From: Sphingobium yanoikuyae
GTDB taxonomy: Bacteria; Pseudomonadota; Alphaproteobacteria; Sphingomonadales; Sphingomonadaceae
Direction: 5' to 3'
Assembly: GCF_034424525.1 (NCBI RefSeq)
Contig: NZ_CP139979.1
Location: forward strand, 5,045,501 to 5,109,500
DNA length: 64,000 nt
Shown: piece after piece, positions 1-64,000 of the stretch
Numbering within the stretch: position 1 is the first letter of the stretch
Layout: every line of letters starts with the position of its first letter
Program-made: the position numbers and the translations under genes
The notes under the pieces: model-generated
What the model saw: the letters and a program-made list of their open reading frames with translations, nothing else
What the model was told of the DNA's origin: nothing
Databases searched by the model: none

Positions 1-381
1 GCCGGCAATCTCCGCCGTGGCGAGGTCGGCTGCTTCGGTGGCGGCCAGGCGCACGGTCTGGGCAATGCTCTGTGCGCGGAAGGGCTTGGTGACGACGCCC
101 AGCGCGGCAACGGAAGCCGTGCCGATCTGCGCCGGATTGGCGGTCACATAGATGACCTTGATGCCGAAGCGGCTGGCCAGTTCCATGCCGATGGCGGGGC
201 CGGTGGGGCCATCACGCAGGTTGAGGTCGACCAGGGCGATGTCGCAGGATTCGGCGGCGGCCATCGCCGCCTCGCGGTCGGCCGCGATGCCGCCGACATC
301 GAAGCCGGCATCCTGCACAATCTGTTCGATTTCCAACGCGACGAAAATCTCGTCCTCGACGATCAGAATCTTCTTGCTCAT
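1..381 (-). CDS. Response regulator receiver-domain protein (3' end outside window)
   Basis: The gene starts at ATG 381-379 and reads off the left edge, so only its first 127 residues are visible. They form a CheY-like receiver domain beginning MSKKILIVEDE. Visible are the acidic metal-binding residues E9/D10, the phosphoacceptor D52 in ALVDLNL, T80 in IYVTAN and the conserved lysine K99 in VTKPF. Phosphorylation of D52 by a histidine kinase is expected. It may be a stand-alone receiver or the front of a longer regulator; the output domain, if any, lies outside. No kinase gene is visible here. Confidence 0.88.
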   Translation of the reverse strand, partial: MSKKILIVEDEIFVALEIEQIVQDAGFDVGGIAADREAAMAAAESCDIALVDLNLRDGPTGPAIGMELASRFGIKVIYVTANPAQIGTASVAALGVVTKPFRAQSIAQTVRLAATEAADLATAEIAG

Positions 382-450
382 CCCTGCGCCCGCTTATGCT
401 GGTGTCGATAAATGCGGAAAGGGACGAAGAGTTCCCGAAATATGTAAAAA

Positions 451-681
451 TCAGGTATCGTCGTTTTCGATGCTGGTCCAGGCGGTGTCGAATGCGGTGC
501 CGTTCATCAGCAGGACCGATGCGGGATAGCCGCCTGCCGCCGCCTTCTTCGCCGTTTCGGTGGCGCTGTCGATGGCCGCCTGCTGCGTCGCAAAGGGGCC
601 GTAATAGCTGTTGTTGAGGTTGATCTTCCACGCGCCGTCATGCGGGACGATGATGTAGCGGGCGTGGGGCAGGTCGGTCAT
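451..681 (-). CDS. Small DUF2188-like protein, 76 aa
   Basis: A short acidic protein starting MTDLPHARYIIVPHDGAWKI. The pattern of a tryptophan-containing beta strand (DGAWKINLNN), a YGPF turn, an alanine-rich helix (ATQQAAIDSATETAKKAAAG) and a final strand resembles the small DUF2188 fold. ATG at 681 is preferred over upstream in-frame starts because those would run into ruvC. It lies 25 bp downstream of ruvC on the same strand and may be cotranscribed. Function unknown. Confidence 0.7.
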   Translation of the reverse strand: MTDLPHARYIIVPHDGAWKINLNNSYYGPFATQQAAIDSATETAKKAAAGGYPASVLLMNGTAFDTAWTSIENDDT

Positions 682-706
682 GGTCGCGATGGTCTCCGAT
701 GGCAGG

Positions 707-1198
707 TCAGCGCGCGGGCATCCGCCGGGCGCTCGCCAGATGATGGGCATGGGTGATCGCCACCGCAAGGGCATCGGCCGCGTCGGAGCCGACGATCTTG
801 GCGCCGGGCAGCAGCCGCTGGACCATGGCATGGACCTGGTCCTTCGACGCGTTGCCGACGCCGACGACCGATTTCTTGACGAGGCGGGCGGCATATTCAC
901 CCACTTCCATGCCGGAACGCGCGGCATTCAGCAGGATGACGCCGCGCGCCTGGCCCAGCTTCAGCGTCGATTGCGGATTGACGTTGACGAACACCTCCTC
1001 GACCGCAGCACCATCGGGCCGATGTTCGAGGATCAGGTCGGTCAGCGCCAGATCGAGGGCCATCAGCCGCGTCGCCAGCGACATCGCGCTGTCGGTCTTG
1101 ATCTGGCCGTTGCCGACATGGGTCAGGCGATTGCCATCGGCGGCGATCAGGCCCCAGCCGGTGGTGCCGAGGCCGGGGTCGAGGCCAAGTATGATCAT
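707..1198 (-). CDS. ruvC: Crossover junction endodeoxyribonuclease RuvC
   Basis: RuvC is the Holliday-junction resolvase that cleaves four-way junctions after RuvAB branch migration. The start at 1198 gives the family-typical [16 protein letters not shown] and 163 residues, close to the usual 165-175; an upstream in-frame ATG at 1225 would add an atypical nine-residue leader. The four catalytic acidic residues are visible: D7, E67 in AVEEVF, and D139 and D142 in SDAADALA. ruvA and ruvB are not next to it here. It follows the yebC-type gene on the same strand, the usual bacterial neighbourhood. Confidence 0.96.
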
Positions 1199-1282
1199 GG
1201 GTGCAGGATCGTCCGCATCGGGCAAGACCGGCGCGCATCGGCGCTGCGCGATCTCGCCCGAAGCGAACGGGAGCCGGGCATC

Positions 1283-2026
1283 TTAGCCCAGCTTCTCCAT
1301 CACGGCGTCGGAGACTTCATAATTGCCCCAGACGGTCTGGACGTCGTCATCATCTTCCAGCGTGTCGACCAGCTTCAGCAGCGTTGCGGCATTGGCTTCG
1401 TCGACTTCCAGCGTGGTCTGCGGCTTCCAGGCGAGCTTGGCGCCCTCTGCCGGACCCAGCTTGGCTTCCAGCGCCTTGGCGACTTCGTGCAGCGCGTCCA
1501 TCGCGGTCCAGATCTCATGCTCGTCTTCGTTCGACGAGACATCGTCCGCACCCGCTTCCAGCGCGGCTTCGAAGACCGCGTCGGCATCGCCGGCGCTGGC
1601 GGGATAGGTGATGAGGCCCAGGCGGTCGAAGCCATGGCTCACCGCGCCCGATGCGCCCAGATTGCCGCCATTCTTGGCAAAGGCGGTGCGGACATTGGTC
1701 GCGGTGCGATTGCGATTGTCGGTCAGTGCCTCGACGATGATGGCGACGCCGCCGGGGCCATAGCCCTCATAGCGGATTTCCTCGTAATTCTCCATGTCGC
1801 CGCCGATCGCCTTGTCGATCGCGCGCTGGATATTGTCCTTGGGCATCGACTGGGCCTTGGCGGCGTTGACCGCCAGGCGCAGGCGTGGGTTCATGTCCGG
1901 ATCGGGCATGCCCATCTTGGCCGCGACGGTGATTTCGCGCGACAGCTTGGAGAACATCGACGAGCGCTTCTTGTCCTGCGCACCCTTGCGATGCATGATG
2001 TTCTTGAATTTGGAATGGCCGGCCAC
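1283..2026 (-). CDS. YebC/PmpR-family DNA-binding transcriptional regulator
   Basis: A 247-residue member of the YebC/PmpR (TACO1) family. It begins [20 protein letters not shown], the hallmark N-terminus, and carries [32 protein letters not shown] and GAVSHGFDR. The most likely start is GTG 2026-2024, preceded by AGGAG at a good distance; a longer frame from 2092 would add 22 residues outside the family pattern. Members bind DNA or act on translating ribosomes. Encoded just upstream of ruvC on the same strand, a common arrangement. Confidence 0.95.
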
Positions 2027-2119
2027 GGCCTTCTCCTGACATTTCTGTGAAACCGAAGCGCGCTCTCTAGCGAGCGCGTCGCCATCCTGCAACGCTAGAG
2101 GATGGCGGAGGCGCGGCGA

Positions 2120-2446
2120 TCAGTAGCGGATCGCGGTGCCCGAGGCGGAGACCATCAGCATGGAGCCATTGGCGCCGATCACTTCATAGTCGAGGTCGAC
2201 GCCGACCACGGCATTGGCGCCGAGCTTGCGGGCATTGCCCTGCATCTCCTCGATCGCTTCGCTGCGGGCGCGTTGCAGCACATCCTCATAGGCGCCCGAT
2301 CGGCCGCCGACGATGTCGCGCACGCTGGCGAACAGGTCACGGAAGAGGTTGGCGCCGACAATCACTTCGCCGGTGACGATGCCCAGATAATCCTGGGCGG
2401 GACGGCCTTCCAGGCGGCTGGTGGTGCTGACGATGATGTCGGTCAT
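2120..2446 (-). CDS. YbjQ/UPF0145-family protein
   Basis: A 108-residue protein, [20 protein letters not shown] at the start, with [20 protein letters not shown] and the downstream [16 protein letters not shown] segment typical of the UPF0145 (YbjQ, DUF74) family. Members form small oligomeric alpha/beta rings; a heavy-metal-binding role has been suggested for the family but is not shown. It has its own spacing on both sides and is probably monocistronic. Confidence 0.88.
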
Positions 2447-2569
2447 AAGGGGCGTCCTCTCATTTTGGTGGCGCCCCTGGCGCGAGGGGGCTGGACCAGA
2501 TGTAGGTCGACAGCACCCCTCGGCAAGGTCCGGTGGCATGCACCGGTCGGGAATAAGGCGTGGACCGCC

Positions 2570-2812
2570 TTATTCCATGCCCAGCGCGGACAGGTAGGTC
2601 TGCAGGATCGCTTCCATTTCCTGGCGGTCATGCGGCTGCATCTTACGCAGGCGGATGATCTGGCGCATGATCTTGGGGTCGTAACCGGTCGCCTTGGCTT
2701 CCAGATAGACGTCCTTGATGTCGTCGCCGATGCCCTTCTTTTCTTCTTCCAGGCGCTCGATGCGCTCGATCAGAAGGCGCAGCTGGTCGGCTGCGATATT
2801 GCCCTCGCTCAT
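2570..2812 (-). CDS. gapR: GapR-family (DUF2312) nucleoid-associated protein
   Basis: An 80-residue, highly charged coiled-coil protein: [19 protein letters not shown] followed by [25 protein letters not shown]. This is the DUF2312 family whose Caulobacter member GapR binds overtwisted AT-rich DNA ahead of replication and transcription. The full length of the family is present and it starts with ATG. The symbol is transferred by family resemblance. Confidence 0.9.
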
Positions 2813-2853
2813 GGGAATCTCCGTGTCAGTGTGAATCGGTTGGCGGATGCTCC

Positions 2854-2917
2854 TAGAGCCTGATCGGTTGAGGTGGAAGCGCTTTGCGCTTCCGCTGATA
2901 CCGTGAATCAGGCTCTA
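2854..2917. repeat. Double palindrome (REP-like extragenic element)
   Basis: Nested inverted repeats lie between gapR and the DUF1244 gene. The outer arms are TAGAGCCTGAT (2854-2864) and ATCAGGCTCTA (2907-2917), an 11-bp perfect match. The inner hairpin is GGAAGCGC-TTT-GCGCTTCC (2875-2893). The reverse complement of the left arm plus one base recurs exactly at 14459-14470. There is no T-tract, so this looks like a dispersed extragenic palindrome rather than a simple terminator. Confidence 0.7.
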
Positions 2918-2990
2918 ATTGAGAAATGCCGGGTCGCGCAATGCACCCCAGGCTGATCCGGCAGGGTCGCCCGGAGCCTGATGCCAAAGC

Positions 2991-3290
2991 TTAGTGGTTG
3001 TCCGCGTTCTTCGCCACACTCTCCTGCATCTTTGCGATCTGCTCGGGCGTCGCTTCGTTCTGATGGCGGGCCTTCCATTCGGCAAAGGGCATGCCGTGGA
3101 CGATTGCACGGGCCTCGTCGCGGGTCAGATGGCCGTCGGCCTCGGCAATCCAGTCGGCCAGACAGTTGCGGCAGAAGCCGGCCGTACCCATCAGGTCGAT
3201 ATTCTGCACGTCGGTCCGATGCTGCAAATGCGCGATCAGCCGACGGAAGGCGGTTGCAGCGACGGCGTCACTGAGTATGGTAGCGGACAC
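2991..3290 (-). CDS. DUF1244 domain-containing protein
   Basis: A 99-residue protein matching the alphaproteobacterial DUF1244 family: LIAHLQHRTDVQNIDLMGTAGFCRNCLADW followed by GMPFAEWKARHQNEATPEQ. The two cysteines in FCRNC and neighbouring histidines could bind a metal, but no function is established. The start is GTG 3290-3288. It is divergent from pyk across a 104-bp gap. Confidence 0.88.
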   Translation of the reverse strand: MSATILSDAVAATAFRRLIAHLQHRTDVQNIDLMGTAGFCRNCLADWIAEADGHLTRDEARAIVHGMPFAEWKARHQNEATPEQIAKMQESVAKNADNH

Positions 3291-3394
3291 AGGCGGAACC
3301 TTTCGCTTAATCTACATCATCCTGTCGTGCAGCACGGATAATCGATAACGACGCCCTGGCAAGCCAGAGGCGATCAATACGGCCAGGAGAAGAC

Positions 3395-4867
3395 ATGACA
3401 CGACTATCGCCCCGCTCGCGCAAGGTTCGCATTCTCGCGACCCTCGGTCCCGCCAGCGAGAGCGCAGAGATGATCCGCGCATTGTTTGTCGCGGGTGCCG
3501 ACGCCTTTCGAGTCAATATGAGCCATGGCGCGCATGAGGATCATGCCGCCCGCATCGCCACGATCCGCGAGCTGGAAAAGGAATTTGCCCGGCCGACCAC
3601 GATTCTGGCCGACCTTCAGGGCCCCAAGCTGCGCGTGGGCACGTTCGAGAAGGGGCTGGTGGTGCTGGAGACCGGCGCGGCCTTCGTCCTCGATCGGGAC
3701 GACACGCCGGGCACCGTCGAGCGCGTGAACCTGCCGCACCCCGAAATCTATGCCGCGCTGGTCCCCGAGACCCGGCTGCTGCTGGATGACGGCAAGCTGG
3801 TGCTGCGGGTGAAGGCGGTGACCGATACGCGAATCGATACCATCGTGGAAATCGGCGGCACCCTGTCGAACCGCAAGGGCGTGAATGTGCCTGACGTGGT
3901 CGTGCCGGTGCCGGCGCTGACCGACAAGGATCGCCGTGACCTCAGCTTCGCGGTCGATCAGGGCTGCGACTGGATCGCCTTGAGCTTCGTGCAGCGGCCC
4001 GAGGATCTCGCCGAAGCGCGCAAGCTGATGGGCGGCCATGGCGCGCTGATGGCCAAGATCGAGAAGCCCTCGGCCGTGCAGCGGCTGGAGGAGATTATCG
4101 AGATGGCCGACGGCGTGATGGTCGCGCGCGGCGATCTGGGCGTGGAATTGCCGCCGCAGGCGGTGCCGCCGCTGCAGAAGCAGATCGTCGCCACCGCGCG
4201 CCGCATGGGCCGTCCGGTTGTGGTGGCGACCCAGATGCTCGAATCGATGATCAAGGCGCCGACCCCGACCCGCGCCGAAGTGTCGGACGTGGCGACGGCG
4301 GTCTATGACGGCGCCGACGCGATCATGTTGTCGGCCGAAACGGCGGCGGGCGACTGGCCGGTCGAGGCGGTGTCGATGATGGACAGCATCGCCCATAGCG
4401 TGGAGCGCGATCCGGGCTATTTCGCCCGTCTGCACTTCACCGAAACCCGGCCCGACCCGACCACCGCCGACGCCCTGGCGGAGGCTGCCGCGGGCATCGT
4501 GCCGGTCGTCGGCGCCAGCGTCATCACCTGCTTCACCTCGTCGGGCAGCACCGTGCGCCGCGTGGCGCGTGAGCGGCCGTCCGCGCCGATCCTGGCGCTG
4601 ACGCCGCGATCCGATACTGCGCGCAAGCTGGGCCTGACCTGGGGCGTCCATGCGATCCGCACCAAGGATATCGGCAATTTCGAGGAAATGATCGGCAAGG
4701 CGCGCCGCATGGCGTTGCGCCACGACATGAGCGCCAAGGGCGGCAAGATCGTGGTGCTGGCCGGCGTGCCCTTCGGGACGCCCGGTTCGACCAACGTGCT
4801 GCATGTCGCGACCGTGCGTGGCGACGAGCTGAAGGGGCGTGACGAAGAACCGACCATGCTGGCCTGA
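3395..4867 (+). CDS. pyk: Pyruvate kinase
   Basis: A 490-residue pyruvate kinase that transfers phosphate from phosphoenolpyruvate to ADP in the last step of glycolysis. Diagnostic segments are RKVRILATLGPAS at the start, AFRVNMSHG, the catalytic-lysine motif LMAKIEKPSAV, GVMVARGDLGVELP, and QMLESMIKAPTPTRAEVSDV followed by GADAIMLSAETAAG. The C-terminal regulatory lobe is complete. ATG follows AGGAGAAG at a suitable distance. A rho-independent terminator follows at 4889-4923, so it is probably transcribed alone. Confidence 0.97.
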   Translation: MTRLSPRSRKVRILATLGPASESAEMIRALFVAGADAFRVNMSHGAHEDHAARIATIRELEKEFARPTTILADLQGPKLRVGTFEKGLVVLETGAAFVLDRDDTPGTVERVNLPHPEIYAALVPETRLLLDDGKLVLRVKAVTDTRIDTIVEIGGTLSNRKGVNVPDVVVPVPALTDKDRRDLSFAVDQGCDWIALSFVQRPEDLAEARKLMGGHGALMAKIEKPSAVQRLEEIIEMADGVMVARGDLGVELPPQAVPPLQKQIVATARRMGRPVVVATQMLESMIKAPTPTRAEVSDVATAVYDGADAIMLSAETAAGDWPVEAVSMMDSIAHSVERDPGYFARLHFTETRPDPTTADALAEAAAGIVPVVGASVITCFTSSGSTVRRVARERPSAPILALTPRSDTARKLGLTWGVHAIRTKDIGNFEEMIGKARRMALRHDMSAKGGKIVVLAGVPFGTPGSTNVLHVATVRGDELKGRDEEPTMLA

Positions 4868-4888
4868 TTCGTCTTTTTCGACCGATTC

Positions 4889-4923
4889 GGCGCGGCGGCC
4901 TATCCGGGTTGCCGCGCCTTTTT
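4889..4923 (+). terminator. Rho-independent terminator of pyk
   Basis: Stem GGCGCGGC (4889-4896) and GCCGCGCC (4911-4918) with a 14-nt loop, directly followed by TTTTT (4919-4923), 22 bp after the pyk stop codon. Confidence 0.8.
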
Positions 4924-4968
4924 GTTGGGTAGCCGAATCGATTCGCGCGAAAACAGCGCGCCAACACG

Positions 4969-5001
4969 TTGAGCGCCCGATCCATGGGATCGGGCGCTCA
5001 A
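4969..5001. repeat. 15-bp perfect inverted repeat downstream of rpmJ
   Basis: TTGAGCGCCCGATCC (4969-4983), a 3-nt spacer, and GGATCGGGCGCTCAA (4987-5001). Two shorter hairpins follow before rpmJ ends: GACCTT-TGG-AAGGTC around 5005-5019 and GGATCGG-CGGG-CCGATCC around 5024-5041. No T-tract follows on either strand. It may protect the 3' end of the rpmJ transcript or stop convergent transcription. Confidence 0.55.
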
Positions 5002-5051
5002 TAAGACCTTTGGAAGGTCCGGAGGATCGGCGGGCCGATCCGTCCGCGCTT

Positions 5052-5177
5052 TTAGCCCTGGCGGGCCTTGAAGCGACGGTTGGTCTTGTTGATGACGTAG
5101 GTCCGGCCACGACGACGGATCACGCGGTTGTCCCGGTGGCGGCCCTTGAGCGACTTGAGCGAGTTGCGGATCTTCAT
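5052..5177 (-). CDS. rpmJ: 50S ribosomal protein L36, zinc-free form
   Basis: A 41-residue basic protein, [20 protein letters not shown] continuing to [11 protein letters not shown]. It is the longer, cysteine-free (C-minus, YkgO-like) type of L36 and lacks the zinc-binding cysteines of the classical 37-residue form. It sits convergent with pyk, an arrangement seen in alphaproteobacteria. ATG 5177-5175 was chosen because it gives the family start; longer frames add non-homologous residues. Confidence 0.95.
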
Positions 5178-5373
5178 TGTCAGCCTTCTGGAATCATGTC
5201 TGATTGGAAAAATCGAAGCGCAGCCCCTATGGGGGAGGCGGCCGAAAGTCAAGCGCAGGCCACCGCCTTTTGCCACCGTTCATCCTGCATGCAGCCAAGT
5301 CATGGCTTCACCCGTTGGAAGGGAATGCTATGTCGGCGGCGTGTTGGACATAGTCCCGTTGGAGTGCAATCGC

Positions 5374-5964
5374 ATGTTGAAACAGATCATCCTCTCCTCC
5401 TGCCTTGCCCTGTCGCTCGCCGCCTGCGCGACGGTGCCGTCGGTGGAGGTGACGCGATTCCACAATGGCAGCCCGGCACAGACCGGATCGATCGCGGTGC
5501 AGGAAATCCCCGGCAATCCGGACGTTGGCCTGGAATTTCGCACCTATGCCGGGGCGGTGAGCCAGGAACTGCAGCGCGTCGGTTTCACCAATGCGGGCGA
5601 TGCGGGCAGCGACTATGTCGCGCTGGTCGGCTTCCGCCGCAGCTTCCGCCCGACCGGCACCGCGCGCAATGACAAGCCGGTCAGCGTGGGCGTTGGCGGG
5701 GCGCTGGGCAGTGGCGGCTATTCCGGCCTGGGGCTGGGCGTCGGCATCAACCTGTCGGGCAAGCCCAAGGATATCGTCTCCACCGAATTGCAGATCCAGA
5801 TTCGCCGTCGCAGCGATCAGGCCGCCATCTGGGAAGGCCGCGCCTCGACCGAATCGCGTGAAGGCACGCCCGAGTCGCAGCCGCGCGCCGTCGCGCAAAA
5901 GCTCGCTGCCGCCCTCCTCGGGGGCTATCCGGGCGAATCCGGGCGCACTATAACGGTCAAATGA
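5374..5964 (+). CDS. DUF4136-like lipoprotein
   Basis: A 196-residue putative lipoprotein. The signal peptide MLKQIILSSCLALSLAAC ends in a lipobox (SLAAC), so it should be lipid-anchored after export. The mature part has a glycine-rich stretch (GVGGALGSGGYSGLGLGVGI) and ends in a region with RRRSDQAAIWEGRA, the layout of DUF4136-type envelope lipoproteins. ATG 5374 is chosen because it gives a proper signal peptide. Its stop overlaps the start of the next gene by 4 nt (ATGA), so the two are translationally coupled. Function unknown. Confidence 0.82.
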   Translation: MLKQIILSSCLALSLAACATVPSVEVTRFHNGSPAQTGSIAVQEIPGNPDVGLEFRTYAGAVSQELQRVGFTNAGDAGSDYVALVGFRRSFRPTGTARNDKPVSVGVGGALGSGGYSGLGLGVGINLSGKPKDIVSTELQIQIRRRSDQAAIWEGRASTESREGTPESQPRAVAQKLAAALLGGYPGESGRTITVK

Positions 5965-7091
5965 CCATCTCCATTTCGAGCGCCTTCGACAGCGGCAACA
6001 TCCGCGTTCTTTCCATCACCGACAGTCCAGAAGGCGTCCGCGCCGAGCTGGAAATCGTCAAGGACAAGGACAGCGACTTCTATCAATGGTTCCATTTCCG
6101 TCTGGCGGGCGCTGCCGGACGGGAGGTGGAACTGGCGATCGTGAACTGCGCGGGCTCGGCCTATCCCGACGGCTGGCCGGGCTACAAGGCGCGGATGAGC
6201 GAGGATCGCGAGAATTGGCTGCAAGCCGATACCGATTATGCCGACGGTACGCTGACGATCCGCCTCTCGCCCGACAGCAATGCCGTCTGGCTCGCCTATT
6301 TCGCGCCCTATTCGATGGAACGCCATCATGATCTGGTCGCCTGGGCCGCCTGCCAGCCGGGCGTCGAGCATCGCGAACTCGGCCTGACCTTGGACGGCCA
6401 GCCGCTCGACATGCTGAGCGTCGGCGAAGGCCCCAAGAATGTCTGGCTCTATGCCCGCCAGCATCCCGGCGAAAGCATGGCCGAGTGGTGGATGGAAGGC
6501 GCGCTGGAGCGCCTGACCGACGACGAGGATGCGGTGGCGCGCTATCTGCGCCAGAAGGCGACCTTCCACATCGTCCCCAACATGAATCCGGACGGTAGCC
6601 GGCGCGGTCATCTGCGCACCAATGCGGCGGGCATCAATCTCAACCGCGAATGGCATGAGCCGTCGATGGACAAGAGCCCGGAAGTCTATCTGGTCCGCGC
6701 CGCGATGGACGAGACCGGCGTCGATTTCGCCATGGACGTGCATGGCGACGAGGCGATCCCGGCGGTGTTCCTGGCCGGCTTCGAGGGCATTCCCTCGATC
6801 ACCGACCGACAGCTCTCGCTCTATCATCGCTATCGCGACACGCTGGCGGCCCGCACGCCCGATTTCCAGACGCGCCTCGGTTATCCGGTGGCGAGCGGCG
6901 GCAAGGCCAATCTCGCCATGTCGACCAACCAGCTGGCCGAACGCTTCGGCGCGGTCGCGATGACGCTGGAAATGCCGTTCAAGGATAATGACGATCTGCC
7001 CGACGCTGATTTCGGCTGGTCGCCGGCCCGTTCGGCGCAGCTCGGCAAGGATTGCCTGGCGGTGCTGGCGGAGATGATCGAGGATATCTGA
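5961..7091 (+). CDS. M14-family zinc carboxypeptidase (cytosolic CCP type)
   Basis: A 376-residue protein with the two-part structure of cytosolic carboxypeptidases: an N-terminal beta domain (about residues 1-130) and an M14 catalytic domain. Zinc ligands appear as H168 and E171 in RQHPGESMAEWW and H261 in MDVHGDEAI; the catalytic glutamate is E337 in TLEMPF. Substrate-binding segments NMNPDGSRRGH and GINLNREWHEPS are present. No signal peptide, so it should act in the cytoplasm, removing C-terminal residues from peptides or proteins. Coupled to the preceding lipoprotein gene by ATGA. Confidence 0.9.
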   Translation: MTISISSAFDSGNIRVLSITDSPEGVRAELEIVKDKDSDFYQWFHFRLAGAAGREVELAIVNCAGSAYPDGWPGYKARMSEDRENWLQADTDYADGTLTIRLSPDSNAVWLAYFAPYSMERHHDLVAWAACQPGVEHRELGLTLDGQPLDMLSVGEGPKNVWLYARQHPGESMAEWWMEGALERLTDDEDAVARYLRQKATFHIVPNMNPDGSRRGHLRTNAAGINLNREWHEPSMDKSPEVYLVRAAMDETGVDFAMDVHGDEAIPAVFLAGFEGIPSITDRQLSLYHRYRDTLAARTPDFQTRLGYPVASGGKANLAMSTNQLAERFGAVAMTLEMPFKDNDDLPDADFGWSPARSAQLGKDCLAVLAEMIEDI

Positions 7092-7113
7092 CCGGGCTGA
7101 TCGGGGGCAATAG

Positions 7114-8493
7114 ATGGAGCATGGCGGCGTGACGCGACGGACGATCCTGCACGGCGCCGGTGGCGCCATGGCGCTCGGCATGGTCGGCGCGCCGGCCATT
7201 GCCAAATCCCGCCCGTCGCGCGAGCGTCTGGAAGCAGCGCTCGCGCGCATCGCCGACCCGGCGGGGGAGGGCAGGCGCACCTACCTCACCCTCTATGCGG
7301 ACAGCGCGCGGGCGGCGGCGGACGCCGCCGATGCCCGCGCCGCTTCGCCGCTCTCGCCGATCGACGGCGCCATCGTCAGCATCAAGGATCTGTTCGATGT
7401 CGCGGGCGAGCCGACCCGCGCCGGTTCGCTGATCCTGGCCGATGCCCCGCCCGCCACCGTCGATGCGCCGGTCGTTGCCCGGCTGAAGCAGGCCGGTGCG
7501 GTGATCGTCGGCAAGACCAACATGGTCGAATTCGCCTTTTCCGGCGTCGGCGTGAATCCCCATTATGGCACGCCGGGCAATCCGGCCGACCGGGCCCGCG
7601 TGCCGGGTGGATCAACCAGTGGCGGCGGCGTCGCGGTGGCCGATCAGATGTGCGAGATCGCGATCGGCACCGATACCGGCGGCTCCTGCCGCATCCCCGC
7701 CGCGCTGTGCGGTGTGGTCGGCTACAAGCCGACCAAGGCGCGGGTGCCGACCGATGGCGCCTTTCCGCTGTCGCCCACGCTCGATTCGATCGGACCGATC
7801 GCGACCAGCGTCGATGCCTGTTTCCGCACCGATGCGATCTTGGCGGGCGAGGCGCCCCGCCGGCTCGACCTCGCGCCGCTCAAGGGGCTGCGCGCCGGCA
7901 TTCCCCAGGGCCTGCCGCTGGCCGATCTGGACGCGACCGTCGCGGCCCGTTTCGCCGATGCGCTGGCGCGGCTGGGCCAGGCGGGCATGACGCTCAGCGA
8001 CGAGGTTTTCCGGCAATTCGATGCGATGCAGGCGCTTCAGTCGCCGGTGCCGATCGCCTCGGTCGAGGCCTATGCCATCCATCGCGATCGAATCGCGACC
8101 CGCGCGCAGGATTTCGATCCGATCGTGCTGGCGCGGATGCAGGCGGGTCGCGACGTGACGCCCGAACGGCATAAGCAGATGCTGGTGGAGCGCGCCGCGC
8201 TGGTGCGGTCGATGGACGCGCGCCTGGCCGGATTGGACATATTGGTGCTGCCGACCACGCCGATCGTCGCGCCGACTCAGGCCGAGGTGGCGAATGCTGA
8301 CGCCTTTGTCGCCCGCAACCGGCTGCTGCTGCGGAATACCGGCCTCGGCAACAGCTTCGACCTGTGCGCCATTTCCCTGCCGCTGCCGCGCGAGGGCGGC
8401 CTGCCGGTCGGTCTGATGCTGATGGCGCGGGCCGGGCAGGACCAGCGCCTGTTCGCGATCGCGGCAGCGGTGGAAAAGCTGCTGGCGGTTTAG
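7114..8493 (+). CDS. Tat-exported amidase (amidase signature family)
   Basis: A 459-residue amidase-signature enzyme with the Ser-cisSer-Lys triad: K91 in VSIKDLFD, the cis-serine region 167-169 in PGGSTSGGG, and nucleophile S191 in GTDTGGSCRIP. The N-terminus carries a twin-arginine motif (VTRRTILHGAGG) followed by a hydrophobic stretch ending APAIA, so periplasmic location is likely. Such enzymes hydrolyse amides or carbamates; the substrate is unknown. It follows the carboxypeptidase by 22 bp, so a small peptide or amide hydrolysis operon is possible. Its end overlaps the convergent hydrolase gene by 4 bp. Confidence 0.9.
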   Translation: MEHGGVTRRTILHGAGGAMALGMVGAPAIAKSRPSRERLEAALARIADPAGEGRRTYLTLYADSARAAADAADARAASPLSPIDGAIVSIKDLFDVAGEPTRAGSLILADAPPATVDAPVVARLKQAGAVIVGKTNMVEFAFSGVGVNPHYGTPGNPADRARVPGGSTSGGGVAVADQMCEIAIGTDTGGSCRIPAALCGVVGYKPTKARVPTDGAFPLSPTLDSIGPIATSVDACFRTDAILAGEAPRRLDLAPLKGLRAGIPQGLPLADLDATVAARFADALARLGQAGMTLSDEVFRQFDAMQALQSPVPIASVEAYAIHRDRIATRAQDFDPIVLARMQAGRDVTPERHKQMLVERAALVRSMDARLAGLDILVLPTTPIVAPTQAEVANADAFVARNRLLLRNTGLGNSFDLCAISLPLPREGGLPVGLMLMARAGQDQRLFAIAAAVEKLLAV

Positions 8494-9209
8494 CCGAACA
8501 GTTCGTCGAGGAAATTCACCATCGCGCGGAAGCTGCGGCGGTCGGCATCGGCGCTATAGGCCAGCCCCTTTTCGGGCATATGGACGCTCTCGTCGGTGAA
8601 GGCGTGGCCGGTGTGGCCATAGGCATGAATCTGCCAGTCGCAGCCCGCCTCGGTCAGTTCCTTCGCCAGGCCGACGGTCGCCTCGGGCGGCGCGATCGGG
8701 TCTTCCCAGCCGTGGCAGACCAGCAGCTTCGCGGTGATCGTGGCGTTGGGGAAGGGCGGTGCCTCATAGACGCCGTGGAAGCTGACGCCGCCGGCAATGT
8801 CGGCGCCCGCGCGGGCCAGGTCGAGCACGCATTTGCCGCCGAAGCAGAAGCCGATCGCGGCCGTGCGGGCAGCATCGACCGCCGGCATATCCTTGAGCAG
8901 CGCGTGGCCGCTCAGCATCCGGTCACGAAGCAGCGCGCGGTCGGCGTTGAGTTCGTTCATGTAGCGCCCGGCATCGGGATCCTCGCGGGTGGTGCGCTTG
9001 CCCTGCCCAAAGACGTCGGCGACCAGCACCGCATAGCCCAGCGCCGCGACCTTTTCCGCATAGAGGAAGTCGGCTTCCTTGGTGCCCAGGACATTGGGCA
9101 CCAGCAGGATGCCCGGCACCGGGCCGGCGGCGGCATCGTCGACCACGGCGACGCTTTCGAACGGGCCGCCCGGACCGTCATGGATGATCGTCTGACGGGT
9201 GAGGACCAT
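8490..9209 (-). CDS. Dienelactone hydrolase family protein
   Basis: A 239-residue alpha/beta hydrolase of the dienelactone hydrolase family. The catalytic triad is C122 in GFCFGGKC, D170 in HGWEDPI and H202 in GHTGHAF. The cysteine nucleophile is typical of this family. No signal peptide. Substrates of such proteins range from ring-cleavage lactones to unknown esters. It lies 30 bp after prmA on the same strand and may be cotranscribed with it. Confidence 0.88.
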   Translation of the reverse strand: MVLTRQTIIHDGPGGPFESVAVVDDAAAGPVPGILLVPNVLGTKEADFLYAEKVAALGYAVLVADVFGQGKRTTREDPDAGRYMNELNADRALLRDRMLSGHALLKDMPAVDAARTAAIGFCFGGKCVLDLARAGADIAGGVSFHGVYEAPPFPNATITAKLLVCHGWEDPIAPPEATVGLAKELTEAGCDWQIHAYGHTGHAFTDESVHMPEKGLAYSADADRRSFRAMVNFLDELFG

Positions 9210-9239
9210 GAAAGCGTCTCCTGTGGATAAGTCGAAAAG

Positions 9240-10238
9240 TCAGATGCTGCCGAAGCCGGGGGCTTCGCCACGTGCGGCGGCATTGATGCGGCGGGGGCGT
9301 TTCCAGCCGATCTGCGGGCGCTTGCGCAGGCGCAAAGTCGGCCAATGGCCGCGATCGCTGCGTTCGGCGAGGCGCATGCCCTGCGCGCGATAGGCGGCGA
9401 TCACCGCATCGGCCTGTTCGTTGAGCAGGCCGGCGAGCACGATCGTGCCGCCATCCTCCACCAATGCGCAGAGCGATGGCGCCAGTTCGATCAGCGGCCC
9501 GGCCAGGATATTGGCGATCAGCAGGTCATAGGGCGCGCGCCCGACCAGCGCGGGATGATCCACGCCGGCAGCGGTGCAGAGCGCCAACTGGCCGGCGCCC
9601 CCGCCCAGGGCAATGCCGTTCGCCACGGCGTTCTCGCGGCTGATGTCGACCGCCACCGGATCGATGTCGGAAGCAATCGCATGGGCGCGCGGCCACAATG
9701 TCATCGCGGCAAAGGCGAGCAGGCCGGTGCCGGTGCCGATATCGGCGACATTGCGGAAGCGCATGCCGACGCTGCGCATCCGGTCGATCATCGCCAGGCA
9801 GCCGGCGGTGGTCTCATGCTGGCCGGTGCCAAAGGCGCGACTCGCCTCGATCAGGAAATTGACATGGCCGGGCTGTTCGGGGTCGCTGGCGACATTGCGC
9901 ACATGGAATCGGCCGGCGGTGACGGGCTCCAGCCCCTGCTGGCTCATCGTCACCCAATCCTCGTCGGGCAGCGCTTCCACCTGCGGCTTGATGCCCGATG
10001 CGCTGGGCACCAGGGTTTTGAGCAGCTTGATCGCCGCCGGGCTCGGCTTGCCCTCGAAATAGGCGTCGAGCTGCCACTTGTTCTCGTCGTCCGGCTCCGC
10101 CTCGCTGGTCATCAGCACCGGCGGATGCTCCATCAGGGCGAAGGCGGCGATGTCCCCGTCCAGCGCCTCCGCTTCGGCGCGGGTGCAGGGCAGGGTGACT
10201 TTCCAGCTCTGGGCGGCTGGCGCAGCGACATCATTCAT
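9240..10238 (-). CDS. prmA: Ribosomal protein L11 methyltransferase PrmA
   Basis: A 332-residue SAM-dependent methyltransferase. The segment AFGTGQHETT (135-144), the SAM motif VADIGTGTGLL (164-174) and LLIANILAGPL are characteristic of PrmA, which methylates ribosomal protein L11. The N-terminal half, which binds the substrate in the family, is divergent. Complete, ATG start, cytoplasmic. Confidence 0.92.
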   Translation of the reverse strand: MNDVAAPAAQSWKVTLPCTRAEAEALDGDIAAFALMEHPPVLMTSEAEPDDENKWQLDAYFEGKPSPAAIKLLKTLVPSASGIKPQVEALPDEDWVTMSQQGLEPVTAGRFHVRNVASDPEQPGHVNFLIEASRAFGTGQHETTAGCLAMIDRMRSVGMRFRNVADIGTGTGLLAFAAMTLWPRAHAIASDIDPVAVDISRENAVANGIALGGGAGQLALCTAAGVDHPALVGRAPYDLLIANILAGPLIELAPSLCALVEDGGTIVLAGLLNEQADAVIAAYRAQGMRLAERSDRGHWPTLRLRKRPQIGWKRPRRINAAARGEAPGFGSI

Positions 10239-10277
10239 GCCGCCGCCTTTAGACCAGCGGCAGCGGCAGGAAAAGGG

Positions 10278-11609
10278 TCAGGCGACCTGGCGGCCGAAGT
10301 CGCTGGAGGCATGCCGCAGGCTGGACAGCTTGCCCTCGACGCTCATGAAGCCGCGTTCCAGCTGGTCGATTTCCGATGCGACCACTTCGGTGTCCTGGCG
10401 GATCGCCGAAATGGTGGTCGACATCGAGTCGGCCGCCAGCGCGGTTTCATCGACGGCGGCGGTGATCATCGTCACGGTCTGGGCCTGGGCGTCCATGGCG
10501 TGGCGAATGCGCTGGGCACTGGCCTGCACTTCGCCGACGGTGTCGCGGATGCGCTCGTTGGTCTCCACCGACTGGCGGGTCGATGCCTGGATGGCGGCGA
10601 TCTTGCCGGCAATCTCGTCGGTGGCGCGGGCGGTCTGGTTGGCCAGGCTCTTCACTTCCTGCGCCACCACGGCAAAGCCGCGACCGGCGTCACCGGCACG
10701 GGCGGCCTCGATCGTGGCGTTGAGCGCCAGCAGGTTGGTCTGGCCGGCAATGTCGCGGATCAGGCCCAGGATCGATTCGATCGACTTGGCATGGTCCGAC
10801 AGGGTGGCCGACATGGAAACGGCGTCGCCCGATTGCGACGCGGCGCGCTGTGCCACTTCGGCGGCGCTTTCCACTTCGGTGCGCGCGTCCTCGATGGCGC
10901 GGATCAGGCCGGCCGAGGTGCGGGCAGCCTCGCGCATCGCAAGGGCGGATTGTTCGGCGGCTGCGGCGACTTCCGACGCCTTGCCCAGCATGCCGCGGGT
11001 CGCGGCGGAGGCATCCTTGGCCTGTTCGCGCAGCGATTCGCCCAGCTGCGACGCGCCGTCGATCTCGCCCATGATGCGCTGTTCGAACAGGACGCCGAAC
11101 TGCTGGCGCGCATTGCGCTGGCTTTCGGCATCGTCGATCGCGATCACATTGGCCATCAGCCCGGCATCGACCATGCCGACCTGCGCCATGATGTCGACCA
11201 ACCGGCGCCGGGTGGCGTCGTCGGCTGCGCGTTCCCAGATGATATCGGTCAGTTTCTCGTTGGCCGCGGCGACGGGCAGCAGCACGCCGCGCACCGAAAT
11301 GCCGTGCTTGCGGGCGTGGCGGACGCAGGCGGTGGAGGACAGCGCCCAGTCGCCGGCGCTGTAATGGCGCAGCTTCTGGCGGACATATTCATGCGCGGCG
11401 GTCTCGATCTTCGCCAGCGTCGTGGGCTGCAACCGGTTTCGCAGGCCCGAACTGTCCATATAGGTGGAAAAGAAGGTGCGAGCGGCGACGACCGCATCGT
11501 CGGCAACCAGCTGCTCGATTTCGGCCATGCCACGGGCCAGATCACCGCGGGGGTCCACTTCGGCCAGCATGTGGGCGATGGCGTTCCTGGGCGTGGTGGC
11601 GGAAGTCAT
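10278..11609 (-). CDS. Soluble globin-coupled methyl-accepting chemotaxis protein
   Basis: A 443-residue protein with no membrane segment. The first 175 or so residues look like a protoglobin sensor, with a histidine pair (H98, H102 in [11 protein letters not shown]) as candidate proximal heme ligands. The rest is a long coiled coil with the conserved chemoreceptor hairpin tip [20 protein letters not shown] (287-306), which contacts CheA/CheW. This is the HemAT-like layout for oxygen or gas sensing. No chemotaxis genes are adjacent. It is divergent from sdhC across about 170 bp. Confidence 0.88.
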
Positions 11610-11731
11610 GGATTGCAGAACCCCAAATAGGTGTCAGGACGAACCAGGCGGTGATAGCGCCATTTGGTTAATCACTTCTTATTTGGGCGCGCGCATCGAC
11701 ATGGTCCGCGCGGCTTGCCCTTCGGCGTCTT

Positions 11732-11748
11732 CGCTCCTAAGGGGAGCG
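11732..11748 (+). promoter_or_regulatory. Hairpin in the sdhC leader
   Basis: CGCTCC (11732-11737) and GGAGCG (11743-11748) flank a 5-nt loop about 33 bp before the sdhC start, inside the shared regulatory gap with the divergent chemoreceptor gene. It could be a leader hairpin or operator; no clear sigma-70 hexamers were recognised. Confidence 0.3.
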
Positions 11749-11781
11749 GACTCAAAGGACATAGCAGGGACCTGGGTAGAC

Positions 11782-12177
11782 ATGGCGCGAACCACAAGCC
11801 GGCCGCTCTCGCCGCATTTGACGATCTGGAAATGGGGGCCGGCAATGGCCGTCTCCATCATTCACCGCGTGACGGGCAATGGCCTGGCCACCGCCGGTGC
11901 TCTTGGCCTCATCTGGTGGCTGATGGCCGCCGCGACCGGCCCGGAAGCCTATGCCACCTTCGTCACCTGCGCGACCTCGCCGATTGGCTATCTGGTCATG
12001 GCGGGCCTGTCCTGGTTCTTCTTCCAGCACCTCTTCTCGGGTCTGCGTCACTTCGTGCTCGACATGGGTGCGGGCTATGATCTCAAGACCAGCAAGACCT
12101 GGTCGATCCTGACCTTCGTGCTGTCGACGATCGCCACCGCCGCCTTCTGGGCCGCGATCTGCCTGGGGAAATTCTGA
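11782..12177 (+). CDS. sdhC: Succinate dehydrogenase cytochrome b556 subunit
   Basis: A 131-residue membrane anchor of complex II. It has three hydrophobic helices and the signature SIIHRVTG (H28/R29) plus the heme-ligand region FQHLFSGLRH (H83). With SdhD it binds heme b and ubiquinone. ATG 11782 gives the typical MARTTSRPLSPHLTIWKWG start; a longer frame from 11464 is not homologous. Its stop overlaps the sdhD start by one base (TGATG). Confidence 0.95.
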   Translation: MARTTSRPLSPHLTIWKWGPAMAVSIIHRVTGNGLATAGALGLIWWLMAAATGPEAYATFVTCATSPIGYLVMAGLSWFFFQHLFSGLRHFVLDMGAGYDLKTSKTWSILTFVLSTIATAAFWAAICLGKF

Positions 12178-12566
12178 TGGGTACCGGAACCGGAATCGGC
12201 CGCGTCCGCGGTCTTGGCTCGGCCAAGCATGGCGCGCACCACTGGCTGGCACAGCGCTACACCGCCATCGGCAATCTGCTGCTGGTGCTGTGGCTGCTCT
12301 TCAGCCTGATCGCACTGCCCGGCCTCGATTATGAGAGCGTGGTCAACTGGATCCACAATCCGCTGGTCGCCGTGCCGCTGATGCTGATGGTCGTCAGCAT
12401 CTTCATGCATCTGCGTCTGGGCATGCAGGTCATGCTGGAGGACTATGTCCACGACAAGGGCCTGGCCTTCTTCTCGATGCTGCTGCTGAACTTCTATGCC
12501 TATGCCGGCGCTGCCGCGGGCGTCTTCGCGATCGCCAAGATCGCCTTCATCGGGGTCGTCAAGTAA
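12177..12566 (+). CDS. sdhD: Succinate dehydrogenase hydrophobic membrane anchor subunit
   Basis: A 129-residue protein with three transmembrane helices and the conserved [19 protein letters not shown] segment that shapes the quinone/heme site of alphaproteobacterial SdhD. It overlaps both sdhC and sdhA by one base, showing a tightly coupled operon. Confidence 0.94.
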
Positions 12567-14380
12567 TGAGCGAAGCCTACAAGATCATCGACCATACCTA
12601 CGACACCGTCGTCGTGGGTGCTGGCGGCTCGGGCCTGCGCGCCACCATGGGCAGCGCCGAGGCGGGTCTCAAGACCGCCTGCATCACCAAGCTGTTCCCG
12701 ACCCGCAGCCACACCGTGGCGGCGCAGGGCGGCATCGCCGCCTCGCTCGGCAACAACAGCCCCGACCACTGGACCTGGCACATGTACGACACCGTCAAGG
12801 GGTCGGACTGGCTGGGTGACCAGGACGCGATCGAATATATGGTGCGTGAAGCACCGGCGGCCGTGATCGAGCTGGAACATGCCGGCGTGCCGTTCAGCCG
12901 CAACCAGGACGGCACCATCTATCAGCGTCCGTTCGGCGGCCACATGCAGAATATGGGCGCCGGCCCGCCGGTGCAGCGCACCTGCGCCGCCGCCGACCGT
13001 ACCGGCCACGCCATGCTGCACGCTCTCTACCAGCAGAGCCTGAAGTATGACGCCGACTTCTACATCGAATATTTCGCCATCGACCTGATCATGGAAGATG
13101 GCCCGAACGGCAAGGAATGCCGCGGCGTCATCGCCATCTGCATGGAAGATGGCAGCATCCACCGCTTCCGCAGCCATGCCGTCGTGCTGGCGACCGGTGG
13201 CTATGGCCGCGCCTATTTCTCGGCCACTTCGGCCCATAGCTGCACCGGCGACGGCGGTGGCATGGTGCTACGCGCCGGCCTGCCGCTGCAGGATCTGGAA
13301 TTCGTCCAGTTCCACCCGACCGGCATCTATGGCGCGGGCGTGCTGATCACCGAAGGCGCGCGCGGCGAAGGCGGCTACCTCACCAATTCCGAAGGCGAGC
13401 GTTTCATGGAACGCTATGCCCCGTCGGCGAAGGATCTGGCGTCGCGTGACGTCGTGTCGCGCTCGATGGCGATGGAAATGCGCGAGGGCCGTGGCGTCGG
13501 CGAGCACAAGGATCATATCTTCCTGCACCTCGACCATATCGATCCCAAGGTTCTGGCCGAGCGCCTGCCGGGCATCACCGAAAGCGGAAAGATCTTTGCC
13601 GGTGTCGACCTGACCCGCCAGCCGCTGCCCGTGACCCCGACGGTCCATTACAATATGGGCGGCATCCCCTGTAACTATCATGGCCAGGTGGTGACGAAGG
13701 TCGGCGACGATCCGGAAGTCGTGGTGCCGGGCCTGTTCGCGGTCGGCGAAGCGGCCTGCGTGTCGGTCCATGGCGCGAACCGCCTGGGCTCCAATTCGCT
13801 GATCGACCTTGTCGTGTTCGGCCGCGCGACCGGCCTGTTCCTCAAGGACAATCTGAAGCCCAACACCCCGCACAAGCCGCTGCCGGCCAATGCGGCCGAT
13901 CTGGCGCTGTCGCGCCTCGATCACTATCGCAACGCCAACGGCACCACCTCGACGGCGGACATCCGCATGGACATGCAGCGCACCATGCAGAAGCATGCCG
14001 CCGTGTTCCGCGACAGCGAATTGCTGGCCGACGGCGTCGTCAAGATGCAGGCGGTCAACAAGCGCCTGCAGGACGTCAAGATCGCCGACCGCTCGCTGAT
14101 CTGGAACACCGACCTGATCGAGACGCTGGAACTGGACAATCTCATGAGCCAGGCCATCTGCACGATGGAAGGCGCCGAGGCCCGCAAGGAATCGCGCGGC
14201 GCCCATGCGCATGAGGATTTCCCGAACCGCGACGACGAAAACTGGATGAAGCACACCATCAGCTGGTTCGAAGGCTGGGGTGGATCGAGCGGCAAGGTGA
14301 CGCTCGATTATCGTCCGGTCCACGATTACACGATGACCGACGAGGCCGAGTATATCAAGCCGAAGGCGCGCGTATACTAA
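12566..14380 (+). CDS. sdhA: Succinate dehydrogenase flavoprotein subunit
   Basis: A 604-residue flavoprotein that oxidises succinate to fumarate in the TCA cycle. The Rossmann motif [12 protein letters not shown] is at 15-26. The covalently FAD-bearing histidine is H49 in [12 protein letters not shown]. The active-site segment TEGARGEGG and the C-terminal [11 protein letters not shown] are present. It is the last gene of this operon: a terminator follows at 14411, and sdhB is not in the window. Confidence 0.97.
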
Positions 14381-14410
14381 GCCTCTGGCATCATGCCGGA
14401 AATTTGAAGA

Positions 14411-14437
14411 GGGCGGGCCATCTGGTCCGCCCTTTTT
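14411..14437 (+). terminator. Rho-independent terminator after sdhA
   Basis: Nine-base-pair stem GGGCGGGCC/GGTCCGCCC (14411-14419, 14424-14432; one G-U pair) with loop ATCT, followed by TTTTT at 14433-14437. It closes the sdhCDA operon. Confidence 0.85.
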
Positions 14438-14458
14438 CTTTGCCCATTGCCAGCGCGC

Positions 14459-14470
14459 GATCAGGCTCTA
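14459..14470. repeat. Half copy of the 2854-2917 palindrome arm
   Basis: GATCAGGCTCTA is the exact reverse complement of the 12 bases at 2854-2865. It lies between the sdhA terminator and the next gene, and probably marks a remnant of the same extragenic repeat family. Confidence 0.45.
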
Positions 14471-14504
14471 GCTTGGGTGCCGATCGATCAAGGAGGTGCC
14501 GGCG

Positions 14505-15131
14505 ATGCGGAAACCTGTTGGACGTCAGGGGATGATCCTGCTGCCCTTGCTGCTGACGGCAGCGGCTCCCCCTAAAGATGTGGACGCGGTGCTGGCGCTG
14601 ACGCGGACAACGAAAGCGACATATGCGGTCTGCACCTGGAATGTGGTGACGCCCAGCGAGGAAGTGCAGCTCAAGGAATGGGCGGCCGAATATCATCAGG
14701 GCGACCGTCACCGGGTCGAAACCCCGCGCGACCGGATCGTCGCCAATTGCGCGACCGGGGAGGCGCAGCATCTCGACGTGCGCACTGGTGAAGTGTCAAC
14801 TTCGCCGTCACTCGCGGCCGCCGCTTGTGGCGTCGATGCCAACCGCAAGCTGGTCGCTAAGGAGTTTCTGGGGCGGGAGACCGGCGGTCGCTATGGCCCG
14901 GTTTCGCGCATCGCGGTGGCCGATGAAGGCAATCTGCGCACCTATGATGTGCTCGACGACGGCGCGATCATCGCGGCGACGATCCATGACGCCAATGATG
15001 ACGCGACGGAGCGGCTGACCAGCGCGGTCCTCACCTACAGCCACAGCCTGCCCGAAGCCGATATCTTCTCCACCGCCTCGCTCAGCCGCAGCGTCGTCCC
15101 CGACGGCTGCCGCAGCGGCCATGGGGGATGA
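14505..15131 (+). CDS. Hypothetical secreted protein
   Basis: A 208-residue protein without a recognised family. The N-terminus (MRKPVGRQGMILLPLLLTAAA) looks like a signal peptide. The rest is mixed alpha/beta with cysteines in VCTWNVV, ANCATG, AACGVD and DGCRSG, which suggests periplasmic disulfides. ATG 14505 is chosen because a near-perfect Shine-Dalgarno AAGGAGGT ends 7 nt before it; a GTG at 14496 overlaps that site. It lies where sdhB might be expected but shows no iron-sulfur motifs. Confidence 0.72.
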   Translation: MRKPVGRQGMILLPLLLTAAAPPKDVDAVLALTRTTKATYAVCTWNVVTPSEEVQLKEWAAEYHQGDRHRVETPRDRIVANCATGEAQHLDVRTGEVSTSPSLAAAACGVDANRKLVAKEFLGRETGGRYGPVSRIAVADEGNLRTYDVLDDGAIIAATIHDANDDATERLTSAVLTYSHSLPEADIFSTASLSRSVVPDGCRSGHGG

Positions 15132-15140
15132 GGGGAGCGA

Positions 15141-15605
15141 TCAGGTCATGGCAAAAGGCAACAGCGCCCGATAAACGTCGATCCCCGGCTTGCCTTCCAC
15201 CCGGCCACCCTGGCGCAGGATGAAGGCATGGCGGACGATTTCGGCCTGCTGCTCGATGCCATATCGGGCGAACGGCTTGCCCGGCTCGATCGCATAGTCA
15301 TAGCGGCAGAAGGGGTGTCGCATCAGCGGCAGCCAATATTTGCCCGATCGCTGCGCCTGCCAGACATGAGTCATCTCATGGATGAACAGGCCCTGCAGGC
15401 TGAGCGGGCTGGCGCAGAAATCGTCGCAGAAGAGGCCGCCTTCGGGATGAAACCACAGGTCGCCATCGGGCGCCATGGTCACCGCGCGCGGCTGGAAAGG
15501 CCACCATTTGCGGTTGTGGACGCGCACCCGGTCATAGGCGATCGCGTCACCGAACATCGTCCGGGCGAGCGCGGCCTCCTCAAATGTCAGCGGACGGCTG
15601 GTCAA
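15141..15605 (-). CDS. Small HEMTH-motif protein ('vgr-related' type)
   Basis: A 154-residue protein with a zinc-metallopeptidase-like HExxH motif, H76-E-M-T-H80 in GLFIHEMTHVWQ. It resembles sphingomonad proteins often labelled 'vgr-related protein', a name with little functional meaning. No signal peptide. The start is TTG 15605-15603, overlapping the stop of the upstream copper-chaperone gene by 4 nt (TTGA), so it is probably translationally coupled. Whether it is an active peptidase is not known. Confidence 0.75.
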   Translation of the reverse strand: MTSRPLTFEEAALARTMFGDAIAYDRVRVHNRKWWPFQPRAVTMAPDGDLWFHPEGGLFCDDFCASPLSLQGLFIHEMTHVWQAQRSGKYWLPLMRHPFCRYDYAIEPGKPFARYGIEQQAEIVRHAFILRQGGRVEGKPGIDVYRALLPFAMT

Positions 15606-16087
15606 TGTGCCTTATGCTCTTCCGTCGCATTGCCCGCAGCAGGGGCCGTCGGTGCGCTGCCGTCGGGCTTGCGGATCACCGCGTCGACCAGCAACCGGTC
15701 GCCGTTCGACATCAGGAAGGTGAGTTGCATCTTGCCCCGGCTGATCGCGGTATCGTTGACGCCCCAGATCATCAGATGCTTGCCGCCCGGCGCGAACGCG
15801 ACCGTGCCCTTGGCCGGCACGTCGACGCTCTCGATCGGCTGCATCGACATCATGCCGTCCTTGCCGACGCTCTCATGCATCTCGACCTTGAGCGCATAGT
15901 CGGTCATCACTCCGCGCAACTGCACCCCGGCGTCGCCGCCATGGGCCACGAAATAGCCCGCCGACGGCGTATCCTTGTTGGGTGACAGCCGGACCCAGGC
16001 CTGGTCGACATAGCTCGGCGCAGGGTCGCCACAGCCGGCAAGGGCCAGCGGCGCGGCGAGGGCGATAAGGGCAAGGGGCGCACGCAT
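15602..16087 (-). CDS. PCu(A)C-family copper chaperone lipoprotein
   Basis: A 161-residue periplasmic copper chaperone. The signal peptide ends in the lipobox LALAGC (C19). The copper-binding pattern of the PCu(A)C (DUF461) family is visible: M70-H71-E72 in VEMHES, methionines at 79-82, and H104-x-M106 in GGKHLMIW. Such proteins deliver Cu(I) to the CuA site of cytochrome oxidase. It has a histidine-containing C-terminal tail (TEEHKAH) that may also bind copper. Coupled to the downstream HEMTH protein. Confidence 0.9.
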   Translation of the reverse strand: MRAPLALIALAAPLALAGCGDPAPSYVDQAWVRLSPNKDTPSAGYFVAHGGDAGVQLRGVMTDYALKVEMHESVGKDGMMSMQPIESVDVPAKGTVAFAPGGKHLMIWGVNDTAISRGKMQLTFLMSNGDRLLVDAVIRKPDGSAPTAPAAGNATEEHKAH

Positions 16088-16146
16088 GGATCAGGGCTCC
16101 GTGACTGTCTCGTTTCCGGTCAATGCCTGACTAATCGCGCCTGATC

Positions 16147-16174
16147 CTTGTGCCAAGCGAAAGCGCGCCTATAT
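16147..16174 (+). promoter_or_regulatory. Possible heat-shock (RpoH-type) promoter of dnaK
   Basis: CTTG at 16147-16150 and CCTATAT at 16168-16174 are separated by 17 nt, about 90 bp before the dnaK start. This loosely fits the alphaproteobacterial sigma-32 pattern. Placement is tentative. Confidence 0.3.
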
Positions 16175-16264
16175 CCCTTGCGCAAACCGGCCTTGCCTTG
16201 GCGCTTACGTGAGGTATGGGGCCGTCAACCGCTGAATTTATTTTGGGGTTCAAAGAGGACACAA

Positions 16265-18163
<1,899 letters not shown>

Positions 18164-18266
18164 GCCCCATGAAACGCTCCTCGACTTCGCTTCGGGCGGA
18201 CAGGCTGGTTTCTGACCAGTGCATCCGTTCGGAGCGAGGCCGGGGACCGTGCGCGCCGAGGGCGAG

Positions 18267-19406
18267 ATGACGACCGAAATCGACTATTACGAACTGCTCG
18301 AAGTAGAACGCACAGCCGACGGGGCCGCGATCAAGAGCGCCTATCGCAAGCTGGCGATGAAATATCACCCGGACAAGACCGGGGGCTGCACCGACAGCGA
18401 GGCCAAGTTCAAGGCCGTTTCCGAAGCCTATGACTGCCTGAAGGATCCGCAGAAGCGGGCGGCCTATGACCGGTTCGGTCATGCCGCGTTCAAGCAGCAG
18501 CAACAGGGCGGCGGTGGTGGCGGATTCCACGGCGGTGCCGGTGGTTTCTCCGACCTTGGCGATATTTTCGAGACGATCTTTGGCCAGGCCGGCTTTGGCG
18601 GCGGTGGTGGCGGACGCCAGCAGCAGCGCCGCGGCGCGGACCTGCGCTATGATCTCGAAATCTCGCTGGACGAAGCCTATCATGGCAAGAAGACCGAGAT
18701 CGAGATCGAGGTGTCGGCCGCCTGCGACAGCTGCGAAGGTTCGGGCGCCCAGCCGGGCACCGGGGTCAAGACCTGCGGCACCTGCCATGGCCATGGCCAG
18801 GTGCGGGCGCAGCAGGGCTTCTTCGTGGTCGAGCGGACCTGCCCCAGCTGCCATGGCGCGGGCCAGGTGATCGAAAGCCCCTGCAAATCCTGTCGCGGCG
18901 AAGGCCGGGTCGATCGCCCCAAGACGCTGTCGGTCAATATCCCGGCGGGCGTTGACGAAGGTACCCGCATTCGCCTGTCGGGCGAAGGCGAGGCCGGCGC
19001 GCGTGGCGCGCCGGCGGGCGATCTTTACATCTTCCTGCATGTGAAGCGGCACAGCATCTTCGAACGGGATGGCACGACGCTATTCTGTCGCGTGCCGGTC
19101 AGCATCACGACGGCGGCGCTGGGCGGGATGATCGAAGTGCCGGGCCTCGATGGCCAGCGGCATGAGATCAAGATCCCGAGCGGCATCCAGTCGGGCAAGC
19201 AGATCAAGCAGCGCGGCGCCGGCATGCCGGTGCTGAACGGTCGCGGTCAGGGCGACCTGGTCGTCCAGGTCGATGTCGAGACGCCGACCAAGCTGACGGC
19301 CAAGCAGCGCGAACTGCTCGAAGCCTTCCGCGAGACCGAGACCGGCGAGGAATGCCCGCAATCGAGCGGCTTCTTCGGCAAGCTCAAGGAATTGTGGGGG
19401 GACTGA
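18267..19406 (+). CDS. dnaJ: Molecular chaperone DnaJ (Hsp40)
   Basis: A 379-residue type-I DnaJ. The J domain has the HPD triad at 34-36. A glycine-rich linker (about 81-116) follows. The zinc-binding domain has four CxxCxGxG repeats with cysteines near 153/156, 170/173, 192/195 and 206/209. It stimulates the ATPase of DnaK. ATG 18267 overlaps the stop of a short upstream frame (18169-18270) as ATGA, so coupling is possible. A structured leader lies between dnaK and dnaJ. Confidence 0.97.
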
Positions 19407-19422
19407 TCCTCCCCACAGGACT

Positions 19423-20724
19423 TCAGGGCGTGGCGCTGGTGCGCCGCGCCCACCAGTAGAAGGGCAGGCCGCCTGCCATCAGCAGGAAGCTGGCGCCGCT
19501 GGGAATGAGGCCCGCACCCCATAAAGTCCAGCAGGCATAGGCGAGGCCAATCGCCGCCGCTGGCACGGCAATCCGCAGCCGCAGCGCGGCCAGCGCACAG
19601 CCCACATAGAGCCACAGGGTCGCCGATGTCGCGAGCAACGCCATGGCGGTGAACAAGGCCACCAGCCCCTGCAGGCTGTTGGCGACCAGCAGCAGGCTGG
19701 CAAGGATGCTCGACAATATCAGTCCGCGCACCGGCGTGCCGCGCGCATCCGTGCCCGCCAGCCAGGCCGGCAGTTCGCCGGCGCGCGCCATCGCCAGCGG
19801 CACTTCGCCTTGCAGCAAGGTCCAGCCATTGAGCGCGCCAAGGCAGCTGATGACGACGAAGGTCGCGATCAGGCTGGCGGGACCGGCCGACCAATAATGG
19901 GTGACATAGGCGCCGAAGGGCGATCCGGTCTGGCTTTCCGCGCCGGGCAAGGTGAGGGCGATGCCGGAACAGACGAACAGATAGAGCAGGCCGGTGATCG
20001 CCGTGCCGATCATCGTTGCGCGCGGGACGGTGCGGGCGGGATCCTTGACCTTGTCGGCGGCGACCGAGGCCGATTCAAAACCGAGCAGTGCCCACAGTGT
20101 CAGCGCGGCGGCGGCGGTGATGCCGCTGCCGGTAAAGCCCTGGGCTGGGAAGGGCACGATTTCCGCCGTGCCGCGCCCGATCGTCAGCGCCAGCAGCACC
20201 AGCACGACCAGGATCGGCACGACCTTGATGATCGTCGTCACCAATTGCGCCGTGCCGGCGGCATGGGCGCCGCGCAGGTTGATCGCGGTGGTCAGCCAGA
20301 TGAAGCCGATCGAGCAGAGCGCGCCCATGCCCGGCCGGTTCAGCACCGGCAGCAGGCTGGACAGGTTGGCGGTGGCCGCGACCGCGATCGTGACATTGGT
20401 GATGATGATCGACAGCCAGTAGATCCAGCCGATCGCAAAGCCGGCCAACGGACCATAGGCGCGCGCGCTCATCTGCGCGGCATTGGCGTCGGGCATGGCG
20501 ACGGTCAGCCGGGCGATCACGAAGGCGAGGATCAAGGAGCCGGCGATGGTGAAGACCCAGGCGGCAACCGCATCCCAGCCGAAGGGGGCGAGCGCAGCGG
20601 GCAGCAGGAACACGCCCGATCCGATCATATTGCCCATGACGAGCGCGATGCAGGCGGCCAGCCCCAGCGTCCGCACCGGGCGGTGGGGGATCACATCCTG
20701 TGCCGGCGGCGGGCTGTCCATCAT
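19423..20724 (-). CDS. APC-family amino acid permease (AdiC-like)
   Basis: A 433-residue membrane protein with about 12 hydrophobic helices. The first helix carries the APC glycine-rich motif MGNMIGSGVFLLP, and WALLGFESASVAADKVKDPART matches the helix 6 region of arginine/agmatine antiporter-type APC transporters. It should sit in the inner membrane and move an amino acid or amine; the substrate cannot be told. It is convergent with dnaJ. Confidence 0.88.
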   Translation of the reverse strand: MMDSPPPAQDVIPHRPVRTLGLAACIALVMGNMIGSGVFLLPAALAPFGWDAVAAWVFTIAGSLILAFVIARLTVAMPDANAAQMSARAYGPLAGFAIGWIYWLSIIITNVTIAVAATANLSSLLPVLNRPGMGALCSIGFIWLTTAINLRGAHAAGTAQLVTTIIKVVPILVVLVLLALTIGRGTAEIVPFPAQGFTGSGITAAAALTLWALLGFESASVAADKVKDPARTVPRATMIGTAITGLLYLFVCSGIALTLPGAESQTGSPFGAYVTHYWSAGPASLIATFVVISCLGALNGWTLLQGEVPLAMARAGELPAWLAGTDARGTPVRGLILSSILASLLLVANSLQGLVALFTAMALLATSATLWLYVGCALAALRLRIAVPAAAIGLAYACWTLWGAGLIPSGASFLLMAGGLPFYWWARRTSATP

Positions 20725-20843
20725 CCCTGTCTATCGGTGAAAACGGGGCAGGGCCAGAGCGGATCGTTGCGCCTTCGTTCGGACTTGCATGGCGGCGCGC
20801 ATCGGGTGATCCTTGGTCAAGAATAGAGCAGGAGAGCCGGGAC

Positions 20844-21728
20844 ATGCGACCGATCGCGATAGGCGTATTGATGCTTCTGTCCTCGTCACTTGTCGCGGCC
20901 GATGCGGATGATCCGATCGTCGTCACTGCCGCCAAGCTGCGCAAGGTCGGTATCGACTATGATGTGCGCGGCCGCGATCTTGTCCGCTGCACGATCACGC
21001 GCAGCAGCGGCGAGGATCGGGTCGATCAGGCGATGTGCGAGTTCGTGCGCCAGTGCGTCGCCGATGGTCATGGCCGACGGCGCGAGGCACAGGCCTGCGT
21101 CAGCGACCGGATCGCGGCGCTGGTCGATGCGGATATGGAGGCGGAGGATGTGGTCCTCGTTCGTCCCGCGGCGCTGGAACAGGCGCGACAACCGGTGGCT
21201 TCGGTCGCGCTGCCCGGTCCGCAGATCAGCCTGCCGCCGGCCGAGCGGGATGCGGACATCCTCGTCACCGGATCGCGCTACCGGATCAGGCCGGGCCTGT
21301 GGGAGATCGAGAAGGGGCGGATATTCAGCCAGACGCGGGGGCTTCCAACGACTGGCCCCCGCCCGTCACGGGCGCCGCCGCCGCCGCCACCGGGCTATCG
21401 CTATCAGCTATGCCTCAGCCGCAGTGATGCGGAGACATTGCGGCAATTTGTCGACGATCATTTCGAGCGCGAGGGACACCAGGGCTGCATGATGGCGCGC
21501 ATGGAGGTGGAGGAGGGGCGGCTGAGTGTCACCCGCTCCTGTCCTTCACGTTATGGCACGATCGATATGCGATTGAGCGCGCAGTTGACGGCAGAGCGGA
21601 TTGAAGGGGTGATGCTCGCCAACACCGACACCGGTCGTTTTCAAACCGAGGGCCGCTATCTGCTCAATGGTCGCCGCATCGGCGAATGCCCGCCCTCCCG
21701 GCCCGAAGGCGCGGCAGGGCGGGATTAA
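20844..21728 (+). CDS. Secreted protein with possible DUF3617-like C-terminal part
   Basis: A 294-residue exported protein: MRPIAIGVLMLLSSSLVAADA is a signal peptide. Residues 20-110 hold a cysteine-containing region (VRCTITRS, MCEFVRQCVADG). A proline-rich linker (PSRAPPPPPPGY) precedes a second part with GLWEIEKGRIF, YQLCLSRSDA and GCMMARMEVEEGRLSVTRSC, which resembles DUF3617. ATG 20844 follows GGAG at suitable spacing. Function unknown; it stands alone. Confidence 0.75.
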   Translation: MRPIAIGVLMLLSSSLVAADADDPIVVTAAKLRKVGIDYDVRGRDLVRCTITRSSGEDRVDQAMCEFVRQCVADGHGRRREAQACVSDRIAALVDADMEAEDVVLVRPAALEQARQPVASVALPGPQISLPPAERDADILVTGSRYRIRPGLWEIEKGRIFSQTRGLPTTGPRPSRAPPPPPPGYRYQLCLSRSDAETLRQFVDDHFEREGHQGCMMARMEVEEGRLSVTRSCPSRYGTIDMRLSAQLTAERIEGVMLANTDTGRFQTEGRYLLNGRRIGECPPSRPEGAAGRD

Positions 21729-21734
21729 GCCTGA

Positions 21735-23537
21735 TTAGGCCGCCAGGAACATGTCCGGGTCGAGCGCCATCAACGTGTCGGCGCCGCCCTCGATCTTGCG
21801 ACGGAGCGAACCGGCGTCGGGCATGATGCGCTCGGCAAAGAAGCGCGCGGTGACCAGCTTGGCTTCCAGGAAGCCGGCATCGCCTTCGCCCGCGTCGAGC
21901 AGGCCGGTGGCGGCCTTCGCCATGCGCAGCCACATCAGGCCGGTGGCGACGATGCCCAGGATGTGCATGTAATGATGCGCGCCGGCCCCGGCATTGTCGG
22001 GGTTCTTCATCGCGTTCTGCATCAGCCACATGGTCGCCGCTTCAAGCTGGCCCTTGGCCTTTTCGAGCGCATCGGCGAAGCTCGCCAGCTTCTCGTTGGT
22101 CTTGGCCTCGGCGATTTCGGTGGCCAGGATCTTGAGGAAGGCCTGGAGCGCGCGGCCGCCATTCATCGGCAGCTTGCGGCCGACCAGGTCCATCGCCTGC
22201 ACGCCATTGGTGCCTTCGTAGATCTGGGCGATGCGGGCGTCGCGGACATACTGCTCGACACCATTTTCCCAGATATAGCCATGGCCGCCGAAGACCTGCT
22301 GGCTCGACACCGCAACGTCGAAGCCCTTGTCGGTGCCATAGCCCTTGATCACCGGGGTCAGCAGCTGCAGCAGATCGTCGGCCGCCTGGCGCTCTTCCTC
22401 GGTCGCGGCGCTGTGCGACAGGTCATGCTGCAATGCGCCCCACAGGATCAGCGCGCGCAGGCCTTCGGTCAGCGCCTTGCCTTCCATCAGCATGCGGCGG
22501 ACATCGGGGTGGACGAACAGCGTGTCGGCCTTTTCTTCCGGCTCCTTGGGGCCGGTGAGTGCGCGGCCCTGGCGACGGTCCTTGGCGTAATGGACGGCGT
22601 TCTGGAACGCGATCTCGCCCTGGCCCAGGCCCTGCAGGCCAACGCCCAGGCGCGCGGCGTTCATCATGATGAACATGGCGGCCAGGCCCTTATTCTCCTC
22701 GCCGACCAGCCAGCCCTTGGCGCCGTCATAGTTCATGACGCAGGTGGCGTTGCCGTGGATGCCCATCTTATGTTCGAGCGAGCCGCAGGACACGGCATTG
22801 CGGTCGCCCAGCGAGCCGTCTTCATTGACGATGAACTTGGGCACGACGAACAGCGAGATGCCCTTGCTGCTGTCGGGGGCGCCCGGCGTCTTGGCGAGGA
22901 CGAGGTGGATGATATTCTCCGCCAGGTCATGTTCGCCGGCCGAGATGAAGATCTTGGTGCCGCTGATCGCGAAGCTGCCATCGCCGTTCGGCACGGCCTT
23001 GGTCTTGATGAGGCCGAGGTCCGTGCCGGAATGCGGCTCGGTCAGGTTCATCGTGCCGGTCCAGACGCCCGACACCATGTTGGGCAGATAGGTGGCCTTC
23101 TGCTCCTCGCTGCCCTTGGCGATCAGCGCGGCGATCGCGCCGGCGGTCAGGCCATGATACATTTCGAACGCCTGGTTGGCCGACAGCACATATTCGGTGA
23201 CGGCGGTGGCGACGACATTGGGCAGGCCCTGGCCGCCAAATTCGGTCGGCGCGTGCAGCGTGGTCCAGCCGCCCTCGACAAACTGGTCATAGGCCGCCTT
23301 GAAGCCGGTCGGCGTGGTGACGCTGCCGTCGGCATGACGGGTGCAGCCTTCCTTGTCGCCCACGGCGTTGATTGGGAACAGCACTTCCGAAGCGATCTTG
23401 CCGCCTTCGGTCAGGATCGCCTCGACCAGGTCGGGGGTCGCATTCTCGAAACCGGGCAGATTGGCGTAGCGTTCCAGCCCGACGACATGGTCGAGCACGA
23501 AGCGGGTGTCGCGGACAGGGGCGTTGTAGCTGGGCAT
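21735..23537 (-). CDS. Acyl-CoA dehydrogenase, DmdC-like long form
   Basis: A 600-residue FAD-dependent acyl-CoA dehydrogenase, longer than the usual 380-400 because of the C-terminal domain found in 3-methylmercaptopropionyl-CoA dehydrogenase (DmdC)-like proteins. FAD-binding and core segments include [17 protein letters not shown] and [13 protein letters not shown]. The catalytic base region is [17 protein letters not shown]. It introduces a trans-2 double bond in an acyl-CoA. The adjacent MerR gene on the same strand (57 bp upstream) is a common partner and likely regulator. Confidence 0.93.
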
Positions 23538-23594
23538 GAATCTTCTCCAGGCGTTTTTGTTCTGCTGCGGGGGAGCCGACGATGCGGCTCCGGC

Positions 23595-24002
23595 TTATTT
23601 CTCGATCGTTCCGATGAAGCTCGCCAGTTCGGCGATGGCGGCATCGATATCGTCCTTCTGGCGGGTCAGAAGGTCGATGCGCGCGCGGCACTTGTCGATC
23701 GTCACGCGGCGCTGTTCCTCATGCCCCTCGTCGGCGTCATAGAGGTCGATCATCTCGCGAATATCGTTGAGGCTGAAGCCCACGCGCTTGCCGCGCAGGA
23801 TCCAGGCGAGGCGGGCGCGGTCGCGGCGCGAATAGACGCGGGCCAGACCCTGGCGCTCCGGTGCGATCAGCCCTTCATCCTCATAGAAGCGCAGGGCACG
23901 GGCGGTGACGCCGAACTCCTCGCTGAGGTCGGTGATGCTGTAGCTCTGCTGGTCACGGTCATCGGGAAGCTCGATGCCGGCAATGCTGGTGCGCGTGTTC
24001 AT
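23595..24002 (-). CDS. MerR-family transcriptional regulator (LiuR-like)
   Basis: A 135-residue MerR regulator. The winged helix-turn-helix is YSITDLSEEFGVTARALRFY followed by EDEGLIAPERQGLARVYSRRDRARL, then a coiled coil ending in FIGTIEK. There is no cysteine pattern for metal sensing, so it fits the LiuR-like group that controls acyl-CoA and branched-chain amino acid catabolism. The start at 24002 (MNTRTS) is taken; an ATG two codons upstream is possible. It precedes the acyl-CoA dehydrogenase and is divergent from the flavoprotein gene. Confidence 0.88.
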   Translation of the reverse strand: MNTRTSIAGIELPDDRDQQSYSITDLSEEFGVTARALRFYEDEGLIAPERQGLARVYSRRDRARLAWILRGKRVGFSLNDIREMIDLYDADEGHEEQRRVTIDKCRARIDLLTRQKDDIDAAIAELASFIGTIEK

Positions 24003-24120
24003 GAGCAAAGACTATGACGGCTTTACGTTTACGTCAAGGTTAGAAGATGCGCAGGGCGATCGGCCGTGCCACGGCCTCGGGGAATAGCATTTCGGGCGAT
24101 TTGCGACTATGGGCGGCGCC

Positions 24121-25743
24121 ATGATCCGTCTTTCCGGTTTGAAATTGCCCCTCGACCATCCGGCCGAGGCGATGCCCGTCGCCATCTGCGAACGCCTGGG
24201 GCTGGAGCCGCAGCAATTGCTTGGCCACAGCGTTGTGCGGCGCGGCAATGATGCGCGCCGCCGCAGCGCGATCCAACTGGTCTATACGCTCGACATCGAC
24301 GTGGCCGACGAGGCCGCGGTGCTGGAGCGCTTTGCCAAGGACCATGATGTCCGGCCGACGCCCGACACCAGCTACAAGTTCGTCGCCCATGTGCCCGACG
24401 GCTGGCAGGGCAAGCGCCCGGTGGTGATCGGGGCCGGGCCGTGCGGCCTGTTCGCCGGCCTGATCCTGGCGCAGATGGGATTCAAGCCGATCATCCTCGA
24501 TCGCGGCAAGGTGGTGCGCGAGCGGACCAAGGACACCTGGGGCCTGTGGCGCCGGGCCGAACTCAACCCCGATTCCAACGTCCAGTTCGGCGAAGGCGGC
24601 GCCGGCACCTTCTCCGACGGCAAGCTTTATTGCCGGGTCAAGGATCCCCGCTTCCTGGGCCGCAAGGTGCTGGAGGAATTTGTCGCCGCCGGCGCGCCCG
24701 ACGATATCTTGTGGGAGGCGCACCCCCATATCGGCACTTTCCGCCTGGTTTCGATGGTCGAAGCGATGCGCAAGCAGATCGAGTCGCTGGGCGGCGAATA
24801 TCGCTGGCAGCACCGCGTCGATGACCTAGTGCTGGAACGGCAGGGCGACGGCACGCAGAAGTTGCGCGGGCTGGTGCTGCACGACGGCAGCGTGATCGAG
24901 GCCGACCATGTCGTGATGGCGGTGGGCCACAGCGCCCGCCCGACCTTCGCGATGCTGCACGGCAAGGGCGTGCATATCGAACCCAAGCCCTTCTCGATCG
25001 GCGTGCGGATCGAGCATCCGCAAAGCTGGGTCGACAAGGCGCGCTATGGCAATTGCGCTGGCCATCCCGACCTGGGCGCGGCCGCCTATAGCCTCGCCCA
25101 TCATTGCGCCAATGGCCGCACCGTCTACAGTTTCTGCATGTGTCCGGGTGGCCGGGTGGTCGCCGCCACCTCGGAAGAAGGCCGCGTCGTCACCAATGGC
25201 ATGAGCCAGTATAGCCGGGCCGAATTCAACGCCAATTCGGGGCTGGTCGTCGGCATCGATCCGGCGCGCGATTTTCCCGAGGGGCCGCTGGCCGGAATCG
25301 AACTGCAGCGCCATTGGGAAAGCCTGGCCTATGTCGCGGGCGGTTCTTCCTACTGGGCGCCGGGGCAGACGGTCGGCGACTTCCTCGCGCGTCGGCCTTC
25401 GACCCAGCTGGGATCGGTCGTGCCGTCCTACAAGCCGGGGGTCACGCCGACCGATCTATCGCTCTGCCTGCCCGACTATGTGATCGAGGCGTTCCATGAG
25501 GCGCTGCCGGCCTTTGGTCGCCAGATCGCCCGCTATGACGATCCCGATGCGGTGATGACCGGCGTGGAAACCCGCACCTCCTCGCCGATCCGCATCACGC
25601 GCGGCAAGGATTTTCAGAGCCTCAACGTTGCCGGCCTCTACCCGGCGGGTGAGGGCGCGGGCTATGCCGGGGGTATCCTCTCGGCGGCGATCGACGGCAT
25701 CAAGGTGGCCGAGGCGGTGGCGGTTCAGATGGTCCAGTCCTGA
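24121..25743 (+). CDS. COG2509-type FAD-dependent dehydrogenase
   Basis: A 540-residue flavoprotein. After a 90-residue N-terminal domain comes the Rossmann motif VVIGAGPCGLFAGLILA, then NVQFGEGGAGTFSDGKLYCR, a signature of the COG2509 family (distantly similar to GidA/HI0933-type flavoproteins). The C-terminus has GLYPAGEGAGYAGGILSAA, a second FAD contact. Substrate unknown. An alternative ATG lies four codons upstream (24109). It has no partner in an operon: 118 bp separate it from the next gene. Confidence 0.87.
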   Translation: MIRLSGLKLPLDHPAEAMPVAICERLGLEPQQLLGHSVVRRGNDARRRSAIQLVYTLDIDVADEAAVLERFAKDHDVRPTPDTSYKFVAHVPDGWQGKRPVVIGAGPCGLFAGLILAQMGFKPIILDRGKVVRERTKDTWGLWRRAELNPDSNVQFGEGGAGTFSDGKLYCRVKDPRFLGRKVLEEFVAAGAPDDILWEAHPHIGTFRLVSMVEAMRKQIESLGGEYRWQHRVDDLVLERQGDGTQKLRGLVLHDGSVIEADHVVMAVGHSARPTFAMLHGKGVHIEPKPFSIGVRIEHPQSWVDKARYGNCAGHPDLGAAAYSLAHHCANGRTVYSFCMCPGGRVVAATSEEGRVVTNGMSQYSRAEFNANSGLVVGIDPARDFPEGPLAGIELQRHWESLAYVAGGSSYWAPGQTVGDFLARRPSTQLGSVVPSYKPGVTPTDLSLCLPDYVIEAFHEALPAFGRQIARYDDPDAVMTGVETRTSSPIRITRGKDFQSLNVAGLYPAGEGAGYAGGILSAAIDGIKVAEAVAVQMVQS

Positions 25744-25861
25744 TCTGCGACGGGTTTGACATCGCCCGGTCATGAAGCCGTCACGGCCCTGACCCGTCTT
25801 CGTCCCTTCGGCGTCATCGCACCGTCAATCCAGCGTAACGGGCGCGCGTTATTGCGGCGCC

Positions 25862-26893
25862 ATGCTGAACCCGATCGACCGTTGCATGCGCATCTCCCCG
25901 GCCGACAAGGCCCGGCTGCGCCTCCTGTTCCTGGCCAAGCATGCCTGCAAGGGCGGCGGCGCCGACAGCGTGGATGGCAATCATGCCGTCTATCATCATG
26001 AGATGCGATCGACGCTGGAGGCGATCGGCCTCCATGTCGCGGTCGCCGACAGCTATGATGCGCTGTTCGACAAGCCCGATGTCGACTTCGTCGTCACCCT
26101 GCTCAATCGCGGGGGATTCCAGAATAGCGAGATGCTGGCGCCGCTCCTGCTGTCCTGGCGCGGTGTGCCCTTCCTGGGGGCAAGCCCGATCGTCCGTGGC
26201 GTGTCCGACGACAAATATCTCTCCAAGCTGATCGCCCGCGCCCATGGCGTGCCGACCATGCCAGCGCGCATCCTGCGCCGCGGCGCGATGCCGGCCGGCC
26301 CGGAATTTCAGGCGGAACGGCTGGTGGTGAAGCCCAACGCGTCCTCGGCCTCCTGGGGCCTCGCAATGGTCGACAGCTGGGCGGAGGCCCATGCCCATGC
26401 CGATCATCTCCATGGCCTGGGCCATGACGTGCTGGTCGAGGCCTGGGCGCCCTTGCTCGACGTGGCCGTGCCGGTCGTCGGCGGCAGCGGTGGCCAGCCC
26501 TGGATTCTCCCGCCGATGATGTATGTGCCGGCCGATCCGCATCGCGAACGCAGCTATGAGGAGAAGCGCGGCTTGATCGATGCGGGCGATGATCCGCTGA
26601 TCCTGGTCGAGGACCATGACCTGCGGACGCGGCTGGAGGATATGACCCGCCGCCTGCTGCCCGAACTCTGGCCGTTCGACTATGGCCGGTTCGAGTATCG
26701 CTACGATCCGGCGTCGGGCGAGCTGCTGTTCATGGAAGTGAACCTGTCCTGCAATCTCTGGTCGAAAAAGACGATCTCGCGCTCTGCCGCGTCGATGGGC
26801 GTCGATCATCAGAGCCTGGTCGAAACCATCGTCGCGCACAGCCTGGCCCGCCATGGCCTGCTGACCGGAATGCCGGTGCTGGAGGCCGCCTGA
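25862..26893 (+). CDS. ATP-grasp ligase (D-Ala-D-Ala ligase-like)
   Basis: A 343-residue ATP-grasp protein. Signs are the N-terminal LRLLFLAKHACKGGG segment, LLSWRGVPFLGASPIVRGVSD with DKYLSKLIARAHGVPTMPA (domain preceding the ATP-binding site), LVVKPNASSASWGLAMVD (ATP-binding lysine strand), and the metal-binding end LLFMEVNLSCNLWSKKTISR. It should join a carboxylate to an amine or other nucleophile through an acyl phosphate. First gene of a four-gene operon: its stop overlaps the next start (TGATG). The substrate is unknown. Confidence 0.82.
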   Translation: MLNPIDRCMRISPADKARLRLLFLAKHACKGGGADSVDGNHAVYHHEMRSTLEAIGLHVAVADSYDALFDKPDVDFVVTLLNRGGFQNSEMLAPLLLSWRGVPFLGASPIVRGVSDDKYLSKLIARAHGVPTMPARILRRGAMPAGPEFQAERLVVKPNASSASWGLAMVDSWAEAHAHADHLHGLGHDVLVEAWAPLLDVAVPVVGGSGGQPWILPPMMYVPADPHRERSYEEKRGLIDAGDDPLILVEDHDLRTRLEDMTRRLLPELWPFDYGRFEYRYDPASGELLFMEVNLSCNLWSKKTISRSAASMGVDHQSLVETIVAHSLARHGLLTGMPVLEAA

Positions 26894-27699
26894 TGCCCGG
26901 CACGGCAACGGCGCTGGTGCTTGCCGGCAAGCGCGACGGCGCAACCGATCCGCTCGCGCAGGCGGCGGGCGTTACCCATAAATGCCTGGTCCCGGTGGTC
27001 GGCCAGCCGATGTTGGTCCATGTGATCGAGGCGCTGGCGGCCAGTCCGCGCATTGGCGAGATCCGCGTCGCGATCGAGGATGTGGCGGTGCTCGACACCC
27101 TGCCGCAGCTGCGGGGGCTACGGAACACCGGGCGGCTGGTCGCGATTCCGGCCCGGCCCAATCTGGTTGATTCCGTGCTGGCGGCGACCGATGGCGCCCG
27201 CTTCCCGTTGCTCATCACCACCGCCGATAATGTGCTGCTGACGCCCGATGCCCTGGCCGAAATGCTGGACGGCTGCGCGGCGCAGGGTGCGAACGCCGCC
27301 GTCGCCTTCACCCGGCGCGCGTCGGTGCTGGCGGCGCATCCGCAGGGGCAACGCAAATTCTATCGCTTCGCCGACGACGAATTTTCCAACTGCAACACCT
27401 ATTGGCTGAAGGATGCAAAGGCGCTGGCGGCGGCCGAGACCTTCCGCTCGGGCGGGCAATTCGTGAAGCATCCGATGCGCATCATCGGCGCCTTCGGCCT
27501 GCTCAACCTGATCCGTTTCCGCTTCGGCATCGGCACGCTGGGCCAGGCCTTTGCGCGCTTCTCCCGCCGCTTCCGCATGGTGATCGCGCCGGTGATCCTG
27601 AGCGACGGCGCGGTCGCGATCGACGTCGACAATGCGCGCAGCCATGGCGTGGCAAGCGAATTGCTGGAGCGGCGGCTGGCACGGGTCGAGGCGGCCTGA
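26893..27699 (+). CDS. MobA-like nucleotidyltransferase (NTP transferase)
   Basis: A 268-residue protein with the nucleotidyltransferase fold. The start ATALVLAGKRDGATDPLAQA and KCLVPVVGQPMLVHVIEAL are a variant of the usual LAGG-x-R...K-P...G-P pattern, and LLITTADNVLLTPDALAEML holds the metal-binding aspartate region. It probably activates a sugar, polyol or acid phosphate as an NDP derivative. The glycine-poor first loop is unusual and may change nucleotide preference. Overlaps the preceding gene by one base and precedes the next by 3 bp. Confidence 0.8.
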   Translation: MPGTATALVLAGKRDGATDPLAQAAGVTHKCLVPVVGQPMLVHVIEALAASPRIGEIRVAIEDVAVLDTLPQLRGLRNTGRLVAIPARPNLVDSVLAATDGARFPLLITTADNVLLTPDALAEMLDGCAAQGANAAVAFTRRASVLAAHPQGQRKFYRFADDEFSNCNTYWLKDAKALAAAETFRSGGQFVKHPMRIIGAFGLLNLIRFRFGIGTLGQAFARFSRRFRMVIAPVILSDGAVAIDVDNARSHGVASELLERRLARVEAA

Positions 27700-27702
27700 C
27701 CC

Positions 27703-28794
27703 TTGTTCACGCTGCGTGCGCTGCCCCCGGCTGACGGCAATGTCCTGCTGGCGGCCTATCATGACGGATTGCGTCGCCACTGGCCGCTGGGCCGGCGAAC
27801 GGTTGCGCGGCTGATCGCGGCGAGCGGGCGCAGTGGCTGGGCGGCGTCGGAACGGCGCCTGCTGTGCGATGCGGTGCGGGCGCAGGGGATCAGCATGCGC
27901 GATCGCAAGGGGCTGCATCGGCTGCTCAATCCCGGTGCCTTCCCGGCCGAGGCCAATCCGCTCAAGAACAAGCAGCTTTTCGCCCGGAAAGCTGCTGCCG
28001 CCGGCTTGCCGCTGCCCGACAGCTTCACGCTGGAGACGAGTGATATCGCCAGCTGGCTGCATGGCCAGAGCGTCATCATCGCCAAGCCCAGCTACTGCTC
28101 CAAGGGGCAAGGCGTGGTGCGTTTCGCAAAGAAGGGCGGGCGCTGGGAAGGCGCGGAAGGGCCGATCGCCGACGATGCGCTGCGCGCGCGCCTGCTGGCG
28201 ATCTGGGCGGCCGGCGGGGTGATCCAGCGCTGCCTGGCCACCCATGAAGCGCTGGCGGACATGTCGCCGGGCGCGCTGCCGACCTTGCGGGTCGTTACCT
28301 GTCTGGACGAGGTCGGCACGCCCGAGGCCTGCGCGCTGGCGCTGCGCCTGTCTGCCGGCGGCGGGCGCCCTGTGGATAATTTCAACGCCGGCAATCTGGT
28401 GCTGTCGGTCGATGCCGACGGGCGCTGCGGCCCTGTGTGGCAGGCGGCACCGGACGGCGCGCCGATCCGCTTCGACCGGCATCCGCTGACCGGTGCGCCC
28501 ATTAGCGGCCGGCCGGTGCCCGATCTCGATGCCGCCGTGGCGCTGGCGTTGCGGGCGCATCTCGCCTTTCGATCGGGCTTTACCGTGATCGGCTGGGATA
28601 TTGGCCTGACGCCGGACGGCCCGGTGCTGGTCGAGGGCAACTGGAACCCCGGCACCGACATCATGCAACTGGTGAGCGGCCGGGGGCTGGCCGACAGCCG
28701 GCTGGGCGCGCTCTATTGCCATCATCTGCGCCATTTGCCGCCGCAGCGCTGGCAGGCGGCCGGCGCGATCGAGCGCGACGCGCGCCGGGCGTGA
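27703..28794 (+). CDS. Sugar-transfer-associated ATP-grasp protein
   Basis: A 363-residue protein of the ATP-grasp type associated with sugar transfer. Visible parts are NPLKNKQLFARKAAAAGLPL, VIIAKPSYCSKGQGVVRFA (ATP-binding strand and glycine loop) and the metal-site end TPDGPVLVEGNWNPGTDIMQ. The frame begins with TTG at 27703, the only start near the preceding stop; no ATG or GTG fits close by. It differs clearly from the first ATP-grasp gene, so the operon has two distinct ligases. Its stop overlaps the next start by 4 nt. Confidence 0.78.
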   Translation: MFTLRALPPADGNVLLAAYHDGLRRHWPLGRRTVARLIAASGRSGWAASERRLLCDAVRAQGISMRDRKGLHRLLNPGAFPAEANPLKNKQLFARKAAAAGLPLPDSFTLETSDIASWLHGQSVIIAKPSYCSKGQGVVRFAKKGGRWEGAEGPIADDALRARLLAIWAAGGVIQRCLATHEALADMSPGALPTLRVVTCLDEVGTPEACALALRLSAGGGRPVDNFNAGNLVLSVDADGRCGPVWQAAPDGAPIRFDRHPLTGAPISGRPVPDLDAAVALALRAHLAFRSGFTVIGWDIGLTPDGPVLVEGNWNPGTDIMQLVSGRGLADSRLGALYCHHLRHLPPQRWQAAGAIERDARRA

Positions 28795-29888
28795 TCATCC
28801 TCTATGTCCATGCGCTGGCCGCGACCGGCGTGGTGCGCAATGTCCGTATCCTGGCCGCCGAACTGGTGGCGCGCGGTTTGGCGGTCGAACTGGTGACGGC
28901 GCTGCCGGGTGGCGAGGGCGTGACCGGCGTGCCGCATCATGCGCTGCTGGCCGGGCCAAACCCGTCGCGCCCGCGCGAAAAGCTGCAGGCGATCGCGGCG
29001 CTGCGGCGGCATTTGCGATCGCGGGGGCAAGCGACGCTGATTTCGGCGGGCAATCATGGCCATGGCACCGCCTGGGCGGCGAGCCAGGGGCTGCGCGACG
29101 TGCGGCGCATCTATCGCATCAGCAACGACATCATGCGCAATGCGGCGGGGGCGCCATCAGGTGGGCTCGGGCGCCTCAGCCGCACCGCGATGGCGCGGCT
29201 GCTGGCGCGCGACGCCGATCATCTGGTGCTGGTGTCGCCGACCCTGGCGGATACGCCTGCTTTTGCCGGCGCGGCGCGGGCGGGCAAGGTGGCGGTAATC
29301 CCCAATGGCATCGATGCCGATGCCGCCCGCTTCCTGGCGGACGGGCCAGTGCCGCATCGCTGGATGGGCCGACAGCCGCCGGTGATCCTCGCGATCGGCC
29401 GGCTGGCGCCGCAGAAGAATTTCGCGACCTTGCTCGCGGCCTTTGCACTGCTGCGGCGGGAGCGACCCGCGCGGCTCATCATCCTGGGCGAAAGCCGCGA
29501 CCGCGCCTGCGACAGCCTGCGGGCGCAGGCGAAGGCGCTCGGTATGGCTGATGATCTCGACCTGCCCGGCACGGTCGACAATGTCTTTCCCTGGCTGGCC
29601 CATGCCGATGCCTTTGTCCTGCCCAGCTGGTGGGAGGGATCACCCAATGTCCTGTTGGAAGCGATGGCCGTGGATGTGCCGATCGTCGCGTCGCGTAGCG
29701 CCGGCAACGCCGTCGACCTGCTCGATGATGGACGGTGCGGCCTGCTGGTGGACCCCGCCGATGCGGCGGCGATGGCCGATGCGCTGGCACGGCAGCTCGA
29801 TCTCGCCACCGCGATCCGCCCCGGCGACCGGATCGATCATTTCGGCCTGGAGGCGCTGTCCGATGCCTGGGTGCGGCTGCTGCGCTAG
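28791..29888 (+). CDS. Glycosyltransferase family 4
   Basis: A 365-residue GT-B enzyme of the GT4 type. The C-terminal donor-binding half shows VIPNGIDADAARF, VILAIGRLAPQKNFATLLAA, LIILGESRDR and the EX7E-like segment WWEGSPNVLLEAMAVDVPIV. It transfers an activated sugar, presumably the product of the upstream nucleotidyltransferase. GTG at 28791 overlaps the previous stop (GTGA). No signal peptide; likely cytoplasmic and membrane-associated. No flippase, polymerase or polyprenyl-P transferase gene is next to it. Confidence 0.85.
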   Translation: MIILYVHALAATGVVRNVRILAAELVARGLAVELVTALPGGEGVTGVPHHALLAGPNPSRPREKLQAIAALRRHLRSRGQATLISAGNHGHGTAWAASQGLRDVRRIYRISNDIMRNAAGAPSGGLGRLSRTAMARLLARDADHLVLVSPTLADTPAFAGAARAGKVAVIPNGIDADAARFLADGPVPHRWMGRQPPVILAIGRLAPQKNFATLLAAFALLRRERPARLIILGESRDRACDSLRAQAKALGMADDLDLPGTVDNVFPWLAHADAFVLPSWWEGSPNVLLEAMAVDVPIVASRSAGNAVDLLDDGRCGLLVDPADAAAMADALARQLDLATAIRPGDRIDHFGLEALSDAWVRLLR

Positions 29889-30934
29889 GCGTTACGAAAC
29901 TGCCGCGGCGTCTGCCCGGTCCAGCGCTTGAACGCACGGCCGAAGCTGGTCTGTTCGGCATAGCCCAGCCGCTCCGCCACCTCGTCGATCGGCATCGGCG
30001 TCTGGCGCAGATAGATGCGGGCGAGTTGCTCGCGCTGTTCCTCGACCAGATCGCTGAAATGCAGGCCATGGGCGGCAAGCCGGCTCTGCAGCGTCCGCAC
30101 CGACAGGCCCATCCGGTCGGCGCAGCGCTCGATCGCACATGTCCCCGCCGGCAGCGCGCCGCGCACATAGGATCGCGCCCTTTCCGCCATGTCGGCATGG
30201 TTGAACAGGCGCAGCCGACCCAGATAGCCGCCGACCAGCCGATAGGTCAGCCGATTGGCCGTCGCGATCGGCGTGTCGAGCAAGGCGGCGGAAAAGCCGA
30301 TCGCGTTGCCCGGCGCGCGCGGGCGGACGGCCGTGCCCAGCAACGCCTCTATCTCGATCAGTTCGCGCGGGCTGGGGTCGGCGGAACATTGCACCCAGGC
30401 GGCACGGAAGCGCTGGCCGCTGACGGTCCGCAACAGCAGCAGGATCAGCATCATCGCCTGATAATTGGCCTGGTCGTTGAAGCCGAGATCGGCGCCGACC
30501 ACCCAGCGCAGTTCGGCCATGCCGCCATCGTCCACCAGTTCCAGCTGCGCCTCGGGCGAATGGGCGACCGGCAGATAGCGGATCAGGCTGGCGATCGCGG
30601 CGCGCAGGTCCGGCGCGGCGCGGCAGACGGCGGTGACGCTGCCGAAAATGTCGGCATCCTGGGTGGCGGCAAGGTGCAGGCCGAACAGCGGATCGTCGAA
30701 CAGCAGGCTGCAATATTCGAACATCGCCGCCACCTGCTGGCAGGCGATATGGCTGTCGGGATCGGCCAGCACCATCGGGTCGAGGCCATGCTGGGCGAGA
30801 ATGCGGCGCGGCGCCCCACCGCGCGCGCGGACATAGTCGGAAAAGCCACGCAGATTGGCCGCGCGCATCTGGCCGGCGGCCGGTACCGCTTCCAGCGGAC
30901 CCTCCAGCCCGAAGAAAAAATCCTGCTCCTCCAT
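29885..30934 (-). CDS. AraC-family transcriptional regulator
   Basis: A 349-residue regulator of the OruR/ArgR-like AraC group. The N-terminal ligand domain (residues 20-230) is followed by the double helix-turn-helix: CAIERCADRMGLSVRTLQSR and MPIDEVAERLGYAEQTSFGR with AFKRWTGQTPRQFR. It is divergent from the crotonase-Rieske operon and is its likely regulator. Its end overlaps the preceding glycosyltransferase gene by 4 bp (tail to tail), with no sign of shared function. Confidence 0.88.
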   Translation of the reverse strand: MEEQDFFFGLEGPLEAVPAAGQMRAANLRGFSDYVRARGGAPRRILAQHGLDPMVLADPDSHIACQQVAAMFEYCSLLFDDPLFGLHLAATQDADIFGSVTAVCRAAPDLRAAIASLIRYLPVAHSPEAQLELVDDGGMAELRWVVGADLGFNDQANYQAMMLILLLLRTVSGQRFRAAWVQCSADPSPRELIEIEALLGTAVRPRAPGNAIGFSAALLDTPIATANRLTYRLVGGYLGRLRLFNHADMAERARSYVRGALPAGTCAIERCADRMGLSVRTLQSRLAAHGLHFSDLVEEQREQLARIYLRQTPMPIDEVAERLGYAEQTSFGRAFKRWTGQTPRQFRNA

Positions 30935-31059
30935 CGCGCGCCTGTCTGCCTGCTTGCTACTTCGCTGCGTATCATATCGATAAAGCTGCGCCTAATGCCA
31001 ATACGCCATCGCCGCCCCGTGCCAGCCTGCCGGGCATAAGAAGGATGGGAGAGGGCGGC

Positions 31060-32037
31060 ATGGCCAGGGCAAGCGCGGCAGCGCTGAAGCGCGAGGCGGC
31101 GCAGTTCGTGCATTATGAGAAGGACCGGGCGCGCAAGATCGCGACCATCACCTTCGACCGGCCGGGCAAGGCGAACACGACGACGATCGGCATGCGCCTG
31201 CTGTTCGGCGAGATCGTCCACAAGGCGAATATCGACGATGATGTGAAGGTGCTGGTGATCCGTGGCGCCGGCCAGGATCTGGGATCGGGCGGCGACATCA
31301 ACGAACATGGCGACATGTATCTGCATCCCGGCGCGGAGGATGATTTCCTGCCCGACCTGGAGATTGACGATCCCGACGTGCGCTATCCGCCGCCCGGTTC
31401 CTATCGCTTCCTTCATGGCCTGACCGACCATTATGCCAAGGGCTATGCCGGCAACCGGCCGCTGCAGGAATTCAAGAAGATCAGCATCGTCGAGGCCAAG
31501 GGCTATTGCTATGGCTGGCATTTCTACCAGTGCGCCGACGCCGACCTGATCGTATCGTCCGACGATGCGCTCTTTGGCCATCCCTCCTTCCGCTACGCCG
31601 GATGGGGGCCGCGCATGTGGCAATGGCTGGAAATGGTCGGCATCCGCCGCTTTTCCGAAATGCTGTTCACCGGCCGCCCCTTCACCGCCGCCGAGATGAT
31701 GGACTGCAACTTCGTCAACGCCGTCGTGCCGCGCGACGCGCTGGAGGCGGAGACCGACAAATATGCCGATGCCTGCGCCCGCACTCGGCCGCTCGACGTG
31801 GTGGTCGCGCAGAAGACCTTCATCGAGGCCTATAAGCAATATCGCGGCGAATATATGGGCAGCCTGCTCACCGGCTGGCTGGAAGGCATGCTGCCGCTGA
31901 TGAAGAGCGACCGGCCGACCGATATCGATCTGGGCGCCGGCGGCTTCGACCAGGGCATTGCCCATACCGTCAAGAATAACGACCTCAACTACCCCCCGGA
32001 ATGGCGGCTGAGCCGCGCCGGGCGGGCACAGCGCTGA
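31060..32037 (+). CDS. Enoyl-CoA hydratase/isomerase family protein, atypical active site
   Basis: A 325-residue crotonase-fold protein, about 60 residues longer than usual because of an insert near residues 85-135. The CoA-binding and oxyanion segments are VIRGAGQDLGSGGDI and EAKGYCYGWHFYQCADADLI. Both catalytic glutamates of ordinary enoyl-CoA hydratase seem absent: by alignment they are Y156 (GWHFYQ) and S176 (FGHPSF). A different reaction, such as C-C hydrolysis or isomerisation, is therefore possible. ATG 31060 is preferred over 31045 because GGGAGAGG sits 6 nt before it. First gene of a plus-strand operon. Confidence 0.85.
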   Translation: MARASAAALKREAAQFVHYEKDRARKIATITFDRPGKANTTTIGMRLLFGEIVHKANIDDDVKVLVIRGAGQDLGSGGDINEHGDMYLHPGAEDDFLPDLEIDDPDVRYPPPGSYRFLHGLTDHYAKGYAGNRPLQEFKKISIVEAKGYCYGWHFYQCADADLIVSSDDALFGHPSFRYAGWGPRMWQWLEMVGIRRFSEMLFTGRPFTAAEMMDCNFVNAVVPRDALEAETDKYADACARTRPLDVVVAQKTFIEAYKQYRGEYMGSLLTGWLEGMLPLMKSDRPTDIDLGAGGFDQGIAHTVKNNDLNYPPEWRLSRAGRAQR

Positions 32038-32051
32038 AAGGAGCGGATGCG

Positions 32052-33038
32052 ATGATCGAGACGCTCTTCGCCCTTGACCGGGGCAATTATCGCGAATGCC
32101 AGCACCTGTTTCGCGGCGAACGCGAGCAGGAATATTATCGCGGCGATTACTGGATGGAGGAAGGCTCCGTCATCGACGTGGAGGCGCGGCGCAAGTCCGC
32201 CGGCCCCAGCGCCGCGATCCTGCTGCGATCGGCCACCCGCCTCTTCTTCCGCCGCACCCGCCAGCATATCCGCGAGGATGGCACCGACCTCACCGTCCTG
32301 TGGTTCGTGAAGCGCGGCCGGCTGGTCTTTTCCAACCAGCTTGGCAGTCGGGCCGCCCAATATGGCGATTTTCTGATGACGCGCTCGACCACGCCCTTCC
32401 TGATCGAATGCCAGCCCGATGCGCAGGGCGTACATGAGGTGCTGCATGTGACGGTGCCGACCCATGTGCTGCGCGGCTTCGTTGATTGCGATGCCGGGGC
32501 GGGCATATTGCTGCCGATGCAGCGGGCGGAACTGGGGATCGCCGATGGCATCCTAGCCGGCCTGTTCCAGCGCGACGCCGATGTGGCGGAGGAAACCACG
32601 CGGACGCTGGTGGAGGCGGCGCTGGCGGTGATCGGCCAAGGGTTGCGCCATGATCTGCGCGCGGTGCCGCCGCGTCCTTCCGTCGCGGAGAAGCGCTTTG
32701 CCGATGTTCGCCGCTTCGTCGAGGTGCATCTGTCCGATCCGGGCCTGTCCGCCGCGATGACGGCCAAGGGCTGCGGCATTTCACCGCGCTATCTCACCAC
32801 CCTGCTCAAGCAGAATGGCACCAGCTTTTCCGACCTGATCTGGCAGCGCCGGCTGGAGCAGGCGCGGGCCTGGATGGCGCGATCCGACGCAGCGAGCATC
32901 TCGATCAGCGAGATCGCCTATGCCGTCGGCTTCAAGAGCCCGGCTCATTTCAGCCGCATGTTCAAGCGCGTCTATGCCCGCAACCCCAGCGACTATCGCG
33001 CGGAGGCTGCGCCGCCGCCGCCGGTTGCGCTGCATTGA
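32052..33038 (+). CDS. AraC-family transcriptional regulator, inside operon
   Basis: A 328-residue AraC-type regulator. The C-terminal DNA-binding part is AAMTAKGCGISPRYLTTLLK, then ISISEIAYAVGFKSPAHFSR and MFKRVYARNPSDYR; the N-terminal part is an AraC-binding-like beta domain (FFRRTRQHIREDGTDLTV). It is embedded between the crotonase and Rieske genes with gaps of only 14 and 13 bp, so it is probably cotranscribed with the pathway it controls. It is a different subtype from the regulator at 29885. Confidence 0.87.
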   Translation: MIETLFALDRGNYRECQHLFRGEREQEYYRGDYWMEEGSVIDVEARRKSAGPSAAILLRSATRLFFRRTRQHIREDGTDLTVLWFVKRGRLVFSNQLGSRAAQYGDFLMTRSTTPFLIECQPDAQGVHEVLHVTVPTHVLRGFVDCDAGAGILLPMQRAELGIADGILAGLFQRDADVAEETTRTLVEAALAVIGQGLRHDLRAVPPRPSVAEKRFADVRRFVEVHLSDPGLSAAMTAKGCGISPRYLTTLLKQNGTSFSDLIWQRRLEQARAWMARSDAASISISEIAYAVGFKSPAHFSRMFKRVYARNPSDYRAEAAPPPPVALH

Positions 33039-33051
33039 GCGGCAGGGACAC

Positions 33052-34377
33052 ATGACCATGCAAGGGAGCATTACTGAGCCACCGGTCCTGATCGGCAACA
33101 CCGCCTATGTCTCGCAATCCTATGCCGATGCCGAGGCCGCGAAACTATGGCCCAAAGTCTGGCAGGTCGCCTGCCGGGAAGAGGAAATCCCTGAGGTCGG
33201 CGACTATGTCACCTATGACATTGTCGACGACTCGATCATCGTCGTGCGCGCCGCGCCCGACCGGATTGCCGCCTATTTCAACGTCTGTCGCCATCGCGGT
33301 AGGCAACTGACCGAAGGCTGCGGCAATGCGAAGCGGCTGGTCTGCCCCTTCCATGCCTGGAGCTGGGATCTGGACGGCAACAATGTCGGCGTGGTCCGCA
33401 AGGATGCCTGGGGCGACTGCCTGAAGGCCGATGACCTGCGCCTGCGCGACGTGCGCGTCGACAGCTGGGGCGGCTGGGTGTTCGTCTGCATGGACCCGGA
33501 CGCGCCGCCGCTGCGTGACTATCTGGAGCCGGCGGCATCAATGCTCGACCCGTTCGAGCTGGAGCAGATGCGCTATCGCTGGCGCCAATGGCTGCATTTT
33601 CCGTGCAACTGGAAGGTCGCGATCGAGGCGTTCAACGAGGGCTATCATGTTGCCGGCACCCATCCGCAACTGACCAGATATTCGCCCAAGCCGACCTGGA
33701 GCGACGGGCGTGGCATCCATGGCGTGTTCGGGTCGCAGGCGCGCGAGGGCACGGGTGGCGCGACCGCCGGCGCGGCGGGCGCGGCGGACATGCGCCAGGG
33801 GCTGGCGGATTCGCTCAACCAGCTCTGGGAGGAAGTGAACGGCACCACCACCGAAACGATGGTGCGGGTCGCCAATCTGCTGGTCGAGGAACTGCCCGAA
33901 GAGACGCCGCCGGGCGAGGTGCAGATGCACCTGATGCGCCGCACGGTGGAGGAGGACGCCAAGCGCGGGGTGAACTGGCCGCGCATCGACCCGGCCCATT
34001 TCGCGGCGGCGGGCAATGTCTGGCACATCTTCCCCAACACGGTCGTGATCCACGGACCGACCTTCGCGCTCTGCTATCGCGCACGGCCCGACGGCCATGA
34101 TCCCAATCGCTGCATCTTCGAGGTCTATACGCTCGAACGCTTCCCCGAGGGCACCGAGCCGCGCCCCGCCAATCTCCACAAGCCCGACATGGACGAGGCA
34201 AGCTGGCGCAAGGTGCTGTGCCAGGATTTCTCGAACATGGGGGCGGTGCAGCGCGGCCTGCGCTCGCGCGGCTGCGACGGGCTGCGGCCCAGCCCGGTCG
34301 AGGAACGGGCGATCATCAATTTCCACCGCGTGCTGGCCGACTATCTCGGCACCGGCGCGCCGCAAGTGATCGAGTAG
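33052..34377 (+). CDS. Rieske-type ring-hydroxylating oxygenase, large subunit (1)
   Basis: A 441-residue Rieske non-heme iron oxygenase alpha subunit. The [2Fe-2S] ligands are C79-x-H81 in VCRHRGRQL and C98-x2-H101 in CPFHAWSWD. The mononuclear iron site is near EAFNEGYHVAGTH (H199, H204, with E196). No small subunit gene is adjacent, so it is probably an alpha-only type. It needs a ferredoxin and reductase; a candidate Rieske ferredoxin lies at 38269. It inserts oxygen into an aromatic or alicyclic substrate that remains unknown. Start ATG 33052; 33058 is possible. Confidence 0.9.
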   Translation: MTMQGSITEPPVLIGNTAYVSQSYADAEAAKLWPKVWQVACREEEIPEVGDYVTYDIVDDSIIVVRAAPDRIAAYFNVCRHRGRQLTEGCGNAKRLVCPFHAWSWDLDGNNVGVVRKDAWGDCLKADDLRLRDVRVDSWGGWVFVCMDPDAPPLRDYLEPAASMLDPFELEQMRYRWRQWLHFPCNWKVAIEAFNEGYHVAGTHPQLTRYSPKPTWSDGRGIHGVFGSQAREGTGGATAGAAGAADMRQGLADSLNQLWEEVNGTTTETMVRVANLLVEELPEETPPGEVQMHLMRRTVEEDAKRGVNWPRIDPAHFAAAGNVWHIFPNTVVIHGPTFALCYRARPDGHDPNRCIFEVYTLERFPEGTEPRPANLHKPDMDEASWRKVLCQDFSNMGAVQRGLRSRGCDGLRPSPVEERAIINFHRVLADYLGTGAPQVIE

Positions 34378-34383
34378 GACATC

Positions 34384-35577
34384 ATGGCCGATATGGATGT
34401 GCAGGACAGCAAGCTGACGCTGGATACCAGGGATGTCGACCAGTGGGTCGGCAAGCCGGTGATCTTCGCCGAGATGTGGGATCCTTGCAACGCGACCGAC
34501 ATTCGCCGCTGGGTGCAGGCGATGGATTATCCCAACCCGATCCATTGGGACGAGAATTTCGCCCGCGCCTCCCGCTTCGGCGGCATCGTCGCGCCGCAGA
34601 GCTTCACCGTGGCGATGGACTATGGCCATGGTTGTCACCCGGCCTGCGTGGGCAAGGTGCCGGGCACCCACCTGATCTTCGCCGGCGAGGAATGGTGGTT
34701 CTACGGCACCCCCGTCCGCCCCGGCGACAAGCTGGTGCAGAGCCGCCGCTTCGACGGTTATTCGATTGCTGACACCGGCTTTGCCGGCCCGACCATGTTC
34801 GCGCGCGGCGACACCATCCACCGCAACCAGCATGGCGCGCTGGTGGCCAAGGAACAGGCGACTGCGATCCGCTATCTGGTCGAGGAAGCGAACAGGCGCG
34901 GCGTCTATGCCAAGGAGAAGCGGAGCCCCCGGCGCTGGACCAAGGCGGAACTGACCGACATCCACAAGGCGCGCCACGACTGGATCCTGTCCAACCGCGA
35001 CGGCCATTCGCCCGCCTATGCAGATGTAAAGGTGGGCGATCGGCTGCCGCGCCGGGTGATCGGGCCGCATTCGGTGGTCAGCTTCGCCAATGAGTGCCGC
35101 GCCCATCGCCAGAATATCTGGGGGACTTGGGCGTGGAACGCGCCTGAAGGCATTCATGATCCCGCGACCGAGGATGCCGGCTTCGGCGCCGACATGAGCT
35201 ATGACCATGAAGCGCGCAAGATCGACCCGCGCATGGGTGATGGCCTCTATCACGGCCCGTCATCGGGCCATATCAATGCCGAAAAGGCGGAGAATGTCGG
35301 CATGGGCGGCGCCTATGGCTATGGCGCGTCGATGAATGCCTGGCATCTCGACACGGTCGCCTATTGGGCCGGCCATGGCGGCTATGTCTGGCACAGCAAG
35401 ACCCAGTTCCGCTCCCCCGCGTTCGAGGGCGACGTCACCTGGGTCGATGGCGAGGTGGTGGAGAAGATCGACCGTTCCCCCTTCGGCATGCCGGTGGTCA
35501 AGGTCCGCACGGTGATGACCACCCAGGATGGCGAGGAGATATTGAAGGGCACGGCGCAGGTGGAGTTGCCCTATTGA
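34384..35577 (+). CDS. Double-hotdog MaoC/FAS1-like acyl dehydratase
   Basis: A 397-residue protein with two hotdog-type halves. The first has NPIHWDENFARASRFGGIVA with PQSF; the second has HSVVSFANECRAHRQNIW and AYGYGASMNAWHLDTVAYWAGHGG. The N-terminal half resembles the FAS1-like dehydratase (MaoC_dehydrat_N) group. Such proteins hydrate or dehydrate enoyl-CoA esters of bulky substrates. It lies 6 bp after the Rieske gene and overlaps the acyl-CoA synthetase gene by 4 nt. Confidence 0.83.
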   Translation: MADMDVQDSKLTLDTRDVDQWVGKPVIFAEMWDPCNATDIRRWVQAMDYPNPIHWDENFARASRFGGIVAPQSFTVAMDYGHGCHPACVGKVPGTHLIFAGEEWWFYGTPVRPGDKLVQSRRFDGYSIADTGFAGPTMFARGDTIHRNQHGALVAKEQATAIRYLVEEANRRGVYAKEKRSPRRWTKAELTDIHKARHDWILSNRDGHSPAYADVKVGDRLPRRVIGPHSVVSFANECRAHRQNIWGTWAWNAPEGIHDPATEDAGFGADMSYDHEARKIDPRMGDGLYHGPSSGHINAEKAENVGMGGAYGYGASMNAWHLDTVAYWAGHGGYVWHSKTQFRSPAFEGDVTWVDGEVVEKIDRSPFGMPVVKVRTVMTTQDGEEILKGTAQVELPY

Positions 35578-37220
35578 GCGCGCCGCTTTCGCTGATCCAT
35601 GGCCCTCCGCTGGCGCAGGAGCCGGGGCAGGGCGCGCAGACCATCCCCGCCTATCTGGATGCGGTGCGGGCGCGGCACGGCGCGCGCGACGCGGTCATCA
35701 TGCGCACCGCGCAGCAGCGCATCTGCTGGAGCTATGACGAACTCCATGCCCGTTCCGTCGCGGTGGCCAGGGCGCTGATCGCGGCCGGCCTCGGCAAGGA
35801 CGGCCGGGTCGGCGTGCTGATGGCGAACCGGCCCGAATATCTCGCCAGCGTCTTCGGCATCGCGATGGCGGGTGGCGTCACCGTGGCGCTCAGCAGCTTT
35901 TCAAGCGCGGAGGAACTGGAGCATCTGGTCCAGGCCTCGGCGATCGGCATCCTCCTCTTCGACACGCGGGTGATGAAGAAGGATTTTGCCGCCATGCTGG
36001 CCGGCATCGACAAGGGGCCGTTTCTCCATCGGCTGGTCCAGCTCGACAGCGTGACCGATGCCGATCCGGCAGCGCCGGGCTATGAAGGCTGGGATGCTTT
36101 CCTTGCCAGCGGCGCGGCGGTGCCCGATGCGCAGGTGGCGCAGCGCGCCGCCACCGTCACGCTGTCCGACCATGGCGGCATCTTCTTCTCGTCCGGCACT
36201 ACCAGCCTGCCCAAGGGGATCGTCCATGCCCAGCGCGCCTTCTGCATCCAGTGGTGGCGCTGGCCGCGCGTCTTCGCGATGCGCGAACCGGTGGTGAGCT
36301 GGACCGGCAATGGCCTGTTCTGGTCGGGCAATATCAGCCTGGTGATCGGCACCGCGCTGTCGACCGGCGGGACGGCGGTGCTGCAACCGGTGTTCGATGC
36401 CGCCGCCGCACTCGACGTGATCGAGCAGGAGCGCGTCACCTTCCTCACCGGACGGCCGCACCAATGGGCGCGGGTCCAGGCGGCGGACAATTGGGCCAGC
36501 GCGGATCTTTCCAGCCTCAAATATGTGACCAAGGGTGAGCTGATCGGCGAACATCCGACGGTCGACACCGGCTGGACCACGCCCATGGCCTTCGGCACGA
36601 CCGAGACGATGACGATCTGCACGGCGTTCGATGCGGATACGTCCGACGCCGATTATGGCGGCAGCGCCGGCGCGCCGCTGCCCGGCAACAGCCTCAAGAT
36701 CGTCGATCCGCTGACCCGCGCGATCCTGCCGGTCGGCCAGCATGGCGAAATGTGCATCAAGGGGTCGACCCTGATGACCGCCTATCTGGGCAAGGCGCCG
36801 GAAGAATGTTTCGACGCGGAAGGCTATTATTGCACCGGCGACGGCGGACGGGTGGATGAACAGGGGCGCTTCTTCTGGGAAGGGCGCCTGACCGACATGA
36901 TCAAGACCGGCGGCGCCAATGTTGCGCCCGAGGAAGTGGACGCGGCGATCGCCACCTTCCCCGGCGTCAAGCGCAGCCAGACCGTCGGCGTGCCCGACGA
37001 GTTGCTGGGCGAGATGGTGGTCGCCTGCATCGTCCCGGTCGATGGCGCGCGGGTGACGGAAAGCGACCTGATCGCCCATCTCAAGGCGCGCATGGCCAGC
37101 TTCAAGGTGCCGCGTCGGATACTGCTGCTGGACGAGGCGGATTTTGCCCTGACCGGCAATGAGAAGGCCAAGGCCGCCGACATTCGCGCGGTCGCGGTCG
37201 CGCGGCTCAGCCATCCATAG
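35574..37220 (+). CDS. AMP-dependent acyl-CoA synthetase
   Basis: A 548-residue ANL-family ligase. Motifs are the P-loop-like IFFSSGTTSLPKGIVH, MAFGTTETM, YYCTGDGGRVDEQGRFFWEG, RLTDMIKTGGANVAPEEVD and the C-terminal catalytic lysine in TGNEKAKA. It activates a carboxylic acid to its CoA thioester. The start is TTG 35574, overlapping the previous stop (TTGA); other starts upstream lie inside the dehydratase gene. Last gene of the tight part of the operon; 83 bp follow before the next gene. Confidence 0.9.
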   Translation: MSAPLSLIHGPPLAQEPGQGAQTIPAYLDAVRARHGARDAVIMRTAQQRICWSYDELHARSVAVARALIAAGLGKDGRVGVLMANRPEYLASVFGIAMAGGVTVALSSFSSAEELEHLVQASAIGILLFDTRVMKKDFAAMLAGIDKGPFLHRLVQLDSVTDADPAAPGYEGWDAFLASGAAVPDAQVAQRAATVTLSDHGGIFFSSGTTSLPKGIVHAQRAFCIQWWRWPRVFAMREPVVSWTGNGLFWSGNISLVIGTALSTGGTAVLQPVFDAAAALDVIEQERVTFLTGRPHQWARVQAADNWASADLSSLKYVTKGELIGEHPTVDTGWTTPMAFGTTETMTICTAFDADTSDADYGGSAGAPLPGNSLKIVDPLTRAILPVGQHGEMCIKGSTLMTAYLGKAPEECFDAEGYYCTGDGGRVDEQGRFFWEGRLTDMIKTGGANVAPEEVDAAIATFPGVKRSQTVGVPDELLGEMVVACIVPVDGARVTESDLIAHLKARMASFKVPRRILLLDEADFALTGNEKAKAADIRAVAVARLSHP

Positions 37221-37303
37221 CTCTGGCCTATGGGCACCCCGAAAATCGCTATTTGACCCTTTGGCCGCCCCATGCCAGCCCTCGGCCCAGACAGGGGAGA
37301 GGC

Positions 37304-38272
37304 ATGCGGACAGAGATCGATCGGCGCGGATTCATCGCAGCGGGCGCCAGCCTGATGATCGGCACGGCCGCCCGATCCGCGCTGCCGGTGATCCGGCAGG
37401 CGCCCAAGGCGCGCATCATCATCGACAATGATTTCGCCGGCGATCCCGACGGCCTGATCGCGCTCGCGCATCAACTGGCGACGAAGGCGGCCCGGCCAGT
37501 GCTGGTCACGACATCGGCGCTCGACGCGAAGCTGGCGGCACTGGGCGGACAGCCGGCCGGCGCAACCGCCGCGGCGGGCAAACAGGCGGCGATCGACCTG
37601 ATGCATATCATGGGTCTGACGAACCTCTGCCCGGTGATCGCGGGCAGCGAGCGCTTCGGCGTCGCCGGGGCACAGGCGTCGGCGGCGGCACGGGCGATCG
37701 TGGCGGAGGCGATGCGCGACGATCCGCTGCCGCTCTTCTTCACCTGCGGCGGGCCGCTCACCAATCTCGCCCAGGCGCTGCAGCTGGAGCCGGCGATCGC
37801 CGATCGCATGACCCTGGTCTGGATCGGCGGCGCCGATTATCCGCAGGGCGGCAGCGAATATAATCTGTCCACCGATCTGGAAGCCGCGCGTGCCGTGATC
37901 GAACGGAGCCGCATGCCGATCTGGCAAATTCCCGCCGGTGCCTATCGCCAGTTGCAGATGTCGGTGGCGGAAATGACGGCGACCTTGCGGCCGATGTCGG
38001 CGACGACCGCATGGCTCTATGGCCGCTATGCCGATCTGCCGCCCTTCGTCCAGCTGGGCGGCGCCATCACCCTGGGCGACAGTCCGATGGTGTTGCTGAC
38101 GTCCGTGTCTGCGGAGAGCAGCGCCTCCTCGATCATCGCCGGTCGGCGCCTGCTGGACGATTCCCGCTATGGCGCGGAAATCCCCGGCCGCTCGATCCGC
38201 CTCTTCACCCAGCTCGATGCCCGGCTGGCGCTGGCGGATTTCCTGGCCCTGATGCAGCCGCGCAGGGACTAG
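37304..38272 (+). CDS. Tat-exported nucleoside hydrolase-like protein
   Basis: A 322-residue protein of the inosine-uridine nucleoside hydrolase fold. It has a twin-arginine signal (IDRRGFIAAGASLMIG). The calcium-site motif appears as IIIDNDFAGDPDGLIAL, a variant of the usual DxDxxxDD. Other family segments are FFTCGGPLTNLAQAL and LVWIGGADYPQGGSEYN. It should be periplasmic and could cleave an N- or O-glycosidic bond. ATG 37304 follows GGGGAGAGG. Tail to tail, it overlaps the Rieske ferredoxin gene by 4 bp. Confidence 0.82.
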   Translation: MRTEIDRRGFIAAGASLMIGTAARSALPVIRQAPKARIIIDNDFAGDPDGLIALAHQLATKAARPVLVTTSALDAKLAALGGQPAGATAAAGKQAAIDLMHIMGLTNLCPVIAGSERFGVAGAQASAAARAIVAEAMRDDPLPLFFTCGGPLTNLAQALQLEPAIADRMTLVWIGGADYPQGGSEYNLSTDLEAARAVIERSRMPIWQIPAGAYRQLQMSVAEMTATLRPMSATTAWLYGRYADLPPFVQLGGAITLGDSPMVLLTSVSAESSASSIIAGRRLLDDSRYGAEIPGRSIRLFTQLDARLALADFLALMQPRRD

Positions 38273-38583
38273 CGCGCGATCTCGATCCGGTCGTCCACAA
38301 TCCGCAATTCATAGACTCTGATGGGTGCCTTGGCCGGCGGGTTCATGGCGCGGCCGGTTTCCAGATCGAACCGCGCGCCATGGACCGGGCAGGCGATCCA
38401 GCCCGCGCGCACCCGGCCGCAGGCGAGCGGCTCGTCGGCATGGGAGCAGCGATTGGCGACCGCGAACAGCCGGCTATTGCTGTGGCACAGGAGGATGCTC
38501 TCGCCGTCGACATCGACGGCCTTGGCAGTGCCTGGCGGCACATCGTCGACATGGGCGACGGCGGTGAAGGTCAGCATGGTCAT
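38269..38583 (-). CDS. Rieske [2Fe-2S] ferredoxin
   Basis: A 104-residue soluble Rieske ferredoxin. Iron-sulfur ligands are C-x-H in ANRCSHADEPLACG and C-x2-H in ACPVHGARFDLETG. It resembles the BphF/CarAc-type electron carriers that feed Rieske oxygenases. ATG 38583 is taken; ATG 38577 is possible. It is divergent from the VOC-flavoprotein-SDR operon and could supply either Rieske oxygenase in the island. No ferredoxin reductase lies in the window. Confidence 0.9.
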   Translation of the reverse strand: MTMLTFTAVAHVDDVPPGTAKAVDVDGESILLCHSNSRLFAVANRCSHADEPLACGRVRAGWIACPVHGARFDLETGRAMNPPAKAPIRVYELRIVDDRIEIAR

Positions 38584-38734
38584 GGCCCCATTCATCATGG
38601 GCCGGCGGGCGCGGCAATTGCCCGCAACCCGATGCGCGCACCGGTGCAAGCGGCGCTGCCGCACGGGTCATTCCGCTTCACTGCCCCGCCTTCGATAGTG
38701 GCCGGCAGAAGAACAGAGCGGGAGAGGGCGATCC

Positions 38735-39202
38735 GTGCGCCGGGACTATTATCAGCATGCCTATGTGACCACCGACTGGCGCCGGGCGATGGACGAGATC
38801 GGCGCGCTGCACGGCATCGGCCATTATATGGAAATGCCCAACGCGCTGTTCGACACCGGGCAGGACCGGCAGGCAGTGGCCCATTTCGCGCTGGCGACCA
38901 GGGATGAACTGCAGTTCGAGATCATCCAGCCTTTGTCGGGCGACATCGCCGTCTATCAATGGGGCCTGCCGGCGGAGGGCTTTGGCCTTCATTATCATCA
39001 TCAGGGCCGGCATTTCGCCGATCGCGCCGCCTTTGACGCGGCAGTCGCGGCGGCCAAAGCGCGCTGGGCGATGCCGATCGCCTGGGACACGATGGGCGGC
39101 ACCTATGCCTATTTCGATGCGCGGGCGGATCTGGGCCATTATCTCGAATATTTCTGCTTCCCGCCCGGATCGCATCTCGAAGCGGTGCCGAGCTTCGGAT
39201 GA
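38735..39202 (+). CDS. VOC-family (glyoxalase/dioxygenase fold) protein
   Basis: A 155-residue vicinal-oxygen-chelate protein. Candidate metal ligands are H in YYQHAYVT, E in LQFEIIQPL, H in GFGLHYHHQG and E in GHYLEYF, two per beta-alpha-beta-beta-beta half. It may be an isomerase, lyase or dioxygenase. The start is GTG 38735 after GGAGAGGG. Its stop overlaps the flavoprotein start (ATGA), so it is the first gene of a three-gene coupled operon. Confidence 0.82.
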   Translation: MRRDYYQHAYVTTDWRRAMDEIGALHGIGHYMEMPNALFDTGQDRQAVAHFALATRDELQFEIIQPLSGDIAVYQWGLPAEGFGLHYHHQGRHFADRAAFDAAVAAAKARWAMPIAWDTMGGTYAYFDARADLGHYLEYFCFPPGSHLEAVPSFG

Positions 39203-40917
39203 TGGAGAGCTTCGACCTCATCGTCGTCGGATCGGGCGCGGCCGGCGCCATGGCAGCCTTGCGGGGCGCGGATCTCGGCCTCTCCGTCCTGATCGTGGAG
39301 AAGGCGCATCAATTTGGCGGCACGTCCGCGACCTCGGGCGGGGTGATGTGGGTGCCGGGCCATGGGCTGGATGGCGACCAGGGCGACAGCGCGGCCGAGG
39401 CGTTGCGCTATCTGCGCAGCGTCATCGGCGTATCGGTCGATGCGGAACGGCTGGCCGCCTATGTCGACCGCGCGCCGGAAATGCTGCGCTTCCTGAAGGA
39501 CAGCGGCGTGCCGGTGATGGCGGCGGCCTGGCCCGATTATTTCCCCGATGCACCCGGCGCGCGGGCGGATCGTTCCATCATCTGCCCCACCTTTGACGGG
39601 CGGCAATTGGGGGATGATCGCTATCCGCTGATGCGGGCGCAATATAGCCGGTTCACGCTGTTCCGCCGCTATGCGATGGACCTCAGCCAGACCTTCGCCC
39701 TGATGATGCAGCAGCGCGGCTGGCGCTGGACGGCGGCAAAGATGATCGCGCGCTACTGGCTCGACATCGGCACGCGGCGGCTGTCGGCGCGGGATCGGCG
39801 CTTCACCCAAGGGGCGGGGCTGATGGGCGCGCTCTACAAGCAGGTTTTCGCCCGCGGTGTCGAACTGCGGCTGGAAACCGCGCTGGAGGGGCTGACGCTC
39901 GCCGCCGACGGCCGCGTGTCGGGCATCACCGTCCGCCGCTTCGGGCAGGTGCAGCAGATCGCCGCGCACCATGGCGTGGTGCTGGCGGCCGGCGGCTTTG
40001 AATGGAATCAGGCGCTGCGCGAGCGTTTCTACCCGGTGCCCGGTCTCGCCCGCCACAGTTCGACCCCGGAGGAGGGCAATCGCGGCGAGGCGCTGATCGC
40101 GGCGGAGGCGATCGGCGCCTCACTCGCCCATACCGATCAGGGCTGGTGGATACCGACCATGACCCTGCCGGCGCCGGGCGCCGCCAATTTCCACGAAATC
40201 CATCAGGCCGCTTTCGATGTCGGCCGGCCGTGGAGCGTGTGCGTCAACCGGCTGGGGCTGCGCTTCGTTAATGAGGCGACCGGCTATGACCGGTTCGGCC
40301 AGGCGATGGTGGCGGATCAGGTGAAGACCGGCGCCAACATGCCCTGCTGGCTGATCTTCGACGCCAAGTTCCGGGCAAAGTTCAGCGCCGGCGGGCTGAT
40401 GCCCACGGTCCATACGCCCGATCATCGCATTCCCGGCCATTGGTGGGACCATTATGTCTTCCGCGCCGGATCGATCGAGGAACTGGCGCGCAAGATCGGC
40501 ATCGCGCCGCAGGCCTTGAGCGAAACCGTGCAGGTGATGAACGGCTATGCGCAGACCGGCGTCGATCCCGAATTTGGCCGGGGCGGCAATATCTATGATC
40601 GCTTCTTCGGCGATCCCGGCGTCACCCCCAACCCCAATCTGGGGCCGATCGATACCGCGCCCTTCTATGCCGTGCCGATCGACAATGGCGATCTGGGCAC
40701 CAAGGGCGGGCTGCGCTGCGACGCACAGGCGCGGGTGCTGGATGGCGGCGGTCGGCCGATCCCGCATCTCTATGCCGCGGGCAATTGCGCCGCGAGCCCC
40801 TTTGGCGACTGCTATCCCGGTGCCGGCGCGACGATCGGTCCGGCGCTGACCTTCGGCTTTGTCGCGGCGGAGGACATTGCGGCGCGAGCGCACGAGCAGC
40901 AGAGGATGACGGCATGA
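39199..40917 (+). CDS. FAD-dependent oxidoreductase (3-ketosteroid dehydrogenase-like)
   Basis: A 572-residue flavoprotein of the fumarate-reductase/3-ketosteroid-1-dehydrogenase group. The FAD Rossmann motif is DLIVVGSGAAGAMAAL; FGGTSATSGGVMWVPGHG is the second conserved segment, and the C-terminal FAD contact is AAGNCAASPFGDCYPGAGAT. Such enzymes introduce a double bond next to a ring ketone. The family resemblance suggests an alicyclic or steroid-like intermediate, but the substrate is not known. Coupled to both neighbours by 4-nt overlaps. Confidence 0.87.
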   Translation: MMESFDLIVVGSGAAGAMAALRGADLGLSVLIVEKAHQFGGTSATSGGVMWVPGHGLDGDQGDSAAEALRYLRSVIGVSVDAERLAAYVDRAPEMLRFLKDSGVPVMAAAWPDYFPDAPGARADRSIICPTFDGRQLGDDRYPLMRAQYSRFTLFRRYAMDLSQTFALMMQQRGWRWTAAKMIARYWLDIGTRRLSARDRRFTQGAGLMGALYKQVFARGVELRLETALEGLTLAADGRVSGITVRRFGQVQQIAAHHGVVLAAGGFEWNQALRERFYPVPGLARHSSTPEEGNRGEALIAAEAIGASLAHTDQGWWIPTMTLPAPGAANFHEIHQAAFDVGRPWSVCVNRLGLRFVNEATGYDRFGQAMVADQVKTGANMPCWLIFDAKFRAKFSAGGLMPTVHTPDHRIPGHWWDHYVFRAGSIEELARKIGIAPQALSETVQVMNGYAQTGVDPEFGRGGNIYDRFFGDPGVTPNPNLGPIDTAPFYAVPIDNGDLGTKGGLRCDAQARVLDGGGRPIPHLYAAGNCAASPFGDCYPGAGATIGPALTFGFVAAEDIAARAHEQQRMTA

Positions 40918-41678
40918 CGGAACAGAAGGTCGCGATCGTCACCGGCGCGGCAGGCGGCATTGGCGCGGCGATCGTGCGCGCCCTGTGCGCCGATGGCGTG
41001 GCCGTGCTGGGCACCGGCCGCAGCGCGGACAAGCTGGCGGCGCTGGCGGCTGCGCTGCCGCAGAACGCCGCCTTTGCCTTCGTCGCGGCGGACATTGGCG
41101 ATGAGGATGCGCCGGACAGGATCGTGGCGGAGGCACTGGCACGGTTCGGGCGGGTCGATCATCTGGTCAACAATGCCGGCGCGGGGGTGTGGGCGCCGGT
41201 GCATGACACCAGCGACGCCATGCTGGACGAAGTGATCGGCCTGTCGCTGCGCGCGCCCTTCCGCCTGTGCCGGGCCGTCCTGCCGCATATGGGCATGGGG
41301 TCGGCGATCGTCACCATTGGTTCCACCTTCGGCATCATGGGCGGAATGGATGGCGGCATCTATTGCGCGGTGAAGGCGGGGCTGATCGGCCTCACCCAGA
41401 CGATGGCGGCGCAATATGGCGAACAGGGCATCCGTTCCAACATCGTCGCGCCGACCGTGGTGCGCACGCCGATGACCGACGCCGCCTGGGACTATCCCGC
41501 CTTCCAGCGGATCAACCAGGGGCTGACGCCTTTCTATCGCGATTGCGCGCCGGAGGACGTCGCTCATGTTGTCGCCTTCCTCTGTTCCGACAAAGGCGAA
41601 TATATCAATGGCCAGGTGATCGCGGTGGATGGCGGCTGGTCGACCACCCGGATGATCAACAGCCGCTTTGCCGGCTAG
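40914..41678 (+). CDS. Short-chain dehydrogenase/reductase (1)
   Basis: A 254-residue classical SDR. The cofactor motif is TGAAGGIG, then NNAG, the serine region TIGSTFGIMGG and the catalytic YxxxK in IYCAVKAGL. It should oxidise an alcohol or reduce a ketone with NAD(P). It ends the VOC-flavoprotein-SDR operon. The stop codon TAG is also the first bases of the palindromic element at 41677. Confidence 0.91.
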   Translation: MTEQKVAIVTGAAGGIGAAIVRALCADGVAVLGTGRSADKLAALAAALPQNAAFAFVAADIGDEDAPDRIVAEALARFGRVDHLVNNAGAGVWAPVHDTSDAMLDEVIGLSLRAPFRLCRAVLPHMGMGSAIVTIGSTFGIMGGMDGGIYCAVKAGLIGLTQTMAAQYGEQGIRSNIVAPTVVRTPMTDAAWDYPAFQRINQGLTPFYRDCAPEDVAHVVAFLCSDKGEYINGQVIAVDGGWSTTRMINSRFAG

Positions 41679-41781
41679 AGCGTTCTGAAATCGGCTGGAA
41701 CAGCCGATGGCTCGCAGAATGCGAAAAAACAAAAGACAATTGGAGCGCTGGCCGATTCAATCTAATCGGCCAGCGCTCCAA
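41677..41781. repeat. Composite palindromic repeat (REP-like), overlapping a gene end
   Basis: Two inverted repeats lie side by side. The first is TCGGCTG-GAA-CAGCCGA (41691-41707) inside a weaker outer stem (GCGTTCTG near 41680 with CAGAATGC near 41716). The second is an 18-bp perfect stem, TTGGAGCGCTGGCCGATT (41740-41757) and AATCGGCCAGCGCTCCAA (41764-41781), loop CAATCT. Between them is an A-rich stretch. The right arm encodes the last residues and stop of the DUF2520 gene. It resembles dispersed extragenic palindromes of alphaproteobacteria and may also stop both convergent transcripts. Confidence 0.7.
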
Positions 41782-42625
41782 GATCGTCGCGCAGCGCGTC
41801 GTCGTCCCGGTCGAGCGCATCGAGTGTCGCCAGCGCCATCGCGCGATAGGCCAGCATCAGGTCGGGTGCGTCCGCGCTCAGCGCCGTCAGGTGATTGCCG
41901 ATCGTCGCCCGGTCGCCGCGCAGCAGCGGGCCGGACAGGGCATCGATCCCGCGATCCAGGCTGTTGTCGAGCGCGGCCCGGACCAGTGGCGCCAGCAGCG
42001 CGCCGGGCTCCACCACGCCGGCCGTCGCCAGTGCGTCGGAGGCACCGGCGATCAGCGTCACCAGATGATTGGCCGCATGACAGAGCGCGGCATGATAGAG
42101 CGCGCGATGTTCTTCCGCGACCTCGACCGCAACGCCACCCAGCAGCGCGACCAGCCTGCGTGCCGCCGCGATAGAAGGCGCATCGGCGCCGGTGATGGCG
42201 AAGCGGGCGCCCTGCATTCGCGCGACTTCGGCGGCCGGATCGCCGGTGAAGGTCATGGCGGGATGAACGGCGGCGGTGATCGCGCCCTGCGCTCGCAGCG
42301 GGTCAAGCAGCGCCGCGCCGCTGCGCCCGCTGACATGGCAGATGGTGGCAGACAGCGGCATAGTGGCCAGATCCGCGATCACCGCCGGCAGGGCGTCGTC
42401 CGCCACCGCCAGCAGGATCAGGTCGCAATTGGATGACAGCGAAGTTGACAGGGCAACGGCCTGCGCACGGCCAATCGCCTCGAGCGCAGCGGCGGCATGA
42501 TCCGGATTGCGACCCTGCACCAGGATCGGCGCAGCGCTGTGCGGCGCCAGTGCCAGCCCCAGCGCGCGCGCGACCCGGCCGGTGCCGATGAGGCCGATCT
42601 GGCGATAGGCGGGATGCTCGGTCAT
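41762..42625 (-). CDS. DUF2520-family Rossmann-like protein
   Basis: A 287-residue protein: IGLIGTGRVARALGLAL is a dinucleotide-binding motif, then LILLAVADDALPAVI and a C-terminal helical part with HRALYHAALCHAANHL. This is the NADP-binding-like plus DUF2520 layout, similar to 6-phosphogluconate dehydrogenase-type folds. The reaction is unknown. It is a widespread gene and probably not part of the catabolic island. Its last six codons (GALAD and stop) lie in the repeat at 41740-41781. Confidence 0.85.
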   Translation of the reverse strand: MTEHPAYRQIGLIGTGRVARALGLALAPHSAAPILVQGRNPDHAAAALEAIGRAQAVALSTSLSSNCDLILLAVADDALPAVIADLATMPLSATICHVSGRSGAALLDPLRAQGAITAAVHPAMTFTGDPAAEVARMQGARFAITGADAPSIAAARRLVALLGGVAVEVAEEHRALYHAALCHAANHLVTLIAGASDALATAGVVEPGALLAPLVRAALDNSLDRGIDALSGPLLRGDRATIGNHLTALSADAPDLMLAYRAMALATLDALDRDDDALRDDLGALAD

Positions 42626-42657
42626 GGCGCGCCTATATCCCGGCCGGTGCGGCTACT

Positions 42658-43518
42658 CTAGCCCGGATTGGTGGCGGTCACGATCCAGGCGGCGCCGTCG
42701 ATCAGGATCGCCGTCTCGCCGGGCCGCGCGGCGAAGGCCTGGCGCACCGCCTGGGCGGCGCGATCCCGCACATCGGCAGGCTGATCGGCGAGCGCGCGGG
42801 AGAGCGGGCCGACCTCGAACGCCATGGCGAGCGCATCGTCCAGCGCGGCCTCGCGATTGGCGCCCTGCCCGAAGGGGATGACGCCATCGATCGGGGCAAG
42901 GTCGATTTCGGCAAAGCCGGCCTCGGTCAGGATGCGCGTCACCCGTACCGGATCGCCAAAGGAGAAGGGGCCGGGTGCTTCGGGATCGGGCGGCGCCAGC
43001 GGCGGCACGATGTCGCGGATCGCGCCCATCGGCAGGCGCACCCAGTCATTGTCCGCCGCCGCGCGCCAGCAGACGAAGGCGATCCGCCCGCCCGGCCGCA
43101 GCCAGCGCCGCATATGCGCAAAGCTGACCACGGGATCGTCGAAGAACATCACGCCGAAGCGCGAGAAGAGCAGGTTGAAGCCGTGGGTGGTCAATGTCGC
43201 GCTGCCGGCATCGGCCAGCGCGTAGCGGATCGGCAGGTCGGCGGGTTGCTGCGATTGGGCGAGCGCGATCAGCGGCCCGGAAATGTCGAGGCCCAGCACC
43301 TCGCCGGTTGCGCCGACCTGGCGGGCAAGCGCGATGCTGCTGGTGCCCGCGCCGCATCCCACGTCCAGCACGCGCTCGCCTGGCCGGGCGGCGGCCGCTG
43401 CCATCGCCGCATCGCCAAAGGGCGCGAGCATGGCGTCGAGCCGCTGCCGATGCGTGACCCAGCGCTCCCCGCTCGATCCGTTCCAGTCCGACACCTGATA
43501 GACATTGGGCTGCGCCAT
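42658..43518 (-). CDS. Class I SAM-dependent methyltransferase
   Basis: A 286-residue methyltransferase. The SAM-binding motif is RVLDVGCGAGTSSIAL, then VLGLDISGPLI and the post-motif WLRPGGRIAFVCWRA. Substrate unknown. It sits between the DUF2520 gene (32 bp downstream) and the CoA-transferase operon (68 bp upstream) on the same strand, so it could be read through from either promoter. Confidence 0.88.
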   Translation of the reverse strand: MAQPNVYQVSDWNGSSGERWVTHRQRLDAMLAPFGDAAMAAAAARPGERVLDVGCGAGTSSIALARQVGATGEVLGLDISGPLIALAQSQQPADLPIRYALADAGSATLTTHGFNLLFSRFGVMFFDDPVVSFAHMRRWLRPGGRIAFVCWRAAADNDWVRLPMGAIRDIVPPLAPPDPEAPGPFSFGDPVRVTRILTEAGFAEIDLAPIDGVIPFGQGANREAALDDALAMAFEVGPLSRALADQPADVRDRAAQAVRQAFAARPGETAILIDGAAWIVTATNPG

Positions 43519-43586
43519 CTTCTTTCCTTTTTGCGAATCGTTCGCAAAAATCTAATGGCTGGCGATCAACTTGCAAGAGCGGCTGA

Positions 43587-44786
43587 TTACCAAATGACGC
43601 GACGGGCGATCAGGTCGTCAATTTCGCTGTCACGCAATCCCAATATCTCGCTATAGACCAGATGGTTATGCTCGCCGAGCAACGGCGCGCCACGGGTGAT
43701 GCTGGCCTCGTCCGGTGTCATGCGCCAGCCCGGCCCGATGATCGGTCGTGGCTCGCCCTTGGCGTCGCTGACCATGCGATAGGCATCCAGCGCCCAGAGC
43801 GCCTCGCTGCCGATCAGGTCGAGCGAGGACTGGCTGCGAAAGGCTGGCACGCCCGCCAGAAGCAGCGCCTGCGCCATCGCTTCGGCGTCCCATTCGGGAC
43901 TGCGTTGGGCGATCGTCGCGTCGAGCGCGTCCCGATTGGCGATGCGGGCGGCCGAATCGGCGAAGCGGGGATCAACGGCCAGCACCTGCGCGTCGATCGT
44001 GGCACAGAAGGCGCGCCATTCCCGGTCATCGGCGATGGCGAGACTGATCCATTGCCCGTCGGCGCAAGGATAGCAGCCATGGGGCGCCATGGCGGCATGG
44101 GCGTTGCCCGTCACCTGCGGCAACTCGCCGGTCAGGCCATAGGCGAACAGGCTGTCACCGACCATCATCGACAGCGTCTCGACCGCTGAAAGGTCGATAA
44201 ACTGGCCCTCGCCGGTCGTTTCTCGATGGTGGAGCGCGGCGATGATCGCCAGTGCGGCGGCGGCGCCGACGGTCGAATCGCCATAGCGGATATTCATCCC
44301 CGCCGGCGTCTCGCCCGCATGGCCGACCAGCGCATTGAGCCCGCCCAGCGCCGCGAAAGAGGGGGCATAGCCGGTCTGGTAGCCGAGCGGCCCGTCGCGC
44401 CCGTACATTTTGATCGAGAGCTGGATGATGTCGGGGCGGATCGCACGGACATCCACATAGCCCAGGCCCGATCGCTCCATCGCGCCGGGCCGCAGATTGT
44501 CGATCAGCACATCGGACGCGGCGATCATCGCGCGCAGATGGGCCATGCCCTCGTCCGACTTCATGTCGAGCTGGACGCTCAGCACCTCCTGATTGATGCT
44601 GCGGAAATAGGGGGCGCTGTCGATATCGGCCCCGCCATAGGCGCGCATCTCGTCCAGATTGGCGCGGCTTTCGACCTTGATGACCTCCGCGCCGAGGAAG
44701 GCGAGCAGCTTGCCGGCATAGGGGCCGGCCCAGACCTTGGCGATCTCCAGCACACGGACACCGGCGAGCGGTCCGCCCCGGCTCAT
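43587..44786 (-). CDS. CaiB/BaiF-family CoA transferase (1)
   Basis: A 399-residue class III CoA transferase. The start LAGVRVLEIAKVWAGPYAGK with FLGAEVIKVES is typical. The catalytic aspartate is D170 in IRYGDSTVGAA. It moves CoA between acids, or racemises or eliminates in some members. Last gene of a six-gene minus-strand operon. Its ATG overlaps the stop of the second CoA-transferase gene (ATGA), so the two may form a heteromeric enzyme. Confidence 0.9.
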   Translation of the reverse strand: MSRGGPLAGVRVLEIAKVWAGPYAGKLLAFLGAEVIKVESRANLDEMRAYGGADIDSAPYFRSINQEVLSVQLDMKSDEGMAHLRAMIAASDVLIDNLRPGAMERSGLGYVDVRAIRPDIIQLSIKMYGRDGPLGYQTGYAPSFAALGGLNALVGHAGETPAGMNIRYGDSTVGAAAALAIIAALHHRETTGEGQFIDLSAVETLSMMVGDSLFAYGLTGELPQVTGNAHAAMAPHGCYPCADGQWISLAIADDREWRAFCATIDAQVLAVDPRFADSAARIANRDALDATIAQRSPEWDAEAMAQALLLAGVPAFRSQSSLDLIGSEALWALDAYRMVSDAKGEPRPIIGPGWRMTPDEASITRGAPLLGEHNHLVYSEILGLRDSEIDDLIARRVIW

Positions 44787-45895
44787 CGCAGCATCGCCTG
44801 ATCGGCGCCGGGTGCGGGGGCCGGGCTGTGCAGCACCACCGGCGAGGCGCTCATGCGATAGGGGACGGTCGGATGCAGCGCACCGCCCAGCGACTGGAAG
44901 AAGCCGCGATGCCGATATTGGACATGGTCGATCAGGTCGGCGGCGCTGTTGACCTGCACCAGCGGCACGCCCGCCTGCTGCGCCGCCTGCGCCACGACAT
45001 CCTTGGCCTGGGTCGCGATCCAGGCGCGGAAATGCCGGCGGAAATCGGTGACCCGGTCGCGCGTGCAATGATATTCCAGCCAGTCCTCCGGGAAGGCATC
45101 GGCCCAGTCGGGATCGCCCATCAGCGCACACAGCCCGCGCCAGTGCGCGCGCGTCGTCATCAGCAGATAGACATGGCCGTCGGCGCAGACGAAGGCGGCG
45201 CCCGGCCCGCCCATGTCATAGCGAGTGCGTTCCGGCCCCGGTTCCGCATCCCCGGCCAGCATCCGCCCCAGCACGCAGTCGGCGCGCGACAGTTGCACGG
45301 CGACCTCGCTGATGTCGATCGCCTGTCCCATGCCGGTCCGCCGCTTGCGCAGCAGCGACGCGGCGGTGCAGAGCGCGGCCTCCAGCCCCGCCTCATAATC
45401 GCTCATGAACCGGCCTGCGCCCATCAGCGGCGGCCGATCAGGTGCGCTCTCGCTGGGCGTGTGCCAGGCCCAGCCGCCGGCATTCATAACGTTGATCGGG
45501 CGCGCGACCTGCCAATGGGGCGGGGCGTCCTGGCCAAAGGGCGTGATCGCGCAATGGACGATATCGGGCTGGCTCCCCAGCGCCAGTCCGTGCTGCGTCG
45601 CCCAGTCCGGCCCATGATCGTCGATTAGCGCATCGGCGCGCGCCAGCAGCCGGTCGAGCAGGGCGCGGTCCTGCGGCGCATCGAGGTCGAGCTGCACCGA
45701 TTTCTTGTTGCTGTTGAGGTAGCGGAACAGCGTGCTCTGCCCGTCATGAAACGGCCCCATGGCGCGGGTCGGGGCGCCGCCGGGCGCTTCGACCTTTATC
45801 ACCTCCGCGCCGAAATCGGCCAGCAACCGGGCGGCAAATTCGCCCGTCACCCGCTCTGCCGTCTCCACGATCACCAGCCCGGCCAGCGCCGTCAC
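44783..45895 (-). CDS. CaiB/BaiF-family CoA transferase (2)
   Basis: A 370-residue class III CoA transferase, clearly different from its neighbour. Family segments are LLADFGAEVIKVEAPGG and NSNKKSVQLDLDAPQD; the catalytic aspartate is D166 in RFMSDYEAG. The start is GTG 45895-45893, overlapping the HyuA stop (GTGA). Pairing of two unequal CaiB proteins, each with its aspartate, suggests a heterodimer or two successive CoA-transfer steps. Confidence 0.88.
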   Translation of the reverse strand: MTALAGLVIVETAERVTGEFAARLLADFGAEVIKVEAPGGAPTRAMGPFHDGQSTLFRYLNSNKKSVQLDLDAPQDRALLDRLLARADALIDDHGPDWATQHGLALGSQPDIVHCAITPFGQDAPPHWQVARPINVMNAGGWAWHTPSESAPDRPPLMGAGRFMSDYEAGLEAALCTAASLLRKRRTGMGQAIDISEVAVQLSRADCVLGRMLAGDAEPGPERTRYDMGGPGAAFVCADGHVYLLMTTRAHWRGLCALMGDPDWADAFPEDWLEYHCTRDRVTDFRRHFRAWIATQAKDVVAQAAQQAGVPLVQVNSAADLIDHVQYRHRGFFQSLGGALHPTVPYRMSASPVVLHSPAPAPGADQAMLR

Positions 45896-47979
45896 GACTG
45901 GCGCACCAACAGATAGTCGCCGACATCATCGACCCGCGCCTGCCAGCCGGGATAGACGGCGATGGTGGTGAAGACCTCCTCGATGATCGCCGGGCCGGTG
46001 ACGCGGGCGCCGGGGATCAGGTCCGGCCCCTTGTGGATCGCGACATCGGCAAAGCCATCGCCCAGATTGGCGCGGCGATGGGCATGGGGCGCGGGTTCCA
46101 CGACCGGCGCGGTGAAGCCGCCACCGGCGGGCGGCATCGGCGTTTCGACCTGGGCGGTCAGGCGCACGCCGGTGATTTCCGGCACCTCGCCTTCGCGGAC
46201 ATGGCCATATTCGGCCAGATGCCGCGCGTTGAAGGCGGCGATGGCGCGGGCCGACAGCGTCTCGTCGACAAAGCCCAGATCATCCAGCCCCCGGCCTTCA
46301 TGCAGGTCGAAGGTCAGCGCCCAATTCTGCCCGGCATAGCGCATCGCCACCCGCCAACGGGCCTGCACCGCCTCGGCGGCAAAGCCGGCTTCGGCAAAAT
46401 GCGCGGCGGCATCGGCGGCCAGGTCGGCCCACAGGCCGCGCAGCCGGTCGAGGTCCAGCGCATCGGCGGGCGCGCTGCACGATCGTTCCTCGTCGATCGC
46501 CGGATGGGCGACCAGCGTGCCGAGCGCGGAGAAAGTGGGGGAGGCGCGGGGCACCAGCACCTGGTCGATCCCCAGATCCTGCGCCTGGATCGCGGCGAAG
46601 GCCGGGCCGTTGCCGCCATAGGCGAGCATCGCCATGTCGGTCGGATCCATGCCCTTGGCCGCCGTCGTGCGCCGCACCGCCTGGGTCATATTGGCGTTGA
46701 CCAGCCGCCAGCAATCGAACGCTGCCTGCTGCGCATCATAGCCCAGCTCCGCGCCCAATGCCGCGAACGCCTCCGCCACGCCCTCGTCGCGCAGGCGGAA
46801 ACTGCCGCCGGCAAAGCCTTCGCCGGTGGAGAGGATGCCCAGCATCAGCAGCGCGTCGGTCACGGTCGGCCGCAAGCCGCCCCGGCCATAGCAGATCGGC
46901 CCCGGCGCCGCGCCGGCGGAGGCAGGCCCGACCTTCAGTTCGCCCTTGTCGACATGGCAGATCGATCCGCCACCCGCGCCCAGCGTCTCCACCTGCACCA
47001 TCGGCACACCGACCAGATAGCGATGATGCATGTTCCATCCCGCTTCGGCCGGCGCGGCGCCGTCCTGCACCACCGACATGTCGTAACTGGTGCCGCCCAT
47101 GTCGACGCACAGCAGGTTGCGATAGCCCTTGGCGCCGCCGGTCCGCGCCGATGCGATGACGCCGCCGGCCGGGCCGGAAGCGAGCAGGCGGATCGGCGCG
47201 GCTTCGATGTAAGCGCGGGTCATGACCCCGCCGGACGCCTGCATCACCATCAATTGCTTTGCATAGCCGGCGTCGGCGAGCCGACTGACCAGTCGTTCGA
47301 GATAGGCGTTCACGCGCGGCGCGACATAGGCGTTCACCACCGTCGTGCTGATCCGGTCATATTCCGGCGCGCGCGACAGGATGCGGTGCCCAAGCGAGAC
47401 GGGGATGCCGGGCATCTCCTCCGCCACGATCTGCGCCACCCGATCCTCATGATCGCCATTCACATGGGCGAAGATCAGGCCGATCGCGACGGATTCGACC
47501 CCTTGCTTGCGCAGCTTGGTGCAGGCCTCGCGCACCGCCTCTTCGTCCAGTGCCTCATGCACGCTGCCATCGGCCAGCACCCGTTCGGGCACGGTCAGGC
47601 GGCGGCGGCGCGGCACTATCGGGATCGGCGGCTCCAGCCGCACGTCCCAGATGCTTTCCTTGTAGCCGCGTCGATATTCCATCTCGTCGCGGAAACCCTG
47701 GGTGGTGATGAGGCCGGTGACGGCACCGTCCATCTCGATCAATATATTGTCGGCGACGGTGGTGCCGTGGACGATCGCCTCGCAGCGCTGGAGGAAGTCG
47801 CCCAGCGACAGCCCCTCCTTGCCGGCCAGCGTCTCCAGTCCTTCCATCACGCCAATCGAGCGATCCTGTGGGGTGCTGAGATTCTTGTGCAGGATGACCT
47901 GACCGTCCTTTGGCCCATCCTTCAACAGGGCGAAGTCGGTGAAGGTGCCGCCAATATCGATGCCGACGCGATAGCTCAT
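45892..47979 (-). CDS. Hydantoinase A / ketone-carboxylase-type ATPase subunit
   Basis: A 695-residue HyuA-family protein with the actin-like ATPase start YRVGIDIGGTFTDFALL, the second phosphate loop LLCVDMGGTSYDMSVV and ATP-binding LLASGPAGGVIASA. The family covers ATP-dependent N-methylhydantoinase, 5-oxoprolinase and acetone or acetophenone carboxylase subunits; the segment FRDEMEYRRGYKESIWDVRL looks closer to the latter group, but this is inference. ATG 47979 overlaps the HyuB stop. It should act with HyuB and two CoA transferases. Confidence 0.9.
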   Translation of the reverse strand: MSYRVGIDIGGTFTDFALLKDGPKDGQVILHKNLSTPQDRSIGVMEGLETLAGKEGLSLGDFLQRCEAIVHGTTVADNILIEMDGAVTGLITTQGFRDEMEYRRGYKESIWDVRLEPPIPIVPRRRRLTVPERVLADGSVHEALDEEAVREACTKLRKQGVESVAIGLIFAHVNGDHEDRVAQIVAEEMPGIPVSLGHRILSRAPEYDRISTTVVNAYVAPRVNAYLERLVSRLADAGYAKQLMVMQASGGVMTRAYIEAAPIRLLASGPAGGVIASARTGGAKGYRNLLCVDMGGTSYDMSVVQDGAAPAEAGWNMHHRYLVGVPMVQVETLGAGGGSICHVDKGELKVGPASAGAAPGPICYGRGGLRPTVTDALLMLGILSTGEGFAGGSFRLRDEGVAEAFAALGAELGYDAQQAAFDCWRLVNANMTQAVRRTTAAKGMDPTDMAMLAYGGNGPAFAAIQAQDLGIDQVLVPRASPTFSALGTLVAHPAIDEERSCSAPADALDLDRLRGLWADLAADAAAHFAEAGFAAEAVQARWRVAMRYAGQNWALTFDLHEGRGLDDLGFVDETLSARAIAAFNARHLAEYGHVREGEVPEITGVRLTAQVETPMPPAGGGFTAPVVEPAPHAHRRANLGDGFADVAIHKGPDLIPGARVTGPAIIEEVFTTIAVYPGWQARVDDVGDYLLVRQS

Positions 47980-49781
47980 GCCGCGATCCGCTCCCCGCGC
48001 AATGCTGCCGTGGCGGCATGGTCCACCGCCAGGCTGTAATCTTCGATGGCGCCGGTCAGCACCACGCCATAAAGGTCGCGGGCGGCGGTGATGCTCACCA
48101 GTTCGTCCAGCACATCCTCGCACACCGCCTGCGGATCGCGGCGCAGCGCCGGGCCGAAGCCCGCGCCGCCGCCATGCTGATAGGCAATGACGGCCCCCGC
48201 CGGCAGTTGCGCCCGCGCCGTCAGCTCGACCCGATATTCGTCGGGCGTCCCGACCTGAAAATGATTGAGATAGGGGGTGCCGTCGGCACCACCGGCGAGG
48301 CCACTGATCGGATGATCGTGGCTGACCATCCAGGCCATCGCCATCGCCGGTTCCAATATCCGTTTCACGTTGCGGCTACCCGGCATACCACGCCACTGGC
48401 CCGCGCCGCCGCTGTCGGTGACCAGTTCGCGGCTGATGTTGATGACCGGGAAGCGCGCCTCGCCATCCTCCGCCTGCGACAGCAGCAGATTGCCGAGCGA
48501 GACCGGGCAGCTGCCCCAGCCATCGATACCCTGCACGGCGGATACGTCCATCGACCGGCAATCGACGCCCTGGTCCATCCACATCTGGCCGCCCGCGTCG
48601 AAGCCGATCACCGCATTGGGCATGCCGATCTTGTAGACCTGCGGCGCGGACCGGTCCGGCGCGACCTGCGACAGGGCGACGCACACTGCCTCGGTAATCT
48701 CGCAGGCGGGGTGGAAGGAGCCGAGCGCCGCCGGGCGGTTGGGCGCGGGGTGGGCGATGCAGCCTTCGGGCAGGATGATCTCGACCGCGTTGAACAGCCC
48801 TTCATTCTTGACGATGTCGGGATCGATGCTGGCGGCGATCTGGGTCATGATATAGCCGCGCGAATTGGCAAAGGTGTTCCACACCCCGACCAGATCCTGC
48901 CGATCGTCGGTGCCGTTGAGGTCGACGGTCAGCTGGTCGCCGGCCACGGTGCAGCCGACCTGGACGCGGATATCCCTGGTCCCCATCGTGTCATGATCGA
49001 TATGGACGGTCGCGCCATAATGGCCGTCGCGCCAGGCGGAGACGGTGGCGCGCATCTGCCGTTCCGACTGGTCGATCGCATGATTGACCGCGGCCCGCAC
49101 CGCGTCGGCCCCCCATTTGTCGAGGATCGCGCGGATCGATACGGTCGCCTTCTCGACCGCGCCGATCATCGCGGCGAGATCGCCGGCGAAGCTGGGGAAA
49201 CGGTTGTTGCGTTCGAGCAGGTGGATGGCATCGCGCCGCTTCTGCCCGCGATGGACCAGCTTCAGGCAGGGGATGGCCAGGCCTTCGGTGAAGATGTCGG
49301 TGGCGTCGAGGGTGAAGCCGCCCGGATCCTTGCCGCCGGTATCGCCCTGATGCGCCTGCAGCGCCTGCACCAGCACCAGTTCGCCCGCCGCGTCATAGAC
49401 CGGGGCATAGACATTATAGTCGGGCAGGTGGCCCCCGCCATAATCGGGGTCGTTGCCGACGAACACATCACCCGGCCCCCAGTCATAATCCTGCTGCTGC
49501 ATCAGCCCATAACGGACGGTGAGCTGCGACACGAAGGTCAGATGCGGCGTGCCGATCGACCCCATGGCCAGCCGGCCATGGGCATCGACGATCGCCGCAT
49601 TGCGCTCGTTCGACTGGTTGATGATCGGCGAGGAAGCGGCACGGCCGAGATGGGTTGTCGCCTCATAGCAGACGGTTTCCAGCGCGCCGCGAATGATGCT
49701 GGCCGTGACCGGATCGATCACCGTCGCGGTCGGCAGGGGCGGGCGCTTGGCGGCCAGCCGGGCGTTGAGGGCAAAGGACAT
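47976..49781 (-). CDS. Hydantoinase B / ketone-carboxylase-type subunit
   Basis: A 601-residue HyuB-family protein, the partner of HyuA. Family segments are SSPIINQSNERNAAIVDAHG, GDVFVGNDPDYGGGHLPDYN and the later AHQGDTGGKDPGGF. Complete at both ends. The two subunits together use ATP to hydrolyse a lactam or to carboxylate a ketone in known relatives. Its start lies 9 bp after the Rieske gene stop and its stop overlaps HyuA by 4 nt. Confidence 0.91.
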   Translation of the reverse strand: MSFALNARLAAKRPPLPTATVIDPVTASIIRGALETVCYEATTHLGRAASSPIINQSNERNAAIVDAHGRLAMGSIGTPHLTFVSQLTVRYGLMQQQDYDWGPGDVFVGNDPDYGGGHLPDYNVYAPVYDAAGELVLVQALQAHQGDTGGKDPGGFTLDATDIFTEGLAIPCLKLVHRGQKRRDAIHLLERNNRFPSFAGDLAAMIGAVEKATVSIRAILDKWGADAVRAAVNHAIDQSERQMRATVSAWRDGHYGATVHIDHDTMGTRDIRVQVGCTVAGDQLTVDLNGTDDRQDLVGVWNTFANSRGYIMTQIAASIDPDIVKNEGLFNAVEIILPEGCIAHPAPNRPAALGSFHPACEITEAVCVALSQVAPDRSAPQVYKIGMPNAVIGFDAGGQMWMDQGVDCRSMDVSAVQGIDGWGSCPVSLGNLLLSQAEDGEARFPVINISRELVTDSGGAGQWRGMPGSRNVKRILEPAMAMAWMVSHDHPISGLAGGADGTPYLNHFQVGTPDEYRVELTARAQLPAGAVIAYQHGGGAGFGPALRRDPQAVCEDVLDELVSITAARDLYGVVLTGAIEDYSLAVDHAATAALRGERIAA

Positions 49782-49790
49782 GAGCCTGCC

Positions 49791-51200
49791 TCAGCGTCCG
49801 GGCCGCAGCGGCGGCATGGCGACATAGCGGTCGACCGCCTGCTCGAAATGGCGGATGCGGATTTCCTGATAATTGCCCAGCGTCAGGCCGCGCTTGGCGC
49901 TCGCCTCTATCCCTTCCTGTTGCAGGAACAGATTGTCGGTATCCTGATCGAGAATCCTGCCAAAGCCCGCATCCATGCCCGGCGCCTCGCAGAAGCTCTG
50001 ATCGTCGGTCAGCAGGATCGGTTCGGCCGGTTCGGGGCGGGCGCCACCATCCGGCACCGGCCGCAGGAAGAACACCTCATAGATGCAGCGGCGATGGTCC
50101 CTTGGGTCCGGGCGGAAGCGATAGACCATCGGCAGCGACACGCCGGGGAAGAGATAGGTGTTGGGGAAGAGCGTGTAGGAGAAACAGTCGAGCATCTCGC
50201 TGTCGGATGTGGCGCTCAGGTCGCTGCCGGTCGCCGCGCCGAACATGGTGCGGAACAGGTCGGCCATCGCCTGGCGCGCGGTGCCGTTGCCCACTTGCGG
50301 CCGATCCTCGCTCAGCACGGACGCGTCGCCGACGGTGAACTGGTCGAGAATATCCTGCTCGGAAAAGCGCCCCTCCAGATGCGGCGATGCGACGCCCAGG
50401 CAGGAGATGAAGCGGTTCACATGATTGCCATAGACATCATATTGGCTGTTCGCGTCGGCATTGGACGGGGCGACCTGCGGGTGGGTCTCGATCACATGAT
50501 AGGCCTCCATGAAGGCCTCGATCGTCAGCTTCCAGTTGGCCGGAAAGCTCTTCTGGACATGGAGGTGGATATAGCGATCCTCCAGCTTCCACGCCTTTAT
50601 ATGGGCCAGCGCCTCGGCGCCCAGATACTCTTCCAGGTTGGGCGCATCCGGGTCCATGTTGATCCACACGAACCCGCCCAGCGTCTGCACGCGGACCTGC
50701 GGCAGGGCGTTGTTGGCCGGGTCGACATGGGGGAAGTCCCAGGGGCAGGTGATGCTCTTGCTGGACCCATCCACGTTCCAGCTCCAGCCATGGAAACTGC
50801 ATTTGAACTCGCTGGCACAGCCTGCCGATCCCGAGGCGCGTAGCTTGGTGCCGCGATGCAGGCAGGCGTTGTAATAGGCACGGATTTCGTCCGCCGCGAC
50901 GCGGGTGATGATGAAGCTGTGGCGGCCGATCTCATAGACCTGATAGTCGCCGACCTCCGGTATATGCTCTTCGCGGCAGGCGAATTGCCAGCTGCGCGTC
51001 CACAGGCTTTCCATCTCGCGCCGGGCAAAATCGGGGTCGATATAGCGATCGGTGGAAATGTCCTCGCTGCCCAGGAAGGCGTAAGATTCACTGCGCACCC
51101 AGCCGGGCGCGGCGATCCTGTCGCGGGCGATGATGTCCTGCGTGCTGATCGCCGGGCAGCGGGCGTCGCCCGCCGCCATCGGGCCGCTTTCCATGTTCAT
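49791..51200 (-). CDS. Rieske-type ring-hydroxylating oxygenase, large subunit (2)
   Basis: A 469-residue Rieske oxygenase alpha subunit, similar in plan to the one at 33052 but clearly diverged. [2Fe-2S] ligands are C113-x-H115 in ACLHRGTKL and C134-x2-H137 in CSFHGWSWN. The mononuclear iron site is near EAFMEAYHVIETHPQ (E232, H235, H240). No beta subunit is adjacent. Its ATG overlaps the amidohydrolase stop by 4 nt, tying oxygenation to the hydrolase and HyuAB steps. Confidence 0.91.
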   Translation of the reverse strand: MNMESGPMAAGDARCPAISTQDIIARDRIAAPGWVRSESYAFLGSEDISTDRYIDPDFARREMESLWTRSWQFACREEHIPEVGDYQVYEIGRHSFIITRVAADEIRAYYNACLHRGTKLRASGSAGCASEFKCSFHGWSWNVDGSSKSITCPWDFPHVDPANNALPQVRVQTLGGFVWINMDPDAPNLEEYLGAEALAHIKAWKLEDRYIHLHVQKSFPANWKLTIEAFMEAYHVIETHPQVAPSNADANSQYDVYGNHVNRFISCLGVASPHLEGRFSEQDILDQFTVGDASVLSEDRPQVGNGTARQAMADLFRTMFGAATGSDLSATSDSEMLDCFSYTLFPNTYLFPGVSLPMVYRFRPDPRDHRRCIYEVFFLRPVPDGGARPEPAEPILLTDDQSFCEAPGMDAGFGRILDQDTDNLFLQQEGIEASAKRGLTLGNYQEIRIRHFEQAVDRYVAMPPLRPGR

Positions 51201-52489
51201 GCAACTCTCCGTTGGGCGGGCGTGGCACAGTCGGTCAGGCCGGGCGCGATGCGGTGGATCGCGCCGTCCTTCATCACCATGGCCAGCCGGTTTTTGTCTT
51301 CGAGGATGGTGACGTCGGCCAGGGGATCGCCGTCCACCAGCAGCATGTCGGCGAGCGCGCCGGGCACCAAAGTGCCCAGATCGCCCTGGTCGCGCATCGC
51401 CTGCCCGCCATTGCGGGTGGCACAGGCCAGCGCGCCGGCCGCGTCATAGCCATAATAGTCGATCATCAGCTGGATATCGCGGGCGTTGGTGCCCTGCGGG
51501 TTCCAGGCCAGGCCATAATCGCCGCCGATCAGGTGGCGGATGCCGCGCTTGCGCAACGCGCTGTGCGTCTCGACCGATGCCTCGATCAGTGCGGGGATGC
51601 CCATCGCGTCGCAGGCGGCCCGGCTGATCCACGGCTCGCCATGATGGATCATCGCGTGGAACAGCCCGATCGAGGGCGCGATGACAATCCGGTCCTTCGC
51701 TTCCTCCAGCATGTCGAGCAGTTCGCTGTCGGCATATTCGACATGGAACAGGCCATCGCCCCCGGCGCGGACGCAATATTTGCTGCCCTCTATCGACCGG
51801 CTATGGGCGTTCACCTTGCGGCCGAAGGCATGGGCGGTGTCGACTGCCATCTGCACTTCCGCGAAACTCATCGGCGTTACATGGGCCGGGCTGCCGGGAT
51901 AGAAGGGGTCGCCCGAGACATCGAGCTTGATATTGTCGCAGCCCTCGCGGATCGCTAGCCGCACAGCGCGGCGCATCTCCTCCGGCCCGTCGACGACACA
52001 GGAAATGCCGATGCGCGGATTGTGCAGCCTGCTTTCGTCGCCCATGCCGCCGGTGACGGTGATCTCGGTCGATCCGGCGCGGATGCGGGGGCCGGGGATA
52101 TGGCCGGCATCGACCGCGTCGCGCACCGCCACGTCCAGCTTCAGCTTGGCGGCCGATGCGCCATAGCAGCTGGTGAACCCCTGATCGATCAGGCGCCGGG
52201 CCATGCGCGCGGTGATGAGCGTATGGGCTTCGGGCGAGGGCGCGATCAGATCCTCGGTCGAGGCCGCGTCGCCAAAGGAGATATGGGCATGGCCTTCGGT
52301 GAGGCCCGGCATCAGCGTCTTGCCGCTGCCGTCGATGACCTGATCGGCCGGCGCACGACCGGCGGTGGCATCCGGCCCGACCGCAAGGATGCGGTTGCCT
52401 TCAATCAGTAGGTCGCCGACAAAGGCGGGGCTGCCGGTGGCGTCCCAGATGGTGGCGTTGGTGATGAGCGTGGTCGACACGGACGGCAT
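51197..52489 (-). CDS. Amidohydrolase family protein (imidazolonepropionase-like)
   Basis: A 430-residue metal-dependent hydrolase of the amidohydrolase superfamily. Metal ligands include HAH in LTEGHAHISFGD, later VNAHSRSIEG and HVEYAD, and an aspartate in IGGDYGLAWNP. The final LVPGALADMLLVDGDPLADV is the typical C-terminal beta domain. It may hydrolyse an amide, lactam or lactone ring. First gene of the six-gene minus-strand operon, and divergent from the ferredoxin-P450 operon across a 179-bp gap. Confidence 0.88.
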   Translation of the reverse strand: MPSVSTTLITNATIWDATGSPAFVGDLLIEGNRILAVGPDATAGRAPADQVIDGSGKTLMPGLTEGHAHISFGDAASTEDLIAPSPEAHTLITARMARRLIDQGFTSCYGASAAKLKLDVAVRDAVDAGHIPGPRIRAGSTEITVTGGMGDESRLHNPRIGISCVVDGPEEMRRAVRLAIREGCDNIKLDVSGDPFYPGSPAHVTPMSFAEVQMAVDTAHAFGRKVNAHSRSIEGSKYCVRAGGDGLFHVEYADSELLDMLEEAKDRIVIAPSIGLFHAMIHHGEPWISRAACDAMGIPALIEASVETHSALRKRGIRHLIGGDYGLAWNPQGTNARDIQLMIDYYGYDAAGALACATRNGGQAMRDQGDLGTLVPGALADMLLVDGDPLADVTILEDKNRLAMVMKDGAIHRIAPGLTDCATPAQRRVA

Positions 52490-52668
52490 CCTCTTCTGCC
52501 CGCCAGACTAGGCTGCGGCCGCCCGCCGCCCAATGACTGCACGCGCACTTGGCATGTCCTCTCGCCGCCGCCCGGCCTGCCGCGCCAGTCAAGCGGCTGC
52601 GCGGCGCCATGCCTTTCCGCGTCCGGCGCCATCGGCCATCCTGCCCCTTCATGAGGAGAAGGATGTCG
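52490..52668. promoter_or_regulatory. Divergent control region of the two oxygenase operons
   Basis: A 179-bp gap between the outward-reading amidohydrolase and ferredoxin genes must hold promoters for both operons. It is GC-rich. The ribosome site for the ferredoxin (GAGGAGAAGG) is at its right end. I see no clear hexamers or strong palindrome. Confidence 0.5.
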
Positions 52669-52986
52669 ATGGTGCGGGTCACCTTTGTGGATGTGCATGG
52701 CGTGGAGCAGGCGGTTGCCGGGGAGGGCGACCTGTCGCTGATGGAACTGGCCAAGGCGAACGGGATCGACGGCATTGCCGCCGACTGTGGTGGTGCCTGT
52801 TCCTGCGCGACCTGCCTGGTCCATGTCGATCCGGCCTGGGTCGATCGCACCGGCGCGCCCGACGATGTCGAATATGCGATGCTCGACATGGTGTCCGATG
52901 TCGCCGGCGACACCAGCCGCCTCGCCTGTCAGATCCGCCTGACGCCGGCGCTCGACGGCCTGCGCGTCGTGGTGGCGCAGCAATGA
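52669..52986 (+). CDS. [2Fe-2S] ferredoxin (adrenodoxin/putidaredoxin type)
   Basis: A 105-residue plant/vertebrate-fold ferredoxin. The cluster ligands follow C-x5-C-x2-C in CGGACSCATCLVHV, with the fourth cysteine in SRLACQIRL. An extra cysteine lies inside the loop. This is the class that donates electrons to bacterial P450s, and it overlaps the P450 gene by 4 nt. ATG 52669 is preferred for spacing; ATG 52663 is possible. Its reductase is not in the window. Confidence 0.9.
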   Translation: MVRVTFVDVHGVEQAVAGEGDLSLMELAKANGIDGIAADCGGACSCATCLVHVDPAWVDRTGAPDDVEYAMLDMVSDVAGDTSRLACQIRLTPALDGLRVVVAQQ

Positions 52987-54263
52987 CGCAAGGCACCCTG
53001 GCGCCCGAAGCGCGCAGCCTGCTCGACACGGCGTCGATGACCGATCCGATCATCTCGGCGCGGCCGCGCGCTTATTATGCGGCGATGCGGTCGTTCGACC
53101 CGGTCCATTGGGACGAGAAGCTCGGCATGTATCTGGTGTCTCGCTATGAGGATATTGCCACGATCCAGCAGGATCCGATCACCTATTCGGTCAACAAGGG
53201 CTATCACACGCAGCAGGCCAAGGGCTTCCAGCAGGAGTTCCAGGAGATATTGGAGCGAGACGGCGGCGGCTATTTCCCCGACGCGATCATGTCCGATCCG
53301 CCCTATCACACCCGCATCCGCAAGCTGATGGAAAAGGCGTTCAGCGCCCATCGCGTCAAGGAACTGGAGCCGCGGATCGAGAAGGTGGTGATCGACCTGA
53401 TCGACAGCGTCGCCGACCGGGGCGAGGCGGACGCAGTGCAGGATTTCGCGGTGCCGCTGACGGTGCGGATCATCTGCGAGCAACTCGGCCTCGACTGGAA
53501 CATGAAGGACCGCATCGCGCGCTGGTCGATCGCGGTGACGGCCCAGATCGGCCGGATGCAGGATCGGGAACAGATGCTGGGCCATGCGCGCGAGATTTGC
53601 GACCTGCAGCACTATCTGATCGCCAAGATGCGCGAGCGCGAGGCCGACCCGCGCGAGGACATGATTTCCGACCTGGTCCATGCCCGCGATGCCGAGGGGC
53701 AGGCGTTGACCTTTGCCGAGGCTGTGTCGCTGATCCGGGCGCTGCTGATCGCCGGCAATGAGACGACGGCGACCGCGCTCGGCAATCTCTTCTACATCCT
53801 CGCGACCCGGCCGGAGATTGCCACCTTGTTGCAAGCGTCGGTGGACGACGACCGGTTGATGAACCGTTTTGTCGAGGAGTTGCTGCGGATCGAACCACCG
53901 GTGCGCGGCCTGTCGCGCATGACCACGCGCGAAGTGGAACTGGGCGGCAAGACGCTGCCGGCGGGCGCGCATCTGCTGCTCATGTATGCCTCCGCCAACG
54001 ATCAGGAGGATGTGTTCCCCGATCCACGCCGCTTCGATCTCGACCGACCCAATATCGGTCGGCACCTGTCCTTTGGCGGCGGCGTCCATCGCTGCATCGG
54101 CCTCGCGCTCGCGCGGATGGAGATAAAGGTCGCCGCGCGCGAGATCGTCCGGCGGATCGGCGATATCGAACTGGCGATCGCGCCCGAGGAGATACGCTAT
54201 CTGCCCACGGTCGCGACCCAGTCGATCGAGCGGTTGCCGATCCGCTTCACCCGGCGGGGTTGA
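52983..54263 (+). CDS. Cytochrome P450
   Basis: A 426-residue soluble bacterial P450. The I-helix oxygen-binding motif is AGNETT (257-262), the ExxR is E299-LLR302, and the heme-binding loop FGGGVHRCIG has C371 as thiolate ligand. It should hydroxylate a hydrophobic substrate, probably an early step of the pathway. The ferredoxin gene directly upstream, coupled by ATGA, is its likely electron donor. The CYP family cannot be assigned by eye. Confidence 0.94.
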   Translation: MTQGTLAPEARSLLDTASMTDPIISARPRAYYAAMRSFDPVHWDEKLGMYLVSRYEDIATIQQDPITYSVNKGYHTQQAKGFQQEFQEILERDGGGYFPDAIMSDPPYHTRIRKLMEKAFSAHRVKELEPRIEKVVIDLIDSVADRGEADAVQDFAVPLTVRIICEQLGLDWNMKDRIARWSIAVTAQIGRMQDREQMLGHAREICDLQHYLIAKMREREADPREDMISDLVHARDAEGQALTFAEAVSLIRALLIAGNETTATALGNLFYILATRPEIATLLQASVDDDRLMNRFVEELLRIEPPVRGLSRMTTREVELGGKTLPAGAHLLLMYASANDQEDVFPDPRRFDLDRPNIGRHLSFGGGVHRCIGLALARMEIKVAAREIVRRIGDIELAIAPEEIRYLPTVATQSIERLPIRFTRRG

Positions 54264-54268
54264 GGCGC

Positions 54269-55108
54269 ATGGCAGGGGAACTGGCGGGCAAGGTCGCCAT
54301 CGTCACCGGCGGCGCGGGCGGCATCGGCCGGGCCACGGTGGAATTGTTCGTCGCCGAAGGGGCGAGGGTGCTGATCGCCGACCGCGATGGGACGGCCGGC
54401 ACCGCGCTGGCGGCCGCGCTCGGGCCATCGGCGCTGTTCATGGCCGTCGATGTCGCCGACCGGGCGCAGGTGCAGGCGATGGTCGCGCGCGCGGTCGATG
54501 CCTTTGACGGGTTGCACATATTGTTCAACAATGCCGGGATCAGCTGCGCGCCCTTCCCGCATTTCCTGGATGACAGCCTGGCCGATTTCGACCGGGTGAT
54601 GGCGGTCAATCTGCTGGGGCCGATGCTGGGAACGCAGGCGGCGGCCCGGCACATGAAGGATCATGGCGGCGGCGTCATCCTCAACAACGCCTCGATCGCG
54701 GGCCTGCTCGCCGGACAGGCGATGATGAGCTATCGCGCGTCGAAGGCGGGACTGATCCAATTCTCCAAGTCGGTGGCGATCGACCTGGCGCAGCATGGCA
54801 TCCGCGTGAACTGCCTGGTGCCCGGCCATATCCGCACCAGCCTGTCCTCCTTCAGCGCCCAGGGGGCAGAGGCGGACCGGGCGGCGCGGGTCGATGCCGC
54901 GATCGACGCGGTCTATCTCTCCAACCAGCCCTTGAAGCGGCGTGGCGTACCGGACGACGTGGCGCAGGCGGCCCTGTTTCTGGCCAGCGACCGCGCGCGC
55001 CAGATCACCGGCATCGCCATGCCGGTCGAGGGCGGGGTGGTTGCCGGCGATCCGGTCAACCATCTGGAGGATATATTGGCGGCGCGGGCTCAGGCGCTTT
55101 CCGACTGA
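54269..55108 (+). CDS. Short-chain dehydrogenase/reductase (2)
   Basis: A 279-residue classical SDR. TGGAGGIG cofactor loop, NNAG, catalytic serine region LNNASIAG and YRASK (Y-x3-K). It probably oxidises the alcohol made by the P450. ATG 54269 is chosen; a TTG at 54260 overlapping the P450 stop (TTGA) is an alternative. The end overlaps the convergent double-TetR gene by 19 bp. Confidence 0.9.
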   Translation: MAGELAGKVAIVTGGAGGIGRATVELFVAEGARVLIADRDGTAGTALAAALGPSALFMAVDVADRAQVQAMVARAVDAFDGLHILFNNAGISCAPFPHFLDDSLADFDRVMAVNLLGPMLGTQAAARHMKDHGGGVILNNASIAGLLAGQAMMSYRASKAGLIQFSKSVAIDLAQHGIRVNCLVPGHIRTSLSSFSAQGAEADRAARVDAAIDAVYLSNQPLKRRGVPDDVAQAALFLASDRARQITGIAMPVEGGVVAGDPVNHLEDILAARAQALSD

Positions 55109-56340
55109 GCCGCGTCCGCAGCGGCGCGCACCATCGTGCGCAGGTCCAGCATGGCCTGTGCGCCGGCTCTGGCGGCTTCGGCCGGCGTCAGGCCGAAACA
55201 GGTCTTGCGATGGCCCGATATGACGCCGGAAAAGAGCGCGGCCTCCAGCGGCGCGACATCCCGGCCCAGGATCGCGCGGAGCAGACCGCCACTGGTACGG
55301 CCGCGCCGATAGCGCAACTGGGGTGCGAAATCGCGCAGGTCGCCGTCGCGCGCGGCGGCCAGCATCAGTTCGTCGATCGCCGGCAGTATGCGGTCGTTGC
55401 GGGGCGGCGGATTAGAATAGCGCGCGAGCAACTGCTCGTCGGTCAATGTCACTGCCTCCGGCACGGTGCCGCCGCCCGATTCCACCGCCTTGCGATAGAT
55501 CATCTCGAACGCCGCGCGGACCAGCTCGGCGCTGGACCGGAAATTATAGGAAACGACGCCCAGCGTCAGGCCCGCCCGCGCGGCGACGGCGCGATGGGTC
55601 AGGGCCGCCATGCCCTCCTGCGCCAGCACATCGGCCGCCGCCTCGGCAATCTGTTCCATCGTGCCGCTGCTGATCGTCTGTTCGGGCAGGGCAAGGTCGG
55701 CCTGTTCGCGGGCGAACTGACGCCAATGGCCGGCACGCACCGGACGCCCGCACAGCCAGTCGTTCCAGCCCGCGCACATGTCGTCCAGCGCGGCGCGGTC
55801 GACCGGTCGGCGCCAGCGCATCAAATGCAGCGTCGCTTCGCCATCGAACAGATAGGCGGTATGGGCGCCATGCCCCCCATGTCCGCAGCGGGTGCAGACC
55901 TCTTCCCAGAAACTGCGCCACATCGCTGCCCAGCGTTCGCAGACCGGCACATAGCGATCCTCACGCGCGGCGATCAGCTGGCATTCGCGCCAGGCGAAAG
56001 CCAGCCGGCGTTCCTCCTCGCACCATTGGTCGATCAGCGCGGCGAGCAAGGGCGCGAAGGCGTCACGCGACATGGGCACGCCCCCCTCCAGCTCCGCCAG
56101 CCGCGCCGCGCACCAGCGTTCCGACTCGCGTTGGGCCTGCTCATGTGCGGAAAGAAACAACTGTTCCAGTGATCCGAAGTGATGATAGATTCCGGATACG
56201 GGGGTCTGGGCCAGGCGGCTGATCGCGCGGGCCGATGTGCCGCTCGCGCCATCACGTTCCCATATGTCGAGAACGGCTTCAATAAGCCGCTCCATCGCAC
56301 CGATTTCCGAGGTTTTTTCCGAATTTTCAGCCGTCGCCAT
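55090..56340 (-). CDS. Tandem (double) TetR-family transcriptional regulator
   Basis: A 416-residue protein, twice the usual TetR length, carrying two DNA-binding domains. The first (about 15-62) has GTSARAISRLAQTPVSGIYH. The second (about 227-274) has ALTHRAVAARAGLTLGVVSY followed by NFRSSAELV. Each is followed by its own ligand-type helical domain. ATG 56340 gives a proper TetR start; upstream in-frame starts run into the divergent TonB receptor region. It is the likely regulator of the divergent receptor gene and perhaps the island. Confidence 0.88.
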   Translation of the reverse strand: MATAENSEKTSEIGAMERLIEAVLDIWERDGASGTSARAISRLAQTPVSGIYHHFGSLEQLFLSAHEQAQRESERWCAARLAELEGGVPMSRDAFAPLLAALIDQWCEEERRLAFAWRECQLIAAREDRYVPVCERWAAMWRSFWEEVCTRCGHGGHGAHTAYLFDGEATLHLMRWRRPVDRAALDDMCAGWNDWLCGRPVRAGHWRQFAREQADLALPEQTISSGTMEQIAEAAADVLAQEGMAALTHRAVAARAGLTLGVVSYNFRSSAELVRAAFEMIYRKAVESGGGTVPEAVTLTDEQLLARYSNPPPRNDRILPAIDELMLAAARDGDLRDFAPQLRYRRGRTSGGLLRAILGRDVAPLEAALFSGVISGHRKTCFGLTPAEAARAGAQAMLDLRTMVRAAADAAQSESA

Positions 56341-56521
56341 AGCGTCCTTTATGCCATATCCCGCCGAACTGGCAAAGGCTGCGTCGGGGCGATATCCGTG
56401 TCTCGCCGCTGTCATATTGCCGCTGTTCCTGTCATCAAACTGAGATGCATATGTAACTGCGACTGCATACAGACGTTCTAACTGCCCCTCCGAATTCAAC
56501 ATCATTCGGGGGATACGCATC
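56341..56521. promoter_or_regulatory. Divergent control region between tandem TetR and TonB receptor
   Basis: A 181-bp, relatively AT-rich gap. TGCATA occurs twice in direct orientation near 56444 and 56464, a possible half-site repeat for a regulator with two DNA-binding domains. GGGGGA precedes the receptor ATG. No sigma-70 hexamers can be assigned with confidence. Confidence 0.4.
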
Positions 56522-58786
56522 ATGAAATGTTCGTCTGTCCTGCGCCGTCGCGCACTCATTCTGGCCAGCACCATGCTGATGGGGGCGGGCTTCGTGGCTC
56601 AGGCCCATGCGGAGGACGCGCCGCTTGACGAAGGAGATGCCGGCCTTGGCTCGATTGTCGTCACCGCACAGAAGACCGAGACCAATCTGCAGAAGACGCC
56701 GATCGCCATTTCGGTGCTGGGCAGCGACGACCTCAAGGCGCGCAGCGTGGTGAGCCTGAAGGATCTGGGCGACGGCGCGGTGCCCTCGCTGCGCATCGCC
56801 CCCTTCGCCTCGCGCAATTCCGCGCTGACCGTCGGCATTCGCGGCATCGTGCCGTTCGACGCCAACCAGCCCAGCCGCGACGCGGGCGTCGGCATCTATA
56901 TTGACGGCGTCTATCTCGGCCGGTCGCAGGGGCTGGGCACGGCTTTGTTCGACATCGAACGGATCGAGGTGCTGAAGGGGCCGCAGGGCACGTTGTTCGG
57001 CCGCAACTCGACCGGCGGCGCGCTCAGCATCGTCAGCAGGAAGCCGAGCGGCGAGTTTCACCTGAGCCAGACCATGGGCGTCATGAATTATGACGGCTAC
57101 AAGGTCGAAACCCATCTCGACCTGCCCAGCTTCGCCAATGTCAGCGTCAAGCTGGACGCGCTCGTCACCAAGCGCGGCGGCACCACCGACAATCCGATGG
57201 CGGGCGAGGAGGATTATAACCAGCTCGACCAGCGCGGCATGCACGGCGCGATCCTGTGGGAACCGAGCAGCCGCTTCTCCGCCCAATATGATTTCGACAC
57301 CTCCTATGACGCCAGCACGCCCTATTATTTCCAGATGCTGGGCAAGTCGGATCGTCTTCCGGTCGCGGACATGGTCGAGGTTCAGCCCGATCGGGCCAGG
57401 ACCGCGGATATCGGCGTGCCGATCCAGAAGAGCATCGGCAAGACCCATGGCCATGCGCTGCATATGGACTGGCAGGTCGCCGATGGCATCAACCTGCGCT
57501 CCATCACCTCCTATCGTGAGCTGAGCCAGAGCCAATATGACAATGGCGGCGCGCATCAGGGCGCCTTTGCGCCCTATGCCAAGTTCGCGCGTTACAGTCT
57601 GGCGGGCCTCGACCAGAACCAGTTCAGTCAGGAAGTGCAGTTGGTCGGTTCGACCTCGCGCATCGATTTCGTCGCCGGCGCCTATTATTATCATGAAAAG
57701 GGCGAGGATTGGGCCTGGGCGCCCTATACCATGCAGTGGGGGGCAACTGCGGCTGACGCGCCGACCCGCCTGCCGACGCTGGAAGCCGGCCAGGTCACGC
57801 CCTATCCCGACCGTGCCAGCGACGCCAAGGCAGACAGCTTCGCCCTCTATGGCCAGGCGACCTGGACCCCGGCGATCCTGGACGATGCACTGCACCTGAC
57901 CGGCGGCGCGCGCTATACCCGTGACAAGAAGAGCGGCGACCTGTTCAAGGTCAATGGCGTCGACAAGGATTTCCGCTTCGACATTTCCAGCAGCCGGATC
58001 GACCCGACCCTCACTCTGGCGTTCGACGCGACCGACAATATCCATCTTTATGGCAAATGGGGGACCGCCTATCGCGCCGGCGGCGCCAACTCCCGCTCCG
58101 TCACCTATCGCGCCTATAAACCCGAGGAGGTCGAAACCTCCGAAATCGGCTTCAAGGGCGAATTTCTCGACCGTCATGTCCGGCTGAACCTGGCGGCCTA
58201 CAAGACGATCTACAAGAATCAGCAGATCGACTTCAACGCGGTGCTGTCCGAAGTGCCGGGCGGCCCGACCCGCACCACGATCGAGACCGTCAATGTCGAT
58301 GGCCATGGCACGATCAAGGGCTTCGAGGCAGATCTGGTGGTGATGCCGGTCGAGGGGCTGACGCTGACGGCGGCCTATGCCTATACCAAGGGCGATCTGG
58401 CACAGGCGGCCAATCCCTTTGCCGGCAATGCGCTGCAAACCGTGTTCGTGGTCTACACGCCCAAGAACGCCTTCAGCGGCGCGATCGACTATAGCCTGCC
58501 GCTCGACTGGGCGACGCTGCGCGCCCATGTCGATGCCAATGGCGGCGATGGCTATCATTCCCAGTCCAGCGACGCGGCGCTGACCGACTCTTCCTTCCTG
58601 GTGAATGCCCGCCTGTCGCTCGCCGACATCACGCTCAAGGGCGACGCCAAGCTCCAGATTTCGGCCTGGTCGCGCAACCTGTTCAACGAACAGCACACCT
58701 TCTTCCAGACCGGCTCCTCGTCGCTGCAAATGGGCATTTTCAACGAACCGCGCACCTATGGCCTGGAAGCCACGGTCCGCTTCTAA
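56522..58786 (+). CDS. TonB-dependent outer membrane receptor (1)
   Basis: A 754-residue outer-membrane transporter. The signal peptide ends near AQAHAED. The plug domain shows GSIVVTAQKTETNLQKTPIA, RIEVLKGPQGTLFGRNSTGG and ALSIVSRKP. The barrel ends in EATVRF with the terminal phenylalanine needed for membrane insertion. It resembles the sphingomonad receptors found next to aromatic or terpenoid catabolic genes. It probably imports the island's substrate with TonB-ExbBD energy. Divergent from the tandem TetR gene. Confidence 0.93.
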   Translation: MKCSSVLRRRALILASTMLMGAGFVAQAHAEDAPLDEGDAGLGSIVVTAQKTETNLQKTPIAISVLGSDDLKARSVVSLKDLGDGAVPSLRIAPFASRNSALTVGIRGIVPFDANQPSRDAGVGIYIDGVYLGRSQGLGTALFDIERIEVLKGPQGTLFGRNSTGGALSIVSRKPSGEFHLSQTMGVMNYDGYKVETHLDLPSFANVSVKLDALVTKRGGTTDNPMAGEEDYNQLDQRGMHGAILWEPSSRFSAQYDFDTSYDASTPYYFQMLGKSDRLPVADMVEVQPDRARTADIGVPIQKSIGKTHGHALHMDWQVADGINLRSITSYRELSQSQYDNGGAHQGAFAPYAKFARYSLAGLDQNQFSQEVQLVGSTSRIDFVAGAYYYHEKGEDWAWAPYTMQWGATAADAPTRLPTLEAGQVTPYPDRASDAKADSFALYGQATWTPAILDDALHLTGGARYTRDKKSGDLFKVNGVDKDFRFDISSSRIDPTLTLAFDATDNIHLYGKWGTAYRAGGANSRSVTYRAYKPEEVETSEIGFKGEFLDRHVRLNLAAYKTIYKNQQIDFNAVLSEVPGGPTRTTIETVNVDGHGTIKGFEADLVVMPVEGLTLTAAYAYTKGDLAQAANPFAGNALQTVFVVYTPKNAFSGAIDYSLPLDWATLRAHVDANGGDGYHSQSSDAALTDSSFLVNARLSLADITLKGDAKLQISAWSRNLFNEQHTFFQTGSSSLQMGIFNEPRTYGLEATVRF

Positions 58787-58809
58787 AATAGAGGGAGAGA
58801 GGAAAGATT

Positions 58810-59901
58810 ATGCGCAAGATGATGATCCGCGCCGCGCTGGTGGCGCTGCCCCTGACGATGTCAGTCGCAGCCTTCGCCGGCACCATCGCCGATCCGGTGG
58901 TGGAACGGGTGGCGTCCGACAAGCTGGCGATCCGCTGGAGCGATGCCGATCCGGTCGATCTGTTGCAGGCCGATCGCCCCGATGCCCCCATTGCCAATGC
59001 TACGCTGGTGGCGGCCGGGGACAAGGACGGCGTGCGGGAGGTACAGGTGGCGCCGGGCACCCGCCCCTATTTCCTGCTGCGCGACAGCAAGAGCGGCGCG
59101 GTGACGCGCGTGGCCGAGCGTGTGCTGGTGATGGAGCAATCCTCCAATTTCCGGGATCTGGGCGGCTATCCGGCGGCTGGCGGCAAGCATGTCCGCTGGG
59201 GCCGGATCTACCGCTCGGGTGGGCAGGCGATGCTGACCCCGGCCGACGTGGCGCAGGTGAAGGCGCTGGGCGTCGCCAATCTGGTCGACCTGCGCTCCGA
59301 CGAGGAACGGCTGTTCGCGCCGACCAAGCTGGACGGCATTGCCTATAATGCTGTCGGCTATTCGATGGCCGCAATGATGCAGGGCATGAAGTTCGACCCC
59401 AAGAATATGGACATGGCCAAGCAGGCCGAAGCCTATGCCGGCACTTATCGCGGCATGGCGACCCAGTTGAAGCCGCAGTTGCGTATCGTCTTTGCCCGCC
59501 TGCTGTCGAAGGACGGGCCGCTGCTGTACAATTGCTCGGCCGGGCAGGACCGCACCGGCTTTGTCAGCGCGATGATCCTGTCGGCGCTCGGCGTGCCGCG
59601 CGATGTCATCTATCGCGACTATGTGCTCTCGACGCCGTCGCGCCGCCCGCAATATGAAGTGCCGCCGATGAGCGATGCCGTCGCGCAGAGCAGCCCGATC
59701 GCCGGCATGTTCGCACAGATGCAGAAGGGCGGAGCGATGGCCAAGGCCAATCCGCTGGTGCTGCCGGACGGCACGCCCTTCCTGACCTATGCCTTCGCCG
59801 AAATCGACCAGAAATGGGGTTCGGTCGATGCCTATCTGGCCCAGGAAATCGGCCTGACGCCGGTGGACATTGCCGCGCTGCGCACCGCCTATCTGGAATA
59901 G
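58810..59901 (+). CDS. Secreted Y_phosphatase3-type tyrosine phosphatase
   Basis: A 363-residue exported phosphatase. The signal peptide ends at VAAFAG. Residues 28-105 form a small beta domain. The catalytic part has NFRDLGGYPAAGGKHVRWGR with IYRSG, and the P-loop YNCSAGQDRTG, with C242 as nucleophile and R248. The usual histidine before the cysteine is N241. Related to IphP-like phosphatases acting on phosphotyrosine, phosphoinositides or other phosphomonoesters. It lies 23 bp after the TonB receptor gene and may be cotranscribed with it. Confidence 0.86.
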   Translation: MRKMMIRAALVALPLTMSVAAFAGTIADPVVERVASDKLAIRWSDADPVDLLQADRPDAPIANATLVAAGDKDGVREVQVAPGTRPYFLLRDSKSGAVTRVAERVLVMEQSSNFRDLGGYPAAGGKHVRWGRIYRSGGQAMLTPADVAQVKALGVANLVDLRSDEERLFAPTKLDGIAYNAVGYSMAAMMQGMKFDPKNMDMAKQAEAYAGTYRGMATQLKPQLRIVFARLLSKDGPLLYNCSAGQDRTGFVSAMILSALGVPRDVIYRDYVLSTPSRRPQYEVPPMSDAVAQSSPIAGMFAQMQKGGAMAKANPLVLPDGTPFLTYAFAEIDQKWGSVDAYLAQEIGLTPVDIAALRTAYLE

Positions 59902-59928
59902 GCACCGCTTATTCCGGATCGGCATGAA

Positions 59929-59961
59929 GGGCGCGGCGGGATTCATTATCCCGTCGCGCCC
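59929..59961 (+). terminator. Strong hairpin after the phosphatase gene
   Basis: GGGCGCGGCGGGAT (59929-59942) and ATCCCGTCGCGCCC (59948-59961) form a 14-bp stem with one G-U pair and loop TCATT. No T-tract follows, so it is either a non-canonical terminator or an RNA-stabilising hairpin. Confidence 0.45.
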
Positions 59962-60021
59962 GCAAGGCGCTAGGAGGCTGGAAAAGGGTGCGCTATCCTT
60001 GTCCCGCTTTCTGGAGGCCAT

Positions 60022-61434
60022 ATGATTTTCCGTTCGATCGACCCGGCCAGCGACACGCTCCTGTGGGAAGGGGAGGCGGCCGATGCCGCGACCTGCGCGG
60101 CGGCAGTGGTGCGCGCCCGCGCTGCCTTTCCGGCCTGGGCTGCGTTGCCGCAATCCGAACGCGAGGATCATGTGCGCCGATACAAGGCGATGCTGTCGGA
60201 CCGCAGCGACGCCTTTGCCAGCGCGATCGCGCGCGAGACCGGCAAGCCGCTATGGGAGGCGAAGACCGAAATCGCCTCGATGATCGGCAAGGTCGACATC
60301 TCGATCGCGGCGCAGGCCGAACGCGCCGGATCGCGCGAGCAGGCGACCCCGTTCGGCCGGGCGGTGCTGCGCCACAAGCCGCATGGCGTGATGGCGGTGC
60401 TCGGCCCCTATAATTTCCCCGGCCATCTGCCCAACGGCCATATCGTGCCGGCGCTGCTGGCGGGCGATGTGGTTATCTTCAAGCCGTCGGAACTGACCCC
60501 GCTGGTGGGCGAATTGATGGCGCAGGCGTTTCGCGACGCGGGCCTGCCCGATGGCGTCTTCACCCTGTTGCAGGGTGGGCGGGACACCGGCGCGGCATTG
60601 ATCGCCCAGGATATCGACGGCCTGCTGTTCACCGGATCGGCGGGCGCGGGCGCGCATTTCACTCGCGTCATGGCGGATCGGCCGGGCGTGATCCTGGCGC
60701 TGGAACTGGGCGGCAATAATCCGCTGGTCGCCTGGGACGGCGATGCGCAGGCGGTCGCCTCGATCATCGTCCAGTCGGCCTTCATCACCGCAGGCCAGCG
60801 CTGTTCCTGCGCGCGCCGGTTGATCCTGCCGCAGGGCGCGGCGGGCGACGCGATCCTCGACGCGACCGTGGCGCTGGCCCGGCGGCTGACGATCGGCGCC
60901 TGGGACAGCCAGCCCGAACCCTATATGGGCGCGCTGATTTCCGCTGAGGCGGCGGCTCATGCCAGGGCGCGCCATACTGCGCTGCTGACGCTGGGCGGAA
61001 CTGAATTGTTGCCGCTGGAACAGCCGGCGGACCTCGGCGCGGCTTTCCTGACGCCGGGCATGATCGACATGACCGGGGTGAATGCGCCCGACGAGGAGAT
61101 TTTCGCGCCACTGCTGCAGGTGATCCGCGTCGCCGATTTCGACGCGGCGATCGCGGCCGCCAATGCGACCCGCTATGGGCTGGCGGCGGGCCTCGTCTCT
61201 GCCGACGATGCCTTGTGGGACCGGTTCCTGCTGGAAAGCCGCGCGGGCGTGGTCAACCGCAACCGGCCGACCACCGGCGCCAGCGGGGCGATGCCGTTCG
61301 GCGGTCTGGGGGCATCGGGCAACCACCGCCCCAGCGCCTATTATGCCGCCGATTACTGCGCCTATCCGGTCGCCAGTTTCGAGGCGGCGCAGGTGCTGGA
61401 TCTGACCGCGGATATCAAGGGCTTGGCGGGCTAG
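60022..61434 (+). CDS. astD: N-succinylglutamate 5-semialdehyde dehydrogenase
   Basis: A 470-residue aldehyde dehydrogenase of the AstD type, which oxidises succinylglutamate semialdehyde to succinylglutamate in the arginine succinyltransferase pathway. The general base is E228 in LALELGGNNP and the catalytic cysteine C261 in ITAGQRCSCARR, a segment typical of AstD. LGPYNFPGHLPNGHIVPALL also fits. The other ast genes are not in the window, so it may act on another semialdehyde. It is separated from the phosphatase by 120 bp and a strong hairpin. Confidence 0.86.
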   Translation: MIFRSIDPASDTLLWEGEAADAATCAAAVVRARAAFPAWAALPQSEREDHVRRYKAMLSDRSDAFASAIARETGKPLWEAKTEIASMIGKVDISIAAQAERAGSREQATPFGRAVLRHKPHGVMAVLGPYNFPGHLPNGHIVPALLAGDVVIFKPSELTPLVGELMAQAFRDAGLPDGVFTLLQGGRDTGAALIAQDIDGLLFTGSAGAGAHFTRVMADRPGVILALELGGNNPLVAWDGDAQAVASIIVQSAFITAGQRCSCARRLILPQGAAGDAILDATVALARRLTIGAWDSQPEPYMGALISAEAAAHARARHTALLTLGGTELLPLEQPADLGAAFLTPGMIDMTGVNAPDEEIFAPLLQVIRVADFDAAIAAANATRYGLAAGLVSADDALWDRFLLESRAGVVNRNRPTTGASGAMPFGGLGASGNHRPSAYYAADYCAYPVASFEAAQVLDLTADIKGLAG

Positions 61435-61796
61435 TCCGCACCGCAAGATTGACGGCGAAGGTGACAGGTCTTCGCCATTATCATGCCTGGCTTCCCGCTG
61501 CTCCGGCGGCGGGGGCATGTTGCGCTGCCGGCGCGAATCCCGCTGTCGCCACAGCCGTCCTCCATCAAGCCATTGCCTTGACAAGGTTCCATATCGTGGA
61601 ACCCTGTTTCGTTATCATGTCATTCATCGATGATATGGCTCGTTTCGTCGCAAAGGCGGCGCCATCCTCGCGTGTCCATATATAGATATGAATACCCAAT
61701 ATATGGGATATCAAAGGGTTGTCGCGGCGGGGTCTGGTCGCGATCGACCTCAAACCCGTGCCCAAACGGGGGGGCACGCATAGGGAGGATGTTTAA
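61435..61796 (+). promoter_or_regulatory. 362-bp regulatory gap before the second TonB receptor
   Basis: No gene of credible size lies here. From left to right it holds: a GC-rich segment (about 61455-61560) able to form several stems, such as GGCGAAG/CTTCGCC; TTGACA at 61578-61583, a possible -35 box; the palindrome at 61585-61603; a hairpin CGTGCCC/GGGCACG (61757-61778); and the ribosome site GGGAGGA (61783-61789). A long leader for the receptor mRNA is likely. Confidence 0.6.
61585..61603. promoter_or_regulatory. 19-bp palindromic operator candidate
   Basis: GGTTCCATATCGTGGAACC: 7-bp perfect arms GGTTCCA/TGGAACC with a 5-nt centre, starting one base after a TTGACA box, so a bound protein would block RNA polymerase. 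Length and symmetry suit a dimeric repressor such as IclR or LacI type; the regulator is not known. Confidence 0.6.
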
Positions 61797-64000
61797 GTGA
61801 GGTTTTCCAATTATCGCGCCTTGTTGTCGACGTCGGCCGTCGCCGCCGTCCTGCTGGGCGCCATGCCGGCCGCGGCACAAGACCAGCAGCAGCCCGAACA
61901 GCCCCAGCAGGCGCCCGAAGCGAGCAGCGAGGATATCGTCGTCACCGGTATCCGTTCCAGCCTTCAGGGCGCGCTCAACGCCAAGCGCAATGCAGCCCAG
62001 GTGCTGGACGCCATTTCGGCCGAGGATATCGGCAAGTTCCCGGACAAAAATGTCGGTGAAGCGCTGCAGCGCGTGACCGGCGTCCAGCTGACCCGTTCCG
62101 ACGGTGAAGGCTCCGGCATCACCATCCGCGGCGCCGATCCGTCACTGAACCGCGTCGAGATCAACGGCGTCACCGCCCTGTCCACCACCGTGGGCGGCGG
62201 CCGCGACGTCGATTTCCGCGATCTGCCCTCCGAATTCGTCAACCGCCTGGAAGTGGTGAAGTCGGCCACCGCCGACATGACCGAAGGCGGCGTCGGCGGC
62301 ACCGTGCGCGTCATCACCCGCCGGCCGTTCGACAATGGCGGCAAGCCATATCTGGCCGGTTCCGCCCAGGCCATCTATGCCGATATCGGCGACCATATGG
62401 ACCCGCGCCTGGCGCTGATCGGCAGCGACACCTTCGCCAATGGCACGATCGGCGTGCTGGTGTCGGGCACGTTCGAGAACCGCAATGTCGAAAGCCATCA
62501 GGCGCGCACCACCGGCTGGGTCCAGCTGGACAGCGATCCCAATACGGCCGGCATGCAGGCCTATGACCTCAACAATGACGGCGTTGGCGATTTCTTCCCC
62601 GACATTCCGCGCTATGTCATCAACCGCCTGGAAACCCGCCGCTATGCGCTGAACGGCATCCTGGAATGGCGCCCGAGCGACGATTTCAAGGCCTATGTCG
62701 AAAGCAACTGGACCAAGTCGATCCAGTCGGTGACCTCGCAATATCTGCAGACCGGCACCAGCGGCGGCATCGTCGACACGGAAAACACCATCATCGGCCC
62801 GGACAATACGGTCGAATATCTGGTGATGACCAACAATACGTCGAAGGCGCAGACCAGCCAGCTGGGCGTGTCCTATCGCAACATTCTGGGCGACATCAAG
62901 CGCACCACCTATAATGTCGCGCTGGGCGCTGACTGGACGACCGGCAACCTGACGCTGACGCCGAAAATCTCGCTGTCCAAGGCCAAGGCTTATAATAACG
63001 AGATCAATGCGACCGCGGCCGTCACCGGCATGTCCAGCCTGATCGTCGACTATAGCAACGGCCAGAATGCGCCGAACATCATCCTGCCCAATGATCCGAC
63101 CACCACGGCCGGCATCAACCAGCTGACCGTGCTGCGCCGTCCGCGCTATGACGACCAGACCGAGAAAATGGCCAAGCTGGACGCCGAGTACAAGACCGAT
63201 GGTGGCCTGTTCACCTCGTTCAAGATCGGTGGCCAGTATCGCGACCTGACGGTCAAGAGCCGCTTCTACACCCGCACTACGACGCTCAATGGCTTCAGCG
63301 ATCCGGCGGTGCAGGCACAGATCGACAGCATCGTCAGCGGCAATGCGGCGCTCGGCACCTCGCCCTTCTTCCACACCGGCAATCTGGGCTTCACCGGCGA
63401 TTATAGCGGCTGGCTCAACATGACCCAGGGCGTGGCCGATGCGGTAGGCATTCCCGATCCGTTCGCGGAAGGCGGCTGCCCGGCCAATGCCGACGGCACC
63501 TGCCAGGTCTATACCGACACCTGGAAGGTCGGCGAACGCAACCTGGCCGGATATGGCCAGGCCAGCTTTGCCTTCGATGTCGGGGCCGTGCCCGTCAGCG
63601 GCGTGATCGGCGCGCGCGTCGTCAATACCAAGGTCAATACCTCGGGCTATCTCAGCACCGGTGGCGTGATCTCGCCCGTATCCTATGACAGCAACAGCAC
63701 CGAATTCCTGCCTTCGATCAACATGAAGGCGGAACTCATCCCCAACAAGCTGATGGCGCGTGCGACCGCGACCGAAGTGATGGCCCGTCCGCTGCCGCAG
63801 CAGCTGGCACCGCGCTTCACCATCGACGTGGTTGGCCTGTCGGGTTCGCGCGGCAATCCGGATCTGCAGCCGTTCCGCGCCCGCCAATATGATGCGGGCC
63901 TGGAATATTATATCAACCGCACCAGCTTCGCGTCGGTCACCTATTTCCGCAAGGAAATCAGCTCGTTCATCCAGAACACGACCGAGCCCTATACCGATGC
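61797..64000 (+). CDS. TonB-dependent outer membrane receptor (2), 3' end outside window
   Basis: An open frame from GTG 61797 to the right edge (734 complete codons). The start is set by GGGAGGA 7 nt upstream and a signal peptide MRFSNYRALLSTSAVAAVLL ending in AAAQDQ. A glutamine-rich linker is followed by the TonB-box-like EDIVVTGIRSSLQGAL. The plug has ISAEDIGKFPDKNVGEALQR, VTGVQLTRSDGEGSGITIRG and RLEVVKSATADMTEGGVGGT. This is the Xanthomonas-Caulobacter (TIGR01782-like) receptor class, often used for sugars and other oligomers. The barrel is incomplete here. Confidence 0.92.
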   Translation, partial: MRFSNYRALLSTSAVAAVLLGAMPAAAQDQQQPEQPQQAPEASSEDIVVTGIRSSLQGALNAKRNAAQVLDAISAEDIGKFPDKNVGEALQRVTGVQLTRSDGEGSGITIRGADPSLNRVEINGVTALSTTVGGGRDVDFRDLPSEFVNRLEVVKSATADMTEGGVGGTVRVITRRPFDNGGKPYLAGSAQAIYADIGDHMDPRLALIGSDTFANGTIGVLVSGTFENRNVESHQARTTGWVQLDSDPNTAGMQAYDLNNDGVGDFFPDIPRYVINRLETRRYALNGILEWRPSDDFKAYVESNWTKSIQSVTSQYLQTGTSGGIVDTENTIIGPDNTVEYLVMTNNTSKAQTSQLGVSYRNILGDIKRTTYNVALGADWTTGNLTLTPKISLSKAKAYNNEINATAAVTGMSSLIVDYSNGQNAPNIILPNDPTTTAGINQLTVLRRPRYDDQTEKMAKLDAEYKTDGGLFTSFKIGGQYRDLTVKSRFYTRTTTLNGFSDPAVQAQIDSIVSGNAALGTSPFFHTGNLGFTGDYSGWLNMTQGVADAVGIPDPFAEGGCPANADGTCQVYTDTWKVGERNLAGYGQASFAFDVGAVPVSGVIGARVVNTKVNTSGYLSTGGVISPVSYDSNSTEFLPSINMKAELIPNKLMARATATEVMARPLPQQLAPRFTIDVVGLSGSRGNPDLQPFRARQYDAGLEYYINRTSFASVTYFRKEISSFIQNTTEPYTD

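Follow-up and report, generated by a model that had tools for sequence, protein, structure and literature searches.

Enzymes of the HyuAB superfamily are frequently labelled 'hydantoinase' without evidence, and consensus motifs of the substrate site have failed to tell hydrolases from carboxylases (PMC5214803; this article and PMC8453981, PMC8360864, PMC11659651 and PMC7996341 are cited here from excerpts). The best-scoring solved relative of both HyuA and HyuB of the present locus is PDB 6yra, deposited as '5-oxoprolinase'/'Hydantoinase', which is taken to be the caprolactamase CapAB of Pseudomonas jessenii, since its motif numbering fits the excerpts of PMC8453981. CapAB likewise consists of two subunits of similar lengths and has the ATP motifs and a metal-site His-Asp in common with HyuAB, whereas it carries Asp41 where HyuB has Glu59, and HyuAB, unlike CapAB, sits among Rieske, P450 and CaiB genes. 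The nearest described logic of a lactamase plus a CoA-transferase is, by analogy, that of the indoleacetate (iaa) pathway of Aromatoleum aromaticum, which comprises a lactam-opening gamma-lactamase, placed in the hydantoinase branch (PMC5214803), and the family III CoA-transferase IaaL (PMC8360864; PMC11659651). That pathway differs in being anaerobic and in starting with a CoA ligase, IaaB, followed by the acyl-CoA mutase IaaGH and the dehydrogenase IaaF, and the excerpts of the three articles mention no Rieske oxygenase. Among the carboxylases of the superfamily, acetone carboxylase (PDB 5svb, 5m45) has Glu at the gating/metal position as in HyuB, but differs in its third subunit (AcxC gamma), longer subunits and lower similarity. 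Acetophenone carboxylase Apc (PDB 5l9w; PMC5214803), after which the carboxylate is activated by a CoA ligase and not a CoA-transferase, differs in its 4–5 subunit genes apcABCD(E) and a second ATP subunit. Finally, benzylsuccinate CoA-transferase (PDB 9fn0) and SptAB (PMC11659651) are built of two family III subunits, like the CaiB1/CaiB2 pair described below.

Among the matches listed from the open-licence PMC literature, no described pathway has the gene set reported here. The six genes appear to encode an unstudied route that oxidises and opens a tough organic compound and prepares it as food, and our best guess for its course is oxidation, ATP-dependent opening of a lactam or amide, and CoA transfer.

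Organisation of the locus

The window, a stretch of 64,000 nucleotides from Sphingobium yanoikuyae, holds six minus-strand genes (43587..52489) in the order amidohydrolase (AmHyd), Rieske, HyuB, HyuA, CaiB1 and CaiB2. The ORFs and Pfam confirm the overlapping operon of the original prediction in its order, its six protein families, its four 4-nt overlaps and its single 9-bp gap. The shared letters are ATGA at AmHyd/Rieske, HyuB/HyuA and CaiB1/CaiB2 and GTGA at HyuA/CaiB1, CaiB1 having GTG as its start codon, and the gap lies between Rieske and HyuB (49782-49790). For HyuA and CaiB2 the raw ORF list places the starts further upstream (48123 and 45131, respectively), and the chosen starts yield the 4-nt overlaps. 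The features of the locus are as follows.

31045..32037, plus strand: enoyl-CoA hydratase family (Pfam; homologs in other mapped regions)
32001..33038, plus strand: AraC-type regulator, 5′ limit of the ORF uncertain (Pfam HTH_18; homologs in other mapped regions)
32920..34377, plus strand: second Rieske oxygenase (Pfam; homologs at 66–97% in 5 of 14 mapped regions)
34384..35577, plus strand: MaoC/FAS1-type dehydratase (Pfam; homologs in other mapped regions)
35574..37220, plus strand: AMP-forming acyl-CoA ligase (NCBIfam ligase matches below cut-off)
38269..38664, minus strand: Rieske-type ferredoxin (NCBIfam HcaC-type ferredoxin matches below cut-off; homologs in other mapped regions)
38735..39202, plus strand: short ORF of 155 aa, VOC-like by eye only, without a match in the NCBIfam search (homologs in 4 of 14 mapped regions)
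39199..40917, plus strand: KstD-like FAD enzyme (FAD_binding_2; homologs in 12 of 14 mapped regions)
40914..41678, plus strand: second short-chain dehydrogenase, SDR (NCBIfam SDR matches; homologs in other mapped regions)
43587..44786, minus strand: CaiB2, family III CoA-transferase subunit (CoA_transf_3)
44783..45895, minus strand: CaiB1, family III CoA-transferase subunit (CoA_transf_3)
45892..47979, minus strand: HyuA (Hydantoinase_A), ATP-binding subunit (Pfam)
47976..49781, minus strand: HyuB (Hydantoinase_B), metal-site subunit (Pfam, E 1.7e-109)
49791..51200, minus strand: Rieske oxygenase alpha subunit (Pfam PF00355/PF00848)
51197..52489, minus strand: amidohydrolase (Amidohydro_1), first operon gene (Pfam, E 1.7e-23)
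52663..52986 (or start 52651), plus strand: putative 2Fe-2S ferredoxin, divergent from the operon (cysteine pattern of the ORF)
52983..54263, plus strand: cytochrome P450 (Pfam p450; 4-nt overlap with the ferredoxin; conserved with the operon)
54260..55108, plus strand: SDR (Pfam; conserved neighbour of the P450)

Around this operon extends a larger locus, of which it forms the core and to which an acyl-CoA ligase, a KstD-like flavoprotein and a ferredoxin-P450-SDR unit also belong; the unit originally predicted holds for the operon itself but misses the divergent ferredoxin-P450-SDR genes, the ligase, the FAD enzyme and the MaoC and enoyl-CoA hydratase companions. Further 4-nt overlaps join the ferredoxin to the P450, the short ORF to the FAD enzyme, the FAD enzyme to its SDR and, with a TTG start of the SDR, the P450 to the SDR that follows it. 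Such overlaps are thus a habit of the whole locus and do not set the six operon genes apart. The acyl-CoA ligase also leaves the earlier expectation of CoA activation without a synthetase unsupported, as it lies in the same locus here and in several relatives, with homologs at 59–95% in Sphingobium, Sphingomonas, Solimonas and Nitrospirillum regions, of which that of S. indicum matches Pfam AMP-binding. The best NCBIfam match of the KstD-like enzyme is 3-ketosteroid-delta-1-dehydrogenase (476 bits against a cut-off of 789), and from its KstD-like, P450 and Rieske content the cluster itself looks terpenoid- or steroid-like.

Hydrolysis or carboxylation by HyuAB

Pfam matches (PF05378, PF01968 and PF02538) and the ATP motifs of HyuA (GIDIGGTFTDF at residue 6, DMGGTS at 293 and GAAPGP at 356) identify a paired HyuA, with its ASKHA ATP site, and HyuB of the hydantoinase/ketone carboxylase superfamily. 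First, HyuA scores 393 bits against 6yra_A, the nearest solved structure, and 388 against 7hk5, compared with 260 for acetophenone and 218 for acetone carboxylase, and HyuB scores 209 and 175 bits against hydrolase-branch structures, with 6yra_B the nearest, versus 91 and 62 against carboxylases. Next, HyuB has 601 aa, as against 581 aa in 6yra and 684 and 776 aa (the latter in acetone carboxylase) in the HyuB-type subunits of the solved carboxylases, while the ATP-binding subunits measure 695 aa in HyuA, 696 aa in 6yra_A, 717–727 aa in acetone carboxylase and 732 and 658 aa in acetophenone carboxylase; the excerpts of PMC5214803 put the ATP subunit of the Hyd branch more than 100 aa below that of acetone carboxylase. 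Finally, the operon holds two Hyu genes only, one HyuA and one HyuB, with no gene for a gamma subunit, and a PF08882 search of the own genome gave no match, its control being silent too. By similarity scores, gene number and the length of HyuB, HyuAB falls nearer to the hydrolase branch than to the carboxylases. HyuAB scores 547 and 235 on the caprolactamase equivalogs NF050156/NF050157 of NCBIfam, below their cut-offs of 1000, and HyuB lies before HyuA in every one of 67 loci (a count that includes overlapping loci from a single genome), opposite to the order A then B published for the Hyd branch (PMC5214803, excerpts); for caprolactamase, the excerpts of PMC8453981 speak of a CapB-CapA coding sequence.

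Although its scores, gene number and lengths resemble those of caprolactamase, HyuAB carries an acetone-carboxylase-like Glu. Where caprolactamase and hydantoinase have Asp as the first metal-site ligand, HyuB has Glu59, which aligns with Glu89 of acetone carboxylase. The position is Glu in 58 of the 58 HyuB sequences of at least 60% identity that reach the site (62 distinct) and in the sole homolog at 40–60%, and Asp in all 26 homologs below 40%. HyuAB might therefore be read as a two-subunit, biotin-free, ATP-dependent carboxylase of an alicyclic or methyl ketone, and such a reading, somewhat unlikely in our estimate, would have P450, SDR and other enzymes make the ketone, HyuAB convert it to a beta-keto acid, CaiB1/CaiB2 form the beta-ketoacyl-CoA and a thiolase or crotonase cleave it. 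It agrees with the ketone-making or -using P450, SDR and KstD-like FAD neighbours, with the thiolase, ChsH2-type protein and luciferase-like oxidoreductase of many Novosphingobium units, and with the RPE65-type oxygenase (locus L047) and FMO-type monooxygenase (locus L042) that adjoin distant HyuBA relatives. Against it stand the lack of a gamma subunit gene in the operon and the similarity and HyuB length, which by the criteria in the excerpts of PMC5214803 point to the hydrolase branch; moreover, Glu is no mark of a carboxylase, since acetophenone carboxylase, a true carboxylase, has Asp at this position. Evidence on carboxylation versus ring opening points both ways, with similarity, gene number and HyuB length on the side of the hydrolase branch and one metal/gating residue on that of acetone carboxylase. 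A bolder and rather unlikely version would make HyuAB the third type among the ATP-dependent HyuAB enzymes. Biotin-free, Glu-gated and built of two subunits, it would act as a carboxylase (or as a lactamase of CoA esters) dedicated to oxidised cyclic compounds from plants or microbes, and would feed a heteromeric CoA-transferase directly in an undescribed aerobic pathway across Alpha- and Gammaproteobacteria.

The remaining operon proteins

Both CaiB proteins of the window match CoA_transf_3 and contain the catalytic Asp of family III. Asp170 of CaiB2 is kept in 28 of 28 distinct orthologs and Asp166 of CaiB1 is present in 23 of 30 and lost in 7, which suggests that the pair is probably one heteromeric CoA-transferase, with CaiB2 the probable catalytic subunit and CaiB1 its non-catalytic partner. 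CaiB1 precedes CaiB2 in 36 of 36 loci (overlapping loci of one genome counted), and the two are closer to chain A (94.5 versus 81.9 bits) and chain B (163.3 versus 87.4 bits) of 9fn0, respectively. Chain A has Ala opposite Asp166 in the alignment, unlike CaiB1 of the window, which retains Asp. Of the two CoA-moving CaiB enzymes proposed earlier, the family assignment stands, and by the Asp pattern they are probably a single enzyme rather than two steps.

A CxH/CxxH pair of cluster ligands and a 2-His-1-carboxylate iron site are the hallmarks of Rieske alpha subunits. All are present in the window protein, with C113, H115, C134, H137, H235 and H240 invariant in 41 of 41 distinct orthologs and D422 found in 40 of 41. 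Glu232 of this protein looked like what we took to be a hint of carnitine-type monooxygenases, but proved uninformative, as Glu is also present in all 24 scorable more distant homologs of the fetched DNA (16 under 38% identity and 8 at 38–60%). In the amidohydrolase, whose nearest solved relatives are the L-Arg carboxypeptidase Cc2672 and other amidohydrolases, the candidate metal ligands H67, H69, K188, H229, H249 and D324 are invariant in 38 of 38 distinct orthologs.

Co-inheritance and the proposed route

HyuB has 55 relatives at 63–98% identity in the genome collection, and the identical six-gene order is found in Sphingobium scionense, S. indicum BiD32 and Sphingobium sp. AS12, so that the set is conserved beyond a single genome. 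A Rieske ortholog (at least 63% identity) is present in 48 of the 54 HyuB-bearing genomes searched, all 60 loci with both have AmHyd ahead of Rieske (overlapping loci of one genome counted), and a 298-genome sample of the family contains 5 genomes with both HyuB and Rieske and none with one alone; a class-wide sample of 385 genomes is uninformative on co-occurrence, since it has either ortholog only in the own genome. The P450-SDR adjacency is kept among relatives, and a ferredoxin-like small protein adjoins the P450 in many Novosphingobium loci. A plasmid search returned no HyuB homolog at E 1e-60, and in the 60–80% band the only plasmid Rieske, on a plasmid of Sphingobium sp. WTD-1, is truncated and lies beside an IS256 transposase. 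Even where they are not linked, HyuBA and the Rieske/amidohydrolase pair are inherited together, which is partly a reflection of shared ancestry. With the recurrence of the set, this supports the prediction that the six proteins serve one function, and the co-inheritance makes it unlikely that HyuAB is a plain oxoprolinase or hydantoinase unconnected with the oxygenase.

Most Novosphingobium keep HyuBA separate from the Rieske/CaiB unit, and 6 of the 54 HyuB genomes are without a Rieske ortholog, as would be expected if HyuBA and the CaiB pair acted at another, later stage of the pathway than Rieske and amidohydrolase, for example a nitrogen-containing side product, and were co-inherited through a shared growth substrate and not through consecutive steps. 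We regard this as unlikely given the one tight six-gene series in the window and three Sphingobium relatives and the perfect HyuB/Rieske co-occurrence in the family sample. A chance or selfish-cluster grouping of promiscuous enzymes with no common pathway is highly improbable and largely refuted by the co-occurrence data, for although gene order near the core varies from genus to genus and some fetched stretches lack parts of the set (no CaiB genes were seen within those from genomes G303, G304, G305, G306 and G307), these families are found again in named Alpha- and Gammaproteobacteria and in environmental MAGs, and they co-occur also when unlinked.

Gene content, overlaps, conservation, co-inheritance and active-site residues were observed directly. 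The best overall explanation, offered tentatively and at somewhat less than even chances, is a conserved aerobic catabolic module in which HyuAB would hydrolyse a lactam or amide ahead of a heteromeric CoA-transferase. The ferredoxin-fed P450 with its SDR and the Rieske oxygenase would oxidise a compact ring compound, and the amidohydrolase would make one hydrolytic cut. HyuA would then phosphorylate, with ATP, a lactam or other amide intermediate at its carbonyl, the metal centre of HyuB would finish the hydrolysis to a free carboxylate, and CaiB1/CaiB2 would move CoA onto it, with succinyl-CoA or another position of the molecule itself as the donor; the thioester would be degraded by enoyl-CoA hydratase, MaoC and thiolase-type enzymes. 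The order of these steps, the substrate class, the source of the CoA and the choice of hydrolysis over carboxylation are our inferences. Several observations count against this explanation, namely Glu59, the HyuB-before-HyuA order, the oxygenase neighbours of distant HyuBA relatives, the stretches in which no CaiB genes were seen and the HyuB genomes without a Rieske ortholog; moreover, the cluster of the window itself, terpenoid- or steroid-like in content, contains no gene that was recognised as handling nitrogen. In its favour, the caprolactam pathway includes a transaminase (PMC8453981, excerpts), and an aminotransferase gene divergently adjoins or lies near hyuB in 17 of the 55 HyuB loci. 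Among ten genomes searched, the aminotransferase occurs in five of five with HyuBA and in two of five without; the link may be incidental, since the protein passes a generic model and occurs in these two HyuBA-free genomes.

Two substrates were considered and rejected. The main text of a Sphingobium paper on tomatine and steroidal alkaloid degradation (PMC10653915) names no hydantoinase, Rieske, P450, CoA-transferase, CaiB or amidohydrolase, and that of PMC11630574 on the indoleacetate iad/iac operons contains no hydantoinase, Rieske, amidohydrolase or 'CoA transferase'. Abscisic acid (ABA) is a guess; Novosphingobium sp. P6W degrades it, the pathway genes not being named in the excerpts of PMC7996341.

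With its tight linkage, its co-inheritance and an active-site change specific to its clade, the locus can serve as a test case. Knowing the substrate would put a name to a catabolic pathway of several sphingomonads and of a few other bacteria from soil and water, and would reveal the role of the Glu-type HyuAB enzymes.

Operon structure and the larger locus

The 5.53-Mb genome, in seven contigs, has close kin in Sphingobium, with the HyuB of S. scionense being 98% identical. The ORF coordinates show six genes, neighbours overlapping by 4 nt at four junctions and standing 9 bp apart at the fifth (Rieske/HyuB), as the original prediction of a six-gene overlapping operon had stated, and the gene families that it named are borne out by Pfam.

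Operon genes (ORFs and Pfam) and divergent module members in the window
52489-51197, minus strand, amidohydrolase (AmHyd)
51200-49791, minus strand, Rieske oxygenase alpha subunit
49781-47976, minus strand, HyuB
47979-45892, minus strand, HyuA
45895-44783, minus strand, CaiB1
44786-43587, minus strand, CaiB2
52663-52986, divergent from the operon, ferredoxin
52983-54263, divergent from the operon, P450
54260-55108, divergent from the operon, SDR

The same overlap style recurs nearby at the ferredoxin/P450, short ORF/FAD gene and FAD/SDR junctions, and also at the P450/SDR junction if the SDR uses its TTG start. When the window proteins are mapped onto extended regions from 14 other genomes, the operon emerges as the core of a larger gene module. 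In addition to the divergent genes, this has on the operon's other side a KstD-like FAD enzyme, a second SDR, a Rieske-type ferredoxin, an acyl-CoA ligase, a MaoC-type dehydratase, a second Rieske oxygenase, an enoyl-CoA hydratase and an AraC-type regulator. The order and completeness of the module differ among Sphingobium, Sphingomonas, a Caulobacter MAG, Nitrospirillum, Novosphingobium PhB57, Solimonas, Stenotrophobium and several environmental MAGs, and a near-complete set is found among the 14 regions in S. scionense, S. indicum and Sphingomonas 35-24ZXX. The MAG stretches G303, G304, G305 and G307 showed neither CaiB nor ligase nor MaoC genes, and the Rieske gene alone was seen on an 11-kb contig of genome G306. 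In Novosphingobium, as described from 20 stretches, a few ending at contig ends, the usual unit pairs SDR-P450-ferredoxin with a divergent AmHyd-Rieske-(others)-CaiB1-CaiB2 series, after which a luciferase-like oxidoreductase, a ChsH2-type protein and a thiolase often come; HyuBA sits apart from this unit.

Several other elements were observed in the locus. Between CaiB2 and a methyltransferase gene, a palindromic core at 43532-43546, TGCGAATCGTTCGCA, perfect except for the centre base and with A/T-rich flanks, is a candidate operator. The methyltransferase and a DUF2520/Rossmann protein (41762-43518, minus strand) separate the operon from the FAD/SDR genes; the pair is present in S. scionense and absent from this place in S. 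indicum BiD32 and Sphingobium sp. AS12. A nucleoside-hydrolase-like protein with a putative signal sequence, judged by eye, is encoded inside the catabolic locus (37253-38272, plus strand) and is found among the 14 mapped regions in S. scionense only. Finally, a 494-aa ORF (55090-56574, minus strand) has two TetR_N stretches by Pfam, the best at residues 309-355, with NCBIfam matches also near residues 95-147, and is possibly a fused double TetR regulator.

Co-inheritance of HyuB, the Rieske protein and the amidohydrolase

A search of the genome collection yielded 55 loci with HyuB relatives of at least 63% identity. A Rieske match of at least 63% identity is present in 48 of the 54 genomes searched, all but that of L040 (18/18 in the first set and 30/36 further, the second set's 37 entries including one genome already in the first), a co-occurrence inflated by the relatedness of the genomes; two of the matches, in the genomes of L045 and L052, are partial or in pieces. 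The six HyuB genomes without a Rieske ortholog (L006, L042, L047, L048, L049 and L056) comprise a Novosphingobium MAG, a MAG of 1.6 Mb and four distant lineages. Of 43 HyuB genomes searched for the amidohydrolase, 36 have it, and it was seen by locus mapping in the other 11; the seven without a match are the six Rieske-less genomes and that of L013, whose Rieske gene is at the end of a contig. AmHyd precedes Rieske in all 60 loci with both, overlapping loci counted.

For a control, HyuB and the Rieske protein were each run against one sample of 298 family genomes, and the orthologs of HyuB (at least 72% identity, next best 44%) and Rieske (at least 71%, next best 53%) fall in the identical five genomes. 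Here too the agreement is inflated by relatedness, and three of the five are apparently also among the 54, judging by matching coordinates. Of five listed genomes of genus g96 in this sample, two have both genes and three have neither. In a class-wide sample of 385 genomes, a HyuB or Rieske ortholog is found in the window's own genome only.

The candidate metal ligands of the Rieske and amidohydrolase proteins are invariant or nearly so among orthologs. The nearest solved relatives of the amidohydrolase are mostly peptide and amide hydrolases, and no beta-subunit family was found among the neighbouring window proteins scanned with Pfam. Separately, a Rieske gene that is shortened and has about 68% identity with that of the window adjoins an IS256 transposase on a plasmid of Sphingobium sp. 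WTD-1 (L148, NZ_CP119128.1, 20007-20969), with another amidohydrolase gene nearby.

The HyuAB reaction and the HyuB metal site

HyuA scores 393 bits to 6yra_A, 388 to N-methylhydantoinase 7hk5, 260 to acetophenone carboxylase (Apc) and 218 to acetone carboxylase; the corresponding values for HyuB are 209, 175, 91 and 62. Structure 6yra, deposited under the names "5-oxoprolinase" and "Hydantoinase", is taken here to be the caprolactamase CapAB because its motif positions agree with those in PMC8453981. Both HyuA and HyuB score far below the caprolactamase equivalog cut-offs. According to section 7 of PMC5214803, hydrolases and carboxylases are told apart by gene number, gene order, phylogeny and length, and substrate-site consensus motifs failed to split them. 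HyuB has 601 aa (6yra 581; carboxylases 684 and 776) and the ATP subunit 695 aa (6yra 696; carboxylase main chains 717-732; second acetophenone chain 658). Gene number and HyuB length point to a hydrolase; the gene order differs from the hydrolase order in that section, as B precedes A here. The only other HyuB match in the window's own genome (L001, G000:C1:3672120-3673706) is 30% identical and belongs to a frame of 1212 aa that likely encodes a fused protein of 5-oxoprolinase type.

We tentatively read HyuAB as a hydrolase opening a lactam or amide, an assignment held at somewhat less than even confidence. An aminotransferase gene would fit this reading: it adjoins or is near hyuB in 17 of the 55 loci, in genome G172 some 10 kb separate it from the Rieske gene, and it occurs in 5/5 genomes with HyuBA versus 2/5 without, but the model that it passes is a generic one. 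A divergent class I/II aminotransferase stands beside or near HyuBA in L018, L019, L022, L025-L029, L032, L033, L035, L038, L039, L043, L052, L053 and L057, and many of these loci are also near dnaB- and ftsH-like genes.

Carboxylation of a ketone by HyuAB is the rival reading, taken to be somewhat less probable, and it agrees with a Glu residue in the HyuB metal site. According to PMC8453981, CapB has Asp41-His99-Asp102-His124 at this site; in acetone carboxylase it is Glu89-His150-Asp153-His175, where Glu89 is a gating residue. Pairwise alignments match HyuB Glu59 with Glu89 of acetone carboxylase, whereas CapB and Apc have Asp41 and Asp65 there; the third His of the HyuB site is residue 144, residue 143 being Ala. 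Glu occupies position 59 in all 58 distinct sequences of at least 60% identity extending to the site (four more of the 62 distinct strings stop short; fragments of one gene may count twice) and in the single homolog at 40-60% identity; Asp is found in 26/26 homologs below 40%. Carboxylation also agrees with ketone-type neighbours, among them the thiolase that many Novosphingobium units carry along with a ChsH2-type partner, an FMO-type monooxygenase directly upstream of the distant HyuBA in L042 (locus 8457-11824) and an RPE65-type oxygenase directly downstream of that in L047 (locus 3077-6607).

The CaiB pair and a possible pathway

In 36/36 loci with both CaiB genes, the two share a strand and CaiB1 comes first. 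The family III catalytic Asp aligns with CaiB2 Asp170, kept in all 28 distinct orthologs, and with CaiB1 Asp166, kept in 23 of 30. The latter is Ala in two (Sphingomonas 35-24ZXX and an actinobacterium-labelled MAG, 59-64% identity), as at the aligned site of benzylsuccinate CoA-transferase chain A, and Ser in five (the Caulobacter MAG, Solimonas, Novosphingobium PhB57, Nitrospirillum and Stenotrophobium, 46-50% identity), losses that may trace to one event. The simplest reading of these alignments is that CaiB1 and CaiB2 would form one heteromeric enzyme.

With HyuAB as a hydrolase, oxidation by the P450, SDR and Rieske proteins would be followed by hydrolysis by the amidohydrolase, ATP-dependent opening of a lactam or amide by HyuAB, CoA transfer by CaiB1/CaiB2, and beta-oxidation-type reactions. 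The nearest described logic is that of the indoleacetate pathway, which has both a gamma-lactamase from the HyuAB superfamily and the CoA-transferase IaaL (PMC5214803 section 7; PMC8360864; PMC11659651). No description of the six-family gene set was found among the matches listed in the open-licence PMC literature. All the enzyme families are already known; what is new is that these genes are combined and co-inherited, along with the HyuB clade of Glu type.
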